Assembly (NCBI GenBank): GCA_945876285.1
Contig: CAMCNO010000007.1
Coordinates: 1-64,000, forward strand
DNA from: an uncultured Clostridia bacterium
GTDB lineage: Bacteria; Bacillota; Clostridia; Oscillospirales; Oscillospiraceae
Direction: 5' to 3'
Length of the DNA: 64,000 nt
Made by a program: the position numbers and the translations under genes. The notes under the pieces are model-generated. The model was not told where the DNA came from. It did not search any database and saw only the letters and a program-made list of their open reading frames with translations. Position 1 is the first letter of the stretch, and each line of letters starts with the position of its first letter. Below, piece after piece: positions 1 through 64,000 of this stretch.

Positions 1-18
1 ATTCCGGCGGACAAGGTC

Positions 19-1869
19 GTGCCCGAATTCACCGTGTTCTCTGTGATCCTCGGTGCATTGCTGGCTGTCCTGTTCGGCGGCGCAAACGCCTACCTGGGCC
101 TGCGCGTCGGCATGACCGTTTCCGCATCCATCCCCGCGGCGGTCATCTCCATGGGCGTCATCCGCTTTATTTTCAAGCGGGACTCCATCCTGGAGAACAA
201 CATGGTCCAGACCATCGGCTCAGCCGGTGAGTCCCTGGCCGCCGGCGCCATTTTCACCATGCCCGCCCTGTTCATGTGGGCCGCTGAAGGCCTGTGCGAC
301 GTGCCCTCCATGGTGGAGATCGGCCTCATTGCCCTGTGCGGCGGCGTACTGGGCGTAATGATGATGATTCCCCTGCGCTCTGCCCTGATCGTCAAGGAGC
401 ACGGCACCCTGGGCTATCCCGAGGGCAAGGCCTGCGCCGAGGTCCTGATGGCCGGCGAGGAGGGCGGCGCCAAGGCCTCCACCGTGTTCTGGGGCCTGGG
501 CATTGCTGCCGCTTATAAGTTCGTGGCCGACGGCCTGAAGCTGTTCCCCAGCGAGGTGGACTACACCATCGACGCCTATAAGGGCTCCGGCTTCGGCGTG
601 GACGTTCTGCCCGCTCTGGCCGGCGTGGGCTACATCTGTGGCCCCCGCATTTCCTCCTACATGTTCGCGGGCAGCACCATCGCCTGGTTCGTGCTGATGC
701 CCATGATCGCCCTGTTCGGCAGCGACCTGGTCATCTATCCCGCCACCGCCAGTGTGGCCGAGCTGTGGGCTGATGGCGGCACCTGGGCCCTGTGGAGCAA
801 GTTCATCCGCTACATCGGCGCCGGCGCCTTAGCTGCCGGCGGCATCATCAGCCTGATCAAGTCCCTGCCCATGATCGTCCGCACCTTCGTGGCGGCCTTC
901 AAGGATTACGGCAAGGGCAGCGCCGGCGTGCTGCGCACGGAACAGGACATCTCCATGAAGGTGGTCCTGGTGGTCTGCCTGGCCATCGCCGTGTTCATGT
1001 GGCTGTTCCCCACCATCCCCGTCAGCCTGGTAGGCGCTCTGATCATCCTGATCTTCGGATTCTTCTTTGCAACCGTTTCCTCCCGTATGGTGGGCCTGAT
1101 TGGCTCCTCCAATAACCCCGTTTCCGGTATGGCCATCGCCACATTGCTGATCGCCACCATCCTCCTGAAGGCCACCGGCTCCGCCGGCGCTTCCGGCATG
1201 GTGGGCGCCATCGCCATCGGTTCCGTCATCTGCATCATCGCCGCTATGGCAGGCGATACCTCTCAGGACCTGAAGACCGGCTTCCTGCTGGGCGCCACCC
1301 CCAAGAAGCAGCAGTACGGTGAACTGATCGGCGTCTGTGTCTCCGCTGTGGCCATCGGCGCCATTCTGTACCTGCTGAACGCCGCCTGGGGCTTTGGCTC
1401 CGAGGAGCTGGGCGCTCCCCAGGCCATGATGATGAAGATGGTCATTGAGGGCGTCATGGGCGGCGAGATGCCCTGGGCGCTGGTGTTCACCGGTGTGTTC
1501 ATCGCCGTGGCCATCGAGATCCTGGGCCTGCCTGTTCTGCCCGTGGCCATCGGCATCTACCTGCCCATTCACCTGAACGCCGGCATTATGCTGGGCGGTC
1601 TGGTGCGGCTGTTCGTGGAGAAGCGCAAGTACGCCTCTGAGAAGGAGAAGAACGACAGCATCCAGTCCGGTATCCTGTACACCTCCGGCATGATCGCCGG
1701 TGAGGGCGTGGTGGGCATCTTGCTGGCTGTCTTTGCTGTTCTGAACATCAACACCGATATCTCCGGCATCATTAACCTGGGCAATATCGGCGGCCTGGCG
1801 TTCTTTGCTCTGCTGCTGCTGACCATCGTCTTCTTCTGCAACAAGGGCCGGAAAGCCGCAAAAAATTGA
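19..1869 (+). CDS. OPT-family oligopeptide transporter, multi-pass membrane protein
   Basis: 616-aa ORF, many hydrophobic helices; OPT-like segments (GGANAYLGLRVGMTVSASIPAAVISMG, SSNNPVSGMAIATLL, AGDTSQDLKTGFLLGATPKKQQ). The true start may lie before the window. Confidence 0.9.
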   Translation: MPEFTVFSVILGALLAVLFGGANAYLGLRVGMTVSASIPAAVISMGVIRFIFKRDSILENNMVQTIGSAGESLAAGAIFTMPALFMWAAEGLCDVPSMVEIGLIALCGGVLGVMMMIPLRSALIVKEHGTLGYPEGKACAEVLMAGEEGGAKASTVFWGLGIAAAYKFVADGLKLFPSEVDYTIDAYKGSGFGVDVLPALAGVGYICGPRISSYMFAGSTIAWFVLMPMIALFGSDLVIYPATASVAELWADGGTWALWSKFIRYIGAGALAAGGIISLIKSLPMIVRTFVAAFKDYGKGSAGVLRTEQDISMKVVLVVCLAIAVFMWLFPTIPVSLVGALIILIFGFFFATVSSRMVGLIGSSNNPVSGMAIATLLIATILLKATGSAGASGMVGAIAIGSVICIIAAMAGDTSQDLKTGFLLGATPKKQQYGELIGVCVSAVAIGAILYLLNAAWGFGSEELGAPQAMMMKMVIEGVMGGEMPWALVFTGVFIAVAIEILGLPVLPVAIGIYLPIHLNAGIMLGGLVRLFVEKRKYASEKEKNDSIQSGILYTSGMIAGEGVVGILLAVFAVLNINTDISGIINLGNIGGLAFFALLLLTIVFFCNKGRKAAKN

Positions 1870-1892
1870 TGGAATATTCGTTGTAAAATGAC

Positions 1893-1932
1893 AAACTGGG
1901 CTATATACTATGTGGTATATAGCCCAGTTTTT
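1893..1932 (+). terminator. Rho-independent terminator after the OPT gene
   Basis: AACTGGGCTATATAC-tatgtg-GTATATAGCCCAGTT followed by Ts. Confidence 0.75.
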
Positions 1933-1946
1933 ACAGGAGGGCCGTC

Positions 1947-2300
1947 ATGGCAAAAAAACAGGAAAACTATTTGGAGTTTATCCCGGCCATCTCTGAGAAA
2001 AACAGCTGGGACAAGGATGAAACCGGCAAAGTCACCATCCACATGGTCCACCGGGGCTTTTACGCCTGGATCGCCCAGAAATTCTTCCACCGCCCCCGGG
2101 TCAGCCACATCGACCTGGATACCATGGGCAGCTTCATCTTCCCCCTGATCGACGGCAAGCGGACGGTGGGCGACATCGCGGAGCTGGTGAAGGCGGAGTT
2201 CGGCAAGGACGCCGAGCCGCTGTACGAACGGCTGGCGAAGTATATGCAGATCCTGCGGAACAACGGCTTCATCTACTACGCCGGAAAGGACAGAGCATGA
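1947..2300 (+). CDS. PqqD-family protein
   Basis: 117 aa; PqqD-like pattern (LDTMGSFIFPLIDGKRTVGDIAELVKAEFG...LYERLAKYMQILRNNGFI); RBS ggaggg. Confidence 0.8.
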   Translation: MAKKQENYLEFIPAISEKNSWDKDETGKVTIHMVHRGFYAWIAQKFFHRPRVSHIDLDTMGSFIFPLIDGKRTVGDIAELVKAEFGKDAEPLYERLAKYMQILRNNGFIYYAGKDRA

Positions 2301-2641
2301 GCACGGGACAGATCATTCTGGACATTGCCCTGTTTGCCGTGGCGGGTGCCATTCTCTATGCCTGGGGCCTGAAAAAATCCCTGGACCAGCGGGAGGATCT
2401 GCAGCGGAGCCTGATGAGCGCCTGCGGCAGCCGGGTGGTCAGGCACCTGAAAAAGCACGGGACCGTTACAAAAGCGGAGGTCGCGGCGCTGGTGGACGGC
2501 TTGACAGTGGGGCCCTTCTGGTCCCGTCATAAGGTCCGGGTGCGGGACGGCAAAAAGGTCTCCGGTCAGGTCGTTGAGTTCCTGCTGGACCAGCAGTATA
2601 TCGAGCCTATTGACGGCGAAAGCTACCGCCTGAAGAAATAA
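2297..2641 (+). CDS. Hypothetical protein, N-terminal TM helix and winged-helix-like C-terminus
   Basis: 114 aa, ATGA overlap with the PqqD-like gene. Confidence 0.6.
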   Translation: MSTGQIILDIALFAVAGAILYAWGLKKSLDQREDLQRSLMSACGSRVVRHLKKHGTVTKAEVAALVDGLTVGPFWSRHKVRVRDGKKVSGQVVEFLLDQQYIEPIDGESYRLKK

Positions 2642-2665
2642 ATCACCTGTAAAGGAGCAAGTACC

Positions 2666-4105
2666 ATGTCGATTTTGGAACATCTGGAGCCCAAGGGCAT
2701 ATTCCGCTTTTTTGAAGAGCTGTGCGCCATTCCCCACGGCTCCGGCAATACCAAGGCCGCCAGCGACTGGCTGATGGCCTTCGCTCGGGAGCGGGGGCTG
2801 GAGGCCTATCAGGACCGGCTGAACAATGTCATCATCATCAAGGAGGCCACTCCCGGCTATGAGAACGCGGAGCCGGTCATCCTCCAGGGCCATATGGACA
2901 TGGTCTGTGAAAAGGCCCCCGACTGCGCCAAGGATATGGACAGGGATGGGCTGGACCTGGCGGTGGAAGGTGATACTGTCTATGCCAAAGGCACTACCCT
3001 GGGCGGCGATGACGGTATCGCTGTGGCCATGGCTTTGGCCATTCTGGACGCGGAGGACATTCCCCACCCCCGGCTGGAGGCTGTCTTTACCGTGGATGAG
3101 GAGATCGGTATGCTGGGCGCCGTGGGCATGGAGGACGTGTCCATGCTCCATGGCCGCAAAATGCTGAACCTGGACTCCGAGGTAGAGGGCGTCTTTACCG
3201 TCAGCTGCGCTGGCGGCAACCTGACCAAATGTACTCTGCCCGTCTGCCGGGAAGATTTTGGCGGAGAGCCCCTCACCGTCACCGTGGGCGGCCTGCGGGG
3301 CGGTCATTCCGGCGTGGAGATCGACAAGGGTCTGGGCAACGCCTGTATGCTGCTGGGCCGTGTCCTGAATGCCTGCGGTCTGGAAAGCGAGCTGCGCCTG
3401 ATCTCCGCTGACGGCGGACTGAAAGACAATGCCATTCCCCGGGAGGCTATGGCTGTGATATCCGCTGCGGATAGCCAGACTGTAAAAGCTGTCTGCGCCC
3501 GGCTGGATGCGGAGCTAAAAAATGAGTACCGAACCACGGACCCGGCGGTGTTCGTCTCCGTTACTGACGGCGGCGTCGGTTTACCCATGGACGAAGATTC
3601 CTCCCGCCGCATTCTGGCCTTTCTCACCTGTGCTCCCAACGGCATCCAGACCATGAGCGCCGACATGCCCGGCCTGGTGCAGACCTCCTTGAATCTTGGC
3701 ATTCTGACCACGGCGGACAGCGAGGTAAATGCCTCCTTCTGCGTCCGCAGCAGCGTGGACAGCCAGAAGCAGATGCTGGTGGAGCGGCTGGTTTGTCTGA
3801 CAGAGGTCATGGGCGGCACTGTGGAGGTCTTCGGTGACTATTCCGGCTGGGAGTACCGCCCCGACTCTCCCCTGCGGGATTTGCTGGTGGAGGTCTTTAC
3901 AGAGCAATACGGCCACGCGCCCAAGATCGAGGCCATCCACGCCGGTGTGGAGTGCGGTATTTTCGCAGGAAAGCTCCCCGGACTGGACTGCGTCTCCATG
4001 GGCCCGGACCTGACGGAGATCCACACCTGCCGGGAGCGGTTGCACATCGCCTCCGTACAACGCCTGTGGACCATGGTGCTGGAGACCTTAAAGCGCATGA
4101 AATGA
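2666..4105 (+). CDS. pepD: Aminoacyl-histidine dipeptidase (M20 family, PepD type)
   Basis: 479 aa; LQGHMDMVCEKAPD, GTTLGGDDGIAVAMALAIL, TVDEEIGMLGA, GGLRGGHSG, HAGVECGIFAGKLPGLDCVSMGPDLTEIHTCRERLHI. Confidence 0.92.
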   Translation: MSILEHLEPKGIFRFFEELCAIPHGSGNTKAASDWLMAFARERGLEAYQDRLNNVIIIKEATPGYENAEPVILQGHMDMVCEKAPDCAKDMDRDGLDLAVEGDTVYAKGTTLGGDDGIAVAMALAILDAEDIPHPRLEAVFTVDEEIGMLGAVGMEDVSMLHGRKMLNLDSEVEGVFTVSCAGGNLTKCTLPVCREDFGGEPLTVTVGGLRGGHSGVEIDKGLGNACMLLGRVLNACGLESELRLISADGGLKDNAIPREAMAVISAADSQTVKAVCARLDAELKNEYRTTDPAVFVSVTDGGVGLPMDEDSSRRILAFLTCAPNGIQTMSADMPGLVQTSLNLGILTTADSEVNASFCVRSSVDSQKQMLVERLVCLTEVMGGTVEVFGDYSGWEYRPDSPLRDLLVEVFTEQYGHAPKIEAIHAGVECGIFAGKLPGLDCVSMGPDLTEIHTCRERLHIASVQRLWTMVLETLKRMK

Positions 4106-4215
4106 CAAAAACAATGATGCCGCAGGCGGAAAAGACCTGATTCCGTGATATCGGGAAGATGCCTTGCGTTTGATTGAACAATATTCAAATTGTCCATGCT
4201 TTGCACTAAGAGAAG

Positions 4216-4247
4216 CCCTAGAACCTCAAAGGTTCTGGGGTTTTTCT
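4216..4247 (+). terminator. Rho-independent terminator downstream of pepD
   Basis: CCCTAGAACC-tcaaa-GGTTCTGGGG-TTTTT. Confidence 0.7.
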
Positions 4248-4372
4248 TGTGTTTTCAACGGGTCTAGGCCTTTTAACAATGTTTCGATTATCGTACTAAT
4301 GTTTTATAGTGCATACTCATGTGCAATCAAAAATACAAAAATTGCACACGGATTTGCACACAAAAAACCGGG

Positions 4373-4540
4373 TTATTCCGGCTTCATCAGGTCTTCAAAA
4401 TAGCTGTCTATCAGCTGGTCGTACTCAGCTTCTTTCTCTTTGATTGTATGCTGGTACGTTGTTTTCAGCATATTGTTCGTGGCGTGTCCCATACGCTTCA
4501 TGCTGTACTTATCAGGGATTCCTGATGCAAGCATCCTTCA
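4373..4540 (-). pseudogene. Tyrosine recombinase/phage integrase, C-terminal fragment
   Basis: Minus-strand translation reads ...ASGIPDKYSMKRMGHATNNMLKTTYQHTIKEKEAEYDQLIDSYFEDLMKPE*, i.e. the integrase C-terminal MGH...Y region; upstream part absent. Confidence 0.75.
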
Positions 4541-4578
4541 TGTGCTATACCCCGAGTTTGCCACTTATGAAATGCGTA

Positions 4579-4610
4579 ACCCCAAGCCCGTCAAGGGCTT
4601 GGGGTATTTT
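4579..4610 (+). terminator. Terminator-like hairpin
   Basis: CCCCAAGCCC-gtcaa-GGGCTTGGGG-TATTTT. Confidence 0.5.
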
Positions 4611-4636
4611 ATGGCATAATTTTTTGTGCCTACAGA

Positions 4637-5045
4637 TCAGGACACGGTGGCAGAAGCCTTGAGGGCACGGAGGTCTCCACGCGTGAAGAGCTTGTAGGGG
4701 ATGGAGATACCGAAAGCCCGGAGAATCAGGGCAAGGTCATCAGGACAGGTATTGAGGATGCGGTAATAGTCACCCGGCAGCCTGTCTGACTGCCAACCGT
4801 TTAAGGCTTTAGCCAGGCGATTTCCTGGCAAACCATAAGACCAGTTGAGGTCCGTGTTGTCAGAAGATGGCAGCACGGATGTTATTTTGTGCTGCATCAC
4901 CCGCATCATGGTCAGGGCCATAAAGCAGATCACCAGATGTGCCTGAATGTGCTCTGGAGTATGAACATATACCGGTCGGGTTTCCAGGGTGCTTTTCATC
5001 TCCCGGAACGGAAATGCTCCGAAGAGGGTTTTCTGAACTCTGAAA
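4637..5045 (-). pseudogene. Truncated IS transposase (DDE type, C-terminal part)
   Basis: ETRPVYVHTPEHIQAHLVICFMALTMMRVMQ resembles the C-terminal region of IS4/IS1634-type transposases; no catalytic core; ORF start runs into the neighbouring gene. Confidence 0.6.
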
Positions 5046-5048
5046 ATG

Positions 5049-5897
5049 TTACTGGATCTCCACCAGCTCAATGTGGAAGTTCAGTTCCTTGCCTGCCAGT
5101 TCATGGTTGGCGTCAAAGGTAATGGTCATATCATCACGGGCGGACACTTTGACCGGAATGGGCTGGCCGGCATTGGTGGACAGGACGACGTCCTCGCCCA
5201 CCTGCAGATCCTCGCAGCCGGGCATCTGGCTGATTTCCACGGTGAAGATGGCGCGGGGATCAGGGTAACCGTAGGCCTCGTCGGGGGTCAGGTGAATGTC
5301 GACACTCTGCCCAACCTCCATGTTGGCAACAGCTGCATCGTAGCCGCGGATCATCATGCCCACGCCGCAGATGAACTCCAGCGGTTCGCCGCGGTCATAC
5401 GAGGAGTCAAAGACCGTGCCGTCATTCAGCGTGCCGCGGTAATGGGTCCTGCAGAGTCTGCCCACATTGGGGCCCTCGATGGCGGGCGCGGAGTGGCAGC
5501 CACCGCCGCATCCGCCGCAGCCACCGCCGCAATGACTGCCGCAGCCCTCTTCCTCGTCATGGTCGTGGTGATGGTCGCAGTTGACACCGGCGGATTCCAG
5601 CTCGCCGCTCAAATAGGCGCTGACCGCTGCGTCTGCGTCGCCCGCTGCACCGGAGCAGATCTCAATGCCGGCGCCAGCCAGCGCGGCCTGGGCGCCGCTG
5701 CCGATGCCGCCGCACAGAAGGACGTTCACAGAGAGATCGGCCAGAAAGTCTGCCAGAGCCTCATGACCGCTGCCGTTGGTGGGAATGATCTCACTGGAGA
5801 CAACCTGACCGGCCTCGACCTCGTACAGTTTGAAGCTCTCGGTGTGGCCGAAGTGCTGGAAGACTTCGCCGTTTTCATAAGTAACTGCTATTTTCAT
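5049..5897 (-). CDS. NifX/NifB-C-like domain, Cys/His/Gly-rich linker and FKBP (SlyD-like) peptidyl-prolyl isomerase fusion
   Basis: 282 aa: N-term MKIAVTYENGEVFQHFGHTESFKLYEV...VNVLLCGGIGSGAQAAL; linker CDHHHDHDEEEGCGSHCGGGCGGCGGGCH; C-term HYRGTLNDGTVFDSSYDRGEPLEFICGVGMMIRGYDAAVANMEVGQSVDIHLTPDEAYGYPDPRAIF. Confidence 0.85.
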   Translation of the reverse strand: MKIAVTYENGEVFQHFGHTESFKLYEVEAGQVVSSEIIPTNGSGHEALADFLADLSVNVLLCGGIGSGAQAALAGAGIEICSGAAGDADAAVSAYLSGELESAGVNCDHHHDHDEEEGCGSHCGGGCGGCGGGCHSAPAIEGPNVGRLCRTHYRGTLNDGTVFDSSYDRGEPLEFICGVGMMIRGYDAAVANMEVGQSVDIHLTPDEAYGYPDPRAIFTVEISQMPGCEDLQVGEDVVLSTNAGQPIPVKVSARDDMTITFDANHELAGKELNFHIELVEIQ

Positions 5898-5950
5898 GGA
5901 TACTTTCCTCCATTCTGTATTTCCACGAAGGATTGTACTCTAAAAAAGGG

Positions 5951-5986
5951 AAAATGGCAACTGTTGAAATGAAACAGTTGCCATTA
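5951..5986 (-). terminator. Terminator for the minus-strand gene 5993-6223
   Basis: ATGGCAACTGTT-gaaatga-AACAGTTGCCAT; on the minus strand followed by TTTTCCCTTTTTT. Confidence 0.6.
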
Positions 5987-5992
5987 TGAAGA

Positions 5993-6223
5993 TCAGATAA
6001 GTTGTCCCATCTGCCACTGCCAAAGCTCGGCAGAGCAAACAGCCTCCGACTGATCCCAGGCAGGACAGCCTGTGGTATGATTTCGAATTGCCTCTGCTAC
6101 CGTCTCCGGGTCTTCATACCCCGGGGTCCACAGGGTGGGATCCTCCCCGAACAGGAAGTAATAGTTCTCATCGGCGCCTTCAATGATTTTCAGAAGGCCA
6201 ATGGAAGAGCGGAAAAACCACAT
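5993..6223 (-). CDS. Hypothetical small protein
   Basis: 76-aa ORF, downstream terminator, RBS-like gaggtgttttt upstream. Confidence 0.5.
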   Translation of the reverse strand: MWFFRSSIGLLKIIEGADENYYFLFGEDPTLWTPGYEDPETVAEAIRNHTTGCPAWDQSEAVCSAELWQWQMGQLI

Positions 6224-6269
6224 AAAAACACCTCCTCTTGGAATCGCAGCATAAGCTTTGCCCTCGGAA

Positions 6270-7055
6270 TCAAGCTTTCACTAAAACCAGCCAGAAAACC
6301 GCAATGACCACCAGCTTTACGCCAATGGGCCAGCCCATATTCTTGGATTTCAGGATACCAATGGTCGCCGCCAGCGCAAAGACGAAGAACAGCAGCTTTG
6401 CCAGACCGCCATTCATCACGATGGCGTATGCGGCAGGGCCAAGGGCCTTGTACAGGAACACCAGCCCTGCAATGACAGCAACGACGATCAGAAGGGGCTT
6501 GAGCTTCACGTTCCGGAAGAAGCCGAAGCTGCCCCGGCGAATCAGATAGATGATGCCGAACAGGGCTGCCGCGCCCAGCGCGATGGGCAGCAGGCCGGAG
6601 ACCAGGCCGGAAACCAGGCGGGAGACCGTCCGCAGACCGCCCTTGGAGAGGAACATCAGCAGGGCGATGACGAGGATGATCAGCAGGAGGTGATCCTTGA
6701 TCCAGGGGAACAGCGAAACGGAGGGGAGATCAAAGCCGATGGGGTTGGGCCGGGGGTCGGGGTCAGGGTCGTCATCGTCATCATCAAAAATGGGGTCGGG
6801 GTCAGGGGTGCGCGGCTTTTTGATGACTTCCGGGAAGTACCTGATCAGCAGCGTTCTGGAATACGCCGCTGCATGCTCAATGTCATTGTCCAGAATGTTG
6901 TTGCCCTTCTGATCCAGAACAATGATATCGCCTCTCCAGCGAATGTACGCACGCAGTTGTTCTTCAAACTCCACAGAGCCGGCGTAATACCGCTTCGTCT
7001 GGGGCCAGTCGCGGAACATCATTCGAATGGCCTCCAGCTTTTTCACACGTGCCAT
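6270..7055 (-). CDS. Hypothetical membrane protein with DP/DD-rich linker
   Basis: 261 aa; soluble N-terminus, linker PRTPDPDPIFDDDDDDPDPDPRPNP, several C-terminal TM helices. Confidence 0.7.
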   Translation of the reverse strand: MARVKKLEAIRMMFRDWPQTKRYYAGSVEFEEQLRAYIRWRGDIIVLDQKGNNILDNDIEHAAAYSRTLLIRYFPEVIKKPRTPDPDPIFDDDDDDPDPDPRPNPIGFDLPSVSLFPWIKDHLLLIILVIALLMFLSKGGLRTVSRLVSGLVSGLLPIALGAAALFGIIYLIRRGSFGFFRNVKLKPLLIVVAVIAGLVFLYKALGPAAYAIVMNGGLAKLLFFVFALAATIGILKSKNMGWPIGVKLVVIAVFWLVLVKA

Positions 7056-7280
7056 GGGCTGTATTCTCCTTATTTCGACTGTAATCGCTATGTATCCATA
7101 GATTACCCGAGTTTTACAGAAGTTGTCAATATGTTATTCATGGAATGAACCCGATTGCCAAGGAGGGAGGATGATCCTGAGGTCAGCAACAATTATATGG
7201 TAAAGAAAAAAGTATGGATTGAAATGCCTTTGAAGTCATAGTAAAATGTTTGCAACAGCAAAGAGAAAGGGAGAGCTGCC

Positions 7281-7745
7281 ATGGATTTGCGTTTAGAGAA
7301 TTTATTATTTGATTGCAGTTTGGAAAGACCGAAACGGAACATAGAATCCAGTGAGAAATCGAAATTTCCGGGTATGGAGCAGGTTAAAGACGCACTGGAT
7401 CAAGCGTACCCTAACAGAGTTAAACTTACAGGTTCCAAGTTTACAATAGCGGATACGAATACAGATACGAATAAAAAGAAAACAGAACACATAATTGACA
7501 CACGATACAGAGACAGTAAGGATCCGTCCTTTACAAAAGCTGACAAAAACGCGGAAGTGGCTATCGGTATCTATAAAGATAAAAGTGACGATAGTAAGTA
7601 TGTTATAATAAAAGTCCTCAACCCTAAAAGTGGCGGAAAGTATACCGTTACCAAAAATGAAGCAACAAACATATGGGAAAATCTTTCTGAAAGTGATGCT
7701 GTTCAAAAAATTGTTGATATCATGAAAGCTCAGGTGGAGGGATAA
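7281..7745 (+). CDS. Hypothetical protein, upstream partner of the PLD/helicase gene
   Basis: 154 aa, lower GC than surroundings; stop directly abuts the ATG at 7746; TTGAAA-N17-TAAAAT upstream. Confidence 0.65.
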   Translation: MDLRLENLLFDCSLERPKRNIESSEKSKFPGMEQVKDALDQAYPNRVKLTGSKFTIADTNTDTNKKKTEHIIDTRYRDSKDPSFTKADKNAEVAIGIYKDKSDDSKYVIIKVLNPKSGGKYTVTKNEATNIWENLSESDAVQKIVDIMKAQVEG

Positions 7746-10700
7746 ATGACGATGGCAACCAATGAAAACTCATTTTTTGAGCGCCTGTTTGCGGGAAAAG
7801 AAGTGCTCTGGGCCCTTCACACCACCTATACATGTGAGCTGGGCTATGTGCAGTCCCTGTTGGCAACGCAGTATGCCTGCGAGACAGAGAAGGCTGCAAA
7901 ATACGTGGATAACCATGATACCGCTGTTTTCTATCACTCCAGCGATACGAGCCCCGGGTTGACCGGAAAATGGGTCGGCAACGGTTTTCCGGGGGATGCC
8001 GCCCAGGCGATGGTGTTTCCCGTGACAGGAGACCGCACCTTCCATGCCAAGATCTCGCTGGTTTGTTATAAGGACGCAAATGACCAGACACGATACCGCC
8101 TGGCCGTGTACAGCAAGAATCTGCAGTTTGATGATAACTGCGCCGAGATTGCACTGCTGTTTGACCTGATGGAATCAGAGCGGGAAAACGATATCGCTAA
8201 ACAAAATGCGCGGAATCTGCAAAACTATCTGGGATTCATTTGCGAGAATGCCAGCGACGAGGGAAAAACATGGCTGAAAGACCATAAGCTGCCTGACAGC
8301 CTTCCCAAATCATTTACTCTGGAAAGCGAATTCTCCGGAAAAGAGGCGGAGCTGCACTTTGGCGGCTTCGGAAAACTATCCTTGTCTGAACGCATGGACC
8401 TGGCAGGTGCGGATGCAGGCAGTATGGTACTTACGCCGCCGGAGTTTCTTCGGGGCACCGCTGCGGCCACATATTTCTCGCAGGGAGGAGCGGGTGCGGG
8501 GCGGCTGTATGATTTGGATTCGACAAAGGAACCGGGCCTGAAAAATGCATCCGGTGCTTCGATTTCCTCCAGTCATATCAAATTGTATCTGCTGAAGCAT
8601 GGCGAGCAATACACACTGTGGACAGGCAGTGCCAACGCCACGGCCCATGGCATCGGCTGGGATTTCTTCAACAAAAAAGCCTGCCCGGAAAACGCCAGTG
8701 TGGAATGCCTGGTGAAGTTTACCCTGGATAAAGCAGAATTTGTTGCTTTGCGGCAGCAGATCGGGCAGTATTACAAGTGTTTTGATGATTTTAAGAATGA
8801 AGAGGGGAGCTTTAAACCGGAACCGGACAGATTTGGAGCATGGGTGGTCTCCCACTACAAGGTTGTGAAGCTGCAATATCTAGATGCCTATAACCAATGT
8901 ATCAGTTCCAATAATACTTGGTCTAAAGCGGCAAAAATACAGGTTACATTGGGAGCTGAGAATCCAGACGGCGTTTCTACATTTTCTGGAAACGTTTCAA
9001 AACAGCCATGTTGGTATCCGGCAGAATACAGTGATCGTGATTACAAACCTGTTATTTCCCAAAAAGAAGTGAATAAGATTGCCAAACTGAAAAGCCCTGT
9101 TACAATACAGTGGCGTTTTGGCCAAAGAAATTTTAAACCCAGTCGGGGCATCCTGATCTTTGGCGAAGGCGGTTATGCGATGCCGATTCCTGCTAAGTTG
9201 CTGGAGAATATCCCAAAGGAGGAGGTAAAGGCCACCAAGAAGCGGGACACACGGCTGTCCACCATGCTGATGAATGACCCTCTGCCGGAGGAGTTGGTCG
9301 ATCCAAAGCTGAAAGCGGATCAGAAATTAGTGCAATATTATAATTTGCTGGCAAAGGGAACAAAACTCCAGCCGGTAAACCAGCAGGAGGGAGCAGATAC
9401 CGCTGCTGCAGCGAATGGTCAGGCATCTGCAGGAGCGGCAATCTCCCATGCAACGCTGCCGGATAAAGCGGACCTTTCGCAAACGCCGATGCCTTTCCAG
9501 AAGAAAGCTGCCGAACGCTTGGTAGAACTCCTGAAAAAGCGTTCCCGCGTCTTCCTGGCGGATGAGGCGGGGCTGGGTAAAACCTATTCCGCCGCAGCTA
9601 CGGTCTGCAAGCTGGCGGAAGCGCAGTGGATTGCGCAAAGCGAGCCAAGCCCCTTTATTGCCATCTATGTGGCGCCCAACAGGACCGTGCTGGAGAAATG
9701 CGCCGATGATTTTATAAAGAAAATCAAAGAGACGCCGCTGTTGAAATTTGATCAGCAGGAAAGCATCGAGTATGTTGACGCAGACCGTTTGACGAAGGCT
9801 GAGCTCCAGATGAAGGCTGAGCCCCAGAAGTATTCCGGAAAGACCATTGTGCTCCTTGCCGTTTCCGCGGAATGTGCATTGGGGAATGCAATTGCCGCAG
9901 AGGAACTTCATGCGATTCATCAGAAACAAAACTGTGAACAGAGAATGGATTATACCAGATGGTTCCTTAAGGAGTACAAGCCGGGCATTGTCATCTGGGA
10001 CGAGTATCACCGTTACGGCACAAAATTAAAGGACGGCAATAAAAAGGACGGCGAAAACGCCTTTTTCACCTGGGAAAAGGACAGCCATGACCCTCAAAAA
10101 TCCGAAAAGCCCATGAAGGCTCTGTTTATCTCCGCTACGCCATACCCCACCAATGTCTCCGGAAAAGAAAATCAGAAGGCACTGGACGATCTTTACGCGG
10201 CCAGCGAAAGGGATGAGCTGGAACCGTTACCCTCCTTCGAGAATGATTTTGCCGAACTGTTCTGCGGCGGGTGGAGCGACCACTCGATGCCGGAAGAACA
10301 ATTGATAGCGGCCTATCAAGCGTATATGGATAAACCAGAAAATGGCACAAAAACAGCCTTGCAGACGCTGCTGCAGGAAGGAATGGTCCGCAATGAGCGC
10401 ACCCGCCTGCAGGGTGAAATCGAGCGTTATCAGCGGCTGGATCCGCCCGCAGCGCTTTACACATCCGAGTATGAAGCGCCGCTGTGCAATACCCGCAAAC
10501 AATGTGTGGCGTTGAAAGAGGCGCACTATCCGGTTGGCGCATTGACATGGAGCCTCAGCCTGCCCTGGGTGCTGTCGTTTCCCACTGACCGGGGAAAGGT
10601 AACGCGCGAATTAAAAACGATCTTGGATACAAGGGGAGCCATTTCCTGCAAGAAAAGGAACGAAACTGCTCAAAAAGTATCTGAAAATGATGTGTATGAC

Positions 10701-12506
10701 TTGTATGCCGAGTTTTTGAAAAATGTTTCAAAGAATGGTTGGGACGGTACATTATGTGGTGCGTTTCATTATGATGCAAGAAAGGATATAGAAATCTTCT
10801 CTGGTACATATGAACGAGATGGGGACATCGAGGAGAAAACACTGGAACCGTCTGGCTATAAATCCATACTGCCAACGTTTTTCGACTGTTTGGACCCCAC
10901 CGGGAAAAAAGACTTGCCGGAAGACCTGTTTGCCTATGAGGATAGCGGCGAGCCAAAAGATATCCTAAAAGGATTGCCGGAGCAGAAAGGACTGCCGGAG
11001 CAGAAAGGACTGCCGGAGCAGAAAGGATTGCCGGATCAGAATCTGCCCTTCCACGAAATCTGTAAGTATCAGTTGGCGAAGGATGACAACGACGTTTCCA
11101 CCATGGCGCAGCTTCTGTGGCTGCCGCCTACCGTGCCGCTGTATCAGCCGAATGAAGAAAGTATTTTTGCCCGCCACAAGGACCACAGCAAGCTGCTGGT
11201 CTTTGCGGAATACAAGTATCTGCAGCGGGGCGGCGCGCTGCTGCTCAGCGATTACACGAAGCTGCTGAACCAAAGAGAGAATCATCCCGTTCCCGAGAAA
11301 TTTCCGCCGAAGCTGGATACGTTCCGGATGATGGACGGCGACAAATTGGAAGATGTTCTTTCTTTCCAGTTGACCCAAATTGACCACCGGAAGCAATCCT
11401 TGGACGAACTGCTGGAGAATATCCGGGCGGAAAAGGAATGGGATGAAGTGACGGCGCTGGCTGCGATTGCTTCTCCCGCTGCCGTGATCTATCACCTCGA
11501 AATGGATGGGGGAGCAGGCAGCAAAGCGGGAAAAGAAGCGGCGAGGGAAGTTGAGAGCGCTTTCCACGAATATCTCAGGCAGGACGGCGTGAAGGAGGCT
11601 TTATGGGCCTGGATGGTGGATCACGAATTCAACGGAACCCCAGAGGACTGGGGAAAAGGGCTCCTGCGCTACTGTGCCGAAGGCAATCTCTACGCTGTGC
11701 TGGAAGAGTGGTATGCTATTTGTAAGATTCCAGAGCAAAAAAAGAAAGGGACTATTCAGAAAAAGAGCAAGTCTGAGGCACTGTGCAGCTTGTTGAAGGC
11801 CGGGTTCAGGACAGAAGAGAATCAATTCTTCCGCGGCACGATCGTACACGTGCAGACAAAGAAAACGACTACGAATCCAGGAACCCCGCTGAACGGCTTA
11901 CCTCGCTGCTGCTCCTATGCCGACCGGCTGACCGGTGACGTCACCGATGTGGGAAGCGGCGCCAATGAAGAGAACTCTGCGATGCTGATGCAGCAGTTCA
12001 CCTCGCCTTTCTGGCCGATGATCCTCTTTGCCGGACGAGGCGCGCAGGAGGGACTGGATTTCCATCAGTACTGTATGCGGATGATGCATCTGACCCTGCC
12101 TCGGGGTGCTGTCAGCTATGAGCAGCGCCGGGGCCGCATCGACCGCTACCGGAGCCTGCTGGTGCGCCGCCGCGCCGCCGAGCTGCTGGCAGAGCTTCCT
12201 GTGGGCCAGACTGGTAGCGGGAACCTCATGATGCGGATGTTTACATACCTGAAAGATCATCCGGAGCTGCACCCGGACTATGACAGGACAACGGGGACAC
12301 TGGCGGATCAGCTCTACCCCAATTGGCATATCCCAAACAAAAACAGCCGTTTCTACTTTGAAGAGCTGATACCCGTCTGGGAGTATACGGACTTTGGCGA
12401 GCAGCTGAAATCCTATGATGCCATGCTGGAGAGCTATCGCCGCCCATTTGGCACAAGTCATACGGAATGCAGTGAGGATCTGACCTTGGATTTGTCTACC
12501 AAATAA
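7746..12506 (+). CDS. PLD-like nuclease domain fused to SF2/SNF2-type helicase
   Basis: 1586 aa; PLD-like FHAKISLV...YSKNLQFDDNCAE and HIKLYLLKHGEQYTLWTGSANATAHGIG; helicase motifs LADEAGLGKTYSAAA, IVIWDEYHRYG, FISATPYP, QEGLDFHQYCMRMMHLTLPRGAVSYEQRRGRIDRYR. Confidence 0.88.
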   Translation: MTMATNENSFFERLFAGKEVLWALHTTYTCELGYVQSLLATQYACETEKAAKYVDNHDTAVFYHSSDTSPGLTGKWVGNGFPGDAAQAMVFPVTGDRTFHAKISLVCYKDANDQTRYRLAVYSKNLQFDDNCAEIALLFDLMESERENDIAKQNARNLQNYLGFICENASDEGKTWLKDHKLPDSLPKSFTLESEFSGKEAELHFGGFGKLSLSERMDLAGADAGSMVLTPPEFLRGTAAATYFSQGGAGAGRLYDLDSTKEPGLKNASGASISSSHIKLYLLKHGEQYTLWTGSANATAHGIGWDFFNKKACPENASVECLVKFTLDKAEFVALRQQIGQYYKCFDDFKNEEGSFKPEPDRFGAWVVSHYKVVKLQYLDAYNQCISSNNTWSKAAKIQVTLGAENPDGVSTFSGNVSKQPCWYPAEYSDRDYKPVISQKEVNKIAKLKSPVTIQWRFGQRNFKPSRGILIFGEGGYAMPIPAKLLENIPKEEVKATKKRDTRLSTMLMNDPLPEELVDPKLKADQKLVQYYNLLAKGTKLQPVNQQEGADTAAAANGQASAGAAISHATLPDKADLSQTPMPFQKKAAERLVELLKKRSRVFLADEAGLGKTYSAAATVCKLAEAQWIAQSEPSPFIAIYVAPNRTVLEKCADDFIKKIKETPLLKFDQQESIEYVDADRLTKAELQMKAEPQKYSGKTIVLLAVSAECALGNAIAAEELHAIHQKQNCEQRMDYTRWFLKEYKPGIVIWDEYHRYGTKLKDGNKKDGENAFFTWEKDSHDPQKSEKPMKALFISATPYPTNVSGKENQKALDDLYAASERDELEPLPSFENDFAELFCGGWSDHSMPEEQLIAAYQAYMDKPENGTKTALQTLLQEGMVRNERTRLQGEIERYQRLDPPAALYTSEYEAPLCNTRKQCVALKEAHYPVGALTWSLSLPWVLSFPTDRGKVTRELKTILDTRGAISCKKRNETAQKVSENDVYDLYAEFLKNVSKNGWDGTLCGAFHYDARKDIEIFSGTYERDGDIEEKTLEPSGYKSILPTFFDCLDPTGKKDLPEDLFAYEDSGEPKDILKGLPEQKGLPEQKGLPEQKGLPDQNLPFHEICKYQLAKDDNDVSTMAQLLWLPPTVPLYQPNEESIFARHKDHSKLLVFAEYKYLQRGGALLLSDYTKLLNQRENHPVPEKFPPKLDTFRMMDGDKLEDVLSFQLTQIDHRKQSLDELLENIRAEKEWDEVTALAAIASPAAVIYHLEMDGGAGSKAGKEAAREVESAFHEYLRQDGVKEALWAWMVDHEFNGTPEDWGKGLLRYCAEGNLYAVLEEWYAICKIPEQKKKGTIQKKSKSEALCSLLKAGFRTEENQFFRGTIVHVQTKKTTTNPGTPLNGLPRCCSYADRLTGDVTDVGSGANEENSAMLMQQFTSPFWPMILFAGRGAQEGLDFHQYCMRMMHLTLPRGAVSYEQRRGRIDRYRSLLVRRRAAELLAELPVGQTGSGNLMMRMFTYLKDHPELHPDYDRTTGTLADQLYPNWHIPNKNSRFYFEELIPVWEYTDFGEQLKSYDAMLESYRRPFGTSHTECSEDLTLDLSTK
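10971..11042 (+). repeat. Four tandem copies of an 18-nt repeat inside the helicase gene
   Basis: ggattgccggagcagaaa / ggactgccggagcagaaa x2 / ggattgccggatcagaat, encoding GLPEQK x3 + GLPDQN. Confidence 0.95.
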
Positions 12507-12567
12507 GGCGGATGACCTTCATAGGTTTTGGCTGGTACGTAATATACAGGGCGTAGAAAACACAACA

Positions 12568-12605
12568 GCAGCCAGCTCCGACCGGAGCTGGCTGCACATT
12601 TTTGG
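12568..12605 (+). terminator. Terminator between convergent genes
   Basis: GCAGCCAGCTCC-gacc-GGAGCTGGCTGC-acaTTTTT. Confidence 0.75.
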
Positions 12606-12613
12606 GGCTGGAT

Positions 12614-13813
12614 TCAGTTGACGTAGATATTCGTTTCGAAGGTTTGCCAGTGGGTGCCGTCCCGCTTCTTGAAGCGGTGCTCGCCCTCCAGGGAGCCGGC
12701 GCCGGTTTCGTCGTAGTAATAATACAGAGAGGTGCCTTCGCCGTCCTCCAGGATGGAGTTATAGCCGCACTCCGTGACGCCCCAGTCGATCTCTGCCTCA
12801 TCACTGTCATAGAAGGCATAACCGTCTGGCTCAAAGTAGTACTCCACATCCCCGATCCGGATATAGCCCTCCCGGACGTAGGTGATGCCCTTGTAGGTGT
12901 TGTCCTTCATGGTCAGGGGCTTGCCGTTGGGCTTGTACCAGCCGTCCGCCTGCTTTTCGGCAATGACCTGCAGGGACTGGTCATATCCCAGGGCATCGGC
13001 TTTGGCGGATTTGAATTTGACCAGCTGCTCGCTGCCGTTTTCGTAGCGATAGCCGTAGCCGGTGGGTGCGCCCTTTTTGAACTTCGCCACATAGACGACC
13101 CCGTTACCCCGATAGATGCCGTAGCCCTGGAGCAGGGATTTCTTGAAGGTACCGATATTCAGGTAGTCACCCTGTTCCTTGACCACCATGCCGTAGCCGT
13201 TCAGATCGCTTCCTTCAAAATAGCCGATGGTGTAATCCCGACCGTCAAGCCGCATACAGACACCATCAGGCTTGTTGAAGCGCTGGTTTCCGATGTATTT
13301 CAGCCCCTCGTATTCAAAGGACTCCGCGTCATATTCGGCGGAAAGGAAGCTGCTGGCCTTGCCCACAAAGACCTTTCCTGCCCGGAACAGGGAGACACCG
13401 CCGTACAGCAGCGCAACGATCAGGAGCAAGGCCAGAATGGAGACAAAGTTTTCCCGGCCGCTGGATGCAGGCCCGGAGACTGCGCCGCCGATGCTGCCCA
13501 GAACGGCCTCTCCAAAGGAAGGCCCGCCACCCCCATTGCCGCCGTTGCCGTGAATATGGTAGGTATGGGATTTGGGGTCGTAATCCATCATGGACTGGAG
13601 GTCGGTGTTGTGCTTGTACAGGCTTCTGGTATACCCAACGCCGCTGTTCAGGCTGTTTTTGGAAATGTTCCGCCCAAAGCCGCGTACATTGTAGCCGCTG
13701 TTTTTGGCATACTGCTTGTATTCGGACTCCAGGTCTTTTTCGTGGATGACGCACTCGCCTTTGCTGCTGATGAAATCCATCAGGGTACTGGTCTTGCTGT
13801 CTCGTTTGGCCAT
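12614..13813 (-). CDS. Membrane-anchored MORN-repeat-like protein
   Basis: ORF to 13873, likely start MAKRDSKTS at 13813; central TM (ILALLLIVALLYGGVSLF) then MORN-like repeats (GYFEGSDLNGYGMVV, GTFKKSLLQGYGIYRGNG, AKFKKGAPTGYGYRYENG); TTGCCA-N17-TATATT upstream. Confidence 0.75.
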   Translation of the reverse strand: MAKRDSKTSTLMDFISSKGECVIHEKDLESEYKQYAKNSGYNVRGFGRNISKNSLNSGVGYTRSLYKHNTDLQSMMDYDPKSHTYHIHGNGGNGGGGPSFGEAVLGSIGGAVSGPASSGRENFVSILALLLIVALLYGGVSLFRAGKVFVGKASSFLSAEYDAESFEYEGLKYIGNQRFNKPDGVCMRLDGRDYTIGYFEGSDLNGYGMVVKEQGDYLNIGTFKKSLLQGYGIYRGNGVVYVAKFKKGAPTGYGYRYENGSEQLVKFKSAKADALGYDQSLQVIAEKQADGWYKPNGKPLTMKDNTYKGITYVREGYIRIGDVEYYFEPDGYAFYDSDEAEIDWGVTECGYNSILEDGEGTSLYYYYDETGAGSLEGEHRFKKRDGTHWQTFETNIYVN

Positions 13814-14069
13814 GGCTCCCACCTCATTGGTATGTTCTGTTCCCAATATACATGAATGGGGAAAAATTGGCAAGATAAACCATAAAAATGAAATGAATGG
13901 GAATCTGGAGGCAGCATGTCGTCTTGCTTGAAGGCCCTAAGAGGCACATGTTGACAAGGTCAATTTCGCATTCTATACTGATGATGTTAGAATTTCTGCG
14001 GATTTTCGGATGCCGGAAACCGTTCGATGTTTTCGTGGGAAGAGCGAAAATAAAAGGAGGATCGTTTTG

Positions 14070-15449
14070 ATGATCTGTGTGAAATGCGGTGCAAGCATTC
14101 CCGAAAAGTCCTTGTTCTGCAATTATTGCGGCGCAAAGCAGGCACTGACTTGCTCTGCCTGCGGCGCGAAGCTGCCGCAAGGCTCTGCATTCTGCAATCA
14201 GTGCGGCACGCCGGTGAGTGCCGGAGCTGCTGCGCCGGAGAAAAAGCGCCGGGGGCGGCCGACCACAAAGACTGCCGAGGAGGCCAGTCCGGCTCTGGTG
14301 GGCTGCGTGCCTGTCATGCCTGCCGACCTGCGGCCCAGTTATTCCGCATGGAACCAGTTCTGCGACTGGAAGAACCCGTATAGGAGCAAGGTTACAGGCG
14401 GGGCGGAGTATCACTTTATCAGGAAAGGTGATAAACTGTACCGCCTGAGGCCTGAGGATACCAAGGCCAAGGCGGTCGACGGGCTGCCCTTTGTGCCGAG
14501 TGAGATGTTTTGGGGCGATGGTGTGCTCTGGTTGGTGGAATCAGACCGCGAGAGCAGGAGCTACCGCATCTATTCCCTGGACCCAGTGACCCTGGAATGC
14601 AGTCTTGTGGTCGATCTGTCCGAACTTGAGAAGAATTATTCAGTGGAAGCGCCTTATGTGACCCGCACATCCATCTGCTTTAAGGCATACCGCTCGGAAG
14701 GCGGATGTAAGCTGCTGCGCTGGAACCGGAAAAAGGGCACGCTGAGTACGCTGTATTCAGAAGTGACGTACATGGATATCCGTGGCTTCGGAGACGGTTG
14801 GGTATGGATAGCCGATCAGAATGACGAAGGCAAAAATGCGCAGCTCTGGATCGACGACAGCGGGAAGCAAAAGCCACTCTATGAGCATCCGGACGTCGCA
14901 CCCCTGCTGCCGTTGATTCAAGAGACGTTGGGACTGCGAACAGTGGAGGATGATAAGAACCGGCAGATGGAATGGGTGAGTCATTTCGTCGTTTTTCTGG
15001 AGCCTTCGGCACTGTATTTTAGCAAGAATGCGAGTGACGCGGGCGAGGGTGCTGTAAGGGATGACGAGTGCATTTACCGTCTGCCCTTTGGCGCGGCGGA
15101 AAGCAAGCAGGCGGAGATCATCTGGCAGAAGCCCCACGACCTCAGGAAAGTCTGGCGGGATTTTGAATGGCAGAAGAAAGTACGCGAAACGGAGCACTCC
15201 TGGTCCCAGGTAAGCCTGTTTAACGGCGAGTATGCCGCCGGAACGGGCAGTGGAAGCACGAACTATGATTGGTGCTATCAAAATGCCGCGGGTGAACGCA
15301 TCGATCTTGGCCGGTTTGATCGGTGTGAAGGAGCATGCGCCCTGCTGGGCAATATGCTGTACGTCATGGGCGACTGGGGCGTGGGCTGGTGTAAATTCCG
15401 CTTGGGGCATGATGTGCCGAAGTGCTGTCCAGTGGAATTTGAGGAATAA
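14070..15449 (+). CDS. Double zinc-ribbon protein with AT-hook-like motif and possible beta-propeller C-terminus
   Basis: MICVKCGASIPEKSLFCNYCGAKQALTCSACGAKLPQGSAFCNQCGTP then EKKRRGRPTTK; start at 14070 after aaaggagg; TTGACA-N17-TATACT upstream. Propeller is inference. Confidence 0.75.
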   Translation: MICVKCGASIPEKSLFCNYCGAKQALTCSACGAKLPQGSAFCNQCGTPVSAGAAAPEKKRRGRPTTKTAEEASPALVGCVPVMPADLRPSYSAWNQFCDWKNPYRSKVTGGAEYHFIRKGDKLYRLRPEDTKAKAVDGLPFVPSEMFWGDGVLWLVESDRESRSYRIYSLDPVTLECSLVVDLSELEKNYSVEAPYVTRTSICFKAYRSEGGCKLLRWNRKKGTLSTLYSEVTYMDIRGFGDGWVWIADQNDEGKNAQLWIDDSGKQKPLYEHPDVAPLLPLIQETLGLRTVEDDKNRQMEWVSHFVVFLEPSALYFSKNASDAGEGAVRDDECIYRLPFGAAESKQAEIIWQKPHDLRKVWRDFEWQKKVRETEHSWSQVSLFNGEYAAGTGSGSTNYDWCYQNAAGERIDLGRFDRCEGACALLGNMLYVMGDWGVGWCKFRLGHDVPKCCPVEFEE

Positions 15450-15481
15450 TCACTGTTTATTCGGATAAATAAAACGAACAG

Positions 15482-15514
15482 AGCGGGGAATCCGGTATGG
15501 GTTCCCCGCTTTTT
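15482..15514 (+). terminator. Rho-independent terminator
   Basis: AGCGGGGAA-tccggtatggg-TTCCCCGCT-TTTT. Confidence 0.75.
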
Positions 15515-15551
15515 GGCGTTTCCTGCAGATGACCACTAGGAATATTGCCTG

Positions 15552-15589
15552 GAGGGTAATGCCGAAGTAAGGCATTGCCCTCGTTTTTG
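15552..15589 (+). terminator. Second terminator-like hairpin between convergent genes
   Basis: GAGGGTAATGCC-gaagtaa-GGCATTGCCCTC-GTTTTT. Confidence 0.6.
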
Positions 15590-15611
15590 TTGGCGCAGAG
15601 GTCTGCGTGGA

Positions 15612-17438
15612 TCATCTGCAAAAGCCGATGACGGATTGACCGCCGTCCTTTTCCTGCGCCAGCAGGCGGCTGGAGGCGGCCTCCAGGTCGGCGGAGGTCA
15701 GGGCGGAGCCCACCTCGGGCTCGCCCATGACCCGCAGGGCCATTTCCTCCTTGGCGGCCTGGAACAGGCGGCGGGCCTCACGGCCATTGCCGAAATTCTC
15801 GCCCTTGCGGCGGCGCAGGGGGGTGAAGAAGCGGCTGCAGATGTCCGCGGCGTCCTCGGGCAGAGTCAGATGCTCTTTGTCCGCGAAGGTCTTGAAGATG
15901 TCGAAGAGCTGGCCGTCCTCGTAGCCGGGGAACTCCAGCACCTGGGCCACGCGGCTGGACAGACCGGGGTTGGAGGAGAGGAGCTTTTTCATCTCGTCGG
16001 AGTAGGTGGCGAAGATGACCATGGTCTCCGGCTCCAGCTCCATGTGGCGCACCAGGGCGTTGACGGCCTCGGTGACGTAGATGTCCTGCCCGTCTTTGTT
16101 CAGCAGGGCGCCGGCCTCGTCGATGAACAGCACGCCGCCACGGGCCTGCTGGAACAGCTCCGCGATCATGTGGGAGGTCTGGCCCAGGTAGGCGCCGATG
16201 AGCTGCTCCCGGCCCGCCTCCACGAAGCGGCCGGTGCCGCAGCCCTCCTCCCGGAGAATCTGGGCGGCCAGACGGGCGGTGACGCTCTTGCCGGTGCCGG
16301 GCGCGCCGGAGAAGGCCATGTTGCGGCAGGAGGGAGCAATTTCCACACCGCTCAGACGGCGGCGGTCCTCCATGGCGGCAACGGCCAGTATACGGCTTAG
16401 GGCATCCTTGACACCGCTAAGCCCCACCATGGCCTGCAGAGCCTCCCGGCCCTGGGCTCCCTGGGCGCGGCAGGGGCGCATGATCAGGTCGGAGGTCTCC
16501 AGCGGCTTCCGGTCCGTCTTGGCCGCGGAGACACGGTGGAGCAGCAGCTCCAGATCGCTCTCCTCAAAGGCGGCGCCCCGGTAGCGGCGCAGCTGGGCGA
16601 TGGCCTTGTCCAGATCGGCGGCGGGGGAGAAGGTGAGCAGGGAGGAGCCGGCCATCTGGACCAGCAGGCGGCGCAGGTACGCCTGGTCCGCCTGGCCAAC
16701 CTGACAGGTCTGGAAGCCGTAGGTGAAGCGCAGCTCCTCCAGCAGCTCCAGGTCGGTCTGGCTGGCCTTCATGGCCACGAAGATGTCCTGGGGGTCCTCC
16801 TGACTTAAGAAGGCGTCCACTTTGTCCAGCACACCGTCGGAGAGAACGGGGCCGGAGGAGGCGGCAATCAGAATGCCGGCGCTCTCCAGACCCACCAGGT
16901 CCAGCTGCTTCTCCTCCGCCTTCATCTGGGCGATGACGCCCTGCTTGCCCGCGGCAGCGGCGCTCTGGGAGAGGACGGGGTCCAGCAGGGAGGAGGAGAC
17001 CACCACCAGCGCGTCCTTGACGGCCTTGGCAGGACTGCCGCTGTCCTCCAGGTCGATGTTGTCCAGGTCGAAGTCGTCCCAATAGCTGTCTACGGCGGGG
17101 GCGGAGCGGCTGGTGCGTCCCTTGTGGGACATGGCGGTGAGGTACACGGCGGCCTGGCGGAGGTAGTAGTCGTTCTCCCCCATCAGCACCACGCGGAAGC
17201 CGTTGTCGCCCTTGCCCTCCACCAGCTTTTCCAGCGAGATCTGCCGGAACTGGGGAGCGGCCTGGAAGGCCTGGATCAGCTGCTCCGCGGAGTCCCGCTG
17301 GGGGAGCGTGCAGTAGGCCAGCGCCTTGCGGGGCGCGCCGGACAGGCGGCGCAGGGGCACAGTGCGGCAGAGAGGGGCGGTCTGGGTCATTTCGGGAGCA
17401 GTCATGGTCTGTTTCATAGAAAAGTCCTCCTCGTTCAA
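15612..17438 (-). CDS. CbxX/CfqX-like AAA+ ATPase
   Basis: 608 aa; MVGLSGVKDALSRILAVAAMEDRRR, Walker A FSGAPGTGKSVTAR, Walker B GGVLFIDEAGAL, sensor-1 region MVIFATYSDEMKKLLSSNPGLSSRV. Confidence 0.85.
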   Translation of the reverse strand: MNEEDFSMKQTMTAPEMTQTAPLCRTVPLRRLSGAPRKALAYCTLPQRDSAEQLIQAFQAAPQFRQISLEKLVEGKGDNGFRVVLMGENDYYLRQAAVYLTAMSHKGRTSRSAPAVDSYWDDFDLDNIDLEDSGSPAKAVKDALVVVSSSLLDPVLSQSAAAAGKQGVIAQMKAEEKQLDLVGLESAGILIAASSGPVLSDGVLDKVDAFLSQEDPQDIFVAMKASQTDLELLEELRFTYGFQTCQVGQADQAYLRRLLVQMAGSSLLTFSPAADLDKAIAQLRRYRGAAFEESDLELLLHRVSAAKTDRKPLETSDLIMRPCRAQGAQGREALQAMVGLSGVKDALSRILAVAAMEDRRRLSGVEIAPSCRNMAFSGAPGTGKSVTARLAAQILREEGCGTGRFVEAGREQLIGAYLGQTSHMIAELFQQARGGVLFIDEAGALLNKDGQDIYVTEAVNALVRHMELEPETMVIFATYSDEMKKLLSSNPGLSSRVAQVLEFPGYEDGQLFDIFKTFADKEHLTLPEDAADICSRFFTPLRRRKGENFGNGREARRLFQAAKEEMALRVMGEPEVGSALTSADLEAASSRLLAQEKDGGQSVIGFCR

Positions 17439-18911
17439 TCACATGTTGGAAGCAGTCCCGCCAAGCTGGTTCTCCAGCTCCCGGGCGGAGGCGGCAGGGT
17501 CAAAGGAAATGTCCTGGAAGAGCTTGCGGAACTGGGGGTCAGAGCTGCAGGCCAGGATATCGGTCATGGCCCGGCTGCCGCACAGACCGTTGAACAGGAA
17601 CTCCAGGTGGGGTTTGTCCTCCAGGGCCTTGCGGCAGACGGAGATCAGGTTGGAGATCTGGCGGGCCAGCTGGTCGTAGGCCTTCATGCGAGGCTCCTTC
17701 AGTTGCTGGTCGAACTGGGCCTTCAGGGCGGCCATGGTGCCCTTCTTGGTAATAAGGGGCACGCAGTCCAGCAGGAACTGGCGGGCGGGGCGGTCCTCCA
17801 TGGTCTCCGCTGCCTTCAGCAGGAGCTGATCCAGCTCCGTGTCGGGATGCTCTGCCAGCTCCGCCTTGATCTTGCTCAGCGCCTCAAAAGCCACCGCTGT
17901 GGTGGTGTCCAGGGCCAGGGCGTCCTCCGCCTGGGACTGCACATGGCGCAGCAGGGCGGAGACCATGCCCCAGGCCCGGTCGAAGCTCATCTTGCGAATG
18001 GCAGCCACAGCGGCAGGCTCCCGGTTCAGGGTCTTCTCCACCAGACCGGAGGAGATGATGGCGGCGTACTGGGTGTAGTAGCTGAAGAAGGAACGTGCCA
18101 CGTCTCCGGCCTGAATGTACTGGGCCACCAGGGCCAGGTCCGGCGTCTCACCGGCCAGCTCCAGCTCCGTCAGCATGATGGACAGGTCCTCCCAGCCACG
18201 GGCGGTGGTCAGGGCGGTGCCGCTGGCGTCCAGACGGTAGACATAGAAGTGGTCCTTGTGGTTGTCCAGATAGGACAGCACCACAGGGTGCACGTCACGG
18301 TGCTCCATGTAGGCCCGCCAGGCGGCGTAGTCCGGCTGAATGTGCAGCACCCGCATGCGGTCGGCGGTGACGGCGTCCAGATCGGTGGCGGAGCGGTTGT
18401 ACTCCGTGGGGTTGCCTGCCAGCACCAGCATCCAGCCGTCGGGAATGGGATGGGGGCCGAAGGACTTGTCCTGCAGGAGCTGCAGCATGATGGGCCGCAG
18501 AGACTCGCTGGCGCAGTTGAACTCGTCCAGGAAGAGGATGCCCTCCCGCTTGCCGGTCTCGGCCATGATCCGGTGCACCTGGGCAATGATCTCGCTCATG
18601 GTGTACTCCGTCATGGAGCAGAGCTTGCCGTCCACCTCGCCCTGCACCAGCCGGGGCAGGCCGATGATGCTCTGGCGGGTGTGGTGGGTGATGGAGTAGG
18701 AGAGGAAGGCCAGGCCGTTCTCCTCCGCCACCTGGCGGACGATCTCCGTCTTGCCCACGCCGGCGGGGCCCATCAGGCACAGAGGGCGGGCACGGCGGCG
18801 GTCCATGCAGTAATGGCCCAGCCGGTCCTTGCGGAAGTAGACCCGCACGGCCTGGGCGATGGCCTTCCGAGCCTGGGCGATGGTGACGGATTCAATGACT
18901 TGAGATCTCAT
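17439..18911 (-). CDS. MoxR-type AAA+ ATPase (copy 1)
   Basis: 490 aa; CLMGPAGVGKTEIVRQVAEENGLAFLSYSITHHTRQSIIGLPRL, GILFLDEFNCASESLRPIMLQLLQ; paralogous to 26179-27411. Confidence 0.88.
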   Translation of the reverse strand: MRSQVIESVTIAQARKAIAQAVRVYFRKDRLGHYCMDRRRARPLCLMGPAGVGKTEIVRQVAEENGLAFLSYSITHHTRQSIIGLPRLVQGEVDGKLCSMTEYTMSEIIAQVHRIMAETGKREGILFLDEFNCASESLRPIMLQLLQDKSFGPHPIPDGWMLVLAGNPTEYNRSATDLDAVTADRMRVLHIQPDYAAWRAYMEHRDVHPVVLSYLDNHKDHFYVYRLDASGTALTTARGWEDLSIMLTELELAGETPDLALVAQYIQAGDVARSFFSYYTQYAAIISSGLVEKTLNREPAAVAAIRKMSFDRAWGMVSALLRHVQSQAEDALALDTTTAVAFEALSKIKAELAEHPDTELDQLLLKAAETMEDRPARQFLLDCVPLITKKGTMAALKAQFDQQLKEPRMKAYDQLARQISNLISVCRKALEDKPHLEFLFNGLCGSRAMTDILACSSDPQFRKLFQDISFDPAASARELENQLGGTASNM

Positions 18912-20245
18912 GTATGTGCCTCCTTCAAAGTAAAGGTGTCTTCATTCAGATACAGGCGGGTGATCCAGTTGACCCGGTCGGCCCAGCCGCCCCGGTCCTC
19001 CTCGGGAATGAGGAAGGCGGTGGGGTAGTCGGGGGGCTGGTCGGGGAAGCTGCCGTAGCCGTCGGACAGGTACAGCAGCCCCCGCACCCGGGGCAGGGAA
19101 CCGTCCCGGCGGCGTTCCTCCACCCGCTGAAAGACGGGGCGGAAGTCGGTGCCGCCGAAGCCCCGGGCGGAAAAGCTTCGGAACAGCTCCTCCACCTGCT
19201 CGGGGGTTTCCAGCAGGACCTCCTGCTGAATTCTGGTGTCGCACTGGAGGAACAGCACCCGGAACCGGGAGGTTCCGCCGGAGATGTCCCGCAGGATGCC
19301 CAGCGTCTCCTTGAGGAACCGCTTGCACACCTCGCCGCTGCAGGAGCCGGAGGTGTCCAGGGCGATCACTAGGTCATCCGGCAGAGGCGGCTCGCTGAGC
19401 TCCGAGGGCTCCAGCAGGGGAATGTCGCCGTAGTACTCCAGCCCCAAGTGGTACCAGCGCACGTCAAAGGAATCCGGGTCCAGCAGCATCCGCTCCTGGG
19501 GAGCGGCGAAACGGCGGAGGAACTGGGCGTAGGACATGCCCCGGTCGGGGACGGAGAAGCTTTCCTCCAGGAATCCGGCGCAGCTGCCGGGGAGCTTGCC
19601 GCCATTGCCGTCCAGCATGGACTGGCGAAGCTGGTCCCAGTTGGGGCCCTGTCCCTCCTGGCCTGCGCCGTCGCCGCTGCCGTCCTCCCCGGAGGAATCG
19701 CCGTCCTCCGTGAGCTCGGTCGAAGGCGGAGACCAGAGGTCGTGGTCGTCGAAGCGGGCGGCCTTTGCCAGGGAAGCGGTCATGCTGTCCACCCGCTTTT
19801 CCTCCAGCAGCGTGGCGTACAGGGACCGCAGGTGGGAAAAGTCGCGGTAGGAGTAGTGCGTCTGCCCTACTGCCGCAAGGCCGAGACTGCAGAGGGCCTC
19901 GGCAAGCTGGGCGGCCTTCAGGTCGGCGACCATATCGAAGAGAGATTCCTTTTCAAAGGAGGGCCGCAGCTCCAGATGGCCCAGCAGACAGTGAGAGGTG
20001 ATGTGGAGCAGTTGGCGGGCAACGGCGTCCCGGTCCTGCCGGAAGTCATCCACCACCTGCTGGGGGTCGAACCAGAGGGCGCGTCCGTCGGTGGACAGGG
20101 GGCCGGGAGTGGGCCGGACCTTGTCCGGCATGGCGTACACGCTCTCCAGCAGGATGGGCGCCAGATGGGTCAGGCGGCGCCGGGAGAAGAGCAGCACCTT
20201 GCGGGCCAGATCTTCCAGCTCCGCGGGCGTGTGTTCAGAGTTCAT
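18908..20245 (-). CDS. VWA-domain protein, DUF2201-like (copy 1)
   Basis: Start MNSEHTPAELEDLARKV at 20245; MIDAS DTSGS in LVIALDTSGSCSGEVCKRFLKETLG, GFGGTDFRPVF, GLLYLSDGYGSFP; paralogous to 24835-26148. Confidence 0.85.
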   Translation of the reverse strand: MNSEHTPAELEDLARKVLLFSRRRLTHLAPILLESVYAMPDKVRPTPGPLSTDGRALWFDPQQVVDDFRQDRDAVARQLLHITSHCLLGHLELRPSFEKESLFDMVADLKAAQLAEALCSLGLAAVGQTHYSYRDFSHLRSLYATLLEEKRVDSMTASLAKAARFDDHDLWSPPSTELTEDGDSSGEDGSGDGAGQEGQGPNWDQLRQSMLDGNGGKLPGSCAGFLEESFSVPDRGMSYAQFLRRFAAPQERMLLDPDSFDVRWYHLGLEYYGDIPLLEPSELSEPPLPDDLVIALDTSGSCSGEVCKRFLKETLGILRDISGGTSRFRVLFLQCDTRIQQEVLLETPEQVEELFRSFSARGFGGTDFRPVFQRVEERRRDGSLPRVRGLLYLSDGYGSFPDQPPDYPTAFLIPEEDRGGWADRVNWITRLYLNEDTFTLKEAHT

Positions 20246-21650
20246 AGTCGGTCTCCTTTCGGATGTGGGCCAGGACGACGCTGCGCCGGTTGGCGGGGAG
20301 CAGCTGGCAGGCGTCCAGCAGCTTCCCGGCCGGCTCCTCCGCCAGCAGTCCGCCGGGCTGCAGCAGCCGGGAGAGCTGCTCCTCCGGGGCATTCAGCAGG
20401 GCGGCTTGTGCCGCCTGGCTGAGCTTGTCGGGCTCCGGCGTGCCGACAAAGGTGACACGGTCCAGCAAAAGGCGGATGTCCTCCGGCAGAAGGTTGGCGA
20501 AGGGAGGCCCGCTTCTGCGGTTCAGAGTGGGGATCAGGCGGCTGCCCAACCGCTGGTCCCAGCGGGGGAAAAAGGCGGGGTCCAGCCGATGCTGCATCAT
20601 GCCCGGGAACAAGAGCGGTTCGTTGGAAAACGGGAGGAGGCAGGGCAGCTCCCTGAGGAGCACCGGGCCGTCCGCCAGCCGCTCCACCCAAAGGGCCAGG
20701 GCCTCATCCATCTCCGGGAGGGCCAGAGCCGTCTCTGCCACGGAGGAGCGGAGTGCCGGCTCCTCCAGGGTCTCCGGGTGGGTTTCCAGAAAGGCCAGCA
20801 GGAAGGTGAGACGGCTTTGCAGCTGTGACAGTGTCCAGGCATCGCTTCGGTCGGTCAGAGCGGAGAAGTGTCTGCTGCCGGGGCCGGAGAAATAGAATCT
20901 GGCATCCTGCAGCTCCTCGTCCGTCAGGGGGCGTTCCCGGCAGATGCGGGCCGCCAGATCGCCGTTGCTGCTGACGAGGACGTGCTTCAGCCGCAGCTCC
21001 GGGGGAATGGGGACGGGTCCCAGCGGACCGCCATCCGTGCCCGTCAACCGCTGTGCCATGGCCTGGCAGCACCACTTGAGCACCGGGTTTTCTGCCTGCT
21101 CCTGCAGGCTGCCCCAGATCTCCAGCATAGGCGGCGTCAGGGAGACCTCCAGGTCCGGGGCCTCCAACAGCCGCCACAGGCAGGAGATGAACTGGGAGGT
21201 GAAGGCGGTCTCCAGAGGGGAGACCTCTTGGTTCGGCCCCTGATTGGGGTCTGCACCCCGCAGCAGAAAACTCTGCAGTGCTTCGGGCAGGTCATGTGCC
21301 ACCGTCACCGCAATCAGGGACGACACCTTGCCCACGCCCCGGAACTGGAACTCCCGGATGGGAGGACAGTGGTCCAGCACCGTCTCCAGCAGCCGGCTTG
21401 TGGCGGTGATGGCACACAGGCAGGCGGCCATGGCGTCCTGGGGCGGCAGGGGTTCGGTCAGCTTTTTCAGGCGGTAGTAGGCTGCGGAGTAGTTGCGTTT
21501 GTACAGGTAATAGATCAGCTCCGGCTCCCGCAGGTTGGTGAAGCGGTCCTGAGAATCCGGGGGACGGGTGAGAAGGTCCCGCGGCTGGCCGCTGAGCAGG
21601 TCCAGGATATCGGAATCCAATAAGGAAAAGGAAGACAGCTCCGGCTTCAC
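20235..21650 (-). CDS. Ankyrin-repeat-like protein
   Basis: Track start 21680 lies inside the predicted -10; a GTG at 21650 after aagggggg is a better start. Ankyrin-like LIAVTVAHDLPEALQSFLLRGADPNQGPNQEVSPLETAF. Confidence 0.75.
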   Translation of the reverse strand: MKPELSSFSLLDSDILDLLSGQPRDLLTRPPDSQDRFTNLREPELIYYLYKRNYSAAYYRLKKLTEPLPPQDAMAACLCAITATSRLLETVLDHCPPIREFQFRGVGKVSSLIAVTVAHDLPEALQSFLLRGADPNQGPNQEVSPLETAFTSQFISCLWRLLEAPDLEVSLTPPMLEIWGSLQEQAENPVLKWCCQAMAQRLTGTDGGPLGPVPIPPELRLKHVLVSSNGDLAARICRERPLTDEELQDARFYFSGPGSRHFSALTDRSDAWTLSQLQSRLTFLLAFLETHPETLEEPALRSSVAETALALPEMDEALALWVERLADGPVLLRELPCLLPFSNEPLLFPGMMQHRLDPAFFPRWDQRLGSRLIPTLNRRSGPPFANLLPEDIRLLLDRVTFVGTPEPDKLSQAAQAALLNAPEEQLSRLLQPGGLLAEEPAGKLLDACQLLPANRRSVVLAHIRKETDYEL

Positions 21651-21678
21651 AGGTAAGCCCCCCTTCGTTTGTAAGTCC

Positions 21679-21707
21679 ATGATACCATGGGGCTTTTTTC
21701 AAATTTC
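21679..21707 (-). promoter_or_regulatory. Shared promoter element GAAATTTGAAA-N12-TATCAT
   Basis: Minus strand: GAAATTTGAAAaaagccccatggTATCAT. Confidence 0.75.
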
Positions 21708-21720
21708 GCAACTGCGGCAA

Positions 21721-22356
21721 TCAGGCGGAAGCATTGCTGTGGATGGATTCTCCGCCGAACATCGACAGGGTCAGCAGGCAGTTTTCATCGTCGGTCAGCA
21801 GGGCGCAGTCCAGAGGGGCCACCGGCAGGATGCGGCCGTTGGGGAGATCGATGTAGCTCCAGCTCTCCGGCGTGTCCAGCCCGTGGGGGTCTACGCCGTA
21901 TTCCAGCAGGGCCTCCAGAGCGCCCACTGCCCCGGTCAGAGCGAACAGACAGGCGGCGCTGAGCTGGCCGGTCCGTGCAAGCAGGCAGCTTTGCAGTACC
22001 TCCGGGGTAAAGGGAGGCAGGCAGAGGTTGCTGAACCGGATGGCGTTGATGGAGTATTTCCGGCTCTTAAGAAACAGCTGGGGAAACCGGGGATAGAGCA
22101 GGTCAACCAGTGGGACCGCATCATGTTCGGCGATGTGGGTCAGAAGCTCCTCGGCGGTGGGCGGTTTCCTGCCGTCCAGGAGGGTCAACAGGTTTTTCAC
22201 CTCTTGTTCGGGGAGGTTTTCTTCCAACCAGAGGCGGGTGAGCCGAGACTCCATTTCCTTCTGCGTCTCGCCCCGGCCTTCCCCCTTGTACCAGGCGAAG
22301 CGGTTGGAGGCGTTGACGTCCAGACGGTCGTTATCAGGCACAATTTTACAGAGCAT
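21721..22356 (-). CDS. Short ankyrin-like protein
   Basis: 211 aa; LFALTGAVGALEALLEYGVDPHGLD; start overlaps the stop of the upstream gene 22346-23746. Confidence 0.7.
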   Translation of the reverse strand: MLCKIVPDNDRLDVNASNRFAWYKGEGRGETQKEMESRLTRLWLEENLPEQEVKNLLTLLDGRKPPTAEELLTHIAEHDAVPLVDLLYPRFPQLFLKSRKYSINAIRFSNLCLPPFTPEVLQSCLLARTGQLSAACLFALTGAVGALEALLEYGVDPHGLDTPESWSYIDLPNGRILPVAPLDCALLTDDENCLLTLSMFGGESIHSNASA

Positions 22357-23746
22357 AGGAGACCTCCTTGCGGATATTCAGCAGATTCATCAGCGGCAGG
22401 GTCTGCTCCGGGGGGAGATCGGGCATGGAGGTCAGATAGGCCGCCACCATGGCGGGGTCCTCCGTTTTCAGGACCTGGGCGGCGCTGGGCAGGTGGAGCA
22501 ACTGCTCTACGGTCATGCCCTCGCCGTAGTGGGAGGTGCTCAGCAGGTCCAGCAGGGAGGCCGCCAGTCCGCTGAGTCCGTTTTCCGGGGGCGTGCCGGT
22601 GATGCGGAAGTGATTCAGCAGCTCACGCAGCTGCCAGATGGCCGTCTTTTCCGGGACCCGGCAGCGGTCCAGCGGCAGGGAAAACTGCTCCGCCAGCTCC
22701 AGATAGACGTCGTTCCGGGTGTCCTGGCACCAGGCCTCCCAGACCACGTCGCCCAGCAGCGCCGGGTCCACCAGAGAGAGAAGCTGGGCGCCGATCCCCT
22801 CCGGGGCGCTGTGGTAGTTCTTCGCCAGACACAGCGCCAGCTTCCGGGAGACCACAGGGCTGCGCCGCAGCACCGGGAGCAGCAGCGGGTGGTCCAGCTC
22901 GGGGCCGAAGTCCTCCGTCTGCAGCAGCTCCTCCAGCGGCGTGTCCAACCGCTGCGCCACCAGCGCCTGGGTCTCATTTCCCGGCGTGATGGCCAGCGCC
23001 CGGCGGACGGCGGGGGAGATGGGGACCTCCGGGACCTCCAGCAGCCGCAGGGCGCAGCGCTTGGCGTTGCAGAAGATGGCGGCGGACAGGGGGTCGGCAT
23101 TCAGCAGCACATGGCTGGTGTCATCCCCGGCGGGAACGCCCCGGAAGACCTTGTGCAGGCTGTAGGTGGGGGAGCCCAGCGCCCCCATGGTCACGCCGCC
23201 CATCAGCAGGTCACCGACGATGTTCCAGCGGTCCCGCTGGAAGTGGAAGTCTACCGGGTCGCCCCGGCGCAGCAGGACCTCCAGGGCGGGCAGGTCGTCC
23301 AGCGCGGCGGCAATCATCACCAGCGAGCCGCACAGCCGCAGCCGCTGGTTCCGCTCCCGGGACAGGGGGATCTCATGGCGCAGCCAGCAGAAGGGCCGGT
23401 CCGGCCCCAGGGACAGCACGCGGTCCAGCAGGTCCGGCGCCCATTGCAGGGTCAGCAGGGCGCAGCGTGCGGCTTCCTCCCGGGTGAGGGAGGGCGTCTT
23501 GTCCAGCAGAGCCGATGCCGCCCGGCGGTTCTTGGCCCGCAGGGCCATCCACAGGGGCGATTCGGGGTGCGCGTCCTGCTCCCAGCGGGGATAGACCGGC
23601 AGCGGGTCCAGCTCCCGCTTCCAGGCTTTGCGCAGTGCGGGGGCGTTCTGAGCCGGGACCTTCCAGGGCGCCGGGCCCCATTTGCGGTCAAAGGCCCGCT
23701 GCTGCGCGGGGGAGAGCCGGGCGTATTGCTGTATAAAGGTGTTCAT
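22346..23746 (-). CDS. Ankyrin-repeat-like protein
   Basis: 466 aa; SPLWMALRAKNRRAASALLDKTPSL, SLVMIAAALDDLPALEVLLRRGDPVDF, DPLSAAIFCNAKRCALRLLEVPEV. Confidence 0.78.
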   Translation of the reverse strand: MNTFIQQYARLSPAQQRAFDRKWGPAPWKVPAQNAPALRKAWKRELDPLPVYPRWEQDAHPESPLWMALRAKNRRAASALLDKTPSLTREEAARCALLTLQWAPDLLDRVLSLGPDRPFCWLRHEIPLSRERNQRLRLCGSLVMIAAALDDLPALEVLLRRGDPVDFHFQRDRWNIVGDLLMGGVTMGALGSPTYSLHKVFRGVPAGDDTSHVLLNADPLSAAIFCNAKRCALRLLEVPEVPISPAVRRALAITPGNETQALVAQRLDTPLEELLQTEDFGPELDHPLLLPVLRRSPVVSRKLALCLAKNYHSAPEGIGAQLLSLVDPALLGDVVWEAWCQDTRNDVYLELAEQFSLPLDRCRVPEKTAIWQLRELLNHFRITGTPPENGLSGLAASLLDLLSTSHYGEGMTVEQLLHLPSAAQVLKTEDPAMVAAYLTSMPDLPPEQTLPLMNLLNIRKEVSYAL

Positions 23747-23788
23747 ATCAAAACCTCCAGTTCTTAGTCGTTTGCCTTGTCTGAGTGC

Positions 23789-23817
23789 AGGATATCACAG
23801 GGGCCTTTTCAAAATTG
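23789..23817 (-). promoter_or_regulatory. Shared promoter element CAATTTTGAAA-N12-TATCCT
   Basis: Minus strand: CAATTTTGAAAaggcccctgtgaTATCCT. Confidence 0.72.
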
Positions 23818-23993
23818 ATAAGTTCGAGGGGATCGTTTAAGCTGCGCACTTGTGAACTTTGAAAAGGACTATCCGGTAAGCTGTGTTCAGAAACGCTGGT
23901 GAAGGGGGACAGCGAAGCGATACCATGAAAAAAGACCGCCTGCCAACACCCATCTGCTGGCAAGCGGCGTGCAAGGCAATGTGCCCGACTAAC

Positions 23994-24022
23994 GAAATTT
24001 GAAAAAACGCCCCTGTTATCAT
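23994..24022 (+). promoter_or_regulatory. Shared promoter element GAAATTTGAAA-N12-TATCAT
   Basis: GAAATTTGAAAaaacgcccctgtTATCAT, 33 nt before the clpP-like ATG. Confidence 0.75.
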
Positions 24023-24055
24023 GGGGTCAGAACAAACGAATCGGAGGTAACAACC

Positions 24056-24649
24056 ATGTTTACAATGCCCTATGTGATCGAAGGCAAGGACGGCCGCGGG
24101 TACGACATCTTCTCCCGCCTGCTGAAGGACCGCATCGTACTGCTCACCGGTCAGGTGAACGACGAGACGGCGGCGGCCGTGGTGGCCCAGCTGCTGTATC
24201 TGGAGGCAGAGGACCCGGAGAAGGACATCTCCCTGTACATCAACAGCCCCGGCGGCTCCGTCACTGCGGGTCTGGCCATTCTGGACACCATGGAGCACAT
24301 CCGCTGCGACGTGTCTACCATCGCCGTGGGTATGGCGGCCTCCATGGGCGCGGTGCTGCTGGCGGCAGGCGCCAAGGGCAAGCGCCGGGTGCTGCCCAAC
24401 GCCGAGGTCATGATCCATCAGCCTCTGGGCGGCGCCGAGGGTCAGGCGTCCGACGTACTGATTCGGGCAAGGCACCTGGAGCGGACCCGCATCCGGCTGA
24501 CGAACCTGCTGGCGGAGTACACCGGCAAGGACCGGGAGCAGCTGGCGGCGGACATGGATCGGGACAACTTCATGAACGCAGAGGAGACGGTGGCCTACGG
24601 CCTGGCGGACGAGGTGGTGAAGCAGGGGACTGCCCCCAGCGCCGCCTGA
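24056..24649 (+). CDS. clpP: ClpP-family serine protease, probably an accessory paralogue
   Basis: [54 protein letters not shown]; Ser in [14 protein letters not shown]; His in [30 protein letters not shown]; start at 24056 after ggaggtaac. Confidence 0.92.
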
Positions 24650-24668
24650 GAGAGAAAGGAGCGTACAT

Positions 24669-24851
24669 ATGGAACTGGATATCCTGTATCGGCTGAGCAT
24701 GCTGGTAGGTTTCCTGCTGGCGGGATTTCTCGCCCTGCTCATCGCAGGCGCTGCCGCGCTGATCTGCCATTGCAGCAAGAAAGCCTTCCGGGAGCTGGAC
24801 AAAGCCATGAAGGAGCTGGAGGAGGTGTGCAAGGATGAGCTTGAATCCTGA
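24669..24851 (+). CDS. Small single-pass membrane protein
   Basis: 60 aa; TM MLVGFLLAGFLALLIAGAAALI and charged C-terminal helix; in the clpP-like operon. Confidence 0.6.
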   Translation: MELDILYRLSMLVGFLLAGFLALLIAGAAALICHCSKKAFRELDKAMKELEEVCKDELES

Positions 24852-26148
24852 GCTGGACAAGCAGGCACGGGAGATCATCGAGTGGTCCCGGCGGAAGCTG
24901 GTGACCAGGCTGCCGGAGTTCCTGCCCGCCATCTACCTGCTGCCCCTGCGGTGCGCTGAGCCGGAGCAGTCCCTGTGGACCGACGGCGAGACCATCTTCT
25001 ACCACCCTGAGACGGTGGTGCGGGACTACCTGCAGCGCAAGGACTCCATCGCCGCCCAGCTCATGCACATCACGGCCCACGGCCTGCTGGGCCACATTCC
25101 CAAGCGGCGGGGACAGCAGCCCCAGCTCTTTGACGCCGTGGCAGATGCCCAGGCGGCCAGCCTGGTGGAGAAGCTGCCCGCATCTCTGACACCCTCGTGG
25201 AAGCGGGAGACCCGGGACCATGTGGAGGCCCTGAGCCAGCTGACCCTAGAGGCCGCCTACCTGACGCCGGAGACCCGGGAGGAGGCCGAGGAGCTGGTTC
25301 GCAAAAGCCAGCCCCTGCGCATGGACGATCACGAGGCCTGGACGGTGTCTGCCGAACAGAAAAGCGCTTCCGCGGCGGGGGAGCTGTGGAAGGCGGCTGC
25401 CCGCCAGGTGGCCGAGGCCATGGTCAAGTCCGGCAAGCGGGACCAGTACGGCGACGTGGCAGGCATGATCTGCGACGAATTCCGCAACGTGGAGGAGAGC
25501 GGCGTCAGCTACAAGGAGTTCCTGCGGCGGTTCTGCTCCAGACAGGAGCGGCAGGAGGTAGACCCGGACTCCATCAACGCCGTCTGGTACCGGGTGGGAA
25601 TGGACCTGACCGGCAGCGCGCCCTTCATCGAGCCGGAGGAGCTGCGGGAGGACGCCCCGGCATTGGACCTGGCGGTGGCGCTGGACACTTCCGGCTCCTG
25701 CAGCGGCGACACCATGAAGGGCTTTCTGGAGGAGCTGATGGCCATTGTGCGGGATGCCGGAGGCCCCAAGGTGGAGATGACCCTGATCCAGTGCGACGCG
25801 GAGATCCAGAAGGTGCAGACCATCGGCAAGGAGGACTCCGTGGAAGACCTGATGGAGAACTTCGAGGTTTACGGATACGGCGGCACGGACTTCCGCCCGG
25901 TGTTCGATTACGTGAATCAGCAGCGTGAGGAACCGGACGGCAGGCGCTTCAAGGGCCTGCTGTACCTCTCCGACGGCTACGGGGATTTCCCCGAGCAGGC
26001 GCCGGACTACCCGGTGGCCTTCCTGTTCCCCAGAGACGAGGACGAGTGGGAGGGCGGCTGGTTTGAGATCCCCGAGTGGGTCACCCAGGTACGCATCACC
26101 CCGGACGACCGTCTGGTGATCAGCGAGAACAGCAAGAAGAGAAATTGA
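24835..26148 (+). CDS. VWA-domain protein, DUF2201-like (copy 2)
   Basis: 437 aa; LAVALDTSGSCSGDTMKGFLEEL, GYGGTDFRPVF, GLLYLSDGYGDFP; N-terminal HITAHGLLGH. Confidence 0.87.
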   Translation: MSLNPELDKQAREIIEWSRRKLVTRLPEFLPAIYLLPLRCAEPEQSLWTDGETIFYHPETVVRDYLQRKDSIAAQLMHITAHGLLGHIPKRRGQQPQLFDAVADAQAASLVEKLPASLTPSWKRETRDHVEALSQLTLEAAYLTPETREEAEELVRKSQPLRMDDHEAWTVSAEQKSASAAGELWKAAARQVAEAMVKSGKRDQYGDVAGMICDEFRNVEESGVSYKEFLRRFCSRQERQEVDPDSINAVWYRVGMDLTGSAPFIEPEELREDAPALDLAVALDTSGSCSGDTMKGFLEELMAIVRDAGGPKVEMTLIQCDAEIQKVQTIGKEDSVEDLMENFEVYGYGGTDFRPVFDYVNQQREEPDGRRFKGLLYLSDGYGDFPEQAPDYPVAFLFPRDEDEWEGGWFEIPEWVTQVRITPDDRLVISENSKKRN

Positions 26149-26178
26149 CGTAAATGAAGTTCAGGAGGTAAGAACGAT

Positions 26179-27411
26179 ATGAAATCTCAGGTAACTGTGA
26201 CTGTGAATATTCAGCAGGCCAAGGAAGCCCTGGCCCAGACGGCGGAGCTGTACTTCGCCAAGGACGCAGTGGGCAACTGGCGTCTGGACCGCAGGCGCGC
26301 CCGCCCGGTGTGCCTCATGGGCCCCGCGGGCATCGGCAAGACGGAGATCGTCCGCCAGGTGGCGGAGGAGCAGGGACTGGCCTTCCTGTCCTATTCCGTC
26401 ACCCACCACACCCGCCAGAGCGCCATCGGCCTGCCCCGTCTGACGGAGCGGCAGGTGGACGGCAAGACCGTCTGCGTGACGGAGTACACCCTCAGCGAGA
26501 TCGTGGCGGAGGTCTGGCGGGTCATGGAGGAGAGCGGAAAGGAGAAGGGCATCCTGTTCCTGGACGAGTTCAACTGCGCCAGCGAGACCCTGCGCCCCGC
26601 CATGCTGCAGCTGCTGCAGAGCAAGTCCTTCGGCCCCCACGCCCTGCCTGACGGCTGGATGCTGGTGCTGGCGGGCAACCCCGGCGAGTACAACGCCTCC
26701 GCCACCGCCCTGGACCCTGTCATGGCAGACCGTATGCGCCTGCTGTGGCTGGCGCCTGACTACGCCGCCTGGCGGGCCTACATGGTGGAGCGGGGCGTGC
26801 ATCCCATGGTGCTGTCCTATCTGGATGACCACCGCAGCCACTTCTACGTCTTTGAGAAGGACGGCGACGGCACGGGTCTGGTCACCGCCCGCGGTTGGGA
26901 GGACCTGTCCATCCTGCTGCGCATGATGGAGGAGAAGAACTTCCCCGTGGACCTGACCTTCGTGTCCCAGTTCCTCCAGTCCTCCAAGGTGGCCCGGGGC
27001 TTCTACACCTACTACGAGCAGTACAGCGAGCTGCTGCACTCCGGCATCATTGACCGTATCCTGCAGGGCGAGCGTCTGAAGGAGGCGGAGCAGGAGGTGA
27101 CGGAGATGGGATTCCCCCGGCGCTGGGCACTGACCTGCGTGCTGCTGCTGCGGCTGGAGAACCTGTGCGCGGACAAGAAGCCCGAGGCCGGCACGGCCAT
27201 GGAGACGGTGCTGCGGTTCTATCAGCACTGCGAGGCATGCCGTCCCAACCTGGAATTCCTGCTGAACGGCCTGACCAACAGCGATCCCTGCGCTCTGTAT
27301 ATCGCCGCCAACGGCTGCGAGACCTACCGGGCGCTGGTGGAGGAGCTGTTCTTCCGCAGCGACACCCCCTCCACGCGGAAGCTGAAGAGCCTTCTGGCAA
27401 AGGTCAGCTGA
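26179..27411 (+). CDS. MoxR-type AAA+ ATPase (copy 2)
   Basis: 410 aa; CLMGPAGIGKTEIVRQVAEEQGLAFLSYSVTHHTRQSAIGLPRL, GILFLDEFNCASETLRPAMLQLLQ. Confidence 0.9.
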   Translation: MKSQVTVTVNIQQAKEALAQTAELYFAKDAVGNWRLDRRRARPVCLMGPAGIGKTEIVRQVAEEQGLAFLSYSVTHHTRQSAIGLPRLTERQVDGKTVCVTEYTLSEIVAEVWRVMEESGKEKGILFLDEFNCASETLRPAMLQLLQSKSFGPHALPDGWMLVLAGNPGEYNASATALDPVMADRMRLLWLAPDYAAWRAYMVERGVHPMVLSYLDDHRSHFYVFEKDGDGTGLVTARGWEDLSILLRMMEEKNFPVDLTFVSQFLQSSKVARGFYTYYEQYSELLHSGIIDRILQGERLKEAEQEVTEMGFPRRWALTCVLLLRLENLCADKKPEAGTAMETVLRFYQHCEACRPNLEFLLNGLTNSDPCALYIAANGCETYRALVEELFFRSDTPSTRKLKSLLAKVS

Positions 27412-27438
27412 GGGCGCACAAGCACAGGGAGGAACGGT

Positions 27439-29475
27439 ATGTTCTGGAACATGGAGGAAGCCCGGACGTTGGAGCAGGCCATCAGTCGGGGGAGGTATCC
27501 CAGCGCCTACGCTATGCTGCGCAAGCGGACGGAGCTGTTGACCAGGAGTGAAGCGGAGCCCTGCTTGCAGGCGGCGCTGTATCGCTCGCCCCTGCTGTTC
27601 CGCAGCCTTCTGGAGAAGTGCGTGCCGGGAGAGCATACCGGCAGCGTTCTTGTCAAGCTGGGAGAGGACACCGAGGCCCAGGTGGAGGGGACCCTGCTGG
27701 TGCTGGCCGCGGCGCTGGACCGACCGGACCTTGTGCGGATTCTGCTGGAAGCGGGCTATGACTGCAACAGTGCCGGACTGGCTACCCAGGAGGCGTACCT
27801 GTACGACCCCCATGGCGACCCTGTCCCACAGCTGCGCCCCGGAAGCCGGAGCGGCATCAGAAACAACACCATCTCCGTGATGGGAAAACGGAATGCCATC
27901 ATCTCCTGCGCCACGCCACTGGCTGCCGCGGTGGCCTGCGGCAGCCGCCGGGCGGCATCCGTGCTGCTGGGCTGGCCCGGCGTCTGGAAGGAGGAGAGCA
28001 GCGCGGTCTGCCGTGCCGCTGTGCTGGCGCTGGAGCTGTATCGGGGCGATCCCCGTCAGACCGTGGTGGGACGGGTGTTCGGCGTTCCGCCCTCTGAAGT
28101 GGAGCGGCTGCCGGTGACTCGCTGCCTCCATGCAGGGAACTTCGTGGATTTCTGCGAAGCGGAGCTTCTGCAGAGCCAACTGGAGCATGGATTCTGCGGG
28201 GAGGAGGATGTCAGAGATGCCTTTCAGTTGATGGACGAGCGGATCGAGGTGCCGGACTTTGTCCCCAAGCTCCGCCTGCTGGAACGGCACTTTCCCCACC
28301 TGTGCCGGGAGCGGGCAGCCAGGGACATGGTGCTGCATTATGCAGTGCGGCACTTCCCAGACTGCGACTGGCAGGGCCCCCTGGAGGCATGGAAGTGCCT
28401 CAGCGGGGAAGAGGGGGACCTGAGCGTGGTCAGCATGCAGCTGCGGGAGCTGCCCGACACGCAGCTGCGGCAGTTTTTGCAGGCACTGGGACCGGACATG
28501 CGGCTGGTCATGGACGCGGACTCCTTTGCCCCCGGCTACGTGGAGTCCAAAACCGCTGTGATACGGCTGCTGAAACGGGTCCGCCTGCGGTATAACCAGG
28601 GGCTGGACGGCATCAGCAGCCTGACGCTGAATCTGGTGCAGGGCAGTGTCCGCCGGTTTTGGGAGGCGGCCCGCTTGGGCGCCCTCCGGGGGGAGGACCC
28701 GGTGCGCCTGACCCAGTATCTTCGGCAGGAGGACCGCCAGGACCTGATGGCCGCTGCACTGGCCTATGGCGGGGGACTGCAGGAGGAAGACGTGCCCTGG
28801 AAAACCGCGACATCCGTCACCCACTGGTCCCGCTGCTGGCTTATCAGTTGGGACGATTATCAGCAATGGCTGCAGGAACTGGCATGTCAGGAACTGCCGG
28901 AGGAGGAGTGCCTGCGCCGCCTGCGCATGATGTGGGACCCTGCCTTTTTCAACGCATACTACATCAATGAAGAGCTGCTTCTGCCGGGGGAATCTGGCGA
29001 AGTGCGACTCACGGTGACCAGGCCGGAGACGGCGCTGTTCTGCGGGACACAGGTGCAGCCTGTGCGGCTGGCCCTGCGATACATGCCGGAGGTTTTTCGG
29101 ATGCAGTATTTCCTGCGGCATGAGGATGCTCAACTGGACCTGCGAGGAACGCCTTTGTGCCTGGCAGCTGCCATGGGACGGACGACCACGGTCAGGTTCC
29201 TGCTGGACGCGGGTTTTTCGCCCGATGAGTACGGCAGCGGCGTGGCTTCTGCCGTCTACAGGCGTTGGGATGACGACCCCTGCTGTGTGACCCCGCTGAT
29301 GGCGGCGATGTTGTTTGGGCAGGAGGAGACCGCCCGGCTGCTGCTGGATGCAGGGGCGGAGATGTGTTTTCAGAGCCGGAAATACCAGCCGCTGCTGGAC
29401 CACTGCGGTCAAAAGGATCTGGCTGAGCGCCTGCTGAAAAACGCAGCGGCGCAGAGAAATGAGGTGAAGGAATGA
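27439..29475 (+). CDS. Ankyrin-repeat protein (WPGVW subfamily)
   Basis: 678 aa; TLLVLAAALDRPDLVRILLEAGYDCN, TPLAAAVACGSRRAASVLLGWPGVWKEESSAVCRAA, TPLMAAMLFGQEETARLLLDAGAEM. Confidence 0.87.
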   Translation: MFWNMEEARTLEQAISRGRYPSAYAMLRKRTELLTRSEAEPCLQAALYRSPLLFRSLLEKCVPGEHTGSVLVKLGEDTEAQVEGTLLVLAAALDRPDLVRILLEAGYDCNSAGLATQEAYLYDPHGDPVPQLRPGSRSGIRNNTISVMGKRNAIISCATPLAAAVACGSRRAASVLLGWPGVWKEESSAVCRAAVLALELYRGDPRQTVVGRVFGVPPSEVERLPVTRCLHAGNFVDFCEAELLQSQLEHGFCGEEDVRDAFQLMDERIEVPDFVPKLRLLERHFPHLCRERAARDMVLHYAVRHFPDCDWQGPLEAWKCLSGEEGDLSVVSMQLRELPDTQLRQFLQALGPDMRLVMDADSFAPGYVESKTAVIRLLKRVRLRYNQGLDGISSLTLNLVQGSVRRFWEAARLGALRGEDPVRLTQYLRQEDRQDLMAAALAYGGGLQEEDVPWKTATSVTHWSRCWLISWDDYQQWLQELACQELPEEECLRRLRMMWDPAFFNAYYINEELLLPGESGEVRLTVTRPETALFCGTQVQPVRLALRYMPEVFRMQYFLRHEDAQLDLRGTPLCLAAAMGRTTTVRFLLDAGFSPDEYGSGVASAVYRRWDDDPCCVTPLMAAMLFGQEETARLLLDAGAEMCFQSRKYQPLLDHCGQKDLAERLLKNAAAQRNEVKE

Positions 29476-30596
29476 TTCGAGTCCGACTAGTCAGCGAGCC
29501 GGAATACCGGCGGATGCTGAAGGAGGGGACCTGCGCGGTATATGGAGAATGGCAGTTCTGCCGCTTGCTGGACGAAGGGCGAGATTTCTCCGATGAGGCC
29601 AGCCGGGCGCTGCTGCGGGAGCTCCATGGGGATACCATGGCGGACAAGTGCTGCCGGCGGGTGACCCAGGCGGGTAAGCCCTGCCTGCCAGCCCTCTCCT
29701 CGGAGGCGAAATACGGCCTGACCGCGCTGGTAAACTCGGCAGACGGGGTCTACACCATCATGGAAGCACGATTCTTTCCCTACGAGACAGGCGCCCGCCT
29801 GGACCACGTGGGCAAATTCCGAAACTACGGCTATCCCATGCTCTGGGATGTGTTTTCCGCTCTGGAACAGGATGTGCTGTTTGCGCTGCGGGCGAAGGAT
29901 ATTCCCTTCATGGGCACTGTTCATCTGGGCACTGACTTTCTGCTGGAGAACTATCCGTGGCACGGCGTGCCCACCATGGCGTGGGTGGAGGAGAGACGCC
30001 TGGGAGCAACGGAGCAGGACGGCATGCTGCGGGTGAGCAACAGCTTTCACCGCCTGCGCTTCGACTGGACACAGGACACGGAGGAGGTGTTGGACACGCT
30101 GCGCCGTCTGACCCATCCGCCCATGCCGCTGGCCTGCGGCGAGATGTCTCTGGACGGGTTTCGACGCATGTGCAGGGCGTGTCTGGGCGAGCCGGACGAT
30201 CCGAAAACAGATGGGGAGCCCGCAAGGCCGGACATGCGGGTGTTCAACCACATGGCCTATCTGCCGGACGCCCACCGCCCGGAGCTGATGGTCGTTGAGG
30301 CCCATGACGACGGGCGCTGCCGCCTGGACCGCTGTTTTTCGGAGAACCATCCGTCCTACCTGGACCTGCTGGCGCAGGTCATGGACCTCGCCATTCCCGA
30401 CGGTGAGGTGGTCGTGCTGGCGGTGGACACGGACGAGCCGATGCACTCTGCCAGAGACATCGAAAGAGCGATGTGCGCGTTTCGGCTTGTGGGCCGGACC
30501 GTGGAGACCTACGGGCGGCAGGAGGGCCTGCAGGTATTTGAGGAGACCCTTCGCCGGGCCTGCGGTCGAGCTGCAAAGGAAGCAGAGCCGGAATAA
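29472..30596 (+). CDS. Unknown protein, paralogous to 36688-37827
   Basis: 374 aa; ATGA overlap with the ankyrin gene; shared MxRxRLxSEPE, GKPCLxAxSxEAKYGLT, FLLENYP. Confidence 0.75.
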   Translation: MIRVRLVSEPEYRRMLKEGTCAVYGEWQFCRLLDEGRDFSDEASRALLRELHGDTMADKCCRRVTQAGKPCLPALSSEAKYGLTALVNSADGVYTIMEARFFPYETGARLDHVGKFRNYGYPMLWDVFSALEQDVLFALRAKDIPFMGTVHLGTDFLLENYPWHGVPTMAWVEERRLGATEQDGMLRVSNSFHRLRFDWTQDTEEVLDTLRRLTHPPMPLACGEMSLDGFRRMCRACLGEPDDPKTDGEPARPDMRVFNHMAYLPDAHRPELMVVEAHDDGRCRLDRCFSENHPSYLDLLAQVMDLAIPDGEVVVLAVDTDEPMHSARDIERAMCAFRLVGRTVETYGRQEGLQVFEETLRRACGRAAKEAEPE

Positions 30597-30602
30597 CGGA
30601 CG

Positions 30603-30650
30603 AAAAAAGTTCCCCCGTGATTCGCAGTAGTGATCACGGGGGAACTTTCT
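30603..30650. terminator. Bidirectional terminator between convergent genes
   Basis: AAAAAAGTTCCCCCGTGAT-tcgcagtagtg-ATCACGGGGGAACTTT. Confidence 0.8.
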
Positions 30651-30651
30651 C

Positions 30652-32115
30652 TCAATCTTCGCCGTATTGCTTTGCGGCGGCCTTCAGGGTCTTCTTGATT
30701 TCATCCCGGAGGGACTGGGGCTCCAGGACCTCCACCCGGTCCATATACTGGAGGGCAAAGAGCCGGGTGCCGGACTCCGAGGCCCGTACAAAGACCTCGG
30801 TGTACCCGTCCTTGGGCGTGGAATAGCTGGTGATGGTGGTGCCGAAGAAGTCCATCAGGGTGCTCAGAAGGGACGTCTCACAGCGCAGGCGGGTCAGCAC
30901 CGGCGTGCCGGGGTACATGACGGGGGAGCGGTCCCGGTATTCGTAGGCATCGAAGTTTTTATCCGGCTCAAAGGCTTCCGTGGTGGGGAAGACCTCCATG
31001 ATGCGGTCCAGTCTCAGGTTCCGCATGCCGCCGTCCTTCACCCGCTTGCAGACCAGGTAATAGTAGCCGTTGGACCACATCATGGCGTAAGGCTCTACCA
31101 CCATGGGACGGTCGCCCAGCGCCGTCAGCTCCGGCTGCCATTTGCCGCTCTTCATGGACAACTGGTACTGGCCGTACCGGATGCCCACCTTATGCTTGTC
31201 CCGGATGGCCTGGTCCAGCTGTTCAATATGCTCGAACTGCACGGCGGAGGGCGTTTTTTTCGCATAGCGGTTGCCGCTCCAGTTCCGTACGCCGGGGGCC
31301 ATCCGCTGCATGGCAGACAGGAACTTCTGGGTCTGGGCCTCGCTGATGTAGGGGTAGACCAGGATCAGATCGGAGAGCATCCGCCACTCCGCGGGAGACA
31401 GGACGCTGGACAGGTAGTATCTGCGGGGCGGACTGATGGGCTCGTTTTTCTTCCTGGAAGCGGCGTTCCGGTTTCCGGCTGTTTTGGGAGGGTCCGGCGC
31501 TTTGGCCTTCAGCTCCCATTGGGAGGCGGGGATGTACTGATAGCCGGTGCTGCCGCGGCGCACCGCCACCACGCCGGCCAGAGAGATGGGCGGGGCTTCC
31601 GGGAAGACCGAGTCATCCGTCTCCTCCTCGCCGTCCTGCACCCCGTTCGCCTCGCGGTACTGCTTCATCAGCTGGGGGAGCTTGTTGTTCAGCGTGTTCT
31701 GGGAAACAGGGTTGGCGGAGCTTTCCAGAAAGACGGCGTTCATTTCGTACTCGTCGGGGGACAGGGGCTTCCCGGTGGGGCCTTCCATCACCACATGGAG
31801 CTTGCCCTGGTGGGTATAGGCTTGGACGATGGTATCCTTGCCCGCCTCGCACAGCACAGTATTGGGGAACAGAGTGTTAAAGACATCCGCGTCGATGGGG
31901 AAGTGCTTGGCAAGGGTGTTTCGCCGGGTCCCCTCCGCGCCTTTGTCCAGATATTCCAGAATTTGTCCCGAGGTCAGGGGATGCTCCGCGGAGGCGTGGG
32001 CGGCCAGGACGTTCCAGATGTCCGTCAGGGTCTTGATGGTATTGCTGTAGGAACCGCGGCTGTTGTCCTGCTTTTCCGCTGGGGCTTCCTTCTTTTTAGG
32101 GGCCTTGTTATTCAT
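30652..32115 (-). CDS. WYL-domain transcriptional regulator
   Basis: Start MNNKAPKKKEA at 32115; helical N-terminus (LTDIWNVLAAHASAEHPLTSGQILEYL); WYL-like VGIRYGQYQLSMKSGKWQPELTALGDRPMVVEPYAMMWSNGYYYLVCKRVKDGGMRNLRLDRIMEV. Confidence 0.82.
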   Translation of the reverse strand: MNNKAPKKKEAPAEKQDNSRGSYSNTIKTLTDIWNVLAAHASAEHPLTSGQILEYLDKGAEGTRRNTLAKHFPIDADVFNTLFPNTVLCEAGKDTIVQAYTHQGKLHVVMEGPTGKPLSPDEYEMNAVFLESSANPVSQNTLNNKLPQLMKQYREANGVQDGEEETDDSVFPEAPPISLAGVVAVRRGSTGYQYIPASQWELKAKAPDPPKTAGNRNAASRKKNEPISPPRRYYLSSVLSPAEWRMLSDLILVYPYISEAQTQKFLSAMQRMAPGVRNWSGNRYAKKTPSAVQFEHIEQLDQAIRDKHKVGIRYGQYQLSMKSGKWQPELTALGDRPMVVEPYAMMWSNGYYYLVCKRVKDGGMRNLRLDRIMEVFPTTEAFEPDKNFDAYEYRDRSPVMYPGTPVLTRLRCETSLLSTLMDFFGTTITSYSTPKDGYTEVFVRASESGTRLFALQYMDRVEVLEPQSLRDEIKKTLKAAAKQYGED

Positions 32116-32144
32116 GGGGATTCCTCCCTTCGTTTTCTCCAGTA

Positions 32145-32173
32145 TAACGCCGCAGTCGCCGCAAAACAAGACA
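32145..32173 (-). promoter_or_regulatory. Sigma-70-type promoter of the WYL gene
   Basis: Minus strand: TTGTTTtgcggcgactgcggcgtTATACT (17-nt spacer). Confidence 0.6.
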
Positions 32174-32178
32174 CTTGC

Positions 32179-32207
32179 CAAATTTGAAAATAGAAAGACA
32201 GTACACT
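32179..32207 (+). promoter_or_regulatory. Shared promoter element CAAATTTGAAA-N12-TACACT
   Basis: CAAATTTGAAAatagaaagacagTACACT; also just upstream of the divergent WYL promoter. Confidence 0.75.
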
Positions 32208-32232
32208 GAAGAAAAAGACCGGAGGGGACGTC

Positions 32233-34521
32233 ATGGATTTTCTCGATAGGCTGTTCAGCATGCCTGGAAACAGGTTTTGTTTCCATCCGCTGTACCACGT
32301 TCTGGAGGAAGGGGATGAGGCACAGGCGGAGGAGCTTCTGCGGGACCTGAAGGACCCTTTGCAGGAAGATGACGCCGCCTGCTGTCTGCGTCAGGCGCTG
32401 GAGTGCTCTCCGGGGCTGTTCCGGCGGATTCTGGAGCACTGCCTGCCGGGGGAGTACACGGAGGAGTATTCCTTTTCGCTGGAAACGGATGACTTTGGCA
32501 GCACGGCCTTTATCGTTGGCCACGGCTCGCTGCTGATGCTGGCGGCCATGGCGGACCGGCCCGAGCATGTCCGCATTCTGCTGGAGCAGGGCTATGACTG
32601 CAACGGAGCCGGGCTGGAGATGGCCTGCGGCCTGCTGCGGGACTGTAATGTTTCGTATCAAGTGCCCCTCCACGGAGAACTGATTGGCGCTTACGGCAAT
32701 CGGCTGGAGGTTTTCGAGCCGGGGCTGTGCGAAAACATCTCCGGCGCCACGCCCCTGTCCGCGGCACTGTTTTGCGGCAGTCTGCGGGCGGCGGAAGTGC
32801 TGCTGCACTGGCCGGGCGTCTGGAAAGGGGAGAGCAGCGCCGTCTGCCGTGCGGCCGGTATGGTGCTGGAGGGCTTCGGAGAGACCGTGCTGCTCAGGGA
32901 ACGGCGGGACGCGCGGATGGCGCTCCTGTGGCAGATCTTCTGCCCGGAGCTGCCGGACCGGGAGCCCCTGCTGCGGAGCTGCCGCCTGCAGAGCGTATCC
33001 TTCTTTGACCTGTGCAGCGTCAAAACCCTGCGCTGCCAGCTGGAAAGCGGCTTTTGCACAGAGGCAGAGGGGCGGGAGATGCTGCGGTTTGCGGGAGAGA
33101 TCGTCGGCTGGGACAATGAGGATGCCGGGCGGACGCTTGCCGGAAAGCTGCTGCTCCTGAAGCAGGCCTTTCCCTCCCTCTGCCGGGAGCCGTGGGCCAC
33201 AGGGGTGTTCCTGCAGGAGGTCCTGCGCCGCTATGTCAACGATAAGCCGTATAAGACACTGTTAAAAGCATGGAAACAGTTATCTGGCAAGGAGAGAGAC
33301 TTGACATGGGTGAATCCGGTTTTTTGGAGGATGAAATGCCGCGCCCTGGGGCGCTTTCTGGACGAGGCAGGTGAGGGCGGCACGCTGGTGATGGACGTGC
33401 CCGCGGTGAGCCTGGGAAATGTGAATATCTACGGCGGGGTGATGGGCATTAACGGCGCGGCCGGCAGCGGCTGGGCGAGAGCGTTTCTCAAGCGGGTGCG
33501 CCTGCGCCGCCGGGAGGGCGAAGGCTTCGGTCAGGCCGTGCGGCAGCTTTTGCACATCGGCGACGCCCGGACGATGCGCCTTGCCGCGCGGCAGGGCCTG
33601 CTGGACGGAGAGGACCCCCGGGAGCTAGTGCGCTATCTGGTGGACCATCCGGACATCAGCCAGAATGGACGCATGCTGGTGCTGACGCTCCCGGAAAGGC
33701 AGCTGGCTGAGGAAACTGACTACGCTGACTGGCAGGACATGCGGCGCTGGCCGTATTGGAGCGTCCCATACGCGGGAGAGGCCATCCGGGAGGATGTGAA
33801 GCAGTTGATGAACGACCAGCTCCCCCGGGAGGTATGCCTGCGGAAAATGTTTGCCTTGTTCAAGTATATGGACGGCTTTTGCGGCTGGGACTGCTTCTGG
33901 AGCCAGGCCGTACCGGCGTATGACGACCGGTATCCGCTGCTGCAGGTTCCGGCACTGGGGGAACTTGCCTGCTGCGCAAAGCATGGGCAGGTCATGGCGC
34001 TTCTGCTGGAGCAGATGCCCCATCTGCTTCGCAAGCGCATGGACATCTCCTGGGGCGAACATTTTGATTTTCGGGGGACGGCCCTGTGCCTGTCCGCGGC
34101 CCTTGGCCGGACGGAGCAGGTCCGTATGCTCCTGGATGATGGCGCACACCCGGACGACGCGGGAAGGGGAGATTTCTCCCAATTCATCGTGGGGGATTTG
34201 ACCCGGCAGGACCGCTTCCTCCCGGTGACGCCTGTGCTGGCGGCGATCCTGTTTGCCCAGGAGGAGACTGCCCGGCTGCTGCTGGAGCGGGGGGCGGTAT
34301 GCGACTTTACCCGGCCTGCCCACCGAAGAGTTCTGCTGTGGGGCAGCGCGGATACCCTGGCGCTGGCGGAGCGGCTGCCCGGCGTGGGTTTTGCGCAGAT
34401 CCCGGAGGGAGAGCTGGAGGCGCTGCGGGTCCATGTGGCGGAGGGCGGCGTGCAGGACCGCTTCTGGAAGCGCCTGCAGACGGGAGAATCGCCGGATACT
34501 TGGTGGAAGCCATTCGAATAA
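32233..34521 (+). CDS. Ankyrin-repeat protein (WPGVW subfamily)
   Basis: 762 aa; SLLMLAAMADRPEHVRILLEQGYDCNGAG, TPLSAALFCGSLRAAEVLLHWPGVWKGESSAVCRAA, TPVLAAILFAQEETARLLLERGAVCDF. Confidence 0.87.
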   Translation: MDFLDRLFSMPGNRFCFHPLYHVLEEGDEAQAEELLRDLKDPLQEDDAACCLRQALECSPGLFRRILEHCLPGEYTEEYSFSLETDDFGSTAFIVGHGSLLMLAAMADRPEHVRILLEQGYDCNGAGLEMACGLLRDCNVSYQVPLHGELIGAYGNRLEVFEPGLCENISGATPLSAALFCGSLRAAEVLLHWPGVWKGESSAVCRAAGMVLEGFGETVLLRERRDARMALLWQIFCPELPDREPLLRSCRLQSVSFFDLCSVKTLRCQLESGFCTEAEGREMLRFAGEIVGWDNEDAGRTLAGKLLLLKQAFPSLCREPWATGVFLQEVLRRYVNDKPYKTLLKAWKQLSGKERDLTWVNPVFWRMKCRALGRFLDEAGEGGTLVMDVPAVSLGNVNIYGGVMGINGAAGSGWARAFLKRVRLRRREGEGFGQAVRQLLHIGDARTMRLAARQGLLDGEDPRELVRYLVDHPDISQNGRMLVLTLPERQLAEETDYADWQDMRRWPYWSVPYAGEAIREDVKQLMNDQLPREVCLRKMFALFKYMDGFCGWDCFWSQAVPAYDDRYPLLQVPALGELACCAKHGQVMALLLEQMPHLLRKRMDISWGEHFDFRGTALCLSAALGRTEQVRMLLDDGAHPDDAGRGDFSQFIVGDLTRQDRFLPVTPVLAAILFAQEETARLLLERGAVCDFTRPAHRRVLLWGSADTLALAERLPGVGFAQIPEGELEALRVHVAEGGVQDRFWKRLQTGESPDTWWKPFE

Positions 34522-34543
34522 CGGAACTACGGAGGAGGTACAG

Positions 34544-36691
34544 ATGGAACAGGGAACAACACCCAACGAGGCCATGGCGGCGCTGCTGGAGCGATATCAG
34601 GAAATGGTGGAGAACCCCGACCAGGAAGACCTAGAGCGAGAGATCTATGTGGAGGCCTGGCAGGGTAACTGGCAGGAAGCCCTGCGGCTTCTGCGCCTGC
34701 TGCCCGGCCCCGTCACCCGGGAAACGGCGGGGGTGTATCTGTTCCAGGCCCTTTGCTCCGCACCGCCCCAGACGTTCGCAGAGCTGCTGGACCGGCTGCC
34801 CCACAGGGAGTATACGGGTCAGGACACCGTCCCTGCCCCGTGGATGCCCGGCAACGGAAGACGCCGCCATCACCGCTGGGAGGTCCGCATACAGGGCACG
34901 CTGACCCTGCTGGCAGTGGCGAAGAACCGCCCCGCCCATCTGGCCATTCTGCTGGAGCGGGGATACGACGTGAACTGCGCCTCTCTGGCGGCTGCGGCGG
35001 CGCTGGAGGACGCCTTCGGCTACGAAACGGACCATTATGGGTCGGATTTTGCGCCCTACCATCCCTTCACCGCCCGGGTGGAGAGCCGCCTGTTTGTGAT
35101 GCGGCACGACGGAGACCCTCAGGACATTCCACCTCTGGAGCTGGAGGGGGCCACGCCGCTGGCGGCGGCCATCCTCTTTGGGCACGGGGAATGTGCCCGA
35201 GTGCTGATGGAGCACGGCGCATGGTGCATGGAGTCCCCGGGTGTCAGCCGGGCCATGTGGCTGGCGTGGCGGGAGAAGGACGAGACGTACCGCGCTGTCC
35301 GGGACAAGGTGCTGGCCCGGAGCGGAGGACGGCCCGTCCTGTGGGCGCTGTGCCCCACCTGCTCACCCAGTCAGCTGGACAGCGTGCTGCGCACCTGGGC
35401 TTTTCCCCGGGAGGAGATGGCCGCCGCTGCCCGGAAGATGATGGTGGAGTTCCAGTTTCAGGACGGCCTGTGGCAGCAGCCGGAGCAGGGCTGGAAGGAC
35501 CTGTGCTGCCGCCTGCGGCTGGTGGGCCGGACCTGCCCGGAGGCGCTGTGCGCCCCGGAGGCGGCGGGAGAGCTGCTGGACCGGTGCGCGGATGCGGAGG
35601 AATGGGAGCTGTCACCCTTCCTGCCCATTCTGGAGGGGAGGACGGTGGACCTGTCTCAGCTTCCCGGCCATCTTCTGCTGGGCCGAAGAGAGGAGTACCC
35701 CATGCTGGAGACGCTGGCCGCCCACTGCAGCCTTGTGATGGACCGGGAAGGCGTGTCGATGGTTACGCCGCCTCAGGCGCTCCGTCTGCTGGTGAAGCAT
35801 GTGACCTTCCTGCCGCCAACCATGGAACAGGGCGTCAGCAATCTGACCATTGCCCTGCTGCGGAGAGGGTCTCCCAAGCTGATCGCCCAGGCTCTGCGGC
35901 AGGGCGCCATCCCGCCGGAGGAGACCACGGAGGAGCTGCTGCACTGCCAGATGGCGCTGAAGCTGCCGCCGGTCTGCCGTGCCCTGCTGCTGACCGTACC
36001 CCGGCCCGCGGCTTCCCGCCCGCCGGAGCCCCGGAGGCTCATCCGCAAGGGGATGCCCCGGTGGTTCCGGGAGGAGGTTTCAGGCAATGCGGCGCCGATC
36101 CTGGAGGAGAGAGACTGGGCTAGGTGGTTTTACCCGCTGCTGTGCTGCGAGACGGCGGACTGTCGGGCGGAGGCTGTGGGTGAGCGCTGGCAGACGGGCA
36201 ATATCCTGTACGCCCTGTGTATGCGGGGAGAGACAGAGGTGGTGGCCCGCTGGCTGCGCTATTCCTGGGAGGAACTGTGGAATACGGATATCTTCTATTG
36301 CCGGAACCGGAAGTGGAGTGTGACGGCAACGCCCCTGTGTGCCGCGGCTTTGGCGGGGCAGACAGACACAGTCCGCCTGCTGCTGGACCACGGCGCCCCG
36401 GCAGCGGAGGAGCAGTGCGGCTGGCCCAGCGTCTGGAGCGTCTGGGGAGAGGAGACAAGGGACTGCACATTCCCCATCACGCCGCTGCTGGCGGCGCTGC
36501 TGGGAGGGCACTGGGAGACAGCCCGCCTGCTGCTGGACCACGGCGCCGGCTGTGATCTCCGGGAGGAGAGGACCCGGGAACTGTGTACACGGATTCATAA
36601 AGAGGATTTGGAGAGCGCGGCTGCGTCCCATCTGGAGGCGTATCTCTCCAGGGACGGTGTGCTGCGCGGAAAGGGAGGAGACAGCGTATGA
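34544..36691 (+). CDS. Ankyrin-repeat protein (second subfamily)
   Basis: Start MEQGTTPNEAMAAL at 34544 after ggaggag; TPLAAAILFGHGECARVLMEHGAWCMES, TPLCAAALAGQTDTVRLLLDHGAP, TPLLAALLGGHWETARLLLDHGAGCDL. Confidence 0.87.
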   Translation: MEQGTTPNEAMAALLERYQEMVENPDQEDLEREIYVEAWQGNWQEALRLLRLLPGPVTRETAGVYLFQALCSAPPQTFAELLDRLPHREYTGQDTVPAPWMPGNGRRRHHRWEVRIQGTLTLLAVAKNRPAHLAILLERGYDVNCASLAAAAALEDAFGYETDHYGSDFAPYHPFTARVESRLFVMRHDGDPQDIPPLELEGATPLAAAILFGHGECARVLMEHGAWCMESPGVSRAMWLAWREKDETYRAVRDKVLARSGGRPVLWALCPTCSPSQLDSVLRTWAFPREEMAAAARKMMVEFQFQDGLWQQPEQGWKDLCCRLRLVGRTCPEALCAPEAAGELLDRCADAEEWELSPFLPILEGRTVDLSQLPGHLLLGRREEYPMLETLAAHCSLVMDREGVSMVTPPQALRLLVKHVTFLPPTMEQGVSNLTIALLRRGSPKLIAQALRQGAIPPEETTEELLHCQMALKLPPVCRALLLTVPRPAASRPPEPRRLIRKGMPRWFREEVSGNAAPILEERDWARWFYPLLCCETADCRAEAVGERWQTGNILYALCMRGETEVVARWLRYSWEELWNTDIFYCRNRKWSVTATPLCAAALAGQTDTVRLLLDHGAPAAEEQCGWPSVWSVWGEETRDCTFPITPLLAALLGGHWETARLLLDHGAGCDLREERTRELCTRIHKEDLESAAASHLEAYLSRDGVLRGKGGDSV

Positions 36692-37827
36692 TGCGCATCA
36701 GACTGATTTCGGAACCGGAGTGGGGGAGCAGGAGGCAGGAAAACCGCCTCACCAGCTACGATGAGAGCTGTTTTTTCGATCTGCTGCGGGAGAAGGGGAC
36801 GTTCGACGACGAGGCCAGCATCCAGCTTCTGACGTATCTCCACGGTGAGGAGGCTGTGACGGAGCGGTGGTACAGCCGCGTCACGCCGGATGGAAAGCCC
36901 TGCCTGTCCGCCATCTCCCAGGAGGCCAAGTACGGCCTGACGGTCATTGCAAACTCCCGGAAGGGCATCTACACCGAGATTGAGGAGGAATTCACGGAGT
37001 TTGAGGTGGAGTCCCGAATGGAGAACTGCGTCAGCGCGGATTCCGGCCTCCCGCTGGTCTGGAACGCCTTTGCCGCTTTGGACATGGACATCCTGCTGGT
37101 GTTCCGAAAGAAGAATTTTTCCTTTGGTTGGGATATCCCCGTGGATAACGACTTTCTGCTGGAGAACTATCCCGGCGAGAACGGCCCCATGGAGGTCTGG
37201 GTGAAAGAGGCGCTTGTAGAAAAGGGAGAGACCCACAACGGACTGCCCTGCGTTCACAATTACTTCTATGCCCAGCGGTATGATTGGCGGAAGGAGACCG
37301 ACGACCTGCTGGAGGTGCTGGACGAGCTGAACTGCGGCAGACGGCCGCTGGCCAAGGGCATGTTTTCTCTGCAGGAGTTTTACACCATGATTGGCGAAGA
37401 CTGGACCTGCTCGGACCCCGACGATGACTGGGAGGAAACAGCGCGGACGTCCATGAAGATCGTCAACCACATGAGCTGCATGCCCGATGAGACGGAAGCC
37501 AGGCGGGTGCGGTATCTGCTGATCGAAAAGCGGATGAACGGCACCTACTGCCTGCGGAGCCAAAACTCGGTGAAGTATCCGGAGTACTGGGAGATGCTGG
37601 ATGAGGCAGAAACCTTTGCAGTTCCCGGCGGCGAGGTCTTGGTCCTGCCGGTGGATGTGAATGAGGTCGTGAGCTGCGCCAGAGACCTGGAGAAGGCCGT
37701 GTGCGCCTTCCGGGTTTCGGACGGCGTGGTGGAGCTGTTTGACAAGGCGGAGGGCCTGCGGGAATTTACGGCACTGCTGCAGGAGGCGCTGAACTCCGGC
37801 AAGTGCACCGTCCCGGAAGATGACTGA
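36688..37827 (+). CDS. Unknown protein, paralogous to 29472-30596
   Basis: 379 aa; MMRIRLISEPE, GKPCLSAISQEAKYGLT, NDFLLENYPGENGP; ATGA overlap with the ankyrin gene. Confidence 0.75.
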   Translation: MMRIRLISEPEWGSRRQENRLTSYDESCFFDLLREKGTFDDEASIQLLTYLHGEEAVTERWYSRVTPDGKPCLSAISQEAKYGLTVIANSRKGIYTEIEEEFTEFEVESRMENCVSADSGLPLVWNAFAALDMDILLVFRKKNFSFGWDIPVDNDFLLENYPGENGPMEVWVKEALVEKGETHNGLPCVHNYFYAQRYDWRKETDDLLEVLDELNCGRRPLAKGMFSLQEFYTMIGEDWTCSDPDDDWEETARTSMKIVNHMSCMPDETEARRVRYLLIEKRMNGTYCLRSQNSVKYPEYWEMLDEAETFAVPGGEVLVLPVDVNEVVSCARDLEKAVCAFRVSDGVVELFDKAEGLREFTALLQEALNSGKCTVPEDD

Positions 37828-37836
37828 GGTGGTTTC

Positions 37837-40059
37837 ATGGATCTTTGGGACTACAGAGAATTTCGCGAACCGGAACGGTTCTCGGAGGAAGAGGAGACGC
37901 TGCTGTCTGCCCTGGAGCGGGAGGATGAGGCAGAGGCCGGGAGACTGCTGGACGCGCTTGCCCAACCGATCTCAGACCCCTGCGCCCACATCGCCCTGCG
38001 GATGGCGCTGGACTGCCCTGCAGAACTGTTTCGCCGGGTGCTGGACCAGTGCTCTCCGGGCGAATACTCTGAGCTGTATGCCTGGAGGGGGGAGGGGCAC
38101 GAGACCACCATCCGGGCGCGGGGCTCCTTTTTGCTGCTGGCAGCGGCAAAGAACAGGCCCCAGCATGTCCGGGTGCTGCTGGAGCGCGGGTATGACTGCA
38201 ACGGCGCGGGGATCGGACTGGATTGGCGGCTGCAGGCCGCGCGGACGATCAACGGAGATGCCGTGCCGCCCTATGCCCGGTACTGCGCCGCCTGCGGCAA
38301 CCGGCTGGATGTGGACCGCGGCAAAGACACCTGGTCGGTTCCCTGTGCCACGCCCCTGACGGCTGCCCTGCTCTGCGGGAGCCTGGACGCGGCCCAGGTT
38401 TTACTGGACTGGCCCGGCGTCTGGAGGGCGGAGGGCAGCGTTGTCTGCCGTGCCGCTGTGCTGGTGTTGGAAAAAGCGGATATGTGGCTGTTTTCCCCGG
38501 AACAGCAGGCGGCGCAGCGGGAGATTCTGCGGCTCATCTTCTGCCCGGACCGGGCGGGACTGCCGGAGCGTGAGGCGTTTTTCCGGACGTACTGTTTGCA
38601 GCCCGCTTCCTTCGTGGATATCTGCACCGCCCCCACGCTGCGCTGCCAGTTGGAGGGCGGACTGTGTACGGAGGAGGACGCCCGGCAGATGCTGGAGATC
38701 CTCAGCAAAGAGGAGAAAGCGCAGTCCTTTGACCCGGCCAGGGCCGAAAAACTGTTGCTGCTCAAGCAATTTTTCCCCAAGGTGTGCCGCCAGCCCTGGG
38801 CCGCAGAGGCGTTCCTGCGGGAGGCGCTGCGGCACACCGTGGAAGGCCGGCCCTACCAGAAGATGCTGAAGGCCTGGATGGAGCTGTGCGGAGGGGAGCG
38901 GGACCTGACCTGGGCCGGGGAACGACTTTGGGAGATGGACCGGAAGACCCTGCGGCAGTTTCTGGAGGAGGCGGGCCATGGCGGAGAGCTGGTGATGGAC
39001 GCCGACGCAGTGCGGCCCGGAGCGGCCGGGGATCATCCGGACTGCTTGGCAGAGCTTTTATCCAGAGTGCGCTTTCGCCCCCGGGCCGGGGAGGGCGTCA
39101 GCGGCTTGATGCAGGAGCTGCTGGGGACCTCCAACCTGCGGCTGCTGCGTCTGGCGGCAAAGCGGGACGTGTTTTCCGGGGAGGACCCTACGGCCTTGCT
39201 GGAGCATCTGAAGCAGCAGCCTGAGACGGCGCCCGACGGGCGTGCGGTGATTTTGGCATATGCGGGAAAGTCCGAAGCGGTGCAGGCACCCTGGCAGGAG
39301 ATACACCGGTGGGCCGGGTGGAATGCCCGGTTCGGGGTGTCGGAGGAAGCTTGCCGGAGGACACTGGATACCCTGCTGCACGGAGAACTTGCGGAGGAGG
39401 AATATTTTCCGCATCTGTTTCGAGTCTGCTGCTATCAGAAGCAGCAGGCGGCTATGCCGCTTCCCGTAGGCAGTGCCCGATATCCAACGCTGGAGACGTT
39501 CTCACCGTGGGGCGTCGCCTGCTGCGCGGAAAGCGACGGGTTCATGCGGTTCCTGCTGCAGCACATGCCGGACGGCATTCAGGAGGAGGTGCGTATCTGC
39601 TGGAGAGCGGGGAACACCTGGAATGACCTGCTGTGCTTCCGGGGAACGCCCCTGGCGCTGTCCGCAGCACTGGGCCGAACAAAACAGGCGCGGCTGCTGC
39701 TGGACAGAGGCCTGGACCCTGACGAGACGGGGCAGGGTAATCTTGCCCGCTTTTTTGTGAGGCGGGGCTTTGTGGAGGACGGCTTCCTGGTGACGCCCGT
39801 GCTGGCGGCGATCCTGCTGGGGCAGGAGGAGACGGCCCGCCTGCTGCTGGACGCGGGGGCGGTCTGCGACTTTTCCCGCCCGTCCCATCTGCGGGTGCTG
39901 CGGCAGGGCAGCGAGGAAACCTTGCGCCTTGCCGAAAGTCTGCCTGGCGTGGGCTTTGAGGAGCTTCCGGAAGCGGAACGGGAAGTCTTGCGGCTGGCCG
40001 TGACGCAGGACAGACGGAGGCGGGAGTTCTGGGCGGAGCTGGAAATGGAAGCGCCGTGA
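37837..40059 (+). CDS. Ankyrin-repeat protein (WPGVW subfamily)
   Basis: 740 aa; SFLLLAAAKNRPQHVRVLLERGYDCNGAG, TPLTAALLCGSLDAAQVLLDWPGVWRAEGSVVCRAA, TPVLAAILLGQEETARLLLDAGAVCDF. Confidence 0.87.
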   Translation: MDLWDYREFREPERFSEEEETLLSALEREDEAEAGRLLDALAQPISDPCAHIALRMALDCPAELFRRVLDQCSPGEYSELYAWRGEGHETTIRARGSFLLLAAAKNRPQHVRVLLERGYDCNGAGIGLDWRLQAARTINGDAVPPYARYCAACGNRLDVDRGKDTWSVPCATPLTAALLCGSLDAAQVLLDWPGVWRAEGSVVCRAAVLVLEKADMWLFSPEQQAAQREILRLIFCPDRAGLPEREAFFRTYCLQPASFVDICTAPTLRCQLEGGLCTEEDARQMLEILSKEEKAQSFDPARAEKLLLLKQFFPKVCRQPWAAEAFLREALRHTVEGRPYQKMLKAWMELCGGERDLTWAGERLWEMDRKTLRQFLEEAGHGGELVMDADAVRPGAAGDHPDCLAELLSRVRFRPRAGEGVSGLMQELLGTSNLRLLRLAAKRDVFSGEDPTALLEHLKQQPETAPDGRAVILAYAGKSEAVQAPWQEIHRWAGWNARFGVSEEACRRTLDTLLHGELAEEEYFPHLFRVCCYQKQQAAMPLPVGSARYPTLETFSPWGVACCAESDGFMRFLLQHMPDGIQEEVRICWRAGNTWNDLLCFRGTPLALSAALGRTKQARLLLDRGLDPDETGQGNLARFFVRRGFVEDGFLVTPVLAAILLGQEETARLLLDAGAVCDFSRPSHLRVLRQGSEETLRLAESLPGVGFEELPEAEREVLRLAVTQDRRRREFWAELEMEAP

Positions 40060-40150
40060 GCGGAAGGCAATCCCTGGGAAAACCGCAAAAATGTGTTGAT
40101 ATAGTTTGCGGCATTTTGTATAATACCAGTGTACACAATCGCGTACGATC

Positions 40151-40741
40151 ATGCGCAATATGAACGAAAGAGCAAAGGACGGGGGAACAGATATGATAGG
40201 AAATCTGATGACAGTGACTGTTGATCAGTTTATTAAAGGAACGTTAAAAAGGGGCGTACCCGGAAGCTATTTGGCTGTTGTTTCAAGTTATGATGAAGCG
40301 TCCAGGCTCAGAGCCCTGCTGTGGGAAGAAATCCAAAAAATTGCGGAGGATGGGAACCATGTCATTGAGGAGATAGACTATTATCAGGCTCGTTTCCATC
40401 AATATAAGGTATGCGGTGCTGATATAAATAACAAAAAATCCTTGGTGCAGATTAACGGAGGTGCAAAAGCCTACTATTCCAACGAGGAATTGAAAATGCT
40501 TGTTGAGGAAACCATGGATATAAGCGCAAAGATGGAAGCAAAGCTGCCGGAGGGAAAGACAGGTATTGCGTTATACAAGAATCTCCGTCCTGATGGACAT
40601 TATCTTTCCCTGTTATCAACTGACGGTGTACCAAAGAACTGGATGGTTTTTGGCGTTCTTTGCGATGGGGACCCAGAGGAAGATGTAAGCGCAATCTGGT
40701 CGGAAGTGAAGCCTCTGTTTCCTATGAGAGTGACCCTGTAA
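40151..40741 (+). CDS. Hypothetical protein
   Basis: 196 aa (start may be internal); TTGATA-N17-TATAAT upstream and a strong terminator downstream. Confidence 0.65.
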   Translation: MRNMNERAKDGGTDMIGNLMTVTVDQFIKGTLKRGVPGSYLAVVSSYDEASRLRALLWEEIQKIAEDGNHVIEEIDYYQARFHQYKVCGADINNKKSLVQINGGAKAYYSNEELKMLVEETMDISAKMEAKLPEGKTGIALYKNLRPDGHYLSLLSTDGVPKNWMVFGVLCDGDPEEDVSAIWSEVKPLFPMRVTL

Positions 40742-40790
40742 GGACGTCTCATACTCGTATCATACATCATACAGCGGCAGTCAGACGATG

Positions 40791-40836
40791 AATCTCCCCG
40801 TGCGGCGCAGAATCGTGCCGCATGGGGATTTTTTTG
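40791..40836 (+). terminator. Rho-independent terminator
   Basis: AATCTCCCCGTGCGGC-gcagaatcgt-GCCGCATGGGGATT-TTTTT. Confidence 0.8.
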
Positions 40837-40982
40837 ACTGGAAGGATGCCTGCAGAGCCGGCGGCCCTTCACGGCACATTTCCGGACAGGGACTTTTTGT
40901 CAAATACTGATGGAATTTGTTGCATCGAAGCGGCAATGTTCTTATACTGGAAGCAGACAATCGAAACGGGAGGAAACAACCT

Positions 40983-43721
40983 GTGAGAGAAGCATATTTG
41001 AAGAATTTGGCGTCAGCACTGCAGCAGCACCAGCCGCAGGAGACCATTCTGGTCATGGGAAGCCGTGCGGAGGGGCGCAGAGCGCTGGCCGCGTTGGCTG
41101 CTCAGGGCAATCTGATCATCGGCGTCCGGCCTGAGACCCCGTTTTCTCTGGCGCAGGAGCTGTGCGCAGACCAGCTCTCGGCAGCCGGAGCACCCCGCCT
41201 GCTTTCGGAGGCGGAGGCGGCGGACCTGGTGCGCAGCTGCATGAGAAAAAGCGCTGGTATTTACAGCGGTGCCAATGTAAGAACCTTGACAGCGGCGCGC
41301 ACCGTGTTCCGCACATTCCAGGAGATGGCCATGGCGAATGTCCCGGAGGAGCTGGAGGCGCATCCGGCCGTGCAGAGCTCCGGGAAGCTGCGGGAGCTGC
41401 AGGCCATCCGCAGCGCATACCGGGAAGCGAAGCGGGAGAAAAACCTGCTGGACCGGGCGGACCTGTTCCACCTGGCCATCGAGACAGCCAAAGCCCAACC
41501 GGGCAAGGCGCGCCGCCCCTGGTTCGTCACCGTGGGCGACTACGCCCCCACGCCCCTGGAGCGGGAGCTGCTGGATCTGCTGGCGGGGGACCGTCTGACG
41601 GTGGTGGAGCTGCCCTGCGCCGATGGGGTGAAGCTGCCCGCAGACGCACTGTCCCCGTCGCTTCCCCGGGCGGACGTGCTGGAGGCTGTGCGGAGCGCCC
41701 AACCCCGCTTTGCGGCCTGCCGGGGCGTGGAGACAGAGGTGCGCGCCCTGTTCCGGGATCTGCTGGCAGACAAGGAAATCAAGCTGGAGGAGTGCACCGT
41801 GGTGTATCTCTCCGGTAGCTATGCCCAGACGCTGTATGAGGAGGCGGCGCGGTTCCATATCCCTGTCTCCATGGGCGGGGGCCTGTCCATGGCGGGGAGC
41901 TTGCTCTATTCCACCTTGAAGGCGGTGGCGGAGCTGCCCCGGACAGACTTTTATGCAGAAGACGTGTGTGGCCTGCTGGAGTCCTTCTGCCTGACGCCGG
42001 AGTGGCCCGTCAAGCTGGCGGAGCGCATGCGGGCCAAGAAGGTGGGCTGGGGCAAGGCCCGGTACAGTCTGGCCTGTGACCCCGAAGACATCGACAAAGT
42101 CCGCCCCGAGACCATGGGCGACGAGGCGTGGAGACTGCTGGTGGAGGATTGGAGTGGCTTCCTCACGCTGCTGACGGAAGTGGCGGAGCCGACCGTCGGC
42201 TTGGAGCGGCAGCAGGAGGACTTGCTGAACTTCCTGCGTTACTGCAACCACAAGAGCATGGCGGAGGCCGCGGCTCTGGCCAAGGCCCGGGAGCTGGTGA
42301 CCCAGGTGTCCGAGCTGGACGAAGGCGAGACGCTGCTGCGCCGCCTGCTGGTGCTGATGGAGGGCGCCTCGTACCTGGGCGGCGCCCCGGAGCCGGGCAA
42401 GCTGTACTGCGCGCCCTTGTCTCAGGCGGCCTTTGCGGAGAGAAAGCGGCTGTATGTGCTGGGCCTGAGCCGGTACGCGGTGCGGGGAGAGCAGAAGGAG
42501 TCCCCAGTGCTGCTGGACGCGGAGCGGACGGCCCTCGGCGGTCTGAAGACCTCCGCCCAGCTGGGGGAGGAGCGGGAATACCGCCTGATGACCCTGCTGG
42601 CCCGCCATGCGGGTGAGCTGGTGATGACCTATCCGAATTTTGACAGCGACAAGCTGCTGGAGCAAGCTCCCGCGCCGTTCTTTGAGGAGGCCAGCAAGGG
42701 GTTCCCTGTTGTCCCCGTCTCTTACATTCCTGAAACGGACCTGATTCCCATGGACTGCATGGCCTCCGCACAGGAGTTGGACGCCATCACCGGGGCGAAG
42801 CCCTGGACGCTCCAGGATGGCGAGAAGACGGAACTGCAGGAGCAAAAGACCGTCAAGGAGCTGCTGGAGGGTATGACGCTGTCTCCCTCCGCGCTGGAGA
42901 CGGCGCTGCGCTGCCCGTATCAGTTCTATCTGCAATATCTGCTGCGTATCCGTACCCCGCAGGCGGTGGAGCGGAACGACCAGCGGTGGCTTGCCCCCAA
43001 TGAGACCGGCGACTTCGTCCATGTCGTGTTGCAGGAAATCTATAAGAAGGACCAGACGAAGCAGTGGGAGGAGGTCTTTGAGGAGAAATTTGAAGGCCTG
43101 GAAAAGACTGTCCCACTGCCCCATAAACGGTTGAAGGACGAGGCCAGGCAGACGCTGAAGGAGATGGTGCGGCGGGCCGTGAAGTGGACGGCTGACAACC
43201 AGCGGACTGTGGAGTCTGTGGAGCAGCGCTTCGAGGACCTGCCCCTGACCCTGGGCCAGTGGAACCTCCGGATGAAGGGCAGCATCGACCGGGTGGACAA
43301 GCTGCCCAACGGCGAGCTGGCAATTCTGGATTACAAGACCGGAAGAATAGAGAACTACACAGAGGCGATGTACCGTCACCTGCAGCATTACCTGTACACC
43401 CTGGCGGAGGAGCAGCTGCATGGCACCTCCATCACCCAGGCGGGGTATCTGTTCCTGAAGGAGGAGGCCAAGCTGGTGCCTCTGGAGGAGAACAAGGCTC
43501 TGCGGGAAGAGATGGAGGAGCGGATCACCTGGCTGCTGGACCGCATTTCCTACGAGGACTATGCCATGGAGTACCAGCCCTGCTTTGTGCCCCAGCGCGA
43601 TGACGACGGGAACCCCATCCCCGGGGCACTGGAGAGCAGCGATAACAAGGAAGCCTTGAAAAACTGTAAGAAGACTTGTGAGTTTGCGGCGCTATGCACC
43701 GCACAGCTGAGAAAGAGGTGA
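40983..43721 (+). CDS. addB: AddB-like PD-(D/E)XK nuclease subunit
   Basis: ORF from 40917; GTG at 40983 (VREAYLKNLASAL) after gggagg is likely. LSPSALETALRCPYQFYLQYLLRIRTP, GELAILDYKTG, C-terminal CKKTCEFAALC (Fe-S-type Cys pattern). Confidence 0.78.
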   Translation: MREAYLKNLASALQQHQPQETILVMGSRAEGRRALAALAAQGNLIIGVRPETPFSLAQELCADQLSAAGAPRLLSEAEAADLVRSCMRKSAGIYSGANVRTLTAARTVFRTFQEMAMANVPEELEAHPAVQSSGKLRELQAIRSAYREAKREKNLLDRADLFHLAIETAKAQPGKARRPWFVTVGDYAPTPLERELLDLLAGDRLTVVELPCADGVKLPADALSPSLPRADVLEAVRSAQPRFAACRGVETEVRALFRDLLADKEIKLEECTVVYLSGSYAQTLYEEAARFHIPVSMGGGLSMAGSLLYSTLKAVAELPRTDFYAEDVCGLLESFCLTPEWPVKLAERMRAKKVGWGKARYSLACDPEDIDKVRPETMGDEAWRLLVEDWSGFLTLLTEVAEPTVGLERQQEDLLNFLRYCNHKSMAEAAALAKARELVTQVSELDEGETLLRRLLVLMEGASYLGGAPEPGKLYCAPLSQAAFAERKRLYVLGLSRYAVRGEQKESPVLLDAERTALGGLKTSAQLGEEREYRLMTLLARHAGELVMTYPNFDSDKLLEQAPAPFFEEASKGFPVVPVSYIPETDLIPMDCMASAQELDAITGAKPWTLQDGEKTELQEQKTVKELLEGMTLSPSALETALRCPYQFYLQYLLRIRTPQAVERNDQRWLAPNETGDFVHVVLQEIYKKDQTKQWEEVFEEKFEGLEKTVPLPHKRLKDEARQTLKEMVRRAVKWTADNQRTVESVEQRFEDLPLTLGQWNLRMKGSIDRVDKLPNGELAILDYKTGRIENYTEAMYRHLQHYLYTLAEEQLHGTSITQAGYLFLKEEAKLVPLEENKALREEMEERITWLLDRISYEDYAMEYQPCFVPQRDDDGNPIPGALESSDNKEALKNCKKTCEFAALCTAQLRKR

Positions 43722-43725
43722 TCGT

Positions 43726-46700
43726 GTGAGCGAGTTAAGGATTTGCAGCCCCGAAGAGCTTGAGGAACAAGCGAAGGAATATAGCTGCCCGGAAGGTGAG
43801 GAGGGCACCAAGCCGGAAGGGGAACAGGCGGCTGAGCAGAATCCTGCGAAAAAGCGGGGAAGACCCAAGAAGGCGGATGCGGCGCCTGCGCTCAGCAAGG
43901 AGGAAAAGAAAGAGCAGGAGCGCAAAAAGAAGGAGGAGCAGAAGCGCAAGGAGCGGGAGGAACGGGAAAAGCAGACCCTCGAAAAGCTGAAGGCGGAAGC
44001 CGCGGCACAGGTGGACAAGACCAGCCCGGAGATTGAGGCGGAGGAGGCCCTCCGGAAAAAGCTGATGGGCGTGGACTTCACAAAAGAGGATTTCCGGAAC
44101 AGCCCCAACTATCTGGTGGAGGCCGGCGCCGGCGCGGGAAAGACCACCATTATGGTGGAGCGCATCGTCAACCAGCTGGTCAGCGGCTTTTGTAAGCCGG
44201 AGGAGCTAGTGGCCATCACCTTCACCAACAAGTCCACGCTGGAGATGCGGGAGCGGCTGGACAAGCTGCTGCTGAAGCGTCTGGAATCGCTGCGGTGGAA
44301 GGCCGCCGACGGGGAGACGCTGACCGGGGAGGAGCAGGCGCGGCTGGAGCGGCTGGAGACCCTGGTGCAGGAGAGCGGGCGGATGCAGGTCAGCACCATC
44401 CACAGCTTCTGCCAGACCATGCTGGAATCCATGCCCTTCTCCTCGCCGCTGGGCCTGGATATGCAGGTGATGGACGATGACGGGGAACTGGCAAAGGCGT
44501 TTTTGAAGCGCAAATGGCGGGAAAAGCAGCGCCCCTTTGATATCCCTCTCCGGCTGGGCGTGAAGTACCATGTTTTGGAGCAGGCTTATCTGGACTGCTG
44601 CAAGAGCGGATGCGCCGCAGGCTATTCGGATGTCAGCAGCCCGGAGGTCAGACAGTGGGAACAGGATGTGAGAAGCGGCCTGCAGAGCCTGCAGCAGGAG
44701 CTGTACGCCCTGACCGTGGATGTCCCCGAGCTGCGGGAGGAGCTGCGGGAGATCATGACCATGACGCCCGCGGCCTTTGCGGCGGATGAGGAAGCAAATC
44801 AAAGCCTGCTCCAGTTGTGCCTGTACAATCCGGAGCACTTTCCCCTGGATTGGGAGGTCAAGGAAACCGACGTCAAGACAGAGATCTGGTCCGGCGCGGA
44901 TGGCGTGGCCGTCGATCAGGTCTGGCTGGGTCAATCTGCGAACCACCTTCGCAATTCCGCCCGTCTGATGCTTCACAGCTGTGTGATGCGGGATGCGGCG
45001 GTGCTGGCGGAGGAATACCGCCGGGAGAAGCTGGAGCGCCATATCGCCACCTACGATGACCTGCTGCTCCACACCCGCGATATGCTGCGGGACAAGCCGG
45101 AGGCCCGGGCCTTTTTCCATAACCGCTACAAGGCGGTGTACGTGGATGAGATGCAGGATACGGATCCTGTCCAGACGGAGCTGTTGTTCTACCTGACCAC
45201 AGCGGAGGAAGATTATGACGGGACAAATTGGAAGAACTGCAGACCCGTTCCCGGCAGCCTCTTCCTGGTAGGCGACCCCAAGCAGGCCATCTACCGCTTC
45301 CGGGGTGCGGATATCGGTGTGTACAACGACCTGCTGGAGCTGTTCCGGAGTCGGGAGGACAATGACGGAAAGCCCGGCTCGGCAGGGGAGAAGGTCACCC
45401 TGCACTTCAACTTCCGCAGCTCCTCGGAGATCTGCGCTCTGGCGGACCGCGTTTTCGCACCAAACGCTGCGAGCCCGGACGAATACCGGTTCGTGGGCGG
45501 CAAATACCATGCGGAGTACGCGTCCATGCTGGCCAGAAACGGCAGTTGTTCCCGTGCCCGCACGCTGTATTGCGGAAAGGGCTTTAGCGTTGACCGGGTC
45601 GCCGCGTTTATCTATCTCATGATCGAAAACAGACAGTATGTGGGCATTCATCGGCCCAAATACGGCAGAAACGCCCATCCCGCACAGCCGGAGGACTTCC
45701 TGATCCTGACCCAGGAGAGAGATCAGGTGCAGAAATTTGAGAAGGCGCTGCAGAATTTAGGCATCCCGGTAGAGGGTACGGGTGTGAAAAGCTTCCGCGA
45801 TACCGCGCCCATCGGCCGGGCGGTGCTGCATTTGCAGTCCCTGCTGTCCCCCCGGGACGATCAGAAGCTGCTGATGGTCCTGCGCATGTGCTACGGAATC
45901 CAGGACCTGGAGGCCCTGGCCTTCCTGCAGCGGACAGGCTCCTTCTCTCTCACCGGCGCGGTCAGGAAGGAGCATCTGGAAAGGGCCCAGCGCGGGTTGG
46001 CGGCGGAGATTCTGAAGCTGAAGCAGGAACTGGATCAGACGCAGGACCAGGTCAAGAAGCTGGAGTTGGAGGACGAGAAGGAGCAGCTGGAGAAGCTGCT
46101 GCAGGTGTGCACCGCCCTGGAGGAGATCGTAGAGCTTCGGAAGCTGAGCAGAACACAGCCGGCTATGGCAGTGATCGAGCGGTTGCTGGAGGGCGGCTTC
46201 GGCGTTTGGGACGGTCAGGAGGTCTTGAACCTGATCCAGCGCCGACAGGCGGTTTCTGCCGTACAGCAATATCTGAATCTGGTGCGCGGCAGCAAAGAGC
46301 ACAGCTTCCGGGCCCTGGCGGCCTATGCCGTGGCCTGCGCCGACAAGGAGTTCGAGCATGCACTACCGCTGGAGTCCTCCGGGGGAGCGGTGCGGGTCAT
46401 GAATCTGCACAAGGCCAAGGGTCTGGAGGCGGAGATCGTGATTCTTGCCTATAGTGGCCGAGAGGAGCACCCGGTTACCGACCATGTGGAGCGGGCCGGG
46501 GGAATGGCTGCCAAATACCGTCTGCTGCAGGATGGATTTAAATATAGCCGTATTACGATCGGAGAGCCTGCCAATTGGGATACATACTGCGAGGAAGAGA
46601 CCCGGCACAAGACGGCGGAATATGCCCGGCTGCTGTATGTGGCCGCCACCCGCGCCAAGACCATGCTCATCGTCTGTGGCAATGATGGGGAGGAGGATAA

Positions 46701-47781
46701 GGACTACTGGCTGCCTCTGCGGAAGGGACTGCAGGTGTTAAGCGAGAGCGACGTGACATACGGCGCTGAACTCAAGGCGCTGGACCGCAAGCCAAGTGGA
46801 CTTCCGAACGCCGCGCAGGGAAAGCAGGCTGATTCACAGAATGGAACGAAGGTGGCCGTAGATTCCGACGCCATGGAAAAGGCACTTCGGGAGAGCGCCG
46901 CTTCGCTGGCGGAAAGCGGGTTCTATGCCATCACACCCAGCCAGCTCAACCACCACGCCCGGGGCGTCATCAACAAGCGGGACGAGGAGGAGTCGGACAC
47001 CACGGACACTGCCGCTGTGGCGGACCTGGTGGACCACAGCGATGCGGAGCAGGAAAGCGAAGCACTCCAGAAAGCTGTCCCGGAGCCTGCCGAAGCCGCG
47101 ACCCCGGGACCCTATGGCCCCGATTGGGGCACCATCGTCCACCGGGTCATGGAGCTGGCTGTGCGGGAAAACTGCTTTACAGAGCAGGAACTGGAGACCT
47201 TTGCCCGCAGAGCAGTCATCGAACAATTGCCAGACGGCCTTGTGAACGCCGCCCAGCGGAGGATGCTGCGGCTGGAGGAGGCTGAGACCGGCGCGGAGGT
47301 CATCGACCGGCTGACCGTTCAGGCCGCGCAGGCTGCCGCCTTCCTGCTGCAGGAGGACTGCCCACTGCGAAACCTCCTGACGGGCGGAGAGGGGTATCCT
47401 GAGCTGCCCTTCTTCCTGCAGGCCGGAGAGGATTCCGGCGAGCTGTACCGTCATCTGACAGCCCATGCCACCAGTAATCAGGCCCAGGGCCGCACGCTGG
47501 CGGTGGAGGGCGTCATCGACCTGGCCATCCGGAAAGACGGCGCCTGGTATGTGGTGGACTACAAGACCGACAAACTCCGCTCCGGAGAGTCGGAGGAGAA
47601 GTTCATCCAGCGGCTGAAGGACGAGTACACGCCCCAGATCACCGCCTACGCCCGGGTCCTGGAACGAATGAACATGGGCAGGACAGAGAAGGCGTGGCTG
47701 TGTTCCATTCCGCTGAAGGGCCGGCTCATCGAACTGGACATTGCCCCCAGAGGAGAGAGCGCCGCGAAAACGGCGGAATAA
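43726..47781 (+). CDS. addA: AddA-like UvrD/RecB-family helicase-nuclease with charged AT-hook-like N-terminal extension
   Basis: 1351 aa, GTG start; YLVEAGAGAGKTTIMVERIVNQL, VDEMQDTDPVQTELLF, FLVGDPKQAIYRFRGAD, NLHKAKGLEAEIVILAY, YVVDYKTDKL; N-term AKKRGRPKKADAAP then K/E-rich. Confidence 0.82.
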   Translation: MSELRICSPEELEEQAKEYSCPEGEEGTKPEGEQAAEQNPAKKRGRPKKADAAPALSKEEKKEQERKKKEEQKRKEREEREKQTLEKLKAEAAAQVDKTSPEIEAEEALRKKLMGVDFTKEDFRNSPNYLVEAGAGAGKTTIMVERIVNQLVSGFCKPEELVAITFTNKSTLEMRERLDKLLLKRLESLRWKAADGETLTGEEQARLERLETLVQESGRMQVSTIHSFCQTMLESMPFSSPLGLDMQVMDDDGELAKAFLKRKWREKQRPFDIPLRLGVKYHVLEQAYLDCCKSGCAAGYSDVSSPEVRQWEQDVRSGLQSLQQELYALTVDVPELREELREIMTMTPAAFAADEEANQSLLQLCLYNPEHFPLDWEVKETDVKTEIWSGADGVAVDQVWLGQSANHLRNSARLMLHSCVMRDAAVLAEEYRREKLERHIATYDDLLLHTRDMLRDKPEARAFFHNRYKAVYVDEMQDTDPVQTELLFYLTTAEEDYDGTNWKNCRPVPGSLFLVGDPKQAIYRFRGADIGVYNDLLELFRSREDNDGKPGSAGEKVTLHFNFRSSSEICALADRVFAPNAASPDEYRFVGGKYHAEYASMLARNGSCSRARTLYCGKGFSVDRVAAFIYLMIENRQYVGIHRPKYGRNAHPAQPEDFLILTQERDQVQKFEKALQNLGIPVEGTGVKSFRDTAPIGRAVLHLQSLLSPRDDQKLLMVLRMCYGIQDLEALAFLQRTGSFSLTGAVRKEHLERAQRGLAAEILKLKQELDQTQDQVKKLELEDEKEQLEKLLQVCTALEEIVELRKLSRTQPAMAVIERLLEGGFGVWDGQEVLNLIQRRQAVSAVQQYLNLVRGSKEHSFRALAAYAVACADKEFEHALPLESSGGAVRVMNLHKAKGLEAEIVILAYSGREEHPVTDHVERAGGMAAKYRLLQDGFKYSRITIGEPANWDTYCEEETRHKTAEYARLLYVAATRAKTMLIVCGNDGEEDKDYWLPLRKGLQVLSESDVTYGAELKALDRKPSGLPNAAQGKQADSQNGTKVAVDSDAMEKALRESAASLAESGFYAITPSQLNHHARGVINKRDEEESDTTDTAAVADLVDHSDAEQESEALQKAVPEPAEAATPGPYGPDWGTIVHRVMELAVRENCFTEQELETFARRAVIEQLPDGLVNAAQRRMLRLEEAETGAEVIDRLTVQAAQAAAFLLQEDCPLRNLLTGGEGYPELPFFLQAGEDSGELYRHLTAHATSNQAQGRTLAVEGVIDLAIRKDGAWYVVDYKTDKLRSGESEEKFIQRLKDEYTPQITAYARVLERMNMGRTEKAWLCSIPLKGRLIELDIAPRGESAAKTAE

Positions 47782-47810
47782 GAAACCAGCGTGAAACTGC
47801 GCTGACTTGC

Positions 47811-47839
47811 GAATTTTGAAACCACGCCTCCTGTATGCT
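47811..47839 (+). promoter_or_regulatory. Shared promoter element GAATTTTGAAA-N12-TATGCT
   Basis: GAATTTTGAAAccacgcctcctgTATGCT. Confidence 0.72.
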
Positions 47840-47865
47840 ATGACCATAACGACAAGGAGGTACGG

Positions 47866-49173
47866 ATGATGACGCTTTCGGAACACGATAAAAAGGTTGT
47901 GGCGGCGGTAGAGCAGCAGAGGACGCTGCATGATATCCGGATGGCCATTATCGAACAGGACGAAACGGCGATATGTGCCTGCCTGCGGAAAACGACGGAG
48001 CCATTTAGCGGGGATGAGGCGTACAGCCTGTGTAAAGACATCATAGAGCGTCCATGCTCTCTGAAGGCTTTTCAGGCGATTCTGGAGCACTGCGAACCTC
48101 TGGAGACGTTCTGCTCCTATTCGCTGTTCAACTATGTAACGCCCTTCGGGACCGGCGGGCTGGTGCAGGAGGCGGCAGCCAATGACCGCCCTGAAATCCT
48201 GCAGTACCTGTTGGACCAGGGCCTCAGCCCCAATGGCAGGTCACAAAGCGAATCCTCCGCGCTGGAGGCCGCCCTGTGGTGCAGCTCCGTACGATGTGTG
48301 GATCTCCTGTGCAAGCGGGAGGACGTGGATACCAGAGTGACGGAAAGACTGCGGTGTGTCTGGGGACGTTTGGGGGTGTATCCGTGGGCGGAGGAGGGGT
48401 ACCGGATTGCGGCCCGGCGCATCCTGGGCTACGGCGAAGAGGGCCCCAACGGAGAGGTGCCGCTGCTGCCCGGTCTTTGTGTGAGACATGCTGTGAAGTG
48501 TGAAAACTTCACACTGATTGAGCGGCTCCTCCGGGATACCACGGTGACGGTGAACCAGGGAAAAGAGATCCTGGAGCTGCTGCTGTGCCACACGGAGGAC
48601 ATTTCCTTCTGCGCCTGGTGGCTGGACAGACTCTTCACGGCCTGCCCGGTACTGCTCCGCAATCAGACGGCCCGCGGCATGCTGGCACTGTGCATGCTGG
48701 GCTGCGAGGAGAAGTCAGACGAGCAGCTGCTGCGGCCCTGGGTCGACAAGCTGCCCGGCAGAGAGATCGTGCTGACCTTCCCAGTGGTTTCCTGCTTCGA
48801 AGCTGTGCTGGGGCTGCATCTGTTCCGGTGGGAGGATCGGCTCGGCAGCCGGCTCTACCCGTCACTGCGGCGGAACAAGCCTCTGTCGGACAGTGAGCTC
48901 TGGGGAATGCCCTGGGAGGATGTTGCTTACATCATGCTGACGCGGTGCAAAATCCGAAACGACGCGCCCAAGGGAGAGGTGAGCCGCCTGGCAAAGCAGA
49001 TCCTCAAATCCGTGTCTCCCGGTCTGGTGGCGGAGCTGTGCGACCAGGGAATCCTGTTTCCCCAGGAGAATCTGGAGGCGCTGCTGGAGTATTGCGGGGG
49101 CGTCGAGGACGGCAAAACCAAGCGGAATATCCTGCTGGTGTACATGAAGAAGGACGTTTTCTACGAGCTGTGA
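47866..49173 (+). CDS. Short ankyrin-like protein
   Basis: 435 aa; GLVQEAAANDRPEILQYLLDQGLSPNGRSQSESSALEAALWCSSVRCVDLL; RBS aaggaggt. Confidence 0.75.
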   Translation: MMTLSEHDKKVVAAVEQQRTLHDIRMAIIEQDETAICACLRKTTEPFSGDEAYSLCKDIIERPCSLKAFQAILEHCEPLETFCSYSLFNYVTPFGTGGLVQEAAANDRPEILQYLLDQGLSPNGRSQSESSALEAALWCSSVRCVDLLCKREDVDTRVTERLRCVWGRLGVYPWAEEGYRIAARRILGYGEEGPNGEVPLLPGLCVRHAVKCENFTLIERLLRDTTVTVNQGKEILELLLCHTEDISFCAWWLDRLFTACPVLLRNQTARGMLALCMLGCEEKSDEQLLRPWVDKLPGREIVLTFPVVSCFEAVLGLHLFRWEDRLGSRLYPSLRRNKPLSDSELWGMPWEDVAYIMLTRCKIRNDAPKGEVSRLAKQILKSVSPGLVAELCDQGILFPQENLEALLEYCGGVEDGKTKRNILLVYMKKDVFYEL

Positions 49174-49186
49174 CAGAATCGAGACG

Positions 49187-49214
49187 CGGCGGGCCGATGG
49201 CCCGCCGTTTTCGT
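49187..49214 (+). terminator. Rho-independent terminator
   Basis: CGGCGGGCC-gat-GGCCCGCCG-TTTT. Confidence 0.75.
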
Positions 49215-49224
49215 TGTGTTTAGG

Positions 49225-49264
49225 TGAAAAAAGGCCCTCCGGCGCAGTTTTCAGCGCCGGAGGC
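49225..49264 (-). terminator. Terminator for the minus-strand NYN gene
   Basis: Minus strand: GGCCTCCGGCGC-tgaaaact-GCGCCGGAGGGCC-TTTTTT. Confidence 0.7.
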
Positions 49265-49274
49265 CGGACAAATC

Positions 49275-50132
49275 TCACGTGAGGCAGCGGTAGGACGCAA
49301 TGGTGACTCCGTTCTTGCCGAGATATCGTTTGATCTCATACAGATAGGGGAAGGCCTCCAGCAGCTGGAGCAGCTTGGCATAGCCGTGAGCGCGGCAGTC
49401 GAAGAGAGGCAGCTGCTTATGGAGGTGGTTGCCTGCCGCGGCAAGATTCACAAAACCGTCGGAGTCCTGCCAGGTAACCGAGGCTTCCCGCAGGAGGTCG
49501 TGGACCTTCTCCGGTACATCATCCTCCTCGGTCAGATCGTCTGTCTGCGGGGTGGGAGAATCCATTTGAAGGTCGATTTCCAAATCGGAAAAGGGATCCT
49601 CCATCTCGAAGGGACTGAACAAGTCCTCCACCGGCGGGTCGGAAAGAGCACCCGAAGGCTTCTGAGGCAGGTCGTCGAGAAACAGGAACTCATCGCAGGC
49701 ATTCCGGAAGGACTCCGTCGCCTGCCGGGAGCCTACGCCGATGACCTTGACGCCGGCTTCCCGGAGCCGAATGGCCAGCGGCGTATAGTCGCTGTCGCTG
49801 GCGACGATGGCGAAGGCGTGGTATTCATGGCTGTGGAGCAGGTCCATGGCGTCGATGGTCAGAGCCATGTCCGTGGCGTTTTTGCCGACGGCGCAGTCGA
49901 ATTGCTGTGCGGCCTTGATGGCGAAGCGCTTGATCTCGGGTTCCCATCCCTTCAGATACTCCTTGCGCCAGTTGCCGTAGGCGCGCTTGACCGCGATGCG
50001 GCCACGGGTGGAGATCTCCTGCAGAGCGTCTCCGATTTTAGAGCTTTGCGTGTTGTCTGCGTCAATGAGGACAGCGACTTTCTTCCAGTCTTCCATGGAA
50101 ACTCCCTTCTTTTGTTTGGCATGTTGCGCCAT
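49275..50132 (-). CDS. NYN-domain ribonuclease-like protein with C-terminal LOTUS/OST-HTH-like domain
   Basis: AVLIDADNTQSSKIGDALQEISTRG, IAVKRAYGNW, KNATDMALTIDAMDLLHSHEYHAFAIVASDSDYTPLAIRLREAGVKVIGVG; C-term GFVNLAAAGNHLHKQLPLFDCRAHGYAKLLQLLEAFPYLYEI. Start may be 50096 (MEDWKK). Confidence 0.85.
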   Translation of the reverse strand: MAQHAKQKKGVSMEDWKKVAVLIDADNTQSSKIGDALQEISTRGRIAVKRAYGNWRKEYLKGWEPEIKRFAIKAAQQFDCAVGKNATDMALTIDAMDLLHSHEYHAFAIVASDSDYTPLAIRLREAGVKVIGVGSRQATESFRNACDEFLFLDDLPQKPSGALSDPPVEDLFSPFEMEDPFSDLEIDLQMDSPTPQTDDLTEEDDVPEKVHDLLREASVTWQDSDGFVNLAAAGNHLHKQLPLFDCRAHGYAKLLQLLEAFPYLYEIKRYLGKNGVTIASYRCLT

Positions 50133-50174
50133 GCCTGCGATTTTTGTATGTACGGCTTTACCGGAGAGAGGCGC

Positions 50175-51044
50175 TCACGCCTCGTCCCCAGTGGTCACCA
50201 TTCCCAGAATGCTCATCTTTGCCATCTGCCTCTCCAGCGCTTCCCGGGTGTTGGCCTGCATCAGGTACAGCAGCACCTCCAGCACATCCGGCATGTCAGT
50301 GCCGACCGTGCGGCAGGAAACAGACCCGCCGTCAGCCAGGGACACGCTGATGTAGCTGCCCTTCCAGGAGTACTCCACGAAGTAGCTGCCGGAGTCTGTC
50401 TGGATGCTCAGGTCGAGAAAGTCCAGCCCATCTGCTCTGTAAAGTGAAGGAACTTGCCTCATAATCTCGCCAATGTCAAGCTGGTGCGCGCCGTGCAGCA
50501 GCGTTTCCACCAGCGGACGGAGCACTTCCTCGCTGGCGCTGGTGGTCGAGGAGAAGGACCGCCAGACGATACTCTGCACCTCCTGTCCGCAGACGGTCAG
50601 GGTCCCGGGAGCGAGGCGAAGCTCGGAGTGGTAGACCGAGATGTCCAGCCAGTAGCTGTGGGCCGTGGCGGAGCCGTTTTCCGTGGCGAGGAAGGTGTTG
50701 GACCAGAGTCCCAGACGTTTGCCCCATTGGAACTGCTCCGCGGAACAGGGGTGGCTTTCTCCGATGTGCTGCTGCAGAAAGTCCACGGCATCAAAGACCC
50801 GCTTGCCCTGCTTGTCCCGTTGCTCCGGGATGGGCAGGTCGACGAGATAGCGGACGGGGCCGTTCTTGTTCGTCCAGATGTTCGCCTTGAAGTGTTCGGG
50901 GAGCACCGTGATGTCCAGGAACCTCCGGGGGCCGACTTTGACACGGCAGGGCTCTCCACCCGGCTCATCGGAGCTGACACAGCCCTGCAGGTCGAAGATG
51001 GGAACGCCTTCGGTAAAGTGGGAAAGGCTGATTCGATGCATCAT
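50175..51044 (-). CDS. Hypothetical protein, probably co-transcribed with the NYN gene
   Basis: 289-aa ORF, 42 nt upstream of the NYN ORF. Confidence 0.65.
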   Translation of the reverse strand: MMHRISLSHFTEGVPIFDLQGCVSSDEPGGEPCRVKVGPRRFLDITVLPEHFKANIWTNKNGPVRYLVDLPIPEQRDKQGKRVFDAVDFLQQHIGESHPCSAEQFQWGKRLGLWSNTFLATENGSATAHSYWLDISVYHSELRLAPGTLTVCGQEVQSIVWRSFSSTTSASEEVLRPLVETLLHGAHQLDIGEIMRQVPSLYRADGLDFLDLSIQTDSGSYFVEYSWKGSYISVSLADGGSVSCRTVGTDMPDVLEVLLYLMQANTREALERQMAKMSILGMVTTGDEA

Positions 51045-51105
51045 GAGACTGCCTCCTGTGATTTGTGTTTTGTGTTCTCGCGGGACGTCTCCCTGAGATG
51101 TTTAC

Positions 51106-51134
51106 AGCTTATCAGACAGGTTTTTTCAAATTTG
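51106..51134 (-). promoter_or_regulatory. Shared promoter element CAAATTTGAAA-N12-TAAGCT
   Basis: Minus strand: CAAATTTGAAAaaacctgtctgaTAAGCT. Confidence 0.72.
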
Positions 51135-51169
51135 GTGAGTATCATAGAAAGCGGACATGCCGGAGTGAC

Positions 51170-51198
51170 CAAATTTGAAAACGGCGTCATGGTATGCT
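51170..51198 (+). promoter_or_regulatory. Shared promoter element CAAATTTGAAA-N12-TATGCT
   Basis: CAAATTTGAAAacggcgtcatggTATGCT. Confidence 0.75.
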
Positions 51199-51215
51199 CA
51201 GGGTGAAAGGGGCGG

Positions 51216-51899
51216 ATGCGCGTGAAAACCGATTACGAAAAGGAACTGCAGGAGGCGAAGGCCTTTCAGGACAAGCTGGTGGCCTACCAGCGGGACAATG
51301 GGCTCCGTGGCTTCTTTCCGCTGCCGTGGGCAGAGGAGGAAGGGCTGTGGTCGGCGTCGATTCTGGTCAAAAACGCCCGAAATCCAGACATCGTGGAGTT
51401 CGGTGGCATGAGCTACGTGCTGGGCGAGGCCATTCACGCCCTGGACGGCCGCCTGCTGGGGGAGTACTATCCCTACAAGGTCCGCGGCGCCCATGACCAC
51501 GACCACTGCTTCCTGGACGTGCTGGCTGCGGCTGTGTGCAGCGGCGGCCGGGTGGAGGCGGAGGAGGCCGACCGCTGGTATGCGCCCTGGATGCTGGAGC
51601 AGCTGAAGCGGGTGGCAGAGGACCGGAACCTGCGGTGCCGGCTGTACCCCTGGGCCAGCCGCATGGGGGTATCCGACAGGATTCTGCAGAAGTACGGCAT
51701 GGGCCAGCCGGAGATTCCCTGCTTCGCGGGCGGCAGGCGGGTCTGCTGCCGGGAGATGGACGAGGTCTACGGCCTTGCGGCCCTGTACCCCCAGGACTTC
51801 CGGCTGGAGAGGGCGGAGCTGTGCTCCCGGGAGCAGCGGGCCTGCATCGAGGCAGTCCGCCAGTACCAGCTGGCGGCGCTGGCCGGGGAGGCGGACTGA
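51216..51899 (+). CDS. Hypothetical protein
   Basis: 227-aa ORF downstream of a shared promoter element. Confidence 0.65.
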   Translation: MRVKTDYEKELQEAKAFQDKLVAYQRDNGLRGFFPLPWAEEEGLWSASILVKNARNPDIVEFGGMSYVLGEAIHALDGRLLGEYYPYKVRGAHDHDHCFLDVLAAAVCSGGRVEAEEADRWYAPWMLEQLKRVAEDRNLRCRLYPWASRMGVSDRILQKYGMGQPEIPCFAGGRRVCCREMDEVYGLAALYPQDFRLERAELCSREQRACIEAVRQYQLAALAGEAD

Positions 51900-52053
51900 T
51901 TATTCTTGACGATGCCTACGCTGCTTTTGTATAATAAAGAGGTAAATATACCCATTTGGTCAGATTTATGCGCTGCGCAAGGCAACAAAGCGTTCCTGGC
52001 AGCGCTGAACGACTGATATCAGAATCTTTACACAGAGAAGGAGTGTGTCAATC

Positions 52054-53430
52054 ATGACAACTTGCAGCAACTGCGGCGCGCCGCTGAGAGAGGGCGCGGG
52101 CTTCTGCTCCGCCTGTGGTACCGCCGTCAACACAGCGGTTTTCTGCAGCCAGTGCGGAACGGAGCTGAGCGCGGGGGACAAGTTCTGCTACGCCTGCGGC
52201 GCCCCGGTGAAGGCAGCCGCGCCCAAGGCCGCCCCGGCTGCCAGAGAGCAGCCCCGCCGGCGGGGCCGTCCCCCCAAGAACGCCGCCCCTGCTCCCGCCG
52301 AAGAGGTCTCCATGAAGGACACCTATCCCAGCGTGCTGGGCTTTTATGAAAGCCGGTACAAAGCCGTCAGCATCAGCGACCGGGCAATCGTGTTTAGCCA
52401 TGGCGGAAGTATTTATCATTTGGACAAGGACCTGCATATGTTGTCTCATGATATTGGATATGGACCGTTCCGGGTTGTCCAGACCAAAACCGGACTTCGG
52501 GTGCTTTCGGAGGAATACGGTGATTCCGGGAGAACCTTGGAGCTGCTGGAGATGGATGACGGGTTGAAGATTCTCTCCCGGCGGCAGGTGGCCACCCTTC
52601 CCGGTGATGATATGCCGGAGGAGTGCGGCTATGCCATGAGTGAGCACTATCTGTTTGTTGTGCGGTATCTGCCGGTGGAAAATGAAGACGGTGACACCAT
52701 TCACCAGGATATCACCTTTACCAGACTTTGTTTGGACAGCGGTGAGGAGCTCGTCCTGTCCGGCAATGACGTGCAGGTGGAGGGCTGTCCGTTGAGCGGC
52801 TGCGGTCAATTGCTGGCTGACAGCGGTACTCTGTATGTTTATGGGGATGTGCAGGAGCGGGACGAGGACGGTGATGCCTCTTATCCGAGTGTCTTGATGG
52901 CGATAGACTTTGACACAGGTACATTCCGTCCTATTTGGAAATCAGAGCGCCGCTTTAGATATCGTGGCCGGCCACAATTCTTTGATTTCGCCAAGGGCAT
53001 TATGTGGACCTATCCCCGGGAAATGGAGATGAAGCGCCGGGGCTGGGAGAAATCTCCGGAGAAATACCTTGTCCCCAGAAAAATCGGGTGGAACACCCCC
53101 ATTCTGGCTAACTACAAGGTGTGGACTTTGAACGATCAGACAGATTGGAGCCGAAACTTCGGATACTTTGATGGAGAGCACGCCTATTTTGCTCCGGATT
53201 ATTGGCATTTCTATATGGTGGACGCATACGGCAACATTTCCGAGGACTGGAACCCCACAGTCCACGGGCGGACGGAAACCGCGGTGGTCTGGCCGCAGGG
53301 AGGCAAGGTCATTGCCGACCTGCTGGCAGATTACTACTACACCGCCTATCCGCTGGAAAGCTACGCCTGTCCCACATATAAAGAGACACAGATGCTGAAA
53401 GCGGAAGAAGTCCCTGCGTCTGACGACTGA
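52054..53430 (+). CDS. Double zinc-ribbon protein with AT-hook-like motif (architecture paralogue of 14070-15449)
   Basis: MTTCSNCGAPLREGAGFCSACGTAVNTAVFCSQCGTELSAGDKFCYACGAPV then RRRGRPPKN; TTGACG-N18-TATAAT upstream. Confidence 0.77.
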   Translation: MTTCSNCGAPLREGAGFCSACGTAVNTAVFCSQCGTELSAGDKFCYACGAPVKAAAPKAAPAAREQPRRRGRPPKNAAPAPAEEVSMKDTYPSVLGFYESRYKAVSISDRAIVFSHGGSIYHLDKDLHMLSHDIGYGPFRVVQTKTGLRVLSEEYGDSGRTLELLEMDDGLKILSRRQVATLPGDDMPEECGYAMSEHYLFVVRYLPVENEDGDTIHQDITFTRLCLDSGEELVLSGNDVQVEGCPLSGCGQLLADSGTLYVYGDVQERDEDGDASYPSVLMAIDFDTGTFRPIWKSERRFRYRGRPQFFDFAKGIMWTYPREMEMKRRGWEKSPEKYLVPRKIGWNTPILANYKVWTLNDQTDWSRNFGYFDGEHAYFAPDYWHFYMVDAYGNISEDWNPTVHGRTETAVVWPQGGKVIADLLADYYYTAYPLESYACPTYKETQMLKAEEVPASDD

Positions 53431-53497
53431 CAACGCCGTTTCCTCTTTCACCGCACCGTTCCTGACGGACAGAAACCGATTACATACCTGAAACAGC

Positions 53498-53531
53498 ACA
53501 CCCGTGGGAGATTTCCCACGGGTGTTGTTTG
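53498..53531. terminator. Terminator hairpin between convergent genes
   Basis: ACACCCGTGGGA-gatt-TCCCACGGGTGT-TGTTTGTT. Confidence 0.65.
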
Positions 53532-53545
53532 TTGCAATGCAGTTG

Positions 53546-53797
53546 TTATCCCTGCTGTTCCTTCCAGCGGCGGTATGCTTCGGGCATGCACTTGGCGCAG
53601 GGACGGTAGCCTGCCGCGATAGCGGTCTCCTCGTCGGCAAAGAAGACCCGGTGGGCGACGTACTGGCCCTTGGCGATGTACCGCAGGGCGGAGGGGCAGT
53701 CCAGCCGACCGTAGATTTTCAGCTTCCGATGGCCGCCCAGGGTGCCGGGGGTCTCGGAGTCGTAGGGCTTGCCGTCTTTTCCAATGAGATGATACAT
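53546..53797 (-). CDS. Small Ada-like metal-binding domain protein
   Basis: 83 aa; GRLDCPSALRYIAKGQYVAHRVFFADEETAIAAGYRPCAKCMPEAYRRW, Ada N-terminal-type GYRPCxxC. Confidence 0.75.
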   Translation of the reverse strand: MYHLIGKDGKPYDSETPGTLGGHRKLKIYGRLDCPSALRYIAKGQYVAHRVFFADEETAIAAGYRPCAKCMPEAYRRWKEQQG

Positions 53798-53911
53798 ATT
53801 TCATCCACTCCTTTGCCGGATTTCGCCTTCATGATACCAACCGGGGACAGGCTCCGTCAAGGAAATTTGACCCTGCCGAGGCGGATGCCTGTCGAAGTCT
53901 GTCGCACTGAT

Positions 53912-53940
53912 GAAATTTGAAAACGGCCTTATGGTAAGGT
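53912..53940 (+). promoter_or_regulatory. Shared promoter element GAAATTTGAAA-N12-TAAGGT
   Basis: GAAATTTGAAAacggccttatggTAAGGT. Confidence 0.72.
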
Positions 53941-53976
53941 GTTTCATGCAGAAAAGCGTGAAGGAGGAACAAGACC

Positions 53977-56082
53977 TTGACGAAGCTGAGAGCACGGATG
54001 GAGGAGATTGGAGAACACCTGCGGCTGTTCACGGAGGAGGAAGCCATTTTGGCGGCGGCGGAATTGGGCGATTGGGATCGGGTGTTTGCCCTGCTGGACG
54101 AAATGAAGCGCCCTATGGATCAGGGCGCTGCCGGACAGTGCCTGGAATGGGCGCTGCATCATGCGCCGTGGCAGACCTTCGACCGTCTGCTGGACCGTCT
54201 GCCGGGGGGAGAGTATGCGGGAAAAACCGTCATCAGAGGTCTCATCACAAACAGGGGAGACAACGACGCTTTGGAGGCCAGCGGCACTCTGGTCCTGCTG
54301 GCTGCGGCCTGCGGAAAGGCGGAGCATCTAAGGTGCCTGCTGGACCACGGCTGGGACGTGAACAGCGCCTCGCCGGACGCGGCCCGGAGCCTGCGGGCGC
54401 GAATTTCCGGAATTTATGCGTCTCAAAAGGTGTTCGCGCCGCCCGCCGAGCCGTACTCCGCCCGCAGAGAGAGTACGCTGTGCTTTTTGGCGGAGGATGA
54501 GGATGAGCACAAGCCCTGGCGCTATGCCCGCGGTGTCCTTCCGGGCGTTACGCCGCTGGCTGCTGCCGTGATCTGCGGACAGACGGACTGTGCGCGGCTG
54601 CTGATGGACTACGGCGCGTGGCGGGAGGAGGCACACTCCGTTGCCAGAGTGCTGATGATGCGCCTGCGGGAGGACGATGCGCAGTATCAGGCCTGCCGGG
54701 AGGCGGTGCTGTCCTACGGAGAGACGCCTCACCCTATGGAGCTGTGGTCGGTCATCCACATCTGCACGCCGGAACAGCTGCGGGCGGAGCTGAGCCGCTG
54801 CCGCTACAGCGACGAAGCCATTGCGGAAGCTGTGATGGAGCTGACGGGTGAGAACTGGCGGAATCCCTTTTGGCGCTACGGGCAGGAGGTGTCGATGTAT
54901 GACGGCGAACGGCTGCGCATCCTGGAGCAGTATGCGCCCCAGGTGTTCCGGCAGGAGAACATCGTGGGACGGCTGCTGTACTGGGGACTGATGCAGGGTG
55001 ATGAGGAGGACATGCAGGAGTTTCTGCCGCGCCTGTGTCCGGAGAGGGTGGACCTGTCCATGCTGAGGGGCGCGTTGATGTATCCGGGGGCCAGGAGGGT
55101 CAGCAGATTCCTGCGGTGTCTGGCCCAGGGACGGACCTGCGTCATGGACCGGGACAGTGTGCCGTGGCATACGTCGCCGCTGGTGCTGCAGACGCTGTTC
55201 AAGTGCGTGACCTTCCTGCCGCCCACTGTCCATGAGGGCGTCAGCGGACTGACCTATGCGATTTTGCGCACCAACAACCTCAAGCTCATCCGCGGCGCCC
55301 TGGAGACGGGCACGATCCCGCCGGAGGAATCCGCCCGGGACCTGCTGGCCTGCCATGCAGAGAGCGAAAGCGGCTCCGCTGCGGTTCGGGCGGCGATTTT
55401 GAGCACCCCACGCCCGGAGGTGACGGAGCACCCGGCTGTGCAGGACCAGACGTCCGCCGGACCGTACCGCTGGGGCGTGGAGGGAACATGGGAGAGGGCC
55501 GTGAAGTCCCATCAGCCCATGGGCGGCCTGCTGCCTCTGGGCTATCCCGGAAACCGGGAGGAGGTGACGCTGGAGTGCGAGGACGGCGTCTGGTACCTGG
55601 ATTCGGAATTTGCGGTGATGTGCGTGACTGGCCGCAGTGCCGACGCCGAACGCTGGGTGCGGGACAAAGCGGACAACGCGCTGCGGCAGGTCTTCTCCCT
55701 GCGCCCGGAGGAGCAGGATTATGAGCTGATGGGCACGGCGCTGTGCCTGGCCGCCTTCGCGGGACAGCGTGAGACGGTGGAGGCGCTGCTGAGTCTGGGC
55801 GCGGAGGCGGAGGAGCAGCACATGGGCATGCCCGGTATCCTGCGGCTCGACAACGGCGCCCGGGAGCTGCCCGTGACGGCTTTGGAGGCCGCAATGGTGC
55901 AGGGACACTGGGAGACGGCGCGGCTCCTGCTGCAGCACGGCGCTGTCTGCGATCTAGGACAGAACGCCGTGCAGGCCCTCTGGCGGCTCTTCCGGCAGGA
56001 CGACATGGAGGAGGCTGTGCGGCGTCATCTGGAGGGCTATGTGTCCTGTGCTGGAGGAAGGATTCTCTTGACGAAACAATAG
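53977..56082 (+). CDS. Ankyrin-repeat protein (second subfamily)
   Basis: 701 aa, TTG start after aaggagg; TLVLLAAACGKAEHLRCLLDHGWDVNSAS, TPLAAAVICGQTDCARLLMDYGAW, ALCLAAFAGQRETVEALLSLGAE; shares VTFLPPT...PPEE with 34544-36691. Confidence 0.85.
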   Translation: MTKLRARMEEIGEHLRLFTEEEAILAAAELGDWDRVFALLDEMKRPMDQGAAGQCLEWALHHAPWQTFDRLLDRLPGGEYAGKTVIRGLITNRGDNDALEASGTLVLLAAACGKAEHLRCLLDHGWDVNSASPDAARSLRARISGIYASQKVFAPPAEPYSARRESTLCFLAEDEDEHKPWRYARGVLPGVTPLAAAVICGQTDCARLLMDYGAWREEAHSVARVLMMRLREDDAQYQACREAVLSYGETPHPMELWSVIHICTPEQLRAELSRCRYSDEAIAEAVMELTGENWRNPFWRYGQEVSMYDGERLRILEQYAPQVFRQENIVGRLLYWGLMQGDEEDMQEFLPRLCPERVDLSMLRGALMYPGARRVSRFLRCLAQGRTCVMDRDSVPWHTSPLVLQTLFKCVTFLPPTVHEGVSGLTYAILRTNNLKLIRGALETGTIPPEESARDLLACHAESESGSAAVRAAILSTPRPEVTEHPAVQDQTSAGPYRWGVEGTWERAVKSHQPMGGLLPLGYPGNREEVTLECEDGVWYLDSEFAVMCVTGRSADAERWVRDKADNALRQVFSLRPEEQDYELMGTALCLAAFAGQRETVEALLSLGAEAEEQHMGMPGILRLDNGARELPVTALEAAMVQGHWETARLLLQHGAVCDLGQNAVQALWRLFRQDDMEEAVRRHLEGYVSCAGGRILLTKQ

Positions 56083-56091
56083 GTGTTCACT

Positions 56092-56751
56092 TTAGAAATC
56101 AGGCTCTTCATCCCCGAAGAGCTCGTGGAAAAAGCTGTCGAAGTTCACAGGGGAAGGGGAGGCCATATCCGCCTCCATCTCCAGTTTGGAAGCGAATTCC
56201 CGCTCTTTGAACAGCAGGCGGGAGGCCATCACCTTGTTTTCCGGTACAAACATGCTTGTGGGAGGCAGGAAGATCTCATCCAGCGGAGCTGCGGATTCCT
56301 CCAATTCCTCCGAACGGGAGTACCCGTCCTCTACTTCCATCCAGGCATAGCGGCGATACTTGCCGGCGCAGCGGCCGTAGGCCAGCCGGTAGCGCATGCG
56401 TACGCCAGTGAGAAGGATGCGTTCATTCTGCTCGGTTGTGAAGCTGGCGGCGTAGGGAGAAATCTCAACCGGCTCCGTCAGGTGGGATACCTGAATTGGT
56501 TGGATAAAGGGCTGTTTCCAGAATTTCACCTTCTGATCTCCAACCTGGTATTGCCGGTACAGCGACAGGATTTCGTGCTCGTAGCTATGGGGGTCCGGCT
56601 CATTGTCAGGTGCGCTGGGAGTTTGCTGCTCCAGGGAGGCAAAGAAATCGTCCAGCATGGCGGAAGTGCCTGCATAGGGGAAGAAGTAGCCGCCCGAAGC
56701 CAACAGCGTGATTTGGTAAAGCGGGGTATCGGTGGAGAGAGCAATCTTCAT
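56092..56751 (-). CDS. Hypothetical protein
   Basis: 219-aa ORF between convergent and divergent ankyrin genes. Confidence 0.6.
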   Translation of the reverse strand: MKIALSTDTPLYQITLLASGGYFFPYAGTSAMLDDFFASLEQQTPSAPDNEPDPHSYEHEILSLYRQYQVGDQKVKFWKQPFIQPIQVSHLTEPVEISPYAASFTTEQNERILLTGVRMRYRLAYGRCAGKYRRYAWMEVEDGYSRSEELEESAAPLDEIFLPPTSMFVPENKVMASRLLFKEREFASKLEMEADMASPSPVNFDSFFHELFGDEEPDF

Positions 56752-56921
56752 GGCATCAACCCTTCAGCCGCGCGCTGTCCGCACCAATAGAGAATCGTGT
56801 GCGGAGGCAAACGGCCGCCTTTCTTGTGGAATTCTATTTCGGAGACTTCTAACTTTCGATTATAAGGAGAAGCAATCAAAAAAGCAAGCCGGGCGCAGAA
56901 TGGTGCAGTGCTGCCGCTGAT

Positions 56922-56950
56922 CAAATTTGGACAGAACATGGGTGTACAGT
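56922..56950 (+). promoter_or_regulatory. Shared promoter element CAAATTTGGAC-N12-TACAGT
   Basis: CAAATTTGGACagaacatgggtgTACAGT. Confidence 0.68.
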
Positions 56951-56990
56951 ATAGCCAGAAACCTGAATCAAAAGAGAAAAGGAGACAGCC

Positions 56991-59120
56991 ATGTGGTTCA
57001 GTAACCATGATATCGAAACGCTGCACAAGGCCCTGGAGGAACGGAGGCATGCCAAAGTCTATGCTCTGCTGGACGGACTGAAGGAGAAGCTATCGGGAGA
57101 AGATGCGGCAGCGTGTCTGAAGGCGGCGCTGTCCTGCTCACCCGGGGTGTTTTGCCGGGTGCTGGAGCGGTGCAAGCCGGGTGAGTACGCCGGCTGGGTC
57201 AGGGTGGAGCTGGCCAGGGGCCGCGCCGCCTATGTTCGCGGCACCATGCTGACGCTGGCCGCGGCCCTGAACCGGCCGGAGCATGTGCGTATTCTGCTGG
57301 AAGCAGGCCATGACTGCAACAGCGCCGGGTTAGCTTCCGCACAGGCGTTTTTGGACGGTATGGGCTTCCCGGATATCACCATGATGGGGGACGCATCGCC
57401 GCTCGGAGACCGAAGCGGCGCCAGCTCCGGCGCGATCAATATCAGCGGGCGGGGCAACTGGCAGATCCCCTGCGCTACGCCGCTGGCTGCGGCGGTGGTG
57501 TGCGGCAGCAAGAGGGCTGCACAGGTGCTGCTGCGCTGGCCCGGCGTCTGGAGAGAGGAGAGCGGCGTGGTCTGCCGTGCCGCCCTCATGGCGCTGGAGC
57601 TGTATCAGGACGACCCGCGGCAGGACACAGCGGCACTGGTGTTCCGGGCATCCCGGGGAAAGCGCTTTGACCGGGAACGTCTAATGGAGACCCGCTGCCT
57701 GCGGGTGGAGTATGCCGGGGCCTTCTGCTCGGCGGAGGTCCTCCGCAGCCAACTGGAGGGAGGCTTCTGCGACGAGACCACAGCCCGGAAGCTACTGGAG
57801 CTGATGGATCAGGAGTCAAGGCGCATGGGGAAGTTTCCCATCCGCGCCTGCGCCGAAAAGCTGCGGCTGCTGGAGCGGTATTTCCCCCAGCTCTGCCGGG
57901 AATCCTGGGTGACGGGAATCCTGCTGCGGGAGGTGGTTGCCCGGTTTTCGCCCAAGAACACCTGCCCGCAGATGATCCGGCAGTGGAAGCGGCTTTGCGG
58001 GGAGGAGGGAGACCTGACCTGGGCCAGCCTGGAGCTACGGTGGATGCCCCGGAAGCAGCTGCGCATCCTGCTGCAGACGTTGGGGCAGGATACCCGGCTG
58101 GTCATGGATGCCGACGCCGCCGGATTAGGCCCCGCAGCGGAGCATCACACGGTCATGGAGCTTTTGCAGCATGTCCATTTTCGGCACAACCGGGGCTTGG
58201 AGGGGGTCAGCGCCCTTGCGGCGAACCTGACGGCCAGCGGCAATTTGCGGCTGCTTGTCAGAGGCGCGCAGCTGGGCGCATTTCAGGGCGAGGAGCCCCA
58301 GGCCCTGTTGGCGCATCTGGAGCGCCGGAACCAACCCAACCTGCGGGCGGCTGCGCTTGCCTACGGCAATGTGCGGGACGACGGGGAAGAACCGCCCTGG
58401 AAGACCTGCTGCCGGAGTCGTAGCTGGTATCGGAGCTGGTTCCCGGAGCCGGAAGCGTATCGGGAATGGCTGGAGGAGCTGGCTTTTGAAGAGCTTTCGG
58501 AGGAGGAGTGCCTGCGCCGCCTGCAGGTCATGGATTACCCGGAGTATGTCGGTAGCTTTTGGCTTGACGAATCGCAGATCAATCTGCGGAGAAGCGGGTC
58601 GGCTGGTGAAACGGAGTTCTGCGTCAGAAGTCCGGCAGCCGCCGTCTTCTGCGGAACGCAGGAGCAGCCGCTGCGGCTGATGATGAAGTATCTGCCGGAG
58701 AAGCTGGATAAGAGCTATTTCCTCTCTCTCACCGGGACGCAGTTCCAGCTGATGGGTACGCCTCTGTGTCTGGCAGCAGCCATGGGACAGACTGCGTTCG
58801 TCAAGCTGCTGCTGGATACCGGCCTCCAGCCTGATGAGCAGGGGCGGGGCGTGGTATCCGCCATCGCCCGGTGGGGATATTCGCAGCGGTGCCTGACGCC
58901 GTTGATGGCGGCGATTTTGTTCGGACAGGAGGAGACCGCCAGACTGCTGCTGGGCGCAGGCGCGCAGTGCGACTTTTCCAAGCCGGAGTACCAGCTCCTC
59001 CTGCGGATGGGAAATGAAGACGCCTACGAATTGGCGGCCTGCCTGCCGGGCGTAGGGTTCGAGAAGCTCACACCGGAACAACTGGATGCGCTGAAATACG
59101 AGCAAAACATCGATCTGTGA
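56991..59120 (+). CDS. Ankyrin-repeat protein (WPGVW subfamily)
   Basis: 709 aa; TMLTLAAALNRPEHVRILLEAGHDCNSAG, TPLAAAVVCGSKRAAQVLLRWPGVWREESGVVCRAA, TPLMAAILFGQEETARLLLGAGAQCDF. Confidence 0.87.
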   Translation: MWFSNHDIETLHKALEERRHAKVYALLDGLKEKLSGEDAAACLKAALSCSPGVFCRVLERCKPGEYAGWVRVELARGRAAYVRGTMLTLAAALNRPEHVRILLEAGHDCNSAGLASAQAFLDGMGFPDITMMGDASPLGDRSGASSGAINISGRGNWQIPCATPLAAAVVCGSKRAAQVLLRWPGVWREESGVVCRAALMALELYQDDPRQDTAALVFRASRGKRFDRERLMETRCLRVEYAGAFCSAEVLRSQLEGGFCDETTARKLLELMDQESRRMGKFPIRACAEKLRLLERYFPQLCRESWVTGILLREVVARFSPKNTCPQMIRQWKRLCGEEGDLTWASLELRWMPRKQLRILLQTLGQDTRLVMDADAAGLGPAAEHHTVMELLQHVHFRHNRGLEGVSALAANLTASGNLRLLVRGAQLGAFQGEEPQALLAHLERRNQPNLRAAALAYGNVRDDGEEPPWKTCCRSRSWYRSWFPEPEAYREWLEELAFEELSEEECLRRLQVMDYPEYVGSFWLDESQINLRRSGSAGETEFCVRSPAAAVFCGTQEQPLRLMMKYLPEKLDKSYFLSLTGTQFQLMGTPLCLAAAMGQTAFVKLLLDTGLQPDEQGRGVVSAIARWGYSQRCLTPLMAAILFGQEETARLLLGAGAQCDFSKPEYQLLLRMGNEDAYELAACLPGVGFEKLTPEQLDALKYEQNIDL

Positions 59121-59196
59121 TGAAAAGGACCGTTGTGAAGGAGTATTGAAATTATCCGTTCAAAGTATTAGCAACTGGCCTTCTGGACAGAATCCT

Positions 59197-59249
59197 CGAT
59201 TTTAGCCGATTCTTGCAAAAACATAGAATCAAGGATATAATCCCAGCAG
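59197..59249 (+). promoter_or_regulatory. Promoter/operator copy A, upstream of the STAND-like gene
   Basis: TTGCAA (59213-59218)-N17-TATAAT (59236-59241); dyad GATTCT-N11-AGAATC (59208-59230). Confidence 0.75.
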
Positions 59250-59340
59250 GAGTCTGCCGGTTCGGAGCGTGTAGTTTAGTTGGGTGAAACACCCAATCCG
59301 GTAAAGCTAGACAGGCAGAAATGTCAAATGATAGGCAAGG

Positions 59341-62061
59341 ATGCGCAGGCGTGGTCAGGGAGCCGCTGACACGGCCGTGCATATCTCTGAGATGACCAAC
59401 GAGGAGATGACACGTATGATGATTCGAAGAGAGGAAATGGAGCCGTTCCGTAAACTGATGGATTCAGACGAAGTTTCTGTGGTGAATCTTTACGGAGAAG
59501 CCGGGATCGGCAAGTCGTCTTTTGTGAAGCATCTGATCAAAAGCGATGATGTGAAAAACCGGATGGTAGGCGGCTATCTTGACTTTGGGCATATAAAGAC
59601 GCCGGTGGAAGATGAGATGATCGACAGCCTGTATGATTTGTGCGATCAGCTGAAGATTATCAGCAATTTTAAGCCGGATGATTTTAATGTTGCGGATTAT
59701 GTGGACAGCAGACGCAGCAAGCGCATCCCCTACGCAGAGAGAAGTGAATCAGGCACAGGAATCGATCTGATCGACACTGCGCTGGACATTTCGGAAATTG
59801 CATCGCAGTTTATTGACCTGACTTATCTGGGTACCGGCCTGAAAGCATGGAAAATGCTGACAAATATCTATCAGAAATACAAAGCGGTCTCTGAGGAGGA
59901 AAAAGCCCGCTATCAGAAATATGAATCCATGGATGACCGTACGCTGCGGAACAGTCTTCCTGGAGCGCTGGCCACTGACCTTAACTCGCTTAAGGGCAAG
60001 GGACGCCGTAAGATCGTGATGGTTCTGGATCATGTGGACAGTCATGAGGGAGAACTGGGGAAAAGTGACCATTCGTGGCTGCACAAGCTGCTGGAGAGGA
60101 AGGACTCCGGAATAAAGTGGGTTGTGGTCACCAGAAAACCCCTGACTGATCCAATCGCTGGTATGGAAAAGCTGGAAATCAAGGCGATTCCTGACACCGA
60201 CATGCGGGACTATCTGGAGAAGCAGTCGATCCGCCCCGCTGATATTGACCAGATCATAACGTTAAGCGGCGGATCACCCTTCTATTTACAGCGCGTTCTG
60301 GCGCTCATCCAAGAAAAGAAATCTTTTACGGAGGATGACTGGATTCGCCTGCAGTCCAGAGATCGGTTGTACATTGCCCGTGAATATGTAGACAATCTGC
60401 CTGCTGAACTGTCGGATATCCTGTTCGTGCTGGCTTGTGCCGAAGAATTTGACCGGAGCCTGTTCCATATCCTGTTTCCCGAAAAATTGTTTGAACGACT
60501 GCTTCAGTGGTTTCTTGGTTCAACATTTGAGCACACAGGCGGGAGATACCGCGTACAAAGCAGCATGAAGGATATCATCCTGGATTACCTGGCCGAGTTG
60601 AATCCCAACATCGAGCAGGAATGCTATGACAAGCTCTTTGCTGCGGAGTGTCAGTGGGTTCGACAGTATTCGTCTGAGGCCGGAGCAGATCTTGATCATC
60701 ATCTGCGCAATCTGTGCCTTTACGCAAAGAAACGGGGAGATATCAGAACCAGCTTTGCCGCATTGAGCGAGCTGAAGGGAATCATGCTCTCCACCGGAAA
60801 TGCCACATTATACAGCAAAGAAGTGGAGGAACTTCTGACGGCATGTGAACAGCAGGATGGGGTGCAGTTGAGCATTCTTCTGGAGGCGGCGCTGCTTGCC
60901 TACTACTGGGCGGACTACCAACAAGCAGCACAGCGCTGTGTGCAGGGGCGTGACCTTGCCCGCCGGAATAAAAGTGCCGCCATGGAGCTCCAGTTTTTGG
61001 CGATTCAGATGGATGTTGCCCATATTGCGCCATCCGATGAGAAGGATGCCAGCCAGCAGGTGATCGATCTGGCCACTGCATTTCTCACGCTGCTGGAACA
61101 GCAAAGAGCCGCCATTCCGTACAGAATGTATCTTACCAACAAGATGAATGTGTACCTTCGGTTGGCCAGAGCATACACCACAAAGAGCAACTTCCCCAGA
61201 GCGCTTGCTTATCTGCAGGACTTCTTTAAAACCCTCACCGCCGACAAGGTCAGTGCGTTGGGCCTTCATGACCTGTATGCCCGCGCCCATGAAATGATGG
61301 GAAATCTGTATGGACAGATGGGGAAGCATGAGGATGAACTGGATATGGAGTATCGGGCCGTTGACGCCTATAACATTGCTGAGGTGATGCAGCGGATCTG
61401 GGATCCGGAATTCGAACTGAATTTCGGACTGGCCTGTAAGAGACTGGGGGAAAGCTGTCTCCGCGAGGGGAAGCTGGAAGAAGGGCTGGCGCTGATAGAC
61501 GATGCTCTGGCCAAATATCAGCTGGTAAAACAGAACGCTCCGGAGATCATAGATACCTATTGTAAGATAGGATTTGCCTGTAATGATGCGGCTCAGTATT
61601 TGCTGAAGTATGAGAGCTACAGAAAGAAGGCGGAGGAGTATCTTGCCTGTGCGGAGAATACCGCCAATGAAGCCATAAACTTCATGGAGAAGCTGAAGGG
61701 TACGGAGACCGTTGGAAACCGACAGATCTGCAGTATTCGCTGTACCGCAGCACGCCTTTCCGGTGTCCTGCTGTTTACCCAGAACCGGCATCAGGAAGCG
61801 GAAGGGGCATTCCAAAAAGCGTTGGAGTATGGACGCCAGTTTGTCCTTGCGGTACCGACGCATCCCTATTCCTATTTAGGGAATGCCAGAACTTATGTAA
61901 ACTATGCGGAATTTTTGTCGGAGACGGGTCGCCGCCAGGAAGCAGGAAAGGCTGCAGAATACGGCATGGAGGCATTGAGAATGGCTCGGAGTTATTCTGA
62001 TGACGCAAATGCATTCCAAAAGGAATTCGACAGACTGAAACAGCTGAGCTCACTTGCGTAA
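59341..62061 (+). CDS. STAND/NB-ARC-like P-loop ATPase with C-terminal TPR-like helices
   Basis: 906 aa (start uncertain); VVNLYGEAGIGKSSFVKHLI, RKIVMVLDHVDSHEG, ITLSGGSPFYLQRVLAL; TPR-like C-terminal half. Confidence 0.78.
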   Translation: MRRRGQGAADTAVHISEMTNEEMTRMMIRREEMEPFRKLMDSDEVSVVNLYGEAGIGKSSFVKHLIKSDDVKNRMVGGYLDFGHIKTPVEDEMIDSLYDLCDQLKIISNFKPDDFNVADYVDSRRSKRIPYAERSESGTGIDLIDTALDISEIASQFIDLTYLGTGLKAWKMLTNIYQKYKAVSEEEKARYQKYESMDDRTLRNSLPGALATDLNSLKGKGRRKIVMVLDHVDSHEGELGKSDHSWLHKLLERKDSGIKWVVVTRKPLTDPIAGMEKLEIKAIPDTDMRDYLEKQSIRPADIDQIITLSGGSPFYLQRVLALIQEKKSFTEDDWIRLQSRDRLYIAREYVDNLPAELSDILFVLACAEEFDRSLFHILFPEKLFERLLQWFLGSTFEHTGGRYRVQSSMKDIILDYLAELNPNIEQECYDKLFAAECQWVRQYSSEAGADLDHHLRNLCLYAKKRGDIRTSFAALSELKGIMLSTGNATLYSKEVEELLTACEQQDGVQLSILLEAALLAYYWADYQQAAQRCVQGRDLARRNKSAAMELQFLAIQMDVAHIAPSDEKDASQQVIDLATAFLTLLEQQRAAIPYRMYLTNKMNVYLRLARAYTTKSNFPRALAYLQDFFKTLTADKVSALGLHDLYARAHEMMGNLYGQMGKHEDELDMEYRAVDAYNIAEVMQRIWDPEFELNFGLACKRLGESCLREGKLEEGLALIDDALAKYQLVKQNAPEIIDTYCKIGFACNDAAQYLLKYESYRKKAEEYLACAENTANEAINFMEKLKGTETVGNRQICSIRCTAARLSGVLLFTQNRHQEAEGAFQKALEYGRQFVLAVPTHPYSYLGNARTYVNYAEFLSETGRRQEAGKAAEYGMEALRMARSYSDDANAFQKEFDRLKQLSSLA

Positions 62062-62196
62062 ATCGGTTCTGGCAACAGAAAAGTCAGTGCGGCATGGGCA
62101 GCGGTGCTGGCACAGACCTGGCAGGCGCCATTTGGTTTCGTATGAGTAAGGGGCGGTCTGCACAACCGAAATAACGGATTTGGATTGAACAGGGAG

Positions 62197-62248
62197 CCTC
62201 GCAGAAGCGGAACAAGCCGTTCCGCTTCTGCGAGGTCTTTGATTTTTT
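62197..62248 (+). terminator. Strong Rho-independent terminator
   Basis: Perfect 17-bp stem CCTCGCAGAAGCGGAAC-aagcc-GTTCCGCTTCTGCGAGG then tctttgaTTTTTT. Confidence 0.85.
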
Positions 62249-62313
62249 ATAAAGTGTCGGAGTGCTGTTTGCTCTCTATAAAAAACTCCAACGGATCACT
62301 GGGCGGAATGATT

Positions 62314-62366
62314 CGATTTTGGTCGATTCTTGCAAAAAAACAGAATCAGGGATATAATCCAAACAG
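62314..62366 (+). promoter_or_regulatory. Promoter/operator copy B, upstream of the dGTPase-like gene
   Basis: TTGCAA (62330-62335)-N17-TATAAT (62353-62358); dyad GATTCT-N11-AGAATC (62325-62347); near-duplicate of copy A. Confidence 0.75.
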
Positions 62367-62432
62367 AAATATACCGGAGCAGAGCATCCGGAAAGAAAAT
62401 GCCAAATCTGTGCAAACAGGAGAGAGAACACA

Positions 62433-64000
62433 ATGGAATGGAAAACATTATTGTCTACCCAGAGACAGGGAGAAAAGAAAGAGAAAGCGAAGCAGTTTAC
62501 CCGCTTTGACATCAATGACTTTGATGATGATTTTCTTGCAATCGTTTCCAGCCAGGCCTTCCGCAGACTGCAGGATAAGACGCAGGTGTTCCCGCTGGAC
62601 AAGAGCGATTTTGTCCGCACGCGGTTGACGCATTCCATGGAGGTGTCCACCATCGCGCGGCAGATTGGCGTAATGATTGCACAGGATCATTCCCAGTATC
62701 TAAAGGAGGATTTCAAAAACGATCCGGTGCTGGCGGCCAAGCTGCCCACAGTGGTATCCTGCGCCGGCCTGCTCCACGATATCGGCAATCCGCCCTTCGG
62801 TCATTACGGCGAGTCTGTACTGGGCAACTGGTTCCGTAAGAAATTCCAGGATGACAGCTTTACCTTCCGCGGCGTGAAGGTGGCGGATCTGCTGAACGAG
62901 CAGATGAAGGCGGATCTGGAGCATTTCGAGGGCAATGCCCAGGGCCTCCGCATTCTGGCCAAGAGCCGCAACAAGGAGAACGGATGCGATGTCAATCTGA
63001 CCTATGCGGTGATGAATACCCTGATCAAGTATCCTACCAGCTCTACAAACTTTGATAAAAAGCATCCGGATGTGAAATACCACAAGCTGGGCTATTATTA
63101 CGCGGAGAAGGAGATCATGGACCAGGTCTGTCAGGCCACCGGTACAAAGACCGAAAATGGCTATGTCCGCCATCCGCTGGTATTCATCATGGAGGCAGCT
63201 GACGACATCGCCTACGCCACGGCGGACCTGGAGGACGCCTTCAAGAAGGAGCAGTTCACGCTGGATCAGTTTATGGCGTACTTTGAGAAGAAGGCCGCGG
63301 CAGTCTTTAGCCGGAAGCTGGAGGAGTTCATTCACTCCTGTGAGGATGCGGAACTGCAGGCGAAGATGCGTCAGTATGTTGCGATCCGCAACCAGATGAA
63401 GACCGTGCTTGCCGAAAACGCCCCCGATGCTCAGGAGAAGGTGCAGGCGCTGGATTCAGAGAGAAGGGCGTTGTTTACCGAGGAGGAGCAGGGCGCACTG
63501 AACGCGCTTTCCCGCACCATCGACAATCTGAAAAAGCCGGAGGCACGTTTTAAGGTGCTGAAAAAGCTGGTGGCAGAGCAGGAGATTCGCTCCACGGAGA
63601 CGGATTTCAATGTGTTCTCCAACTGGCTGGAGGAGACGCGGCTGTGGCTGATGTACAGCGCTTGCTTTGCCTTCTCCATGCACTATCAGGAGATCATGGC
63701 AGGCACCTTTACCAAAGACCTGTTTGAGGGGACTTACAGCGAGGATCTGCTGGAGATCATGAAGAGCGTGATGCGGAAATTTGTGTATGACACCCATGAC
63801 ATGGTGCTGCTGCAGCTTTCTGCCAAGCGCATCGTGGAGACGCTGCTGGATGATTTCATCAGCGCCGCCATGTACTACGATGAGCCGGATGCGGATCAGT
63901 ACATCACGCTGATCGATGACCGCTTCATCCGTGTGATCCCGGATAATTTCAAAGAGGACTATAAGGCTGCCAAGCGGAATCTGCCGGCAGACATGGAGAA
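62433..64000 (+). CDS. dgt: dGTPase-like HD-domain dNTP triphosphohydrolase (partial, runs off window)
   Basis: Read from ATG 62433, absent from the ORF track because no stop in window: MEWKTLLSTQRQGEK...SSQAFRRLQDKTQVFPLDKSDFVRTRLTHSMEVSTIARQIG...VSCAGLLHDIGNPPFGHYGE...FIMEAADDIAYATADLEDA. Confidence 0.88.
   Translation, partial: MEWKTLLSTQRQGEKKEKAKQFTRFDINDFDDDFLAIVSSQAFRRLQDKTQVFPLDKSDFVRTRLTHSMEVSTIARQIGVMIAQDHSQYLKEDFKNDPVLAAKLPTVVSCAGLLHDIGNPPFGHYGESVLGNWFRKKFQDDSFTFRGVKVADLLNEQMKADLEHFEGNAQGLRILAKSRNKENGCDVNLTYAVMNTLIKYPTSSTNFDKKHPDVKYHKLGYYYAEKEIMDQVCQATGTKTENGYVRHPLVFIMEAADDIAYATADLEDAFKKEQFTLDQFMAYFEKKAAAVFSRKLEEFIHSCEDAELQAKMRQYVAIRNQMKTVLAENAPDAQEKVQALDSERRALFTEEEQGALNALSRTIDNLKKPEARFKVLKKLVAEQEIRSTETDFNVFSNWLEETRLWLMYSACFAFSMHYQEIMAGTFTKDLFEGTYSEDLLEIMKSVMRKFVYDTHDMVLLQLSAKRIVETLLDDFISAAMYYDEPDADQYITLIDDRFIRVIPDNFKEDYKAAKRNLPADME

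What the first reader, a model, noticed from the sequence alone, without database searches (positions are those of the whole stretch)
59197..62366. Near-duplicate promoter/operator controls a STAND-like ATPase and a dGTPase
About 53 nt upstream of each gene are nearly identical: cgatttt(a/g)g(c/t)cgattcttgcaaaaa...agaatca(a/g)ggatataatcc. Both contain TTGCAA-N17-TATAAT and the dyad GATTCT-N11-AGAATC overlapping the -35 and spacer, a typical repressor position. STAND ATPases and dGTPases are both known antiphage families, so shared control suggests a two-part defence unit.
Basis: partly seen in the sequence, partly recalled or inferred. Interest (0 to 1): 0.72.

Follow-up and report, generated by a model that had tools for sequence, protein, structure and literature searches.

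The report
Twin-promoter STAND and dGTPase-McrBC cassette
Two nearly identical switch-like promoters drive a STAND-type sensor gene on one side and a three-gene operon (a dGTP-destroying enzyme plus the two halves of a McrBC DNA-cutting machine) on the other, in what looks like one imported antiviral cassette; the parts are known, but I found no other example of this combination.

Summary
A 73-nt repeat (59/73 identical; 46/53 in the core) lies at 59196-59268 and 62313-62385. It carries the invariant dyad GATTCT-N11-AGAATC and TTGCAA-N17-TATAAT. It occurs exactly twice in the draft host genome and in none of 198 relatives. Chance is excluded (expected about 1e-10).

The second promoter does not serve a lone dGTPase. 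Past the window edge the dGTPase is followed by an McrB GTPase (C7:64148-66106) and an McrC nuclease (66103-67890), overlapping by 4 nt and closed by a terminator-like hairpin. The STAND gene has its own strong terminator, so these are two transcription units under one duplicated promoter. All four genes form a low-GC block (50-53% against about 60-65% for most neighbours), suggesting one acquired cassette. Catalytic motifs are intact. The STAND protein has no room for an N-terminal effector domain and no detectable relative.

Most likely it is a four-gene, co-regulated antiphage cassette: STAND/TPR sensor plus dGTP depletion plus McrBC cleavage. Shared sequence is shown. Shared regulation, the repressor, and defence are inferred. 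No dGTPase-McrBC pairing was found elsewhere, in limited searches. Verdict: new variant of a known kind.

The parts
59196..59268 (+). Promoter/operator copy 1 (73-nt repeat; dyad 59208-59230; -35 TTGCAA 59213-59218; -10 TATAAT 59236-59241)
59341..62061 (+). STAND-like P-loop NTPase with TPR solenoid; ORF 906 aa, probable real start ATG 59416 after GAGGAG; Walker A GEAGIGKS, Walker B-like IVMVLD, GSP; no room for an N-terminal effector domain
   Evidence: Pfam AAA_16/NB-ARC below cut-off, TPR above cut-off; motifs; no relatives; low-confidence single-sequence model, C-terminal half all helical
62196..62244 (+). Intrinsic terminator between STAND and promoter 2: perfect 17-bp stem, 5-nt loop, T-rich tail
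62313..62385 (+). Promoter/operator copy 2 (dyad 62325-62347; TTGCAA-N17-TATAAT)
62433..64000 (+). dGTP triphosphohydrolase (HD), 559 aa, continues to 64112 beyond the window; HD/HxxE motifs intact; about 65-residue insertion after residue ~285 relative to relatives. Followed outside the window (G000:C7) by McrB-like GTPase 64148-66106 and McrC 66103-67890 and a terminator-like hairpin

Best explanation
A horizontally acquired, four-gene antiphage cassette of two transcription units that share one duplicated promoter/operator. Unit 1 makes a STAND-like NTPase with a TPR sensor; unit 2 makes dGTPase, McrB and McrC. A transcription factor binding GATTCT-N11-AGAATC, over the -35 and spacer, most likely holds both promoters down together and releases them together. 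McrBC then translocates on and cleaves phage DNA (probably modified or otherwise marked), while the dGTPase starves phage replication of dGTP. The STAND protein acts as sensor or regulator without a built-in effector domain. Shown: the repeat, its uniqueness, gene order, intact motifs, terminators, the low-GC block. Inferred: shared repression, the regulator, phage defence, and any functional contact between STAND and the operon.
For: 73-nt repeat bounded at the promoters, identity falling to 19/60 just upstream. Dyad arms, -35 and -10 are invariant and all 7 core differences fall outside them (P=0.013, post hoc). Only two copies in the genome and none in 198 relatives. McrB Walker A and GTPase motif MNDIDRS, McrC PD...DAK, dGTPase HD/HxxE all intact. 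Operon geometry: 35-nt gap, 4-nt overlap, hairpin after McrC. Separate terminator after STAND. STAND 50.7, dGTPase 53.3, McrB 49.9, McrC 50.6 %GC against 64.1 and 59.9 % for the flanking genes. dGTPase is accessory: 5 of 300 other family genomes. PADLOC dGTPase E=4e-69.
Against: No regulator is identified; no HTH gene lies in the cassette. Only one genome has the arrangement, so the dyad cannot be tested by comparison. The McrB N-terminal domain (about 210 aa) has no Pfam match, so the target is unknown. Two copies of a promoter may be left over from a duplication without a dedicated regulator. Some other genes of the region also have about 52-56% GC (PLD-helicase, AAA ATPase, ORF 56092-56751). 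No defence assay.
Confidence: 0.55

Rival explanations
1. Two unrelated defence systems side by side (orphan STAND; dGTPase-McrBC) that use a copied promoter, with no functional cooperation.
For: Separate transcription units with a strong terminator between them; no recurrence of STAND with the operon elsewhere.
Against: A sequence-matched operator maintained at both promoters and a single low-GC block argue for joint arrival and joint control.
Confidence: 0.25
2. The dyad is not an operator: the repeat is simply a copied strong sigma-A promoter, constitutive, and the inverted hexamers are incidental.
For: No regulator found; only 6-bp arms with an 11-bp spacer; the promoter core alone could explain conservation.
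Against: Arms kept while flanking and spacer bases changed (7 of 7 core changes outside arms and hexamers, P=0.013 post hoc); perfect dyad expected 0.05 times per genome.
Confidence: 0.3
3. The dGTPase is a housekeeping nucleotide-pool enzyme and McrBC an ordinary type IV restriction system; adjacency is accidental.
For: dGTPases in the relatives examined are not next to McrBC and closest plasmid hits include chromosome-like housekeeping contexts.
Against: Tight operon (35-nt gap, one promoter, one terminator-like hairpin), low GC shared with McrBC, and rarity of this dGTPase in the family.
Confidence: 0.12

Closest known systems
Antiphage dGTPase (PADLOC dGTPase PDLC02374; Shewanella Sp-dGTPase, Tal et al. 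2022 as cited in PMC12265719)
   Same: HD-fold dGTP triphosphohydrolase with intact HD and HxxE motifs, accessory distribution
   Different: To my knowledge known defence dGTPases act as single genes; here it heads an operon with McrB and McrC and has an extra insertion
Clover (CloA dGTPase + CloB nucleotidyltransferase; PMC12265719)
   Same: dGTPase encoded first in a defence operon; relatives on Bacillus and Phaeobacter plasmids sit before a small hypothetical gene that could be CloB (not tested)
   Different: No CloB-like gene here; McrB-McrC occupy that place
McrBC type IV restriction (E. coli McrBC; McrB structures 6hz4, 6ut3-6ut8)
   Same: McrB AAA+ GTPase with MNxxDRS motif, McrC with PF10117 and PD-(D/E)xK, overlapping genes
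   Different: McrB N-terminal domain matches no Pfam family; preceded by dGTPase. The McrBC/CoCoNuT census (PMC11090510) does not mention dGTPase in its main text
STAND NTPases (Avs-type defence, NB-ARC/AAA_16)
   Same: P-loop, Walker B-like strand, GSP motif, TPR array behind
   Different: No N-terminal effector domain; Pfam NTPase scores below cut-off; no relatives found
BrxR/WYL-controlled defence islands (PMC9122601)
   Same: One repressor binding inverted repeats at two promoters of a defence island
   Different: BrxR boxes are 11-bp repeats with a 5-bp spacer and brxR is itself repressed; here 6-bp arms with an 11-bp spacer and no regulator gene in the cassette

Membership tests
dGTPase (HD, PADLOC dGTPase) | Family profile match and intact HD / HxxE catalytic motifs | tested here: met
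   PDLC02374 E=4e-69; PF01966; motifs H67, H115-D116, H124xxE127, D258 conserved with relatives
dGTPase (HD, PADLOC dGTPase) | dGTP hydrolysis and depletion upon infection | not testable with these tools
   needs enzyme and phage assays
McrBC type IV restriction | McrB AAA+ with Walker A and GTPase motif MNxxDRS | tested here: met
   GAPGTGKT at 229, DEINR 371, MNDIDRS 458; PDB McrB hits E=3e-30
McrBC type IV restriction | McrC partner with PD-(D/E)xK nuclease adjacent | tested here: met
   PF10117 E=3e-29; PD...DAK starting at 401; 4-nt overlap with mcrB
McrBC type IV restriction | N-terminal modified-base reader | tested here: inconclusive
   residues 1-210 match no Pfam family
STAND NTPase | P-loop NTPase core with hhhhD and GxP-type motifs plus superstructure-forming repeats | tested here: inconclusive
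   AAA_16 E=4e-6 and NB-ARC E=5e-4, both below curated cut-offs; motifs present; TPR above cut-off
Avs-type antiphage STAND | N-terminal effector domain | tested here: not met
   P-loop begins about 27 residues after the probable start
Clover | CloB nucleotidyltransferase next to CloA | tested here: not met
   next genes are McrB and McrC
BrxR/WYL-type island control | 11-bp inverted repeats with 5-bp spacer and local WYL regulator gene carrying the same box | tested here: not met
   arms 6 bp, spacer 11 bp; nearest WYL gene 30652-32115 has no such dyad in its upstream 150 nt

The most novel reading that the evidence does not exclude
A new composite antiphage system in which an effector-less STAND/TPR sensor and a dGTPase-McrBC effector operon form one regulon through a dedicated operator, coupling nucleotide starvation with McrBC DNA cleavage.
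Probability: 0.35. Interest if true: 0.75.

Novelty: new variant of a known kind. Interest (0 to 1): 0.5.

Why it matters
If the four genes act together, it would be a defence unit combining dGTP depletion with McrBC cleavage under one operator, and a STAND-like sensor whose effector may be encoded separately. It gives a directly testable case of how neighbouring defence genes are kept silent and released together, which is little known outside BrxR/CapW-type regulators.

Tried and rejected
Shared element as a common promoter of many genes: rejected, two copies only. Riboswitch or structured leader: no Rfam match, leader fold z=-1.6. The leader after the repeat is not significantly similar between copies (a shared AAATG(T/C)CAAAT is within chance). 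Flanking direct repeats of a mobile element: none over 9 nt. WYL protein 30652-32115 as the repressor: no dyad at its own promoter, so unsupported but not excluded. Clover: no CloB. Synteny with genus relatives by the downstream AAA gene: only paralogues. Homologues of STAND: none in 98 relatives, the GTDB pattern scan, plasmids or phages. McrB pattern scan of GTDB: no relative; 400 family and 398 phylum genomes gave only one weak partial hit each. Repeat DNA against plasmids and phages: none. STAND structure: single-sequence model too poor for a fold search (pLDDT 43).

Full report
Observation. Comparing 58.5-78.4 kb of the host contig with itself, the best direct repeat is a 73-nt ungapped pair, window 59196-59268 and 62313-62385, identical at 59/73 positions and 46/53 in the core; the next-best match to copy 1 in about 78 kb is 27/53. 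A base-composition estimate of the number of such pairs in 64 kb is about 1e-10. Both copies hold GATTCT-N11-AGAATC without mismatch and TTGCAA-N17-TATAAT, the two best sigma-70-like sites in the surrounding 10 kb. Identity falls to 19/60 immediately upstream and is not significant in the leader past the repeat, so the copied piece is a promoter, not a larger segment. All seven core differences fall outside the dyad arms, -35 and -10 (P=0.013, chosen after the fact).

Uniqueness. In the host genome (2.29 Mb draft, 85.5% complete) the long pattern occurs only here, even with three mismatches. The bare dyad at one mismatch adds two sites, near the control level. None of 198 relatives has the element, nor does any plasmid or phage record by blastn.

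What the promoters drive. Copy 1 precedes an ORF of 906 aa (59341-62061; the likely start is ATG 59416 behind GAGGAG, read). It has a P-loop GEAGIGKS, an IVMVLD Walker B-like strand, a GSP motif and TPR repeats. Pfam NTPase models (AAA_16, NB-ARC) score below cut-off, so 'STAND-like' is the right word. There is no room for an N-terminal effector domain. No relative was found in 98 related genomes, the GTDB peptide-pattern scan, plasmids or phages. A perfect 17-bp terminator hairpin follows (62197-62235). Copy 2 then starts a second unit: dGTPase (62433-64112), McrB-like GTPase (contig C7 64148-66106) and McrC (66103-67890), with a 35-nt gap, a 4-nt overlap and a terminator-like hairpin after McrC. 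The catalytic motifs of all three are intact: dGTPase HD and HxxE; McrB GAPGTGKT and MNDIDRS; McrC PD...DAK.

One cassette. The four genes have 50.7, 53.3, 49.9 and 50.6 %GC; the genes immediately on either side have 64.1 and 59.9 %. The drop begins about at the first repeat and ends about at the McrC terminator. This suggests joint acquisition, although some other genes of this accessory region are also of lower GC. The dGTPase is accessory: it occurs in 5 of 300 other genomes of the family and 4 of 398 others of the phylum at the thresholds used. In the relatives and plasmid contexts examined it was never next to McrBC. On Bacillus and Phaeobacter plasmids it sits before a small unknown gene, which recalls Clover's CloB (PMC12265719), but I did not test that identity.

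Mechanism. Most likely a transcription factor binds the dyad over the -35 and spacer and keeps both units low; relief gives a pulse of sensor, dGTPase and McrBC. McrBC would translocate on and cut phage DNA; dGTPase would starve replication. That the STAND protein senses a phage product, and whether it contacts the operon's products, is inference. No regulator is in the cassette. The nearest WYL gene (30652-32115, minus) does not carry the dyad at its own promoter and is neither supported nor excluded. BrxR offers the closest precedent for one repressor at two promoters of a defence island, but its boxes differ in arm length and spacing (PMC9122601).

Limits. The arrangement is known from one draft genome, so nothing here is tested by comparison across loci. 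The viral-contig scans failed for technical reasons and metagenomes could not be scanned, so 'no other dGTPase-McrBC pairing' means none in limited searches. A literature search in the open-access library found no paper linking dGTPase and McrBC as one system.

Noticed in passing
window 15612-29475: Two oppositely oriented copies of a module of VWA (DUF2201) protein, MoxR-type AAA ATPase and large ankyrin-repeat proteins (17439-23746 minus; 24835-29475 plus), around a ClpP-like gene (23999-24649), with more ankyrin-type paralogues at 32233-40059, 47866, 53977 and 56991.
   Followed up: partly
window 7746-12506: 1586-aa helicase with PADLOC ZacC/ZacB-like and DrmD-like matches and 52% GC: another candidate defence gene in the same region.
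   Followed up: partly
window 30652-32115 (-): WYL-domain protein with WCX domain, a candidate regulator inside the accessory region.
   Followed up: partly
window 49275-50132 (-): NYN ribonuclease domain fused to an OST-HTH/LOTUS domain.
   Followed up: no
window 29472-30596 and 36688-37827: Two apparent paralogues of an unknown 374-379 aa protein, each next to an ankyrin gene; the first has no Pfam match.
   Followed up: no
window 62433-64000: The dGTPase has an insertion of about 65 residues after residue ~285 that five relatives lack; rich in charged residues, perhaps a contact surface.
   Followed up: no
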